Shown piece after piece: positions 1-32,824 of a stretch of 32,824 nucleotides of DNA (the stretch's first letter is position 1; each line of letters starts with the position of its first letter). Location: assembly GCA_021800315.1 (NCBI GenBank), contig JAJYZD010000003.1:1-32824 (forward strand), in the 5' to 3' direction. A program made the translations under genes and the position numbers. This DNA comes from Bacillota bacterium (lineage in GTDB: Bacteria > Bacillota > Desulfotomaculia > Desulfotomaculales > JAJYZD01). The notes under the pieces were generated by a model. That model made no database searches, was not told the origin of the DNA, and saw nothing but the letters and a program-made list of their open reading frames with translations.

Positions 1-665
1 GCCAACTGGCTGGCACCGTCCGGTTTGGCGGCTTCCAGCCGTGCAGCGTATTGGGCCAGTTCGTCCAACATGATCAGAGCCTTTCGCTCACCCAGGACTT
101 TCTCAAAAAAAGGTTTCCCGGGGGCGGCATAAGAGCCGGCCTCGTCCTCCACCTCGCGGTAAAGGGCCTCCCCGCCCACCTGGTAAGCGATTTCCCCCCA
201 GAGGGTATAAGGTGTGAGGGCGTCACCCTTCGGTTTGTGAACCGGAATTTCGTCACCGGCCACCCCGACGACCACCACCGACCCGGGCCGGGGCAAAAGA
301 CCCGCATCGATAAGGCCGGCGGTTACACCCGCCAACTCCGTTCCCCTGCGCGCCACGTGCGTACAGGCCAGAAGGCTGTGCGTCTTACCGCCGCCAAAGG
401 CGGTTTCCAGGCGGTGGATGGCCGGTACGGTAAGGTCCCCCGCAATGCGCCCCAAAACCTCCGCCAGGGTGGTCCGGAGCCCCTGGGTCGCAAAAGTGAG
501 GTCCCGGAAAAAGATCTCCGCGTCGGCATAAACGGTATCGGGGGATTGCCGGCCGCCCCGGTAGCTCTCAATGACCGGTGTCAGCGAGGCCGTAAAAACC
601 TCCGGGTTAAACGTTCCGGCAAGTATTTCCGCTCGCGGTTCGCAGGCCTCAAATATAGATCGCAC
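1..665 (-). CDS. DUF499-domain AAA-type ATPase, N-terminal part (runs off left edge)
   Basis: About 221 residues are visible, read from a GTG at 665 and open to the window edge. The N-terminus (RSIFEACEPRAEILAG) resembles the start of DUF499 proteins. A Walker A-like loop FGGGKTH lies near residue 88 and a Walker B-like ALIMLDEL near residue 200, followed by AQYAARLE. Between them the stretch TLWGEIAYQVGG is also typical of the family. DUF499 proteins are large predicted ATPases, often found with DUF1156 methyltransferases and helicases in phage-defence islands; that role here is inference because the partners would lie outside the window. A GAGG sits about 10 nt before the GTG and there is no in-frame ATG near it. 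Overlapping ORFs in other frames are shadows. It diverges from the activase gene at 1099. Confidence 0.8.
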   Translation of the reverse strand, partial: MRSIFEACEPRAEILAGTFNPEVFTASLTPVIESYRGGRQSPDTVYADAEIFFRDLTFATQGLRTTLAEVLGRIAGDLTVPAIHRLETAFGGGKTHSLLACTHVARRGTELAGVTAGLIDAGLLPRPGSVVVVGVAGDEIPVHKPKGDALTPYTLWGEIAYQVGGEALYREVEDEAGSYAAPGKPFFEKVLGERKALIMLDELAQYAARLEAAKPDGASQL

Positions 666-806
666 CTTACACCATCCTCAACCAGTTTAGTTCTTATTCC
701 AAAGCCGGACGAAAGCCGGATAAAACTGATGTATACCGGGATCGCCTGGCGAAGCATAAAGGTCAAATTCGACGGGAACCAATGATATCCTTTCTCTTGT
801 GGATTT

Positions 807-1043
807 TCACTCCGTTCTTCCTGGTAAACTTCGGCCGCATTCACCCCGCCAGACGGTCCCGCCGGCGTGGGAACAGGCCCACGGGCGCTCCAGGTGGTCG
901 CGGGAATCGTCCGGCAAACGAATTCTCCACGAAAACTCCTTCAGTTCCCTCATTCGGTCAATCAGCAGCCGGGCATCTTCCGAAACCGGGAAAGGAGTTG
1001 CCACCGTAGCGGAGAAGTAATAACCCGGCCCGGCGGCGCCCAC
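807..1043 (-). other. Unrecognised short ORF, possible gene remnant, in the 666-1098 gap
   Basis: The 434 bases between the DUF499 start and the activase hold no gene I recognise. One minus-strand frame of 78 codons opens with GTG and reads YFSATVATPFPVSEDARLL and RMRELKEFSWRIRLPDD, with coding-like composition, then degenerates into a Gly/Arg-rich tail before its stop. There is no convincing ribosome binding site and I see no known domain. It could be a decayed neighbour of the DUF499 gene or chance. Confidence 0.2.
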
Positions 1044-1098
1044 GGTCCCGGCCGGTGGTCGGACGCCGGAACCCTTTCACTTCCCGGAGGTATATTTC

Positions 1099-2052
1099 TT
1101 GAACTGTTACCTGGGCATCGACGTAGGGTCGGTGAGCATCAACATCGTGGCCGTGGACGAAGCGGGGCAGGTCATATCCGGCCTCTACCTGCGCTCCCGG
1201 GGCCGTCCCCTGGAAGTCATCCTGGAGGGGCTCAAAGATACCGCATCCCGTCTCGGCGGGAACGTGACCGTGGCCGGCTGCGGCACGACGGGGAGCGGCC
1301 GATACCTGGCCGGGGTGATGACCGGGGCCGACGTCATCAAGAACGAGATCACGGCCCACGCCGTGGCCTCCTCCCTCGTCCGTCCCGACGTCCAGACCAT
1401 CCTGGAGATAGGCGGTCAGGACTCCAAGATCATCGTGCTGCGCCAGGGCATAGTCACCGATTTCGCCATGAACACCGTTTGCGCCGCCGGCACGGGATCC
1501 TTTCTGGACCAGCAGGCCGCCCGCCTGGGGATCCCCATCGAGGAGTTCGGATCCCTGGCGCTGGAATCCGGCAACGCGGTCCGCATCGCCGGACGCTGCA
1601 CCGTTTTCGCCGAATCGGACATGGTCCACAAACAACAACTGGGCCACCGGGTCCACGATATCATCCGGGGACTGTGCGAGGCCCTGGTACGCAACTACCT
1701 GAACAACGTGGGCAAGGGCAAGGAGATCCTCCCGCCGGTGCTGTTCCAGGGGGGCGTGGCCGCCAACATCGGTATCGTGGCCGCCTTCGAGCGCGCCCTG
1801 GGAATCCCCGTGCAGGTGCCGGACCACCACGACCTGATGGGTGCCCTCGGAGCCGCCCGCCTGGCCCGCGAGGCCGTGGAGCGCTCGGGAAGGACATCCT
1901 TCAAGGGCTTCGGCGTCAACGCCCTGCCCCACCGGACCAGCGGCTTCGAGTGCCACGGCTGTTCCAACGTGTGCGAGATCGTGGAAATCTACGAAGGAGA
2001 ACAGGTCATCGGCCGCTGGGGCTCGCGTTGCGGCCGGTGGGACATCTTTTGA
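1099..2052 (+). CDS. 2-hydroxyacyl-CoA dehydratase activase (BcrAD/BadFG/HgdC family)
   Basis: 317 residues. This ASKHA-fold ATPase family is a homodimer bridged by one [4Fe-4S] cluster; it uses ATP to push one electron into a 2-hydroxyacyl-CoA dehydratase or benzoyl-CoA reductase. The phosphate-1 motif GIDVGSVS is at residues 6-13, EIGGQDSK at 103-110, and the two cluster cysteines are Cys128 (NTVCAAGTG) and Cys167 (GRCTVFAESD), equivalent to the HgdC pair. The C-terminus carries an extra cysteine motif CHGCSNVC plus SRCGRW, seen in some longer activases. The start is TTG with GGAGG 8 nt upstream. No dehydratase subunits are adjacent; the next gene, 127 bp downstream, is an acyl-CoA dehydrogenase. 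The partner enzyme is unknown. Confidence 0.88.
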   Translation: MNCYLGIDVGSVSINIVAVDEAGQVISGLYLRSRGRPLEVILEGLKDTASRLGGNVTVAGCGTTGSGRYLAGVMTGADVIKNEITAHAVASSLVRPDVQTILEIGGQDSKIIVLRQGIVTDFAMNTVCAAGTGSFLDQQAARLGIPIEEFGSLALESGNAVRIAGRCTVFAESDMVHKQQLGHRVHDIIRGLCEALVRNYLNNVGKGKEILPPVLFQGGVAANIGIVAAFERALGIPVQVPDHHDLMGALGAARLAREAVERSGRTSFKGFGVNALPHRTSGFECHGCSNVCEIVEIYEGEQVIGRWGSRCGRWDIF

Positions 2053-2078
2053 GTTTGGTGTATACTATCGTTTACACT
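2049..2078 (+). promoter_or_regulatory. Candidate sigma-A promoter before the acyl-CoA dehydrogenase
   Basis: In the 127-bp gap after the activase, TTGAGT (2049-2054) and TACACT (2073-2078) are 18 bp apart. The match is only partial, and an overlapping TATACT lies at 2061. It could give the mutase genes their own transcript. Confidence 0.25.
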
Positions 2079-2179
2079 ACGAGCCGTTTCTTTCGACCGG
2101 AGACCGCCAAATCCCTTCCCCCCCGGGTTGGTATATCTTTTGCATAAGTACTCGCAAACAGATTTTGGGGGCGTGTTTC

Positions 2180-3316
2180 ATGTTTGAAATGAGCGAAGAA
2201 CAGCAACTGGTCCTGGAGACGGTCCGGCGTTTCGCCCGGGAGGAAGTGGCCCCCCGGGCCGCCCGCGTCGACCGGGAACATCTTTTCCCGCGCGAGAACC
2301 TTGAAGGCGCCAGGCGCCTGGGCCTGATGGGCATGCCGATACCGGAGCGGTGGGGCGGCGCCGGCTACGACTTCCTGTCCTACATGCTGGCCGTGGAGGA
2401 AATAGCGAAAGCCTGCGCCTCCACTGCGGTCATCCTGGCCGTCCACACTTCGATGGCCTGCTTTTCCGTCCTCAACTTCGGCACCCCGGCCCAGAAGGAA
2501 AAATACCTGACCCAACTGGCCGGCGGATCGCTCCTGGGCGCCTTCGCCATCACCGAGCCGGAGGCCGGCTCGGACGCCGGGGCATTGTCCATGCGTGCCG
2601 TACGCAAGGGTGACCGCTACATCGTCAACGGCACCAAGATTTTCATCACGTCCGCCGGAGCGGCCGACCTGTACGTCACCTTCGTGTCCACCGATCCCTC
2701 CCGCGGCGCCCGCGGCATCACGGCGCTGCTGGTGGAAAAGGACACCCCCGGTTTCCGGGTGGGTCGCCTGGAGGAAAAAATGGGGCTGCACGGCTCCCCG
2801 ACCGGCGAACTGATCTTTGAAAACGCGGAAGTTCCCGTAGAAAACATCCTGGGCGAGGAAAACAAGGGCTTTTCCTTGGCCATGTCCCTGTTGGAAGGCG
2901 GACGCATCGGCATCGGCGCCCAGGCGGTGGGCATCGCCACGGCCGCCCTGGAAACCGCCGTGGCCTACGCCCGTCAGCGGGTGCAGTTCCGCCAGAACAT
3001 CGCTTCCTTCCAGGGTATCCAGTTCATGCTGGCCGACATGGCCACCGCCGTGGACGCCGCCCGTCTCCTGGTCTACCGGGCCGCCTCCCTCAAGGACCGC
3101 GGCCAACCCCACGGCAAAGAGGCCTCCATGGCCAAGCTCTTCGCCACCGACACGGCCATGCAGGTGACGACGAACGCCGTCCAGGTGCTGGGCGGCTACG
3201 GCTACTGCCGCGAGTACCCGGTGGAAAGGTACATGCGCGACGCCAAGGTGACCCAGATTTACGAAGGAACCAGCCAGATCCAGCGCCTGGTCATCGCCAG
3301 GCATTTGACCAAATAG
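2180..3316 (+). CDS. Acyl-CoA dehydrogenase, short-chain (butyryl/isobutyryl-CoA) type
   Basis: 378 residues, full length for the family. It oxidises an acyl-CoA to the 2-enoyl-CoA using FAD and passes electrons to ETF. The three ACAD domains are present: an N-terminal helical domain, the FAD-binding middle domain with AFAITEPEAGSDAG and the ITSAGAADLYV region, and a C-terminal domain ending in VLGGYGYCREYPVERYMRD and QIYEGTSQIQ. Glu362 in YEGT is the catalytic base in the position used by short-chain/butyryl-CoA dehydrogenases. ATG at 2180 is the likely start; the longer frame from 1841 overlaps the activase out of frame and is not coding. No etfAB genes are in the window. Its neighbours, an adenosyltransferase and a butyryl/isobutyryl-type mutase, suggest a C4 acyl-CoA substrate (inference). 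Confidence 0.93.
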   Translation: MFEMSEEQQLVLETVRRFAREEVAPRAARVDREHLFPRENLEGARRLGLMGMPIPERWGGAGYDFLSYMLAVEEIAKACASTAVILAVHTSMACFSVLNFGTPAQKEKYLTQLAGGSLLGAFAITEPEAGSDAGALSMRAVRKGDRYIVNGTKIFITSAGAADLYVTFVSTDPSRGARGITALLVEKDTPGFRVGRLEEKMGLHGSPTGELIFENAEVPVENILGEENKGFSLAMSLLEGGRIGIGAQAVGIATAALETAVAYARQRVQFRQNIASFQGIQFMLADMATAVDAARLLVYRAASLKDRGQPHGKEASMAKLFATDTAMQVTTNAVQVLGGYGYCREYPVERYMRDAKVTQIYEGTSQIQRLVIARHLTK

Positions 3317-3327
3317 GGGGAGTAGGT

Positions 3328-3858
3328 TTGGCGGAGAAACAGCCAGGATTGGTGCAGGTATACACAGGCAACGGCAAGGGCAAGACCACCGCGGCCCTGG
3401 GGCTTGCCTGGCGGGCGGCGGGCCACGGCAAGCGGGTATTCATGCTGCAGTTCATGAAAGGCAGTCCGGATTACGGCGAAGTCAGGGCGGCCTCCCTGCT
3501 ACCCGGCTTTACCCTGGTTCAGAGCGGCCTGCCCACCTTCGTGGACAAGGTCCATCCCTCGCCGGAGGATCTGAGGCTGGCCGCCGAAGGACTGGACCGG
3601 GCGCGGCGGGAAATAAGCGAAGGGGACTGGGACCTGGTCATCCTGGACGAGGTTAACGTGGCCCTGGACTACGGCCTCATCCGGGCGGAGGATGTGGAGG
3701 CGATGATCCGCCAAAAACCGGCCGGGCTGGAACTGGTCCTGACCGGCCGTTACGCCCCGCGATCAATCGTCGCCCTGGCCGACCTGGTCAGCGAGGTCAC
3801 GCTGGTCAAACACCCTTACTACCGCGGGATCCAGGCCCGCCAAGGTATTGAGTACTAG
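3328..3858 (+). CDS. cobO: Cob(I)alamin adenosyltransferase (CobO/BtuR/CobA type)
   Basis: 176 residues. It transfers the 5'-deoxyadenosyl group of ATP to cob(I)alamin, making the coenzyme needed by the mutase encoded just downstream. The P-loop GNGKGKTTAALGLAWRAAG is close to the N-terminus, followed by FMLQFMKG, and the Walker B-like LVILDEVNVALDYG and the C-terminal LVLTGRYAP are typical. The start is TTG, 11 nt after the dehydrogenase stop, with GGGGGAG immediately upstream. Spacing and gene order point to co-transcription with the mutase; a local adenosyltransferase in place of the usual MeaB-type chaperone gene is notable. Confidence 0.93.
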   Translation: MAEKQPGLVQVYTGNGKGKTTAALGLAWRAAGHGKRVFMLQFMKGSPDYGEVRAASLLPGFTLVQSGLPTFVDKVHPSPEDLRLAAEGLDRARREISEGDWDLVILDEVNVALDYGLIRAEDVEAMIRQKPAGLELVLTGRYAPRSIVALADLVSEVTLVKHPYYRGIQARQGIEY

Positions 3859-3879
3859 CCGCGAAGGAGGTTTTTATTC

Positions 3880-5541
3880 GTGGGTCAAGACGACTTGAAA
3901 CCGGATCCGGAAAGGGAAGCCTGGCGGGCCAAACGATCCCAATTGCCCGACCGTCCGGTTGACTTCACATCCCTTTCCGGCCTGGAGCTTGCCGAACTCT
4001 ATACGCCGGAGGACCTTTCCGGCTTCGATTACGGACGCGACCTGGGCTATCCCGGCCGGTATCCCTACACACGCGGCGTGCAGACGAACATGTACCGGGG
4101 ACGCCTTTGGACCATGCGCCAGTTCGCCGGCTTCGCCTGCGCGGCGGAGAGCAACGCCCGTTACAAGTTCCTGTTGGAACGGGGCACCTCCGGCCTCTCC
4201 GTGGCTTTCGACATGCCCACCATCATGGGATACGATTCCGACCACCCGCGGGCCTGCGGCGAGGTCGGCCGGGTCGGAGTGGCCATCGACTCCCTGGCCG
4301 ACATGGAGACCCTGTTCGCCGGCATTCCCCTGGACCGGGTCAGCACCTCCATGACCATCAACGCCCCGGCCCCGGTCATCTGGGCCATGTACATCGCCAC
4401 GGCGGAAAGGCAGGGCGTGAGCCCCGGGAAGCTGACCGGCACCATCCAAAACGACATTCTGAAGGAATACATGGCGCAGAAGTCCTGGATCTTCCCGCCC
4501 GAACCCTCCCTGCGCCTCATTACCGACATTTTCGCCTTCGCCGCCGACTTTGTTCCCCACTGGAACACGGTCAGCATCAGCGGTTACCACATCCGGGAAG
4601 CCGGCTCCACCGCCGCGCAGGAACTGGCCTTCACCCTGGCCGACGGCTTCGCCTACGTGGAAGCGGGCATCAAGGCCGGTCTTTCCGTGGACCGCTTCGC
4701 CCCCCGCCTCTCCTTCTTCTTCAACTCGCACATTGATTTCTTCGAGGAGATCGCCAAGATGCGGGCGGCCAGGCGCATCTGGGCCCGGCACATGAAGGAG
4801 AAATACGGGGCCAGGGATCCCCACTCGCTGCTCCTGCGCTTCCACACCCAGACCGCCGGCTGCAGCCTGACCGCCCAGCAGCCGGAGAACAACGTGGTTC
4901 GCACCGCCTACCAGGCGCTGGCCGCGGTTTTAGCCGGCACCCAGTCCCTGCACACCAACTCCCTGGACGAGGTCCTCGCCCTGCCGACGGAAAAGGCAGT
5001 CCAGATAGCGCTGCGCACCCAGCAGATCATCGCCCATGAAACCGGCGTGACCAACGTCATCGACCCCCTGGCCGGCTCCTACTTCGTTGAATCTTTGACC
5101 AACCGGATGGAGGAGGAAGCCGAAAGGTACTTCGCCGAAATCGAACGCCGTGGCGGCGTCATCGCCGCCATCGACCAGAATTTCTTCCAGCAGGAGATCG
5201 CCGACGCCGCCTACCGCTTCCAGCAGGCCGTGGACAACGGCCGGCGCATCGTGGTTGGAGTGAACGACTTTGTCGATCCGGCGGAAAACATCGATATCGA
5301 GCTTTTGCGCATCGACCCGGCCGTAGAGCGCGACCAGGTGGAGCGACTCCACCAACTGCGGACGGGCCGGGACAACCTGACGGTCGGCGAAAAACTGGAC
5401 GACCTGCGGCAGGCCGCCGAAGGCACCGCCAACCTGATGCCCTTCATTCTGGCGGCCGCACGGGTCTACGCCACTGAGGGCGAGATCATCCAGGTCTTCC
5501 GCGAGGTATTCGGAGAATACCGGGAGAAGCCGGTATTTTGA
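3880..5541 (+). CDS. icmA: B12-dependent acyl-CoA mutase large subunit, isobutyryl-CoA mutase-like
   Basis: 553 residues, the length of a separate mutase large (substrate-binding) subunit, with no C-terminal B12 domain. Family motifs are clear: [61 protein letters not shown] and [12 protein letters not shown]. Two positions separate substrates in this family: methylmalonyl-CoA mutase has Tyr89 and Arg207 (Propionibacterium numbering), isobutyryl-CoA mutase has Phe and Gln. Here they are Phe82 (RQFAGF) and Gln200 (YMAQKS), so n-butyryl-CoA/isobutyryl-CoA is the better guess; automatic annotation would probably say methylmalonyl-CoA mutase. Ile at the first position, typical of 2-hydroxyisobutyryl-CoA mutase, is absent. 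The start is GTG with AAGGAGG 9 nt upstream. It is 21 bp after cobO and 13 bp before the small subunit. Confidence 0.9.
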
Positions 5542-5554
5542 GGGGGCATAACAC

Positions 5555-5956
5555 ATGACGGTGAGAAAGATAAGGGTGTTAATGGCCAAACCGGGCCTGG
5601 ACGGCCATGACCGGGGGGTCAGGGTGATTGCCCGGGGCCTGCGGGACGCCGGCATGGAAGTGGTTTACACCGGGCTGCACCAGACCGCCGAACAGGTGGT
5701 AACCGCCGCCGTCCAGGAGGACGTGGACGTGGTGGGACTCTCTATCCTCTCCGGCGCCCACATGACCTTCTTCCCCCGGGTCAACGAACTCCTCAGGGAA
5801 AGGGGAGCCGGGGACATCATGGTCATCGGCGGCGGCACCATTCCCGAGGCCGATATCCGGGAGTTGAAGGAGAAAGGCTGGGCCGCCGAGATCTTTACGC
5901 CGGGCACCAGTCTGGAGAAGATTGTGGGGTGGATCCAGGCCAACGTCAAAGTCTAG
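5555..5956 (+). CDS. icmB: B12-binding small subunit of acyl-CoA mutase
   Basis: 133 residues, the size of a stand-alone mutase cobalamin-binding subunit. The DxHxxG motif (GLDGHDRG) supplies the lower axial histidine for base-off/His-on cobalamin. [14 protein letters not shown] and [12 protein letters not shown] match the Rossmann-like B12 fold. It starts at an ATG behind GAGGGGG, 13 bp after the large subunit, and forms the other half of that enzyme. Small subunits of methylmalonyl-, isobutyryl- and 2-hydroxyisobutyryl-CoA mutases look alike, so specificity comes from the large subunit. Confidence 0.93.
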
Positions 5957-5966
5957 CGAGCGGGCT

Positions 5967-6001
5967 TGGGGAGGGCCGGGCACGATGCCCGGCCCTCCCC
6001 A
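5967..6001 (+). terminator. Perfect 16-bp GC-rich hairpin after the mutase genes
   Basis: Left arm 5967-5982 and right arm 5986-6001 pair perfectly around a 3-nt CGA loop, 11 nt after the small-subunit stop. There is no U-run, so it may be a weak terminator, an RNA-stabilising hairpin or an attenuator. It lies just before the ribosome binding region of the next gene. Confidence 0.5.
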
Positions 6002-6020
6002 GCAGAAGGTGGTGACCGCC

Positions 6021-6941
6021 ATGCTTCAGCAGATCACCGGCAATTTCCACTTCGTGGAACGCGGCTGGCTCAGTGCCAACCACTTTGTCTACAACGGCAG
6101 GCGCAGGATGCTGATCGATACCGGTTACCAGACGCACCTGGGCCAAACCCTGGACCTGATACGGCAAACCGGCCTCGACCCCCGCTCGGTGGATTTGATT
6201 GTCTCGACCCACGGCCACTGCGATCATGTCGGCGGCAACCGCTTCATCCAGGAGTTGTCCGGCTGCGAAATAGCCATGCACGCCATAGACCGGCGGTTCA
6301 TCGAAGCCCGGGACGACTACCATACATGGTGGAGCTATTACGACCAGCAGGCCGACTTTTTCCCCGTCCACCGCTCCCTGGCGGACGGCGAGAACATCGA
6401 CCTGGACGATCTCACCCTGGAAGTGTTGCACGTGCCAGGGCACGCCGCCGGTCAGATCGCCCTGTACTGCCCGAAGTTCCGCTTTCTGATCGCCGCCGAC
6501 GCACTCTGGCAGGGCGACTTCGGCGTCCTGACCCCCGCCGTCGACGGCCCCGCGGCTCCCCTCCTGCAGCAAAGCACCTTGGACCGGTTGGCCGCCCTAC
6601 CGCTCGCCGTCATCTATCCCGGCCACGGCCCCGTCATTCGCGACTCGCGGCTGGCCATCGACCGCTGCCGGAGAAGGATTGAACGGTTCCTCGCCGAACC
6701 GGCCGCCATGGCCCGCGACCAGGTGAAGAAGATCATCCTCTATGCCCTGCTCATGAAAGAAGGCTGTCACGAGGCGGACTTCTTCCCTTACCTGATGACA
6801 ACCCCCTGGTACCCGCAAACGGTCGATCTTTTCTTTCCCCAACGCTACCGGGAACTGTACGATGACGTCATGGCGGAACTGGTGCGCCGGAATCTGGTCA
6901 TCCGGTCCGGTCAACGCCTGGCAGCGGCTTTGAGGGCCTGA
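6021..6941 (+). CDS. Metallo-beta-lactamase-fold hydrolase
   Basis: 306 residues. The metal-binding motif THGHCDHVGG (HxHxDH), the later histidine in VPGHAAGQ, the bridging aspartate in IAADALWQGDFG and YPGHGPVI are all present, so the two-metal site looks intact. The C-terminal third is helical and resembles the extension of hydroxyacylglutathione-hydrolase-like or LACTB2-like MBL proteins. ATG at 6021 was chosen because an upstream extension would run through the hairpin; AGAAGGTGG lies about 10 nt upstream. The natural substrate is unknown; a thioesterase-like role with the adjacent acyl-CoA enzymes is possible but unproven. Confidence 0.88.
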   Translation: MLQQITGNFHFVERGWLSANHFVYNGRRRMLIDTGYQTHLGQTLDLIRQTGLDPRSVDLIVSTHGHCDHVGGNRFIQELSGCEIAMHAIDRRFIEARDDYHTWWSYYDQQADFFPVHRSLADGENIDLDDLTLEVLHVPGHAAGQIALYCPKFRFLIAADALWQGDFGVLTPAVDGPAAPLLQQSTLDRLAALPLAVIYPGHGPVIRDSRLAIDRCRRRIERFLAEPAAMARDQVKKIILYALLMKEGCHEADFFPYLMTTPWYPQTVDLFFPQRYRELYDDVMAELVRRNLVIRSGQRLAAALRA

Positions 6942-7037
6942 CCCGGACGGAGCATCCTGACGCTCGGGAACCAACCTTGGTTTCCTCATCTGTCGAACCC
7001 AAACCACGTCACGATAACCACCGGAACGGTTCCATGT

Positions 7038-7290
7038 TCAGGACCCGGCAGCCCTAAACCGGCGAAATACCGTCGATATGGACGCGACAGCCAGCCGGGA
7101 TTGCCAACCCAAACCAGCCACCAGGACGCCGGCCATGATGAAACCAAAGCCCGCCGCTTTAGCCCGGGTGAGAAAGTCCGTACCCCAAACCAGGGAGACC
7201 GGGAACGCGAACACCGACTCCAGGCTGAGAATGAGGGCGGCGTGGTGAAGCCTACCTTTGGCGATGGTGCCGATAGAGGAATTCCATAAA
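7038..7290 (-). pseudogene. 3' remnant of an EamA/DMT-family transporter
   Basis: About 84 residues on the minus strand read like the last two transmembrane helices of a 10-TM EamA permease: AALILSLESVFAF followed by GFGFIMAGVLVAGLGW. The first eight helices are absent; the frame upstream (beyond about 7290) no longer resembles the family and overlaps the start region of the plus-strand sugar transporter. There is no start signal at the break. It appears to be a gene cut by the arrival of the AT-rich segment. Confidence 0.5.
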
Positions 7291-7351
7291 CTGCAGGAAT
7301 CGTCCTGTAAGGATATGGGCATAGTAAGCGCATCTAATTTCCGGCCGGCAG

Positions 7352-7368
7352 TTCGCGAAAAACGCGAA
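7352..7368 (+). promoter_or_regulatory. Small inverted repeat before the sugar transporter
   Basis: TTCGCG and CGCGAA flank a five-A loop, ending 7 nt before the ribosome binding site of the transporter. It may be an operator or leader hairpin. Confidence 0.3.
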
Positions 7369-7395
7369 TCACAGCAGGTGAGGTGGAAAATATCC

Positions 7396-8739
7396 TTGTC
7401 TAAAGAGGCCTTTTTGGCAAAAGCCAACACCAGAAAACTGCGCCCTTTTTGCTACGTGGTAGCAATCGTCGCGGCCATTGGCGGCCTCCTTTTCGGCTAT
7501 GATACCGGGGTTGTCTCCGGAGCCATACTCTTTGTAAAACAAGGGTTCCACATGAATTATGTTCAGCAGGAACTAGCCGTCAGCTCCGTACTCATGGGCG
7601 CGGTGCCAGGGGCGGCCATGGGCGGCATGCTTTCCGACCGCTTCGGTCGCCGGTCCATGATGATCATAACCGCAGTTATCTTTTTGATTTTTGCCCTTTT
7701 GACCTCGCTTACCCAAAACACTTGGCAATTCATGGCGGTCAGATTCATAGTGGGACTGGCCATCGGCGTCGAAGCCCTGATATCACCTATGTTTATTGCC
7801 GAAATTGCACCGGCCGCTGTGCGGGGCCTGCTTGTTACCCTTGACCAACTGGCCATAACTTTCGGCATTGCCACATCCTACCTTGCCGACTATCTCGTCT
7901 CGCCCCACTGGCGCGCTATGTTTGCTTTTGCCGCAATCCCGGCCCTGGTACTGACCGTAGGCATGTTCCTTCTTCCGGAAAGCCCCCGCTGGCTGGTGGT
8001 AAACGGTAAATTAAAAGATGGCTTTGTTGCTTTGAGTAGGATAGACGGAGTTAAACAAGCTAAGGAAGACCTTAAGGAGATAGAAAACAGTATAAGGGAG
8101 AGCAAATTTGGTTGGCGCGAAATCCTAGAGAACAAACTCCGCAAACCCCTTATTATTGGTGTGCTCTTGGCTATATTTCAGCAGTTAACCGGTATCAATA
8201 CCATAATATATTACTCACCAACCATTTTTTCGATGGCCGGCTACGGGTCAGCGGCAGCCATCGGAGCAACCGCCATCGTCGGCTCGATTAATATAATTTC
8301 CACCATTATATCTCTCCTTTTAGTAGATAAATGGGGAAGAAGACCTCTTCTCCTGGCTGGTGTAAGTGGTATGGTGATATCACTTATCCTTATCGGAGCT
8401 TTCGTTGGCATTTATCATCGGGGGGGGATATTTCTCATGGTTACTCTCCTTGCTTATGTATTTTCTTTTGCTATTGGCCTTGGACCGGTTTTCTGGCTGT
8501 TTATTTCGGAAATATACCCGTCACGCATCAGGGGTACAGGAATGTCGTTTGCCAATGTGGCCAATTGGGCAACCAACTTGGCGGTTTCAATTACCTTTCT
8601 TTCTATCGTAAATAGAGTTGGAATGGGAAATACGATGTTTATCTATGCCGGCATGGGTATAGCGGCTTTGCTCTTTATCTTTTTCTTTATTCCGGAAACA
8701 AAAGGCAAGAGCCTGGAGGAAATCGAAAAACTTTTTTAG
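7396..8739 (+). CDS. Sugar:H+ symporter, MFS sugar porter family (XylE/GalP/AraE-like)
   Basis: 447 residues from TTG 7396. A 12-TM transporter with sugar-porter signatures: GGLLFGYDTGVVSGA in TM1, DRFGRR and DKWGRRP in the loops after TM2 and TM8, LPESPRWL after TM6, QQLTGINTIIYYSPTIF in TM7 and PETKGKSLEEIE at the C-terminus. It should import a hexose or pentose with protons. A longer in-frame start at 7258 exists but would overlap the transporter remnant; GGTGAGGTGG lies about 10 nt before TTG 7396, so that start is preferred. The glucoamylase follows after 14 bp, so the pair is probably co-transcribed; glucose or a short glucoside is a reasonable guess as substrate. Confidence 0.9.
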   Translation: MSKEAFLAKANTRKLRPFCYVVAIVAAIGGLLFGYDTGVVSGAILFVKQGFHMNYVQQELAVSSVLMGAVPGAAMGGMLSDRFGRRSMMIITAVIFLIFALLTSLTQNTWQFMAVRFIVGLAIGVEALISPMFIAEIAPAAVRGLLVTLDQLAITFGIATSYLADYLVSPHWRAMFAFAAIPALVLTVGMFLLPESPRWLVVNGKLKDGFVALSRIDGVKQAKEDLKEIENSIRESKFGWREILENKLRKPLIIGVLLAIFQQLTGINTIIYYSPTIFSMAGYGSAAAIGATAIVGSINIISTIISLLLVDKWGRRPLLLAGVSGMVISLILIGAFVGIYHRGGIFLMVTLLAYVFSFAIGLGPVFWLFISEIYPSRIRGTGMSFANVANWATNLAVSITFLSIVNRVGMGNTMFIYAGMGIAALLFIFFFIPETKGKSLEEIEKLF

Positions 8740-8753
8740 GGGAGTGGCTTCTT

Positions 8754-11123
8754 ATGCTGGCCTTTGGTAAGCCCGGTCTCGTACCGAACTGGTCATCGTC
8801 CAAGAAAACCTGTATAGGAACGGCAATAGAAAGCAATTCACGAGTATGGTTTACAGTAGCCGACGGGATACTCACCGAGGTATTCTATCCCCGTATAGAT
8901 CAAGCCAATATAAAAGACTTTCAATTTATAGTTACTGAAACCAAAAGGAAACTTTTTTTAGAGGAGAAAAATGCTTTTCATCAAATCGAATACATAGATC
9001 AGCAGCATTTTTCCCCAGCGTACCGCATTATCAGCACAGATAAGGATAATTATTATCAATTAACAAAGTCCCTAATCACTAATCCGGAAAACGATTCCTT
9101 GCTTATGCAGGTGGAATTCAAACCATTGGTTGATGGTGAGTTTCACCTTTATGGCCTACTGGCACCTCACCTTGAAAATAATAGTCATCCCAATTCCGGT
9201 CATTTAAATCAGCACAGGGGAAGGCCTATGCTGGTCGGGTGGAGCGGGCAAACCTTCCTGTCGCTGGCTTTTTCCGCACCGGTACTCAATCGCTCCTGCG
9301 GTTATGTCGGTTTCTCGGATGGCTGGCAGGATTTGCGGTCCCATAACCGGATGGAGTGGATCTTTGACGAGGCAACCGACGGGAATATAGCGCTTACTGC
9401 TGAAATTGACCTAACTCAGAAATCGCCATTTGTTGTTGTATTAGCATTCAGTACCACTGAAAAAGGAGCCATGCACACTGCCCAAAGCACATTAAATAGG
9501 GGATTTGCCAATACCCTTCACGCTTATGTGAAATCATGGGGTCATTACCTTTCGCGGCTTGACCCGGCACTGGCCAATCGCGAATGCAAGATCAGCGCAG
9601 TTGTTCTTCGTACCCATGAAGACAAAACATTTTCCGGGGGAATGGTAGCTTCCCTTTCGATACCATGGGGAGAGTCCGCCTATGGTAATAATATTGGCGG
9701 TTACCACCTGGTCTGGCCCCGGGACTTATGCCAGTCTGCGCTGGGTCTAATCGCCTTGGGCGATATCGAAAGCGCCATGCGGGCGCTGAATTACCTGGCC
9801 ACCATTCAGAAGGAGGATGGTAGTTGGCCCCAAAATTGCTGGCTGGATGGTAGCCCTTACTGGGAGGGAGTCCAGCTTGATGAAACGGCTTACCCCATAA
9901 TTTTGGCCTTTCGGCTCCTTAAACCCGCTGCCATCAACGTGGAGGCAATATATCGCCGGATGGTGCGGGCAGCCGCCATTTATCTAACCCGTAGCGGACC
10001 GGTCACCCCGGAGGATCGCTGGGAGGAGGACAAGGGCTATTCACCTTCTACCCTGGCTGTGTGCATATCCGCTCTCACGGTGGCCGGTGAAATGGCACTT
10101 CAATCCGGGGACCTTGGGTGCGCGACTTATTTTCAGGAGGTTGCCGATTATTGGTGGAGCATGTTGGACAGTTGGACTTATACCACCAACGGAAGACTCA
10201 TGGCCGGGCATACCAGCTATTACGAAAGAATCGATGCTGTTTACCACGGTAGTGAGGAAACAGACGGGAACCCGAACAAGGGATATATACCAATTAAGAA
10301 TCTCCCGCCTAATTATGCGTCCTTATACCCTAAATACAATATTATCGACGGCGGTTTTATCGACCTTGTCCGGTTTGGTTTAAAAAGGCCCGACGACCCT
10401 CACATATTAAATAGTCTCGTCGTATATGACGCCATGCTCAAAACCGACACACCTTTTGGCCCCGTTTGGCACCGCTACAACCATGATGGCTATGGGGAAA
10501 CAAGCGATGGCTCACCCTACCAGGGTTCGGGACAGGGAAGGGGATGGCCCCTTCTTACCGGGGAAAGAGGCCAATTGGAGATAGCGGCAGGTCGATCCGC
10601 CAAGATATTTTTGGACTTTATGGAAAAGTGCGCCCAAGAATCCGGGTTGATACCAGAACAGGTATGGGACCAGTCCGACCTACCGGAAAAGAACCTCTTT
10701 CTTGGAAGAGCCACCGGATCGGCAAGACCCCTTGTTTGGGCCCACGCCGAATACATCAAGCTTTACTGGGCCCAGAATAGCAAACGGGTTTTCGATCTAA
10801 TTGATCCGGTTTACAAAAGATATATCCTCAATCAGCCAACAGTAAATTTTGTTTTTTGGAAAAAAGAAAATAAGGTAAGAAGCATGCCGGCCTCTTATCG
10901 ATTGATGATTGAATCCAGGGAACACGGGGATATAACCTGGAGTACGGATGGGTGGCAAACCAGGAATACTCAGCCATTAAGTGATTATGGATGGGGCAGT
11001 TATTACGTTAAATTTGAGGCCAATAGCTTACCCCCCGATACAAAACTTGAATTCTCCTTTAACACCGCCCATGCCGATGACGAAACTTATGTCGTGAGTC
11101 TTACCCGTCTACGCTTCGCTTAG
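8754..11123 (+). CDS. GH15 glucoamylase (glucan 1,4-alpha-glucosidase), cytoplasmic
   Basis: 789 residues. It has the bacterial GH15 layout: an N-terminal beta-sandwich domain (about 1-270), a linker, and an (alpha/alpha)6 barrel from about 300. GYHLVWPRD and QLDETAYPI line the active site. Glu424 (DRWEEDKGYSP) fits the general acid and Glu635 (IPEQVWD) the general base; the latter is almost the same number as in the Thermoanaerobacterium enzyme. It releases glucose from the non-reducing ends of maltodextrins or related alpha-glucosides. There is no signal peptide, so it acts inside the cell. The ATG follows AGGGGAG, 14 bp after the sugar transporter. About 100 C-terminal residues after the barrel form an extra beta-rich domain. 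Composition is AT-rich compared with flanking genes. Confidence 0.92.
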   Translation: MLAFGKPGLVPNWSSSKKTCIGTAIESNSRVWFTVADGILTEVFYPRIDQANIKDFQFIVTETKRKLFLEEKNAFHQIEYIDQQHFSPAYRIISTDKDNYYQLTKSLITNPENDSLLMQVEFKPLVDGEFHLYGLLAPHLENNSHPNSGHLNQHRGRPMLVGWSGQTFLSLAFSAPVLNRSCGYVGFSDGWQDLRSHNRMEWIFDEATDGNIALTAEIDLTQKSPFVVVLAFSTTEKGAMHTAQSTLNRGFANTLHAYVKSWGHYLSRLDPALANRECKISAVVLRTHEDKTFSGGMVASLSIPWGESAYGNNIGGYHLVWPRDLCQSALGLIALGDIESAMRALNYLATIQKEDGSWPQNCWLDGSPYWEGVQLDETAYPIILAFRLLKPAAINVEAIYRRMVRAAAIYLTRSGPVTPEDRWEEDKGYSPSTLAVCISALTVAGEMALQSGDLGCATYFQEVADYWWSMLDSWTYTTNGRLMAGHTSYYERIDAVYHGSEETDGNPNKGYIPIKNLPPNYASLYPKYNIIDGGFIDLVRFGLKRPDDPHILNSLVVYDAMLKTDTPFGPVWHRYNHDGYGETSDGSPYQGSGQGRGWPLLTGERGQLEIAAGRSAKIFLDFMEKCAQESGLIPEQVWDQSDLPEKNLFLGRATGSARPLVWAHAEYIKLYWAQNSKRVFDLIDPVYKRYILNQPTVNFVFWKKENKVRSMPASYRLMIESREHGDITWSTDGWQTRNTQPLSDYGWGSYYVKFEANSLPPDTKLEFSFNTAHADDETYVVSLTRLRFA

Positions 11124-11284
11124 AGGCGGGAGCCAACCCGGGGAGACGGTACGGCTGCTGTACGGGAACTCCCGTGGGCCCCCACCCCCATCCAGCATAC
11201 GAAGATAACGCTTGACGGCGCAAAGTTGCTACGGTTCGGCTGTCGGCAGAGGTTCATACGGGCATCCCATCGGAATCCACAAGG

Positions 11285-13336
11285 TCAGATCAGTCCGGCC
11301 ACTACCTGCATCAGGTCTAAAACGGGGATGTCGCTGGGATGACCCGGCTGCGTCCGGGCTAAATGCAGGCGTTCGAAGCAGGCCGGGCAGTCGATCAGTA
11401 GTTCATCGACACCCAGTTTGTCGGCGTCCAACATTACATTATTCGCCATATCAATGGACATTGGGGGATGGGCCCGCCTGATGCCGCCCCCGGCACCACA
11501 ACATTTCGCAAACCGGCCATGGTCAGGCATTTCCACCAACTCCAGACCGTGAACGTACTCCAGTACCTGCCGGGGCGGACGGATGACTTCGCGCGATCCC
11601 CGGGCCAGGTTGCACGGATCGTGGTAGGTCACCTTGCGCCTGTATTCCCGGGTGAGGACCAGCCTGCCTTGCGCCAGAGCCGGGGCCACCACCTCCGTAG
11701 TATGCACCACCTCGAACGCCAACTCCCGGCCAAGAAATACCGGCCAGTTGGGAACAATCATGTTCAGGCAACACGGGCAGGAGGTGACGAGACGCCGGAC
11801 TCCCCGCTTTTCCAAAGCCTCCACATTATGACGTACCAACTCTTCCACCAATTGATGCTCGCCGACGATCCACAGCGGGAAACCGCAGCACCACTCATCG
11901 TCCAAAATGGTAAACTCCACGCCTGCCGCCTGCAGGACCTTCACCGCTCCCGCCACCATCGGCCGGGCGGCGTAGGCTCCGGAGCAGCCCGCAAAAAAGG
12001 CCGTCCGGGCCTGCCTAAGCACCTTCACTTCCGGCGGAATAAAGGCCAGCCGGTCAGCATGCGGTTGGCCGTAGGGATTATTGGTCTGAAAGATGATGGT
12101 CCGTAAATCACGCTGCGGGCCCACGGGCCCACTTTCCAACTCAACCATCTTGTGCCGCAGCGCCGGCCACAGCCGCAGGCAATTGACGCCCACCGGACAG
12201 TGTTCCCCGCATACACCGCAAACGGTACATCGGTAAAGGGCGTCGGTGAGCCGGTCTATCTTACCTTTATCCAGGGACCGCTCCCCCCGAAGAAGGGCCC
12301 CCGCGCCGCGCTGAGACGCCAACAGGCCCTTGAAGAGGCTGATCTTCTCCGGTGGTGATATTTCCGGGGTGCCGCCGGCTTCCTGCACCGGGCAAAATTC
12401 GAGGCATTGTCCGCAGCGGGTGCAGGCATCAAGGGAAGCCAGGTTTAAAGTAGACAGCCCTTCCCATAGTTTTATCTGTCCCTTTCCGGTCCTGGAGGCC
12501 GGGAGCAGTTCCACCGCCGAGGCCGTTTTCCCGGCGCGGCTGTGGTCCAGCGACCCGGCATCCGTGGTCAGCGGCGCCACATATATATGGAACAACTTGG
12601 AGAACGGAATGTACGCGATCGTGCAAAGAGCCAGAAAAACGTGGAAAAACCACAAGTACTGATGCCATTCGCCGGCCGAGGCCGGGCCGGCCGTCAGGAA
12701 CAGCCGCCCGGCCCATGCTCCCGGCGTAGGCCAAAAAAGCTCGGGGGTAGCCGGACCCTGGGCAGCCATACGGCTGCCCTCGACCAGAAAACCCGTTCCC
12801 CCCACAAGGAAGAAAGTCAGCAGAATCCCCAGGTCTTCCGCCGCATTCACCCGCCGCCGGGCGGGCGTTAGGAAAAGGCGCCGCACCAGCATGCCCAGAA
12901 TCCCGAGGACAAAGGCCGCACCGGCCCAGTTCACGACCAGCTTATAGACATAAAAGACTTCCCCATGCAAAAAGGCCAGCCCGAAATCATGGCTGACCGC
13001 CAAAAGCAGGCTGGCGGTCAAAAGCAAAAGGAAGCCCCAAATCACCAGTATAAGGGCTATCCCCCGGAAAACGCTGTAGCGAAAAACGCGACGGGCTAAA
13101 AGGCAGTCCGCGGAGAAAAAACGGGAAAGGGACCAGACGACAAACCGCCAGCCTCTTCTACCACCGAAATCACCGGCGGCCGGCCTTCCGGACTGAAACC
13201 ATAACGAAACCCGTAGCCATACGCCCCAGGCTAATACCGCGAGCGCGAGGGCGGCAGCCAGGTAAAAAGCAACAATCACCGGACCTGAGACGCCGTAAAA
13301 GACCGGCCGGGCATAAGATGGTGCTAGGGGTTGCAA
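11285..13336 (-). CDS. Membrane HdrDE/EMO-like Fe-S oxidoreductase (cytochrome b + CCG domains)
   Basis: 683 residues. The N-terminal ~260 residues hold five or six transmembrane helices of NarI/HdrE type, with histidines (WFFHVFLAL, KLFHI) suited to haem b. Two ferredoxin-like [4Fe-4S] motifs follow (CTRCGQCLEFCP near 303, CTVCGVCGEHCP near 368), then two CCG domains: WCCGFPLW with SCPCCLN (about 481-522) and KCCGAGGG with DCPACF (about 610-650). Relatives include membrane heterodisulfide reductase and the ETF:menaquinone oxidoreductase (EMO, DUF224) of fatty-acid oxidisers, which couple Fe-S chemistry to quinones. An in-frame TTG at 13354 adds six residues, but TTG 13336 has AAAGGTG at proper spacing. 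It is the last gene of the methyltransferase run and might re-oxidise ETF, or exchange electrons with the QueG-like protein. Confidence 0.82.
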   Translation of the reverse strand: MQPLAPSYARPVFYGVSGPVIVAFYLAAALALAVLAWGVWLRVSLWFQSGRPAAGDFGGRRGWRFVVWSLSRFFSADCLLARRVFRYSVFRGIALILVIWGFLLLLTASLLLAVSHDFGLAFLHGEVFYVYKLVVNWAGAAFVLGILGMLVRRLFLTPARRRVNAAEDLGILLTFFLVGGTGFLVEGSRMAAQGPATPELFWPTPGAWAGRLFLTAGPASAGEWHQYLWFFHVFLALCTIAYIPFSKLFHIYVAPLTTDAGSLDHSRAGKTASAVELLPASRTGKGQIKLWEGLSTLNLASLDACTRCGQCLEFCPVQEAGGTPEISPPEKISLFKGLLASQRGAGALLRGERSLDKGKIDRLTDALYRCTVCGVCGEHCPVGVNCLRLWPALRHKMVELESGPVGPQRDLRTIIFQTNNPYGQPHADRLAFIPPEVKVLRQARTAFFAGCSGAYAARPMVAGAVKVLQAAGVEFTILDDEWCCGFPLWIVGEHQLVEELVRHNVEALEKRGVRRLVTSCPCCLNMIVPNWPVFLGRELAFEVVHTTEVVAPALAQGRLVLTREYRRKVTYHDPCNLARGSREVIRPPRQVLEYVHGLELVEMPDHGRFAKCCGAGGGIRRAHPPMSIDMANNVMLDADKLGVDELLIDCPACFERLHLARTQPGHPSDIPVLDLMQVVAGLI

Positions 13337-13432
13337 GTTTTCACCTTTTTTCAATCGCTGATTTTTTCCAACACGTACCTGAAAATACCCCTGCCCCTGT
13401 CACTTAACCCACGCCCCTGCCAGGTGCCGACT

Positions 13433-14215
13433 TTAAAGCGCCATACTCCCCGCTCGTCGCGGACCCTGCCCCGGCGGCGGGTCTTCCCGCGCAAACGGCC
13501 GCCTGGTTATCTTCCCGGTGTAGGGGCAAGCCAAAATACAAAGACCGCAAATGGCGCGTCCCGTCTTTTCCCGGTTCGCGGTCAAACGACCGGTACAGGC
13601 CTGCACGTCTATCTGCCCGGCCGGACCGGCGCTGGACCATTCCCGGTCCGGTATGGCCTGCACCGGGCAGCCGTCGACGCAGCGACGACACTTGCCGCAC
13701 CGTCCGGACCACAGCGGGGATTGGCAGACCGCGAGGGGGGCGTTGGTCAAAACGGTGGCCAAACTCAGGAGTGGTCCGTAGCGCTCGTTGATCAGCAGCC
13801 CGCTCTTCCCGACCCAGCCCAACCCGGCGCAGGTCGCCGCGGTTTTATGGGGGAAAAGAGGATAGATCCGGGCTATGAAGCGGGAATCCCGCCGTAGGGA
13901 ATCCGGGGGTATAGCCAGGGTCCTCCATCCCCGGCTCTTCAAATAGCGGACCAGCCAGCCCTGGACCCGTTCCAGCCGCTGGTCGACGTCCGCCATTTGA
14001 TTACAGTAAGCCGTTACGCCGCCGGAAGAAACCACGTTCCCGCCGCCGGAAGGATGGGCAACCGCCAGGGACACGGCTTTATCCAAATGCCGCAATTCCC
14101 CGGCCAGACCGCGGCTGACATCGCCATACCCTACCAGGGTGACCCCCAGGGACACCAACCGGTCGCTCAAATCCCGCTGCCAGTCCACGGGCATGACTTC
14201 GCCAGCCACTGTCAT
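13433..14215 (-). CDS. Short QueG-like 4Fe-4S double-cluster protein
   Basis: 260 residues. The middle (RDSRFIARIYPLFPHKTAA, AGLGWVGKSGLLINERYG) and the double-cluster segment (CGKCRRCVDGCPVQAI, then CTGRL and ICGLCILACPYTGK) match the Fe-S half of epoxyqueuosine reductase and reductive dehalogenases. QueG itself is about 380 residues and has a C-terminal HEAT region; this protein stops soon after the second cluster. A tRNA-modification role is therefore unlikely. Its place between a UroD-family methyltransferase and a membrane oxidoreductase suggests electron delivery to the corrinoid protein or activator (inference). The ATG has AAGGGGAC just upstream. It lies 47 bp after the UroD-family gene. 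Confidence 0.72.
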   Translation of the reverse strand: MTVAGEVMPVDWQRDLSDRLVSLGVTLVGYGDVSRGLAGELRHLDKAVSLAVAHPSGGGNVVSSGGVTAYCNQMADVDQRLERVQGWLVRYLKSRGWRTLAIPPDSLRRDSRFIARIYPLFPHKTAATCAGLGWVGKSGLLINERYGPLLSLATVLTNAPLAVCQSPLWSGRCGKCRRCVDGCPVQAIPDREWSSAGPAGQIDVQACTGRLTANREKTGRAICGLCILACPYTGKITRRPFAREDPPPGQGPRRAGSMAL

Positions 14216-14262
14216 CCGTCCCCTTTTACGGTTTTTCCGGCGGCTTTCCTCCGCCGGATCGC

Positions 14263-15315
14263 CTAAAGCGCTTTCCGGGCCCAGTTCGACGCCCCGTATT
14301 GTCTAACCGTATCCACCATAGTCCGGAGATTGGCCAGGGGAGCCGTCGGCCAGATATCACAGGATGGCCAGAGGGCGTCCACCCCCCCTGCCAGGCTGGC
14401 CAGCACCGCGGCCTCAACATCCTCCGGCCGGCCGTTCACCAGGATGTTATAGGCATCGATATTGCCGAACAGCAATGGTTCACGGCCGATTTTCTCCCTG
14501 GTCTTTTTCAGGTCGTTCTTAGGCTCCACGCTCAGCGCGTCCGCTCCGCATTCATTCATCAGGTCGATCACCAGGTTGGTATCCCCGCAAATGTGCAGGA
14601 TCCGGGGTGATGCCATCGCCTTAAAGATCCGGACCAGGTGCGGTTTAATCACCTGCCGGAAGCTGCGCGGACTGAGGATGTCCGCGGTCGCCCCCATTTC
14701 CCGGATGGTGATGTAGTCGGCGCCGGCTGCCCGGTAGGCCGCCGCCATGGTGATGATGACCCCGGAGAGGGTTTCCAGGAGGGCGTTGACCTTGGCCGGG
14801 CTCCGGGCGGTCAGCTTGAAGAGGTCGTTCAAGTCCATCAACTGTCCGGCCAGGGTGTACGGTCCAAGCAACCAACTGCCGACCGGGACCGTTGCCCCGA
14901 CATCCTTCTTCAGCAATCCGATGGCTTCCATTACCAGCGGAAAGCGGCCCCGCTCCGGGAGGTCGGCGGGAACCGTCACCTTTTCCATGTCTTCCGGCGA
15001 GTGAACTATTTTCGCCTTGATCGTCGGGTAGAGCACCTGGCCGACATCTTCGTAGGCATTCATGACGCAGCCCAGCGCCTCGGCTTCAACGCACATATCG
15101 AAAGGGACCACCGCGCACTCGTAGCCAAACAGGCGGTACGAACTGGCGGCCGCGTTGGCCATTTGCACCGGATCACCGTGGATGGCCGCGAACTTGTACC
15201 CATACTCGGCCAGACCGGCTGTAGTAACGTTTCCCATCCCGCTGTAACAGGCGATCCGATCGGTTTTCCGCCCGGCGAACAAGCCCAGCACCCTGTCCCT
15301 GCTGGAGACGCTCAT
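14263..15315 (-). CDS. UroD-family (MtaA/MtvB-like) corrinoid methyltransferase
   Basis: 350 residues. This family, once annotated as uroporphyrinogen decarboxylase, includes zinc methyltransferases that move methyl groups between a substrate and a corrinoid protein (MtaA, MtbA, MtvB, OdmB). The zinc motif is intact: HICGDT near 239 and the distal cysteine in WPSCDIWP near 318. GPYTLAGQLMDLNDLFKL is a family signature. It follows the MtrH-family gene by 23 bp, with AAGGAGG before the ATG. The four UroD-family proteins here differ clearly; this one has WPSCD where two others have MPGCD, so it may have a different methyl donor or acceptor. It may be the substrate demethylase or a second-step enzyme; sequence alone does not say. 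Confidence 0.87.
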   Translation of the reverse strand: MSVSSRDRVLGLFAGRKTDRIACYSGMGNVTTAGLAEYGYKFAAIHGDPVQMANAAASSYRLFGYECAVVPFDMCVEAEALGCVMNAYEDVGQVLYPTIKAKIVHSPEDMEKVTVPADLPERGRFPLVMEAIGLLKKDVGATVPVGSWLLGPYTLAGQLMDLNDLFKLTARSPAKVNALLETLSGVIITMAAAYRAAGADYITIREMGATADILSPRSFRQVIKPHLVRIFKAMASPRILHICGDTNLVIDLMNECGADALSVEPKNDLKKTREKIGREPLLFGNIDAYNILVNGRPEDVEAAVLASLAGGVDALWPSCDIWPTAPLANLRTMVDTVRQYGASNWARKAL

Positions 15316-15338
15316 GAAAACATCCTCCTTGTAGTCAA

Positions 15339-16298
15339 CTAATTTGTCGCTGCCGCCGGCGGCTCTTCCAACCGGGCCGCAAAATCGGGGAAGAATCTAC
15401 GGACGGGGTGGCCGGGGCCGGCCGGCAGCACTCCCGTTTCCCCGCCGGCCAGGGTCGTCAGCAGCATACTCGCCGTAGCCACCGCGGGCAGTATTTTCGG
15501 CAGGTTTATAATGGGACCGGTAAAAAGGAGATCGGTCCACAGGAAAGCGGCAACGGCCTGCCCGGCGGCGTTCATGGCGTTGAAACCCTCGGCGCCCCAC
15601 ATTTCGCGAGCCTCTTTCCACATGTAGGTGCCGTTCGAGGAAGCGACGCCCGCCGGCCAACCGAACTCCTCCTTCATCAACCGGCAGGCGAGGCAGGAAA
15701 AAGCCGTGGAAGGAAGGTTCATCGTAGCCGCATCCACCAGGATACTGGCAAAATCATCCTCCCCGATTATCTCCAGCATCTTGCGCAGTCCGCTCACTCT
15801 GCCCGCGGCTGTCTGATCCTCCTGGTTGAAGGCCTGCACCACGACGTGCCTGACGCCCAGTTCCTTCAGACGGGCTACCTGGCCCGCTATATCCTTGTCC
15901 CACGGCGTGATGCTGTTGTACAGCAGCCGGTCATGCACACCCAGCCCGGCTGCGTAGGCCGCCGCCTCCAGACGGGTCTTCTCCACCCATACGTCGATGC
16001 CGAAAGGCTGTTCCGAGACGCCGAGGAAAAAATCAATATAGGTTTTCATCTCGTCCAGCGAATTGGCCACCAATGCCACCAGGGCCCCAACGCCAGTTTG
16101 GGCGGACAACTCTTCCTGCCGCAGGATGTAATCCCGGGCCTTGACCCGGTCAAACTTCCTTTCCTTCCTGCTTTCCAGAATTCTGTCCCCGTTGTGGAAC
16201 ATCGACGAAACAACCAGCGGCGGATTTTCCCCGGGCTGCCCGCCGACCGCCCACGGACCGATGCGGCAAACCCTTTGCTCCCGGTTCAACTTAAACAC
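15339..16298 (-). CDS. MtrH-family pterin (tetrahydrofolate) methyltransferase
   Basis: 319 residues. Family members are TIM-barrel, pterin-binding methyltransferases; MtrH moves the methyl group between tetrahydromethanopterin and a corrinoid, and bacterial homologues should use tetrahydrofolate. Diagnostic stretches are REQRVCRIGPWAVGGQPGE, SSMFHNGDRI, YNSITPWDKDI, DAATMNLPST and ASSNGTYMW. The longer reading frame up to 16514 overlaps the activator gene; the real start is GTG 16298 (VFKLNREQ), preceded by AAGGGGG at 8 nt. The start overlaps the activator's stop by 8 nt, suggesting translational coupling. It would accept the methyl group from the corrinoid protein, the job done by MtvA in acetogen O-demethylases. 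Confidence 0.88.
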   Translation of the reverse strand: MFKLNREQRVCRIGPWAVGGQPGENPPLVVSSMFHNGDRILESRKERKFDRVKARDYILRQEELSAQTGVGALVALVANSLDEMKTYIDFFLGVSEQPFGIDVWVEKTRLEAAAYAAGLGVHDRLLYNSITPWDKDIAGQVARLKELGVRHVVVQAFNQEDQTAAGRVSGLRKMLEIIGEDDFASILVDAATMNLPSTAFSCLACRLMKEEFGWPAGVASSNGTYMWKEAREMWGAEGFNAMNAAGQAVAAFLWTDLLFTGPIINLPKILPAVATASMLLTTLAGGETGVLPAGPGHPVRRFFPDFAARLEEPPAAATN

Positions 16299-18276
16299 GT
16301 ACCGAGACCCCCTTTTCTTGCCACTTCGGTATCCTGTCCAAAACAGCCTGGATGTGGGGAAACCCGTCCCCGGCATGCGGAAAGGCCATCGCCGCGGCAA
16401 ACCTTTCCTGGAAGTCCGGCTCGACCGCCGTCTCGACAAACTCGACCGTTCCCGCAATCCGGACGGCCTCGCGGCGCTTCTCCACGTCGAACAGGGCCAG
16501 CCTGGCACCGTCACCGGCCGCGTTGCCCACGGGCATGACGTCCTCCAGGTCGCAGTCGGGAATCATCCCGATAACCATGGCGCTCTCCTTGTCGATATAG
16601 CTGCCGAAGGCGCCGGCCAGCGTAACACTGTTCACGGCGTCCACGCCCAGCTTTTCCATCAGGTAGCGCGCTCCCACGTACAAGGCGGCCTTGGCCAGTT
16701 GCACCGCCCGGACATCGCCCTGGGTGAAGGTGATATCGCGGCCGATGGATGTCTCCTGCGCCCACGCCAGCACGAATTCCGATTTCCCGTCCTCCCCCTT
16801 GCGTAGCCGGGGGGAAGCGATTTTCAGGTTGAAGCGGCCGCTTTTTTCCACGATCCCGCTCTTGAACAACTCAGCCATGACATCAATGATTCCGGAGCCG
16901 CAGAGTCCTTTGGCCTGCGGGTTGTTTACCCCGGGGTACCAGCCGTCCAGTCCGATCACTTTGTAGGAAACAGCCAGGGTTTCGGGATTGATACGCACCT
17001 TTTCGATGGCTCCCGGCGAGGCCCGCATACCGAACTTGATCTGGGCCCCCTCCAGGGCCGGGCCGGTCGCACAGGACGTACACAGAAGCCGCCGGGCGTT
17101 GCCGATGTCGATTTCACCGTTGGTGCCGATGTCGATGATCATGCGGATTTTTTCCGGTTCCTTGTATGGTTCTTCCGCTATAAGTACGCCTACGTTATCC
17201 GGCCCGACGAAGCCCGCTTCGACCGGCAGGGAATGCACGTTGGCGCCCCGGCACACCTTTATTCCCAGGTCCCGGGCCTTGATGTCCAGCGCGTTTTTGG
17301 TAGCCGCGGTAAACGGGGAGCGGCCCAGAAACCGTGGTTCGATGCCCAGGGCGATGTGCTGCATGGCCGTGTTGAATACCAGGGTTACCTCCAGGATATC
17401 ATCCGCCGTAAGGCCGGCCTTCCCCGCCAGGCGCCCGGCCAGGGTGTTCAGACCCTCGATGATGGCTCCGCGCATTTTCGCCAGGCCGTCGTCGTTCATC
17501 ATACCGTAGGTTATGCGGGAAAGCACGTCTTCGCCGTAGCGCACCTGCGGGTTCATCATGGAGTCGACGGCGAGCACCTGCCCGTTACGCAGGTCGCACA
17601 GGTAGGCGGCCACGGTGGTGGTGCCGATGTCCACGGCCAACCCCACGCAGTGCTCCACCAGACCGGGTTCCACCAGGATTATTTCCCGGCTGTTCCATAC
17701 GGTTACCGTAACCTTCCAGTCCCCTTCGCGGACGACGTCCGGCAGACAGGTCAATACCGAATAGTCCACGGCCAGGTCTTCCGGTACACCGTACTTGGCG
17801 GCCAGGGTCCGCCTGATCCGCTCGGCGTCACCGCGGTGATCATCCAGCGTGGCCGGCGTCATTTCAATGTAATACTTCCGGACGGCCGGGTTCAGGTTGA
17901 ACACGCGTTCCTTGCCGGTCTCCAGCACCACCTGCCTGGCTCCCCTGCTTTCCTCCGGCACGAAAACCAGGACGTCTCCCCGTACCGCGGCGCAGCAGGC
18001 CAGACGGTATCCTCCGGCCAGCTCTTCCTCCGTCAAAAATTCCCCTTCATCCCCGGCCAGGGGTGAAAGGTTCTCCATGCGCGAGTCGATACCGAATTTC
18101 TCGAAAAAACCCTCTTCAATCTTCACCTTGCACTTGCCGCATACCCGGGAGCCGCCGCAAACACTCTCGATATCCACGCCCAACTGCCGGGCCGCTTCCA
18201 AAACGGTAACCCCTTCCGGTACCTGGCCACGCCGGCCGGATGGCTGAAAAATCAAGGTCACTGAGGTCGATCCCAT
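16291..18276 (-). CDS. Reductive activator of corrinoid proteins (RACo-type ASKHA ferredoxin)
   Basis: 661 residues. It restores the inactive Co(II) form of a corrinoid protein to Co(I) using ATP. The N-terminal [2Fe-2S] domain has Cys40, Cys46, Cys49 (CGGSRVCGKC) and Cys94 (RLACCA). A linker region follows, then an ASKHA ATPase domain with GLAVDIGTTTVAAYL, IDIGTNGEIDIG, TSCATGPALEGAQI, GLCGSGIIDVMAE and LAGAFGSYID. Length and domain order match RACo and the O-demethylase activators (AE/OdmD). GGGGAGAAGG lies before the ATG. The corrinoid protein gene is 154 bp upstream, so its likely client is clear. Confidence 0.92.
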   Translation of the reverse strand: MGSTSVTLIFQPSGRRGQVPEGVTVLEAARQLGVDIESVCGGSRVCGKCKVKIEEGFFEKFGIDSRMENLSPLAGDEGEFLTEEELAGGYRLACCAAVRGDVLVFVPEESRGARQVVLETGKERVFNLNPAVRKYYIEMTPATLDDHRGDAERIRRTLAAKYGVPEDLAVDYSVLTCLPDVVREGDWKVTVTVWNSREIILVEPGLVEHCVGLAVDIGTTTVAAYLCDLRNGQVLAVDSMMNPQVRYGEDVLSRITYGMMNDDGLAKMRGAIIEGLNTLAGRLAGKAGLTADDILEVTLVFNTAMQHIALGIEPRFLGRSPFTAATKNALDIKARDLGIKVCRGANVHSLPVEAGFVGPDNVGVLIAEEPYKEPEKIRMIIDIGTNGEIDIGNARRLLCTSCATGPALEGAQIKFGMRASPGAIEKVRINPETLAVSYKVIGLDGWYPGVNNPQAKGLCGSGIIDVMAELFKSGIVEKSGRFNLKIASPRLRKGEDGKSEFVLAWAQETSIGRDITFTQGDVRAVQLAKAALYVGARYLMEKLGVDAVNSVTLAGAFGSYIDKESAMVIGMIPDCDLEDVMPVGNAAGDGARLALFDVEKRREAVRIAGTVEFVETAVEPDFQERFAAAMAFPHAGDGFPHIQAVLDRIPKWQEKGVSVRV

Positions 18277-18430
18277 ATTCCTTCTCCCCTTTGCGCTTGT
18301 GTGGACCCGGACAGACCGGCGGACGGCCTGGTGCCTTGTACATGTTGTTAACCCACAATGCTCAGCTGCTAAAGGATCCGCCGTGAACAGCCGACCACGC
18401 CGCCCAGTCGGAGGCAGCCGCCGGACTGCC

Positions 18431-19090
18431 TTAAAGCCCGCGCAGCGAACTGATCATGTTGATGGCGTCGCGCAAGGCGTTGGTGGCATCCTTGGCATAA
18501 CCGTCGGCGCCCCAGCGCTCGGCGATTTCCTCGTTGACGGGAGCGCCGCCGATCATGATTTTGGCTTTCGGATTCTTGGCCTTGATCACTTTAATGATGT
18601 CCTTCATCCCCACCATCGTTGTCGTCATCATAGCGGACAGGGCCACGATCTCGGAGTCTGTTTTCAGTTGTTCCTCGACGAACTTCTCGAGCGGTACGTC
18701 GCGGCCCAGGTCGTGCACGACGAAGCCGGCCGCATCAAACATCAGCTTTACAATATTTTTGCCGATATCATGCACGTCCCCCTGTACCACCCCCATGACA
18801 ACCTGGCCCTTCGGCTTCGAATTTTCCTTCGAAATCAACGGACGCAGAATATCCAGTCCGGCGTACAGTGCATCAGCGCACATCAACAGTTCCGGCACGA
18901 AATATTCCTGAATTTCGTAGAGACGGCCTACTTCCTGCATGCCGACCACCAGGCCGTCGAAAATGGCCTCGTGCGGTTCCATCCCTTCCCTGACGGATTC
19001 ATTCGCCGCATCGCGGGCCGCATCCTCATCGTAGTTAACTACGGCGTCGCCGAGTTTCTTCAACAGTTCCTGTTTTCTTTCCGGTGTCAT
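18431..19090 (-). CDS. Methyltransferase corrinoid protein (MtaC/MttC/MtvC-like)
   Basis: 219 residues. A helical cap domain (about 1-90) is followed by the B12-binding Rossmann domain with GDVHDIGKN (His107 as lower cobalt ligand), SAMMTTTMVGMKDIIKVI and MIGGAPVNEEIAERWGADGY. It carries the methyl group between UroD-family methyltransferases and the MtrH-family enzyme. AAGGGAG lies 8 nt before the ATG. It is the only corrinoid protein in the window although four UroD-family proteins are encoded, so one carrier may serve several partners. Confidence 0.94.
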   Translation of the reverse strand: MTPERKQELLKKLGDAVVNYDEDAARDAANESVREGMEPHEAIFDGLVVGMQEVGRLYEIQEYFVPELLMCADALYAGLDILRPLISKENSKPKGQVVMGVVQGDVHDIGKNIVKLMFDAAGFVVHDLGRDVPLEKFVEEQLKTDSEIVALSAMMTTTMVGMKDIIKVIKAKNPKAKIMIGGAPVNEEIAERWGADGYAKDATNALRDAINMISSLRGL

Positions 19091-19153
19091 AAGCTCGTAC
19101 TCCCTTCCAATATTGTTGCTTCGTTCCCCGGAGACCTGCGGGCAGGCTGCGCC

Positions 19154-20410
19154 TTAGGACGACTGCGCCACGACCGCCCCGCCGCCCGCCTGTTCTTCAC
19201 AAAAGTCCGCCAGTTGCCGCTTCGGCTCCCCGGCAATCAGGACGCCGGCGATGCTCAGCAGGAACATCAGGCTGCCCAGGCGGAAGGCCACGGGGATGGA
19301 ATAGTATTTGATCAGGATTCCCGCCACCAGGGGCGCAAAGAGAGCACCGACCCTCCCCACGGTCAAGGAGAAAGATGTCGCCGTACCACGCATCTCGGTC
19401 GGGAAGGACTCTCCGCAATACAGGATCCCGTTCACCCAGGGCCCCTGGTAGATACCGAAAACCAGGAAACCGAGAACTATCAGCAGCGGCAATGAATCCA
19501 CCCGCCGGGAAGTGAAGAAGTACATGGCCACGGCACCCGCCACGGCGGTCAGGATAGTGGCGTTTCTCCGGCCCAGGCGGTCGCCCAGCCAGCCCGAGCC
19601 GACCACGAAGACTATGGCAAGCAGGTAGATGAGGGCCATGGCGCCCGTCATCCGCCCGGGGGACAGGTGGCCTTTCTGCATCAGGTACAACGGCAGGTAA
19701 ACGGAGTAGGACCAGTAAGTGTATTCGGTCCCGATCCAGGCTATGGTGGTGCCGATTAAGGCACGGCGGGAACTTTTGCCCGCGAAAAGCTGCCTGATGG
19801 TAGTTTTTCTTTTTTCGCCGGCAAATCGCTGTTGGACCGTCTGAAAGCGGGGTGTTTCGACCAGGAACTGCCTGACGAACACGATAAGCAAACCGGGGAG
19901 CAGGCACAGAAGGAAGGCATAACGCCAGCCTTCGGCCACGTTGAGGAACAGTCCGAAAAACCCCACGGCTGCCAACGAACCCAGGCTGTAGAAGCTGTAA
20001 AACATCCCGAAACCGCGGCCGCGGCTCTTCTCCGGCCAGGTTTCCGCCAGATAGGTCGTGGCCACCGGCAGTTCCATCCCGCCGCCTAGTCCGGTGAGCG
20101 CCCGGGCGATTCCCAGCATGGCCGGGGAAGACGCCAGTCCGGTCAGCGCCGTGGTCACGGTGTAACCGAGGATGGATATGCCCAGTCCTTTCTTTCTGCC
20201 GATGTAATCAGACATCAAGCCGCCGGCGAAGGTTCCGCCGGCATAGCCCACCAGGAAAATCGTGGCGATGAGCCCGATGGTCGTGGTGGAGGCATGCAGG
20301 CTTTCCTCTATCTTCGGCACGCTCACGGCATAGAGGTTGATCACCAGGGCGTCGAAGAACCAGCCGGCCCCCGCGATCAGCAGCACAAAAACACCCAGCC
20401 CGGCGATCAC
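19154..20410 (-). CDS. MFS transporter, aromatic-acid/metabolite:H+ symporter-like
   Basis: At least 418 residues, 12 predicted TM helices. FFDALVINLYAVSVP in TM1, SDYIGRKKG after TM2, the ETWPEKSRGRGFG loop, GDRLGRRN after TM8 and ESFPTEMRGTATSF resemble the AAHS and related proton symporters for aromatic acids and small carboxylates. In this gene set it should import the methylated substrate. The start is uncertain: GTG 20410 lacks a ribosome binding site, whereas the frame is open to 20464, where an ATC codon lies 4 nt after GAGGTG (20469-20474). The extra residues would read IVDNLRKAETGGRTGNGP. The true start may be non-canonical. Confidence 0.85.
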   Translation of the reverse strand: MIAGLGVFVLLIAGAGWFFDALVINLYAVSVPKIEESLHASTTTIGLIATIFLVGYAGGTFAGGLMSDYIGRKKGLGISILGYTVTTALTGLASSPAMLGIARALTGLGGGMELPVATTYLAETWPEKSRGRGFGMFYSFYSLGSLAAVGFFGLFLNVAEGWRYAFLLCLLPGLLIVFVRQFLVETPRFQTVQQRFAGEKRKTTIRQLFAGKSSRRALIGTTIAWIGTEYTYWSYSVYLPLYLMQKGHLSPGRMTGAMALIYLLAIVFVVGSGWLGDRLGRRNATILTAVAGAVAMYFFTSRRVDSLPLLIVLGFLVFGIYQGPWVNGILYCGESFPTEMRGTATSFSLTVGRVGALFAPLVAGILIKYYSIPVAFRLGSLMFLLSIAGVLIAGEPKRQLADFCEEQAGGGAVVAQSS

Positions 20411-20482
20411 CGGGCCGTTGCCTGTCCGGCCGCCCGTTTCCGCCTTCCTCAGATTGTCTACGATCTTTCACCTCGCCTGATG

Positions 20483-21499
20483 TCAATGCTCATCCGTTAC
20501 GGACAGAAAAGCTTCGATGTTTCGCCAAGGGGTGGCCGGGGCCAGGTCGCAACCCGGCATCAATACGAAACCCCGGTGCTCACGCAACTCCGCCAGCGCC
20601 CTCTGTACGCCGGCTCGGATTTCGGACGGCCCCGCCCCGTAGAGCAGCAACGGATCGATATTCCCGCCCATGCCCAGACCCGCCAAACCGTCGCGGGCCA
20701 GCGCCAGGCTCACCAGGCTGTCGAAACTGAACGCCGAAAGCCCCCGGATACGGGCGACCGCCTGGAGCCTGTCCGCGGTACGCCCGCAGATGTGCAAAAG
20801 ACCGGCCCGTTCTCCACCGCCGGTAAGCGAACTGAAGAGTTCACTCAACGGTTCCGCCACGAATTCGGCGAACATCCTGGGCGAAATCAGGTCGCCCGAA
20901 GCCAGTGGCTCGGCCAGGTAGACGATATCAACGCTGTCCAGCACCGGCCGGTAAAACTCCAGGACCGCCTCCTGCGCCATGGCGGTGAAGGAGCGGAGCA
21001 GGCCGGGATTACCCAGGCACAGCCGCAACAACGCCTGCGGTCCGAACACCTGGCCGGCCACGGTAAAAGGTCCCCAGGACACCATCGTGACGGGGAATTG
21101 ATCCCCCAGACGGTCCGCCACGCGCCGGGTGGCTTCCTGAACCGTCTCCACCGTACGGCTTTGCGCCAGCTCCTTCACCCGGCACCGGATGGACGGATCG
21201 ACCGGCAGGATCCGGGCCGGCACGGGCGGAGACGGGTCGGGCCAAACCAGTTCGGTACGGGCCAGCGCAGCCGGCAGGGCGTTGTTGAACCCGCCCCCGA
21301 CGAAGACTATGCCCCGGCCCAGCCGCCTTGCCGTGCTGACAATGGCGCCGGCCAGCCGAACGGGGTCAAGGGCCGCTTCCCGGAAGCCGATCCCGTTCTG
21401 GACCATGGTCCAGGCGCCCCCGCCCAGCAGGCTGACCGGCAATTGCGCCGGTGTTTGACCCCGCAGGGCCGCCAGGATATCCGCCTTGGAACCGCTCAC
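20483..21499 (-). CDS. UroD-family corrinoid methyltransferase paralogue
   Basis: 338 residues. It has the MtaA-like pattern: MVSWGPFTVAGQVFGPQALL, the zinc motif HICGRT near 234 and MPGCDLAPATPWRNIEAFL near 316. Arg replaces the usual Asp or Asn after HICG. The closest relative in the window is the next gene upstream: both start with a GGGAWTMVQ/GGGMWTLYQ motif and share GYNN/GFNN and a SGDLISPRMFAEF/SGDLLSRKQFAEF block, so they look like a tandem duplication that has diverged. The start is GTG, 24 bp after the paralogue's stop, with only a weak ribosome binding site, which fits coupled translation. Confidence 0.87.
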   Translation of the reverse strand: MSGSKADILAALRGQTPAQLPVSLLGGGAWTMVQNGIGFREAALDPVRLAGAIVSTARRLGRGIVFVGGGFNNALPAALARTELVWPDPSPPVPARILPVDPSIRCRVKELAQSRTVETVQEATRRVADRLGDQFPVTMVSWGPFTVAGQVFGPQALLRLCLGNPGLLRSFTAMAQEAVLEFYRPVLDSVDIVYLAEPLASGDLISPRMFAEFVAEPLSELFSSLTGGGERAGLLHICGRTADRLQAVARIRGLSAFSFDSLVSLALARDGLAGLGMGGNIDPLLLYGAGPSEIRAGVQRALAELREHRGFVLMPGCDLAPATPWRNIEAFLSVTDEH

Positions 21500-21523
21500 G
21501 TCCGCCGCCTGCCGTCCATCCGT

Positions 21524-22555
21524 CTAACCCGGCGGCGTAGCGGCGGCCGTCCGCAAAAGCGCCTCTACATTCTCCCGCGGAACCGTGGGCCCGATATCGC
21601 AGCCGGGCATCAGGATGAAGCCGCCGCCCCCACCCAGCCTCTGGATGACGTCCCGCGCCTTTTGGGCTACTTGCTCCGGACCGGCCTGCAACATCACGGC
21701 CACCGGGTCGAGATTACCGGCCAGGCATCTTTTGCCGCGGAAGGCTTCCCGCGCCTTGACGAGGTCAACCTTGTGGTCGACGCTGATGATATCCGCCCCG
21801 GTCTCCAGCAGAAGATCCAGCCTGTCCGTGGTGTCGCCGCAGATGTGCAGCAGGGTTTTGACCTTCTTTTGGTGCCATCGGTCCGTCAGTTGGCGCAGGG
21901 AAGGCAGAACGAACTCGGCGAACTGTTTCCGGGAAAGCAGGTCGCCCGACGCCGTGGGATCGGCGATGGAAACCATTTCGATTAGGCCGCGCGAAATCAA
22001 CGGTTCGTAGAAACCGGTGATGAACTCCCGCGCAAAGTCGACCACGGCGTGCACCATTTCCCTGGCCTTGAACGTGCCCCGCATCAACGGTTCCACCCCG
22101 CAGATCTGGCCCGCCAGGGTGAATGGTCCCCAGGAGGTAGTGGTCACGACAAACCGGTCGCCGATGCGTCCGGACACAATTTCGGTGGTTTTCCAGACCG
22201 TTTGGATCGTTTCGTGCCCGGCCATTCTCCCTGTATCCAGGGCCCGCACCCCGGCCAGATCGTGAACCAGGGCTTCTTCCAGGTCCGGAGCACCGATCTT
22301 GCGGTACTTGATCGTCCCGCCCAACGCCGCCACATGGAGGTTGTTGTAGCCGGAGCCGCAGTAGACCATGGGATTGCCCACTTCCTCGGCCATCCGGACG
22401 AATACGCCGGCCATGCGCCGGGGATCCCGGGCCAGGGACTCAAACGTCTCCCCCGCCTGATAGAGGGTCCACATGCCCCCCCCGTAGTAGGCGGCCGGGA
22501 CCCGTTCGGTATCCTGCAAGTCGACGGCCGCCAGGATCGCTTCTTTTCCGGTCAT
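21524..22555 (-). CDS. UroD-family corrinoid methyltransferase paralogue
   Basis: 343 residues. Signatures are TTSWGPFTLAGQICGVEPLM, HICGDTTDRLDLL near 235 (zinc His and Cys), AGNLDPVAVML and LMPGCDIGPTVPRENVEALL near 318. The residues needed for zinc and methyl transfer are in place; whether it demethylates a substrate or acts on methyl-corrinoid is not clear. AGGGGGATAGT precedes the ATG. It lies 44 bp after the carboxymuconolactone-decarboxylase-like gene and 24 bp before its paralogue. The pair might be two subunits of one enzyme, or two enzymes for different methyl donors. Confidence 0.88.
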   Translation of the reverse strand: MTGKEAILAAVDLQDTERVPAAYYGGGMWTLYQAGETFESLARDPRRMAGVFVRMAEEVGNPMVYCGSGYNNLHVAALGGTIKYRKIGAPDLEEALVHDLAGVRALDTGRMAGHETIQTVWKTTEIVSGRIGDRFVVTTTSWGPFTLAGQICGVEPLMRGTFKAREMVHAVVDFAREFITGFYEPLISRGLIEMVSIADPTASGDLLSRKQFAEFVLPSLRQLTDRWHQKKVKTLLHICGDTTDRLDLLLETGADIISVDHKVDLVKAREAFRGKRCLAGNLDPVAVMLQAGPEQVAQKARDVIQRLGGGGGFILMPGCDIGPTVPRENVEALLRTAAATPPG

Positions 22556-22599
22556 ACTATCCCCCTGTTCCTGTCAGCGCTGGCCGTGGGAACCCCTTT

Positions 22600-23049
22600 T
22601 CAGCCGATGCCCTTGTCGAAGCGGGGCGGCGGCAGGTACTCCCACGGTTCGCCTTTACGGTAGTGGTCGGCGATGTCCATCACCTTGGCCGCATATTCAA
22701 ACGCATAGGGGATGCCGGGACCGCCGGGCACGAAACCGGCGCCGATCATACCCACCGCTGCGGCCTCGAAAATCTCCTGGTCGGTGGCTCCGGCCTCAAT
22801 GGCGGGAACCACGTGAATTATGCAGCGCGGCGACAGGTACGAAACACCGATGGCCGTAAAGATCAGTTCCTTGACTTTCCGGCTCAGCGCTCCGTCGGCC
22901 CAGATGGAATTGTAGAAGTCGGCGAAAGTGCGGCCCGATTCCGGGTTCACCTGGTTGATAACTCCAAACATCCGGGGAATGAAACCCATTGTTTCCTTCA
23001 TGTACTTGTTTACTTCCTCGGCTGTCATCCGGCCTTTCTCTTCACTCAC
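22600..23049 (-). CDS. Carboxymuconolactone decarboxylase (CMD/AhpD)-family protein
   Basis: 149 residues, all-helical AhpD-like fold. ALSRKVKELIFTAIGVSYL, CIIHVVPAIEAGATDQEIFE and AAAVGMIGAGFVPGGPGIPY match the family. AhpD peroxidases use a CxxC pair; here there is only Cys76, with His79 close by (SPRCIIH), so alkylhydroperoxidase activity is unlikely. Family members without the pair include ring-opening decarboxylases and proteins of unknown role. The start is GTG with GGAGGG 6 nt upstream. Second gene after the promoter, 82 bp from the OsmC-like gene; a role in handling the substrate or the demethylated product is possible. Confidence 0.82.
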   Translation of the reverse strand: MSEEKGRMTAEEVNKYMKETMGFIPRMFGVINQVNPESGRTFADFYNSIWADGALSRKVKELIFTAIGVSYLSPRCIIHVVPAIEAGATDQEIFEAAAVGMIGAGFVPGGPGIPYAFEYAAKVMDIADHYRKGEPWEYLPPPRFDKGIG

Positions 23050-23131
23050 GACTATCCCTCCACCTTAAATTTTGTTCCCAACGGGTTCAGGCGCCCAAAC
23101 GGTGCCCGCGGGTCTTCCGGTACCCGGTGTC

Positions 23132-23662
23132 CTACACGAAGGACCGGTTAACGAGTTCACCCACCAGCCTGACCTCCCGGGAAAGGGTGGTACCGACCGG
23201 CGACGTCTTCCAGACCCTGCCGTGCAACTCCTCCATTCTGGACCGCGGCGCGTCGGTTTTAAGAAAAACCCTCGCCCGGATCTCGGTGAAACCGGGCAGT
23301 TCCGACTGGTCCGCCTCGGGCGCCAGGCCCAAAAAGCCCGGCAGATCAATGTTGCCTTCCAGTTCGATCTCCAGCTTCTGCACATTGATACCCATAACGG
23401 CGGCATTCATGGCGTAACCGATACACAGGCAGGAGCCGTAGGATGCCAGGACCATTTCCACCGGGTTGGGTGCCGTGTTGGTGCCGCCAAGGTCAGGCGG
23501 TTCGTCCATGGCCAGCGTAAACCCACGGATATTGCTCTCCACCGCGAAGCCGCCACGCCAGCACGACCGTGCCCGCCACAAGGTTCTCCCCAGATCGGGA
23601 TTTTCTTTTACGGCCTGGACGATCTGTCCAAGCTTTTCGGGATCAAGACCGTTGATGACCAT
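23132..23662 (-). CDS. OsmC-family protein lacking the second cysteine
   Basis: 176 residues from ATG 23662, which has GGGAGG 9 nt upstream; a TTG 21 nt earlier in the same frame overlaps that site and is less likely. APNPVEMVLASYGSCLCIGY contains the first conserved cysteine (Cys78) and GINVQKLEIELEG the usual following strand. OsmC/Ohr peroxidases have a second cysteine in a CPV motif near the C-terminus; here it reads KTSPVGTTL with Ser154. A classic dithiol peroxidase mechanism is therefore not expected. First gene of the long minus-strand run behind a consensus promoter; with the CMD-like gene it forms an unusual lead-in to methyltransferase genes. Confidence 0.85.
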   Translation of the reverse strand: MVINGLDPEKLGQIVQAVKENPDLGRTLWRARSCWRGGFAVESNIRGFTLAMDEPPDLGGTNTAPNPVEMVLASYGSCLCIGYAMNAAVMGINVQKLEIELEGNIDLPGFLGLAPEADQSELPGFTEIRARVFLKTDAPRSRMEELHGRVWKTSPVGTTLSREVRLVGELVNRSFV

Positions 23663-23958
23663 AGTTCGTACCCTCCCTTGCAAACTCCCCGGCCCCCCTG
23701 TCCGGAGGCCCGTTACCCTAGACTGCCCAAGACAACCGGCAGCGCTTGCCGGGCCCCGGTTGAACGGCTCCCGTATTCCCCTTCCCTGATCCCGGCGGGT
23801 TTTTCAAGACATCGCCTTTTGCTCTCCGGCCGCAGTCCTGACAGTGTGCCCCGATGGATCCTTGTGCAATTGTGTACTTTGATTATTCTAATACTAAATT
23901 ACGCTATAAAAAAATACCCCCTCGTTGAAAACTTCATTCCCCAACAACCGGAGTCAAT
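23663..23958 (-). other. Long untranslated leader of the methyltransferase run
   Basis: About 296 nt separate the predicted start site (about 23958) from the OsmC-like start codon. The promoter-proximal part is AT-rich, the rest GC-rich with possible stems (for example GGCCCGGCAAGC/GCTGCCGG around 23740). No gene or known riboswitch is convincing. Confidence 0.4.
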
Positions 23959-23967
23959 GTATACATT
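23956..23967. promoter_or_regulatory. 12-bp perfect palindrome over the start site (candidate operator)
   Basis: AATGTATACATT is its own reverse complement. It overlaps the last bases of the -10 box and the expected transcription start of the promoter at 23965-23993, so a bound protein would block initiation. No regulator gene lies nearby. Confidence 0.5.
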
Positions 23968-23993
23968 ATATGCCCTTTTTCGCTGCCTGTCAA
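23965..23993 (-). promoter_or_regulatory. Perfect consensus sigma-A promoter of the methyltransferase run
   Basis: On the minus strand TTGACA (23993-23988) and TATAAT (23970-23965) are separated by exactly 17 bp. It faces the OsmC-like gene, and no other promoter this good was seen in the eleven co-directional genes that follow. Confidence 0.8.
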
Positions 23994-24467
23994 CACGATG
24001 ATCCTGAACAGCCGGAAACCGGGACTGCTTTGTCATAATCACAGGTCGGCCCGCATTTATTGCCGGGACGATTGACCGTTTTTCCGCTACCGCTTGAAAC
24101 AGTGAATGGTTGTATTTAACCGCAGTAATCTTGCAATTTGTCCCAGACCGGAGAGATTCCGGCCCAGGTTCAAATTCCTGCAGCTTAATTGGCTGGATGT
24201 CGCTAACCGTCGTCTGACCCTCAACCGGAAGCCACCTGTATTACCACACAAAGGAAACAGCCAGGGGATCGTCCGGCGCTTCGGCTATTGCCGGCCCGGC
24301 CCACGACCCGGCGGGGCCGCTGCATCCCGCGCCCGCAAGGACGGAGATCAGCGGCCCCTTATCCGGAAACTGCAGGCCCGACCGCGAACCGTTAACGCCA
24401 TCCGGTTGTTTGGCCGAACCAGCGCCTGGTGCCCGTCCAATTCGCCACACTTTCCCGGGCGAACTTG
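23994..24467. other. 474-bp gap between the fourth UroD-family gene and the promoter
   Basis: No gene is supported on either strand; ORFs here lack family features and ribosome binding sites. A tRNA T-arm-like string (GGTTCAAATTCCTG, about 24168) does not sit in a tRNA fold. Confidence 0.4.
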
Positions 24468-25493
24468 TCAGCGCGTCGTTGCCCCACTTCCTCCGAAGTT
24501 CCGCACCGTCTCCACCATGGTTTTCAGGTTGGCCGGACCGGTACCCGGAGGCACGCCGCAACCAGGCATCAGGATGAAGTTTGCCGGTCCGCCTGCCAAG
24601 ATACAGGCGTTGGTTTCGGATTCCACCGCCACCCGGTCCCCCTGCAGGAGGGTACGGACCGGATCCACATTGCCGGCCAGTACCACCGCCGGGCCCACAC
24701 TACTTCTGGCGTCTTTGAGGCTCACCTTCTGGTCGAGGCTCAAAGCGTCGGCGCCGGTATCCCGCATCTCGGGCCAGATCTTTTCCGTGGAACCGCAAAT
24801 ATGCAGAATGACCCGGCCGCCCAGGCTGTGCACGTGCTCCACCAGCGAGGTGATGAAGGGGAAGGCGAAAGACCTGCTGTGCCGGGCGGCCAGCATGTCG
24901 GCCGATACAAAGGGTTCCGGCAGGTAAAATATCCTTGCCCCACAGCGGTAGGCTTCTTCCGCCAGGCTCTTTAAGATCCCGGTTATTTCCCTGATAATAT
25001 CCTCCAGCCGGGAAGGATTCAGGAAAATTTGCCTGAGCATCCTTTCGGCTTCGAAAACCCGCATCGCGGTAGTAAAGGGGCCTTCGAAGAGCACGCCCAG
25101 AGCCTGCCCCGCCGGTTGGCGCAGGATTGACAGCGCCTCCATCATGGCGTTGACCGAGGCTGTATTCTCCCAGGAGACGTTGCCGAATCCCTTAAAGTCA
25201 TTCAGGTCGAAGACCGTATCACCGACCGGGCCGAACGGCGACATCTTCACCTTCACCCCCATTGCTTCGGGAACAGCCATGGCGTCGGCGTATACGACCG
25301 TCCAGTCCATGCCGGTCCGGGCTTGAAACTCACCCTGTATCCGGGCCATCAGGGATCCGTCGGACCGCATTGCCGAAAGCGTACAACCGGCCATGAAGGC
25401 GGCCTGGGCCGCCCCTGTAATGATTACCGGAATACCGGAGGGTTGATGAGCCCATAAATTGGCCAGATTACCGGTGAGCGTCGCTTCAACCAC
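24468..25493 (-). CDS. UroD-family corrinoid methyltransferase, fourth paralogue
   Basis: 341 residues from GTG 25493. Family marks are EGPFTTAMRVFEAERML, the zinc motif HICGSTEKIW near 229, AGNVDPVRTLLQG and LMPGCGVPPGTGPANLKTM near 310. It is the most distant of the four: the N-terminal half (AAQAAFMAGCTLSAMRSDG) differs, and Ser-Thr follows HICG. The frame is open to 25802 but the added part is Arg/Gly-rich without family match. AAGGAG lies 12 nt before the GTG, slightly long. It is separated from the other methyltransferase genes by a 0.8-kb stretch holding their promoter, so it is probably a separate transcript. Confidence 0.85.
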   Translation of the reverse strand: MVEATLTGNLANLWAHQPSGIPVIITGAAQAAFMAGCTLSAMRSDGSLMARIQGEFQARTGMDWTVVYADAMAVPEAMGVKVKMSPFGPVGDTVFDLNDFKGFGNVSWENTASVNAMMEALSILRQPAGQALGVLFEGPFTTAMRVFEAERMLRQIFLNPSRLEDIIREITGILKSLAEEAYRCGARIFYLPEPFVSADMLAARHSRSFAFPFITSLVEHVHSLGGRVILHICGSTEKIWPEMRDTGADALSLDQKVSLKDARSSVGPAVVLAGNVDPVRTLLQGDRVAVESETNACILAGGPANFILMPGCGVPPGTGPANLKTMVETVRNFGGSGATTR

Positions 25494-26212
25494 CTTTACC
25501 CGCCACTCCTTCCATTGTTGTCGATCTTCCCGGCGTGAGCACTGGTTGCCTTTCCCGGCGCGCGCCCGGTCTCTCCTCCCGGTCCGGCCGCGCCAGGACC
25601 CCGCCGACAGGCCATCCAGGATATTTCTGCCCGCGGACCGGCATGTCCCGGAACCATGGTGACGGTCCCGAACGGGGAGAGCGGTTAGCACCACCTTCCC
25701 AAAGGCCTGTTCAGGTACAATCCCTCCGACCCACTTCCTTGCGGAGAGGAATTCTCCCGGCCGGTCCCGCTTTCCTTCCCAGACGGGCGCCTTTGGGCCC
25801 AATGGCGGCTGAAGGATGGCGACCGGTCAGCGGCTGCCCCTCAATATTCCGAAACAACTCCTGCCCGCCTCGTTGCATCGATGAGAGGGGAAGGGAAAGT
25901 TCCCTGCTTTCAGGGCGGAAGTGTCTCACTGCCCGCCGGATAAGGCGGGGGGCCCCCACGGCCTGGTTCCACCTTCCTGCCGGCTCATTGGGCAGGCCAC
26001 GTGGCCGGACTCTCCATCCTTCCGGTGCCGGAGGGGCCCTCCTGGTTGACAGTTATCCACGGCATGAAAAGCGAGTAGACGGAGTGATAGCATGGTTTGT
26101 ATCGCGTTCAGGTTTAAACCAGGCAGGTGGTCTATTCCGTGGAAGACGTTCTCCGCCTAGAAATCTTCGATGCGCCGGCGTCTGGTGTATGTCGGGATGA
26201 CGATGTCGCCTG
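25494..26212. other. 719-bp gap without a supported gene
   Basis: ORFs on both strands look like chance products of high GC. A plus-strand TTGACA at about 26044 has no matching -10 box. A 10-bp palindrome GGTTTAAACC lies near 26111. No promoter for the fourth UroD-family gene is obvious. Confidence 0.35.
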
Positions 26213-27127
26213 TCATTTCCAACTCGTCAGTGACGAGGGCCCCGTTGCACCTGGCCCTGACTCCCGGCCGGGCGGTTGGGCACCCCGGTCCTTTTCGCCG
26301 CTCTGGGCCATGGCCCAGCCGCCGGCGAACCAGCGACCGCCCGCGCCGGCCAGGACGACGTCCTTTAAGCCGCCAAGGGACTCCCCGGGCAGTGGAAGCC
26401 AGGCACTCTGGCTATACATGGACAACTGATCGGGGATGCTTCCGCCGCCGCTACGGTCAGCGATCCACCGGTTCCCGCCGGCGGGAAACATAGTGTACAG
26501 TCCCTGGGCGCCTCTGTCCATGATCGAAGATGGGACCGCCAGGGCGGTAACCCAGCTTCGCCCGCCACCCGCAGAGTAGAGGATGAATCCCTTGTTGTTA
26601 TTGCTGAAGATTTGGACGGGCTGATCTTGAACCACCACAAAAAACCCGCCGTCTGCGGCCCATGGTCCCTTCCCTATGTACCACGGCACGGGAAGGTGCA
26701 CCGGCCCCCAGGATCGCCCGGTGTCAGCCGACCGCCAAAGGGACGGTTGGTTCGCGCCTATGGCAGCCAGGACGACGCCGTCAGGGAGGGCGGCCAGTTG
26801 CTCGACCGCTCCCCCGAGTTCCTCCCCGGCCCGCCAGGAATCGCCCCCGTCGCCGGAGATCCAGACAGTGCCGTTAGAGTCTCCGGCTACCACCAGCCGG
26901 TCCGAAAGCATGACCAGGGCGGTGGGCTGAAAAGGCAGCAAGGTTGTGCTGAGTGCGCCTTGGCCGGAAGTCGCTGTTTGAGCGGCCCGGTTAACGGGAG
27001 CGGCCGGCAGCGGGGATGAAGGGGCCGGTTGGGCGGACGGCTTGCCGGTCCCGCAGGCGGTCACGAACAGGACGATGCCAAAGACCACGATGACGCGGGC
27101 AAGGGTGCCCGCCAACCGGGGTGTCAC
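26213..27127 (-). CDS. Lipoprotein with BNR/sialidase-like repeats
   Basis: 304 residues. A hydrophobic signal segment (VIVVFGIVLFVTAC) ends in a lipobox cysteine near residue 25, so the protein should be lipid-anchored outside the membrane. A Pro/Ala linker (about 30-60) precedes beta-propeller-like repeats: WISGDGGDSWRAGEEL, WRSADTGRSWGPVHLP and LYSAGGGRSWVTAL carry the S/T-x-D-x-G-x-x-W Asp-box pattern. No enzyme active site was recognised. The start is GTG behind AAGGGGGG. The C-terminal ~25 residues are low-complexity. It is likely a surface binding or scaffold protein, similar in style to the YCF48-like lipoprotein upstream. Confidence 0.75.
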   Translation of the reverse strand: MTPRLAGTLARVIVVFGIVLFVTACGTGKPSAQPAPSSPLPAAPVNRAAQTATSGQGALSTTLLPFQPTALVMLSDRLVVAGDSNGTVWISGDGGDSWRAGEELGGAVEQLAALPDGVVLAAIGANQPSLWRSADTGRSWGPVHLPVPWYIGKGPWAADGGFFVVVQDQPVQIFSNNNKGFILYSAGGGRSWVTALAVPSSIMDRGAQGLYTMFPAGGNRWIADRSGGGSIPDQLSMYSQSAWLPLPGESLGGLKDVVLAGAGGRWFAGGWAMAQSGEKDRGAQPPGRESGPGATGPSSLTSWK

Positions 27128-27579
27128 CGGGAACCCCCCTTCACCGTTCTTGCTCAGGAACCTTCTCCGATAACCGCGGGCGGCGCAGGTGCCTGCCCGG
27201 GCACGACCGCCGGGTCTTACCGGTGGACGTAGGTGTCAAGCCTGCAGTTGGCTCTGGTTTAACCGGTTGGCGGCGCCGCCCGTCCCTTCCGCGGGCGGCG
27301 CCGGACCGCCGAACTGGGTTTGGGCATTGTTCATATCCTGATGTTGAAGTCGTTCACCCTGCCTGGACACCGGCGCGCCGGAAACCGGGCGGATTGGAAG
27401 CCGGTACCGGGCCCGTGGAAAGGGAATCAACCAGGCGGATCCCGTCCCATGGCAAACAAAGACCGTGCCGGCCGGATGCCGGGACCTTGCTTTCGCGTCG
27501 AGCCCACCCCTTTTTTGCATGCGGGTGGCTTTAGTCACGCCGGTCCGGCGGAGACGGGGCGGTATACCGCCAGCCCTTC
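27128..27579. other. 452-bp gap between lipoprotein genes
   Basis: It contains a 14-bp perfect palindrome (27558-27571, GGCGGTATACCGCC) 8 nt after the upstream gene's stop and a strong GC hairpin at 27271-27303. A minus-strand frame ending at 27236 (tail NRLNQSQLQA) has no good start site and no family match, so I do not call a gene. Confidence 0.35.
27271..27303. terminator. 12-bp GC-rich inverted repeat, possible terminator
   Basis: Arms 27271-27282 and 27292-27303 pair perfectly around a 9-nt loop. There is no T-run, so termination is only a possibility. Confidence 0.3.
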
Positions 27580-28989
27580 CTACCAGGCGGAAGATTCGGC
27601 TCCCTCTGTACCTGGAAGCTGCTTCTCTTGGCCGGTCGACAGATCCCTGAGCCAGAGGCTCCCGTCCCGTCTGAAAACAAAGGCCGTGTTGTCCGGATTC
27701 CACGCCACGAGCTTCGTCCATAGGTCTTGCGCCGGAAAGGACATAACCGTAGCGAGCCGGCCGGCCCGGATATCATAGGTATAGACCGTGGCCAAGCCGC
27801 CCGCGCTCGGCCCGCCGGCAGGCAGCACGGTGACGAACGAGAGGCGGTCCGTGCCAAGCCAATGCAGGGCGGAGACCCTGACGGGGGGCAGGTTCCAAAG
27901 CGGGGTCACCTGTCCTCCGGTGGTCACCAGGTAAATGCCGTTATTGGCCGACTGGGCCGGTCCCTGCAGGTTGTCAGTGGAACCGGCGAAAGCGATCCCC
28001 TGCCCGTCGGGACGCCAGGCGTAGCCCCCCGCCCAGAGTCCTTGGTCAGTTAAAGGGAGCAGCGGAACCGGGCTTCCGTCCCAGGGCAGGTCGTAGATCG
28101 TCACCGGTCCGACGTCGGAGCGCTGGTTTTCAAAGGCCAGGCCGCTGCCGTCCGGATTGACGGAAACGCCGCCGGCCAACCTGGTGGACAGCCGGACAAG
28201 ATGGCTTCCGTCGGCCGCGGCCACATAAAGTTTATCCCCGGGCACATACGGGTTTGGCTCTCCGGCCACCGGGTTTTTCCCGTCCGGTGACCCAAGGGCG
28301 AGGTCGAAGCCTGGGATGCTGCCGTCAGACAGGACCTCGGACGCCGAGGCAGGCAAAAGGAGGGTAGACCGGCCGGTCCGCACGTCGATACTCACCACGT
28401 CCCCGCCCGGATAGCCCTCATCGGCCTTTGGGGTTTGTAGCGGTTCGGATGCAGAGGACTTTCCCTTCCCCCGCAGGTAGTCGGCAACGGTATAGTTCCC
28501 GGTGGCCGTCAATTGCACGGCCTGGGAACCGTCCGCCGCCACCCGGTAAAGGTTACGGTCCAGGGTGAAAACAACCGGCGGCTCTCCGGGCTGAGAACCC
28601 ATGCTCTTTTCATACGCCAGTATTTTGGCGGCGTTGGCTTTCTCCAGCGGCGACAGCCCGGCGGCGATGTCTTTCTCGGTCGTGGCCGCGTCCACCGTGA
28701 TCGGAGCAGGGTGGTACCACGACTAGGACGCGAAATAATCCTTCCAAAACGGGGTCTGGAAGATCCAGCCGTGCCGGGCGTATATTTCGTTGCGCATGAT
28801 GTCCAGCCGATGCCGGGACAAACCCTGCAAATCCTGCGTCGTGACCGGCCTTGAAGCCGTCCAGGGATAAAGGACGGTGTTATGGGAGGCGGCGGGGAGC
28901 TTGACCGCGGGCGCACCGCACCCGGCCAGAACGGTCACCAGGATATTCGTCCAGAAAACGGCCCGGCCTCGCCGGCAAACAGTCTTCAC
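27580..28989 (-). pseudogene. YARHG-domain / beta-propeller lipoprotein with one in-frame TAG
   Basis: One continuous frame of 470 codons from GTG 28989 (GGGAGG 7 nt upstream) to the stop at 27580, broken only by TAG at 28725-28723 (codon 89). Before it: signal peptide with lipobox VLAGC, then a YARHG domain (LSRHRLDIMRNEIYARHGWIF) cut in its last motif, YFAS-stop-SWYHPAP, where relatives normally continue YF..QSWY.P. After it the same frame continues without loss into a TolB/WD40-like propeller (NLYRVAADGSQAVQLTA, KLYVAAADGSHLVRLS, YAWRPDGQGIAFAG). A CAG-to-TAG change would explain it. Alternatives are a sequencing error or amber readthrough as pyrrolysine. GTG 28695 downstream could restart the propeller, but without a signal peptide. 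Confidence 0.75.
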
Positions 28990-29080
28990 CGCGAAACCTC
29001 CCTTCCCAAGGAACGCCGGCCGGCCGGTACGGAAACCGGTCCGGCTATTTCCAGCCAATGGACAAGGAGCCATGTTTCCC

Positions 29081-30247
29081 TCACTGTCCGCGGGGAAAGG
29101 ATACGCTGCTGAAATAGGCACTTTGCGCCTGGGATGGAAGCCCCTGCACCTGGTTCCAGGTCGTCCCTCCGTCTGTGGTCGCCAGAAAGACGCCCCGGTC
29201 GCCGACGGCCCAGCCGTCCTTCGGGTTGACGAAGTGGACGCTTCTAAGCAGGTTGCCGGAAGTTGTGGTTTGTAGCGTCCAGTTCCTCCCTCGGTCTGTC
29301 GTCGCCAGCACGCCGCCGGCCACGGCCCATCCGTCGCGCGAGTTTACGAAGTCCACCCCTTGCAAAAAAGAAAAAGAGGAAGAATCAGCGGCAGAGGGGA
29401 GCGTCTGTACCGACCAGGTTTGCCCGCCATCTGAAGTCGCCAGGATGAGGGGGGTAAAACGCATGCCGTTTTGGTAAGGCCCCGCAGTCCGGGCACCGAC
29501 AACCCAGCCGTTTTCGGCCCCGGCGAAAGAGACGCCGGCCAGCCCCGCTATCGATATGCCGGCGGGGATATTCTGCACGGTCCAGGTCCGGCCGCCGTCG
29601 GTGGTGGCCAGGATGCCGCCGCCTACGGCCCATCCGTCCCGGGGGTTGGCGAAAAATACGCTGCTCAGACCCCAGGCAACCTTTCGCAGGGCGTGCTGCG
29701 GCGTCCAGTTCGAGCCGCCGTCGGTGGTGGCCAGGATTACGGGGGAGTTGGTGTTTTGGTTAACACCCGCCACCCAGCCATCCCTGGGATTAACAAAAGA
29801 GACGGCGTTCAGGATATCTCCGGTTATCCGGTAAGGATCGGCGTACTGCTGCCTCCAGCTGGTTCCACCATCGGTGGTAGCCAGGATGATGGAGGAATCC
29901 GAACGTTCGTTAACCCCGAGAATCCATCCGTCCCGCGCGTTGACGAAATCCACCTTCTCGATTTGGGCATCCGTAAGACCCGCGCCCGGGTTTTGAGCCG
30001 TCCAGGTCCGGCCGCCGTCCCCGGTGGCCAGGATGACGGGAGTAGAGGTTTGGGGCGGCTTTCTGCCGTGGATCAAGTAGCCCGCCGCCCAGCCTACGGC
30101 TGCCTGCCTTTGGACGGGGGGAGCGCCGGCCGGCGGGGAAGGCTTAGGAACAGGCCGGCCGCCCCCGCAGCCCGCCAGACCCAGGACCAGGAGCAGGGAA
30201 GCCAGGGACAAGGCAGCCCCGGCAAAAGGCCTTGCTTTACGAAACAT
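29081..30247 (-). CDS. YCF48-like seven-bladed beta-propeller lipoprotein
   Basis: 388 residues. The signal peptide ends in the lipobox LAGC near residue 27. Seven repeats of about 45-60 residues follow, most with a D/NGW motif (ARDGWILG, PRDGWVAG, PRDGWAVG, AENGWVVG, SRDGWAVA, PKDGWAVG) and an Asp-box (LATTDGGRTWT), enough for one closed propeller. YCF48/HCF136 proteins assist photosystem II assembly in phototrophs; in bacteria like this one the function is unknown and probably structural or binding. Repeats are similar even at DNA level (GTCCAGGTCCGGCCGCCGTC occurs near 29580 and 30000). GGAGG precedes the ATG. Confidence 0.85.
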   Translation of the reverse strand: MFRKARPFAGAALSLASLLLVLGLAGCGGGRPVPKPSPPAGAPPVQRQAAVGWAAGYLIHGRKPPQTSTPVILATGDGGRTWTAQNPGAGLTDAQIEKVDFVNARDGWILGVNERSDSSIILATTDGGTSWRQQYADPYRITGDILNAVSFVNPRDGWVAGVNQNTNSPVILATTDGGSNWTPQHALRKVAWGLSSVFFANPRDGWAVGGGILATTDGGRTWTVQNIPAGISIAGLAGVSFAGAENGWVVGARTAGPYQNGMRFTPLILATSDGGQTWSVQTLPSAADSSSFSFLQGVDFVNSRDGWAVAGGVLATTDRGRNWTLQTTTSGNLLRSVHFVNPKDGWAVGDRGVFLATTDGGTTWNQVQGLPSQAQSAYFSSVSFPRGQ

Positions 30248-30459
30248 AACCTTAAAACCTCCAAAGGTGGACTCTTACGGAGCCGAGACCAGCCTGACGA
30301 CTTCGTTACTCCCCGAGGGCACACGGGAGGTGGGCTTCAGGGGCGTTCCCTAATAAAGCATATGATTACCGGGCGGCCCAAATCAAGGTCCGCACCCGAC
30401 CGAAAGCCTCCGGTTTCGCCGCGCTACCGGTGCCTGCCGGGAGGCGGCCACGGACCGCA

Positions 30460-31131
30460 TCATTGCAGCAGGGCCTGGAACCGCGGATCATTGCGCACGT
30501 TGTCAAAATCCTTTTCCTTGGCGGCGATACCCTTGACCCCGCTCCAGATACCGATGGCCCGGCGCAGGTACTTCACAGTCATGGGCACGTTGCCCTGCCG
30601 TCCGTAGATAGCGGCTATGCCGTAATAGGTCCACTCGTCGTTCCTGTCCAGGGCGATGGCGGACTTGTAGGCGGCGATGGCCTGATCCCAGCGGCCCGCC
30701 AGTTCGTAGGCCAGACCCAGGTTGAAATGAGCGTACTCAAAATCCGGTTTCATCGTTATAGCCTGTTGAATCATCCGGATGCCTTCATCGTACCGGCCCA
30801 GGAAGGCATAGGTGGCGCCCTTGGCGTTCAGGGCCTGGTAGGATTGGGGATCCAGGACCAGCGCCTGGTTGAAAAGGTCCAGGGCCGGCTGGTAATCCCG
30901 CTGGTAATACAGCTTCAATCCCTTCCGGTACAGGTCCAGGGCGGTTGCTGTGTTGGAAGTAGCGGCGCCGCCGACCGGCTTTTTGACCGCCGGCACGGGG
31001 TGGGGTATGGAAGGAACCGCAGGCCTGCTCCGGCCCAATACAGGAAAAAACAGGTATGCCGCCACCGCTCCGGCTATGACCAACCCGGCAACCGTACCCG
31101 CTATAACCCGCCCCGGCACCTTGGACTTCAT
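30460..31131 (-). CDS. Membrane-anchored TPR protein
   Basis: 223 residues from ATG 31131. One N-terminal transmembrane segment (VIAGTVAGLVIAGAVAAYLFF) is followed by a Pro/Val-rich linker and four TPR units between about residues 65 and 195 (for example ALDLFNQALVLDP, GIRMIQQAITMKP, AIAAYKSAIALDR). A GTG three codons upstream overlaps the ribosome binding site GAAGGGG, which is better spaced for the ATG. TPRs mediate protein contacts; partners may be the neighbouring envelope proteins. It lies 34 bp after the deacetylase gene, so the two are probably co-transcribed. Confidence 0.83.
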   Translation of the reverse strand: MKSKVPGRVIAGTVAGLVIAGAVAAYLFFPVLGRSRPAVPSIPHPVPAVKKPVGGAATSNTATALDLYRKGLKLYYQRDYQPALDLFNQALVLDPQSYQALNAKGATYAFLGRYDEGIRMIQQAITMKPDFEYAHFNLGLAYELAGRWDQAIAAYKSAIALDRNDEWTYYGIAAIYGRQGNVPMTVKYLRRAIGIWSGVKGIAAKEKDFDNVRNDPRFQALLQ

Positions 31132-31165
31132 CGCCGGCACCCCCTTCTCTGTGCCAACCGCCTGC

Positions 31166-32104
31166 TCAGTGTTCCGCCTCCCTAATCGCCGCCAGCATAC
31201 TCCCGGCCGAGAATCCAGGATAGACCCGGTATATGTTCCAGGTGTCCGCCCGGGGATCCGGCCGGTTGACTCCCGGTTCCTGCAGGAAGAAATAACGGTA
31301 GCCGAGTCCGGTCAGGATGTTCCTGGCCGTTGAGGTCGATCGGCCATCCGGCCAGGCGAAGTCCACCGGATCGGCGACACCCACCTTCTTTAACTCAGCG
31401 GTCATTTTGGTGGCGTCGGCCAGGATCCTCTGCGCGTATTCGGCAGTGGTTTCCATCCTGTGCTGGTCAGGCAGGTACTTTCTGACGGAATAAAACCACC
31501 CGGTCTGAGTTCCGTCCGGCCCCGTCCAGACCTGGTAATGGCCGTTGTAGGTATGTCCCCCGAAGGACCATACACCCGAGCCGAGCATTCTCTCCGCCTC
31601 AGCGGCGCTCACATAGTGCCAGTAGGCCCGCATGTGCGCGTCCGGATCCCACCAGCCCGTGATCATGAACATGGTGGCCGTCAAATTGTACTTTTCCAGG
31701 AGCGGCGTGGCGTACTTGTACGTGTCCTCGTAACCGTCGTCAAAGGTCAATAACACGGCTTGGACAGGGACGGTCGCCTCGCCGCGCAGAAACTTGTGGA
31801 AGGCGGCGAGGGAAATTACGTGGTAACCGTTGTCCAAAAGCGCCTGGAGTTGGTCGTCCAACTCCCCGGGCGTCTCAATCGCCGGATCCTGCCCGGCCCT
31901 GTGTTCATAAGGGGGATAAGAGGTGTCGGGCGAAACGTCGTGGAACTCCAGCACGATCACCTGGCTGCCTACCGGGACGGACGGGGATGGCTGCGCCGCC
32001 GCCGGCCGCTGATGCACATTGTTTTTCGGCGCGTTTGACGAACACCCCGTTAAGACCATGGTCAAGATGATTGGGAATATTCCCATAAGGCAAATCCTGT
32101 TCAT
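31166..32104 (-). CDS. Lipoprotein polysaccharide deacetylase (NodB domain, CE4)
   Basis: 312 residues. Signal peptide and lipobox (MVLTGC) place it outside the membrane. CE4 motifs are LLTFDDGYEDTY (catalytic base and metal Asp), GGHTYNGH (two metal histidines separated by four residues, as in PgaB-type enzymes) and FAWPDGRS. It should remove N-acetyl groups from a cell-wall or exopolysaccharide. ATG 32104 is 9 nt from GGAGGG; an ATG at 32113 lies almost on that site and is less likely. First gene behind the promoter at 32407-32435. The insert around residues 175-215 (WHYVSAAEAERM onward) is longer than in minimal family members. Confidence 0.9.
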   Translation of the reverse strand: MNRICLMGIFPIILTMVLTGCSSNAPKNNVHQRPAAAQPSPSVPVGSQVIVLEFHDVSPDTSYPPYEHRAGQDPAIETPGELDDQLQALLDNGYHVISLAAFHKFLRGEATVPVQAVLLTFDDGYEDTYKYATPLLEKYNLTATMFMITGWWDPDAHMRAYWHYVSAAEAERMLGSGVWSFGGHTYNGHYQVWTGPDGTQTGWFYSVRKYLPDQHRMETTAEYAQRILADATKMTAELKKVGVADPVDFAWPDGRSTSTARNILTGLGYRYFFLQEPGVNRPDPRADTWNIYRVYPGFSAGSMLAAIREAEH

Positions 32105-32387
32105 GCCGCCCATCCCTCCGGCACAACTATCCCCGGGATCCTACCGCCTGGTTCTTTCTCCCGCTCCGCAGTTCGCAACAAGAGGACTCCGCACCGTTGC
32201 CGCCCACCTTGGGGAACCACCTCCGCGGAGGCTCGCACGCCAGGGTCTCCGGGCCGGCTAACACCAGGGTCAAGTAATTCGAGCGAAAAGGAATCAAAAA
32301 TGGTTAGCGCTTACAGCTTGCCGCTTCCTGAACCAAGCGGATAGGCACTTCATGCATTCTTCGAGGTGCAACAGATATTTCCATTTA

Positions 32388-32403
32388 TTACCATATATTG
32401 TAA
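32388..32403. promoter_or_regulatory. Imperfect 16-bp palindrome over the start site (candidate operator)
   Basis: TTACCATATATTGTAA matches its own reverse complement at 12 of 16 positions (one mismatched pair in each arm set). It covers the expected start site (about 32400) of the promoter at 32407-32435. Confidence 0.4.
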
Positions 32404-32406
32404 CTT

Positions 32407-32435
32407 ATTATACCACGATGAGGATTTGCTGTCAA
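32407..32435 (-). promoter_or_regulatory. Perfect consensus sigma-A promoter of the envelope genes
   Basis: On the minus strand TTGACA (32435-32430) and TATAAT (32412-32407) are 17 bp apart. It faces the deacetylase and leaves a leader of about 296 nt (32105-32400) in which I see no gene. Confidence 0.8.
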
Positions 32436-32553
32436 TAGTTTTCTTCACTAGGGGTGCACGACAGAAATATGATGTCCCATAAGGCATTGCCAAGCCCCCT
32501 AAGGTAGAACGGCGAGTGCCTGACCCAGAAGTCGGTTATATGCGGCCCCAACC

Positions 32554-32706
32554 TCATAGAAGGCTGCCCATGTACTCCCATGCCATGTGCAGCATGGTCT
32601 GTCTGTTCGTCCACCACCGTGTGGGTTGAAACTCCGGATCCGGTACTGCAACGTAAGTAAACGTTGTACCGGTGCCCTTAAAGACCCGGGTAAACATCAA
32701 GGCTCG
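32554..32706 (-). pseudogene. C-terminal scrap of a probable DUF218 (YdcF/SanA-like) gene
   Basis: About 50 codons read RALMFTRVFKGTGTTFTYVA and PDPEFQPTRWWTNRQTMLHM, resembling the end of DUF218 proteins (RA...F, then WW.NR). Upstream of 32706 the frame turns Gly/Arg-rich and no longer matches, so the N-terminal three quarters are missing. A neighbouring frame that continues to 32432 shows no family features. The last 120 bases of the window are not interpretable. Confidence 0.35.
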
Positions 32707-32824
32707 GTCACCTCTGTCGCCCCCCTCACCCCGCTGGGCATATCCGGGTTCACCCCCTCCTTCGTGGCCGCGCCCGGGCCGGATGCGGGCGCTTCGGTGA
32801 GCATGACCGTCTACGGCTGGGGGC

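Follow-up and report, generated by a model that had tools for sequence, protein, structure and literature searches.

A conserved pair of one-thiol OsmC-like and AhpD/CMD-like proteins associated with a corrinoid methyltransferase module in archaea and bacteria

Background

The window analyzed here, a stretch of 32,824 nucleotides that makes up the whole of contig C51 in a Bacillota genome of 342 contigs, raises the question of what two proteins of the OsmC and CMD/AhpD families, whose members normally remove peroxides by means of two cysteines, might be doing next to genes for corrinoid-dependent methyl transfer when each of them lacks one of the two redox cysteines. An earlier inspection of this DNA (hereafter the sequence-only reading) had pointed out both alterations, placed the two genes at the head of a run of methyltransferases and proposed for them a non-peroxidase role, perhaps in substrate binding, ring chemistry or methyl-thiol handling.

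Results and discussion

Each protein retains a single conserved thiol

The OsmC-like protein (176 residues; 23132..23662, minus strand) and the CMD/AhpD-like protein (149 residues; 22600..23049, minus strand) match the Pfam models PF02566 (E 5e-18) and PF02627 (E 2e-9) respectively, in both cases above the Pfam cut-offs. The relevant residues of the former are C34, C78, C80 and Ser154; C78 (codon 23429-23431) is kept and Ser154 (codon 23201-23203) stands in place of the resolving cysteine, which makes this a Ser-type OsmC. Cys76 (codon 22822-22824) is the sole cysteine of the CMD-like protein and lies between S73 (22831-22833) and H79 (22813-22815). Structure models support both folds: the OsmC model (mean pLDDT 82) has as its best Foldseek match in the PDB the chain 2OPL (E 2e-13), with E. 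coli OsmC at about E 1e-7, and the CMD model has a mean pLDDT of 85 with weak Foldseek matches in the PDB, the best being 2AF7 (E 0.056). The CMD is assigned to its family mainly by the Pfam match and by hmmsearch against the AhpD 5DIK (E 6e-10).

In the ortholog alignment C78 and the T-S154-P-V stretch are present in every OsmC ortholog covering the site, and S73-P-R-C76-[IL]-[IV]-H79 is invariant across about 30 CMD orthologs, the hosts of both features being drawn from Bacillota, Chloroflexi, Desulfobacterales, Archaeoglobi, Geoglobus and Hydrothermarchaeota. The serine at the second-cysteine position and the single cysteine in place of a CxxC, as given in the sequence-only reading, are thus not only correct for the window proteins but fixed in their orthologs; because these all carry identical changes, neither chance nor sequencing error is the source of the missing cysteines. 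A misread selenocysteine was ruled out at both sites, as there is no in-frame stop at either. OsmC C78, itself invariant, aligns with C1 of canonical OsmCs, the peroxidatic cysteine on the long helix. Alignment of the CMD with canonical CMDs and solved AhpD/CMD chains (using MAFFT and HMMER) places S73 at the first cysteine of the CxxC and C76 at the second, with the spacing to the histidine one residue shorter than in the CxxC family; the typical CxxC pair plus histidine is accordingly missing from about 30 orthologs, the first cysteine being replaced and the second kept. We also considered a relocated resolving cysteine elsewhere in the same folds, but the alignment revealed none that is conserved: C34 and C80 vary among the OsmC orthologs, and the additional cysteines of the CMD orthologs are scattered and unconserved. 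The second-position cysteine that serves as the resolving residue in two-Cys Ohr/OsmC peroxidases is absent from all OsmC orthologs covering the site.

In Mycobacterium tuberculosis AhpD the second cysteine is the reactive one. Given that selenocysteine occupies the U of CxxU in CMD-like and of UxxT in OsmC-like selenoproteins (PMC13188914), and that another CMD of the same genome reads CEPU, the alignments indicate that in both proteins the retained cysteine is the nucleophile and the lost one its resolving partner. The motifs SPRC[IL][IV]H of the CMD and TSPV of the OsmC, the latter together with the kept C78, can serve as markers by which the module is findable in metagenomes.

The OsmC serine predates the operon

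At the position of Ser154 the other OsmC proteins recovered mostly read CPV, with a few reading SPM or SPV. In a maximum-likelihood tree all Ser-type OsmCs fell on one side of a branch (support 97/95), and nested within this group was the window protein's own clade (support 100/99). As the Ser-type sequences, including GSU2788 (PDB 2OPL), form one clade, the tree indicates that Ser154 is inherited from an older and wider Ser-type OsmC family and is not a novelty of the operon. Thus, the alteration noted in the sequence-only reading stands, but the operon-specific significance it implied was overstated, and we rejected Ser154 as a change specific to this operon. GSU2788, from Geobacter sulfurreducens, is the closest solved chain to the window OsmC by both sequence and fold; it shares the N-terminal extension beginning NG, the kept cysteine and Ser-Pro-Val at the C2 position, but it is only about 30% identical in the fold match and branches apart from the window protein within the Ser-type clade.

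The operon in the window

A sigma-70-type promoter match, TTGACA-17-TATAAT (12 of 12 positions), lies upstream of the OsmC gene and reads towards it (23965..23993, minus strand); two promoter matches were found in all against 0.7 expected in shuffles, this one alone being perfect. Further upstream is UroD4 (24468..25802, minus strand), an MtaA/CmuA-like methyltransferase with an HxC...C motif, whose ORF is probably over-long at the N-terminus. Downstream of the OsmC and CMD genes, on the same strand, follow UroD1 (21524..22555; zinc ligands H237, C239 and C319), an MtaA/CmuA-like corrinoid methyltransferase that is the usual partner of OsmC and CMD; UroD2 (20483..21499), also MtaA/CmuA-like, 36% identical to UroD1 and with an HxC...C zinc motif; an MFS transporter resembling aromatic acid/H+ symporters (19154..20410); a corrinoid (B12-binding) methyl carrier protein with the motif D105-x-H-x-x-G (18431..19090); a RACo-type ATP-dependent reductive activase of the corrinoid protein (16291..18276); an MtrH-type methyltransferase (15339..16514; PF02007, E 1e-43); UroD3 (14263..15315; zinc ligands H241, C243 and C319), closest to the methylcobalamin:CoM methyltransferase 4AY7; a 4Fe-4S protein (13433..14215), conserved beside the CMD in Thermincola-type operons; and an HdrED-like membrane Fe-S protein with Nitrate_red_gam, Fer4 and two CCG domains (11285..13354). 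The MtrH protein is presumed to be a methyl-corrinoid:tetrahydrofolate/tetrahydromethanopterin methyltransferase, and because its ORF overlaps that of RACo its true start is probably downstream of 16514. No TusA or DsrE gene was found in the window operon; the genome has several elsewhere.

The HxC...C motif, that is, a His-Cys-Cys set of zinc ligands, is present in all four UroDs of the window and in all UroD1 and UroD3 orthologs. Such ligation is reported as a mark of the S- and Se-methyltransferases in this superfamily, with O-demethylases replacing the cysteine ligands (Kountz and Balskus, PMC10418091). It is compatible with a methyl-selenide as well as with a methylated sulfur substrate.

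Phyletic distribution and gene neighborhoods

In the phylum search seven OsmC orthologs were recovered with e-values of about 1e-59 or better, followed by a gap to 1e-32. A scan of public genomes with two peptide patterns, which will have missed relatives, detected the OsmC clade in Bacillota, Thermincola, Archaeoglobi, Archaeoglobus, Geoglobus, Hydrothermarchaeota and Pyrohabitans, as well as in one Chloroflexi MAG and one Desulfobacterales MAG. The one-Cys CMD clade was found at the ortholog level in 22 of the 24 genomes with the OsmC clade. Among 398 other genomes sampled from the phylum, the OsmC clade occurred in 7, the CMD clade in 10 and both in 6 (Fisher p 3e-10, a value inflated by kinship, since five of the six double-positive genomes come from one family), with four genomes having the CMD without the OsmC clade. 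We consider the spread across two domains of life the stronger argument for the pairing. About half of the OsmC loci have the CMD within 10 kb, with such linkage in Geoglobus, Archaeoglobus, Hydrothermarchaeota, the Chloroflexi MAG, the Desulfobacterales MAG and Bacillota, and about a quarter of the OsmC-clade loci (approximately seven, of the Thermincola type plus two archaeal ones) are distant from all genes of the module.

The association with corrinoid methyltransferases seen in the window, whose recurrence in other genomes the sequence-only reading had named as a check, does recur in relatives, both in the co-occurrence counts and in the operons themselves. Thermincola-type operons have the order CoP-RACo-UroD1-MtrH-UroD3-ABC transporter-CMD-Fe4S-CobW-HdrE-HdrD. 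In Geoglobus, Archaeoglobus, Pyrohabitans and the Desulfobacterales MAG, the OsmC and CMD genes are found near UroD1 and near TusA and/or DsrE (these neighbors being verified with Pfam for representatives), and in Hydrothermarchaeum one CMD copy is accompanied by HdrE, HdrD, DsrE and TusA alone. At least one such partner, from the corrinoid module, the Hdr genes or the sulfur carriers, was present at all CMD loci examined except L138 and L139. The transporters adjoining the module differ between lineages, being of the MFS, SSS or NMT1-type ABC class, so that no common substrate is indicated by context. In the open-licence literature we found no description of OsmC, carboxymuconolactone decarboxylase and uroporphyrinogen decarboxylase together, nor of the OsmC-CMD pair with corrinoid proteins, TusA/DsrE or MtrH, which does not in itself prove novelty; what looks new is the pairing, rather than the serine of the OsmC.

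A proposed role in corrinoid-dependent S-demethylation

We tentatively propose, as the likeliest reading though one still short of an even bet, that the OsmC and CMD are accessories of a corrinoid module demethylating a methylated sulfur compound, in which each would use its one thiol to carry sulfur or to take part in a relay. A zinc-dependent UroD (UroD1, UroD2 or UroD3) would demethylate R-S-CH3 and methylate the Co(I) corrinoid protein, from which MtrH would move the methyl group on to tetrahydrofolate or tetrahydromethanopterin, and RACo would re-reduce stray Co(II). The freed thiol or sulfide would bind to OsmC Cys78 and CMD Cys76, forming a persulfide or mixed disulfide; having no resolving cysteine, neither protein could close an internal disulfide, and the sulfur or thiol would hence be handed on, from one to the other, to any TusA/DsrE-type carriers in the host, and to the membrane-bound HdrDE-like protein, which would swap electrons with the quinone pool. 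In this scheme we infer that the substrate is S-methylated, which way the flow runs, that the two proteins carry a persulfide or thiol, and that OsmC and CMD make contact; the gene set, its linkage and co-occurrence, the fixed cysteine losses, the kept thiols and the zinc sites are observed. A precedent for a thiol relay between the two folds is offered by Corynebacterium glutamicum, where AhpD regenerates OsmC (PMC8945050), except that here the bonds of the relay would form between molecules and not within one.

Of the three roles suggested in the sequence-only reading, methyl-thiol handling is the best fit, in view of the TusA, DsrE and HdrDE-like neighbors and the S/Se-type zinc ligands of the UroDs; ring chemistry and simple substrate binding found no support. 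Its more general suggestion of a non-peroxidase role is likely to be right, but has to be set against the reactive thiol that each protein still keeps. The Co(I) state and Fe-S clusters are both oxygen-sensitive, and the two proteins could accordingly be one-Cys peroxidases or protectors that remove traces of peroxide or reduce oxidized thiols near the Co(I) corrinoid and Fe-S proteins, drawing on a lipoyl, CoM-like or HdrDE thiol from outside as the resolving partner. We regard this as unlikely: the retained reactive thiols, and the fact that AhpD and OsmC are known reductase and peroxidase partners (PMC8945050), speak for it, but Ohr/OsmC activity reportedly depends critically on both cysteines, such proteins are missing from many corrinoid methyltransferase operons, and the linkage is to TusA/DsrE and not to AhpC, thioredoxin or lipoyl enzymes. 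The C. glutamicum system itself employs the same two folds as redox partners and differs from the window pair, whose members both lack the resolving cysteine and occur in anaerobes alongside corrinoid methyl transfer. FTN_1133, considered as a precedent for a one-Cys OsmC, was rejected, as it is not a relative of OsmC. It is highly improbable that the two proteins merely dock or scaffold the methyltransferase complex, their remaining cysteines being incidental; conserved clade-specific tails (NPxLGKTxWRA at the N-terminus of the OsmC, GExWEYLxPP at the C-terminus of the CMD) do resemble contact surfaces, but OsmC C78 and CMD S73, C76 and H79 are invariant in archaea and bacteria alike, which is difficult to account for unless these sites take part in chemistry.

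The remaining alternatives concern the substrate. The type 1 mlp gene clusters, whose core of UroD, corrinoid protein and RACo with HCC zinc was assayed with selenide (PMC10418091), share with the present set several HCC-zinc UroDs, a RACo-type activase, an anaerobic lifestyle and nearby sulfur genes. By analogy, the module could demethylate methyl-selenium compounds, with OsmC and CMD carrying selenide or selenol, as would be consistent with the selD with in-frame TGA in nearly all bacterial hosts, including this genome, and with the nearest NCBIfam models being (seleno)protein families. We consider this version unlikely, as a strong selD match is absent in most archaeal hosts, where any match is weak, and this favors sulfur over selenium as the common denominator. 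Moreover, the described type 1 clusters lack a folate methyltransferase, a feature that is not strictly defining, whereas MtrH belongs to the core in the window and its relatives, together with HdrDE-like proteins, and OsmC, CMD, MtrH and HdrD are all absent from the text of that study (PMC10418091). The O-demethylation of methoxylated aromatics by a Mto/Mtv/Odm-like system, with OsmC and CMD handling the phenolic product or its quinone, is distinctly unlikely. The operon does contain in its core the components listed for Mto in Methermicoccus, namely UroD, corrinoid protein, activase, MtrH-type MtoA and MFS (PMC8630106), and the window MFS is similar to aromatic acid symporters; but that list, for methoxyarene substrates, includes none of OsmC, CMD, TusA and DsrE, its MtoB is larger (47-48 kDa, against UroDs of about 340 residues that carry HCC zinc and are nearest to methylcobalamin:CoM methyltransferase), and O-demethylases are reported to replace one or both cysteine ligands (PMC10418091). 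The mec cassette for dichloromethane and the cmu genes for chloromethane likewise share an MtaA/CmuA-family UroD, a corrinoid protein and a folate methyltransferase, and are set apart, by their descriptions, by other regulatory genes and by naming neither OsmC nor CMD. On these descriptions we rejected placing the operon directly within Mto, mec or cmu, with zinc ligands and size arguing further against Mto.

The module is thus best described, on present comparisons, as one of the corrinoid S/Se-methyltransferase type joined by a conserved pair of one-thiol proteins from peroxidase families, with methyl-thiol handling as the best-supported, though putative, role. The proposed module offers a concrete, testable role to two widespread families whose members automatic annotation labels peroxidases or decarboxylases, and would mark a cross-domain set of genes for the turnover of methylated sulfur (or selenium) in subsurface and hydrothermal anaerobes. 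A wider proposal, which we offer as doubtful, is that of an undescribed anaerobic C1-sulfur pathway in archaea and bacteria, in which single-thiol carriers from former peroxidase families would take over the sulfur or thiol remaining from corrinoid S-demethylation and feed it, via TusA/DsrE and an HdrDE-like complex, into membrane electron transport. If true, this would parallel, in protein-bound form, the thiol chemistry of CoM and CoB in methanogens.

Additional observations

The selD gene of this genome, with its in-frame TGA, lies on contig C312 and adjoins a TusA gene. A second CMD/AhpD-like gene (L014, C74:1823-2050), in which an in-frame TGA yields the CEPU reading, is likely to encode a selenoprotein. 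In some Thermincola-type genomes (L127/L128 and L129) the whole operon from CoP to HdrED is found in two tandem copies with diverged sequences.

Several small proteins recur at the loci of relatives. A protein of 125-149 residues starting with MNYEPGM or MKYEPGM (L083:15325-15702, L057:10586-11035 and L058:4822-5265; the L083 copy without a Pfam match) adjoins the OsmC in some genomes and the CMD in another, and may for this reason be part of the same module. A small cysteine-containing protein of about 84-99 residues lies beside HdrD-like genes in Desulfobacterales and Pyrohabitans loci (L084:1623-1877, the copy there having no Pfam match, and L081:12547-12846), and the cysteine-containing DUF6951 (PF22263) is recurrent in corrinoid operons (L083:9458-9781 and other loci). 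In the window itself, three ORFs in a row at 26213-30247 (minus strand) gave beta-propeller/BNR (YCF48-like) or TolB-like matches, and a polysaccharide deacetylase comes after them at 31166-32113. The region 3880-11123 (plus strand) encodes a methylmalonyl-CoA mutase, a protein with a metallo-beta-lactamase fold, a sugar transporter and an enzyme of the GH15 glucodextranase type.
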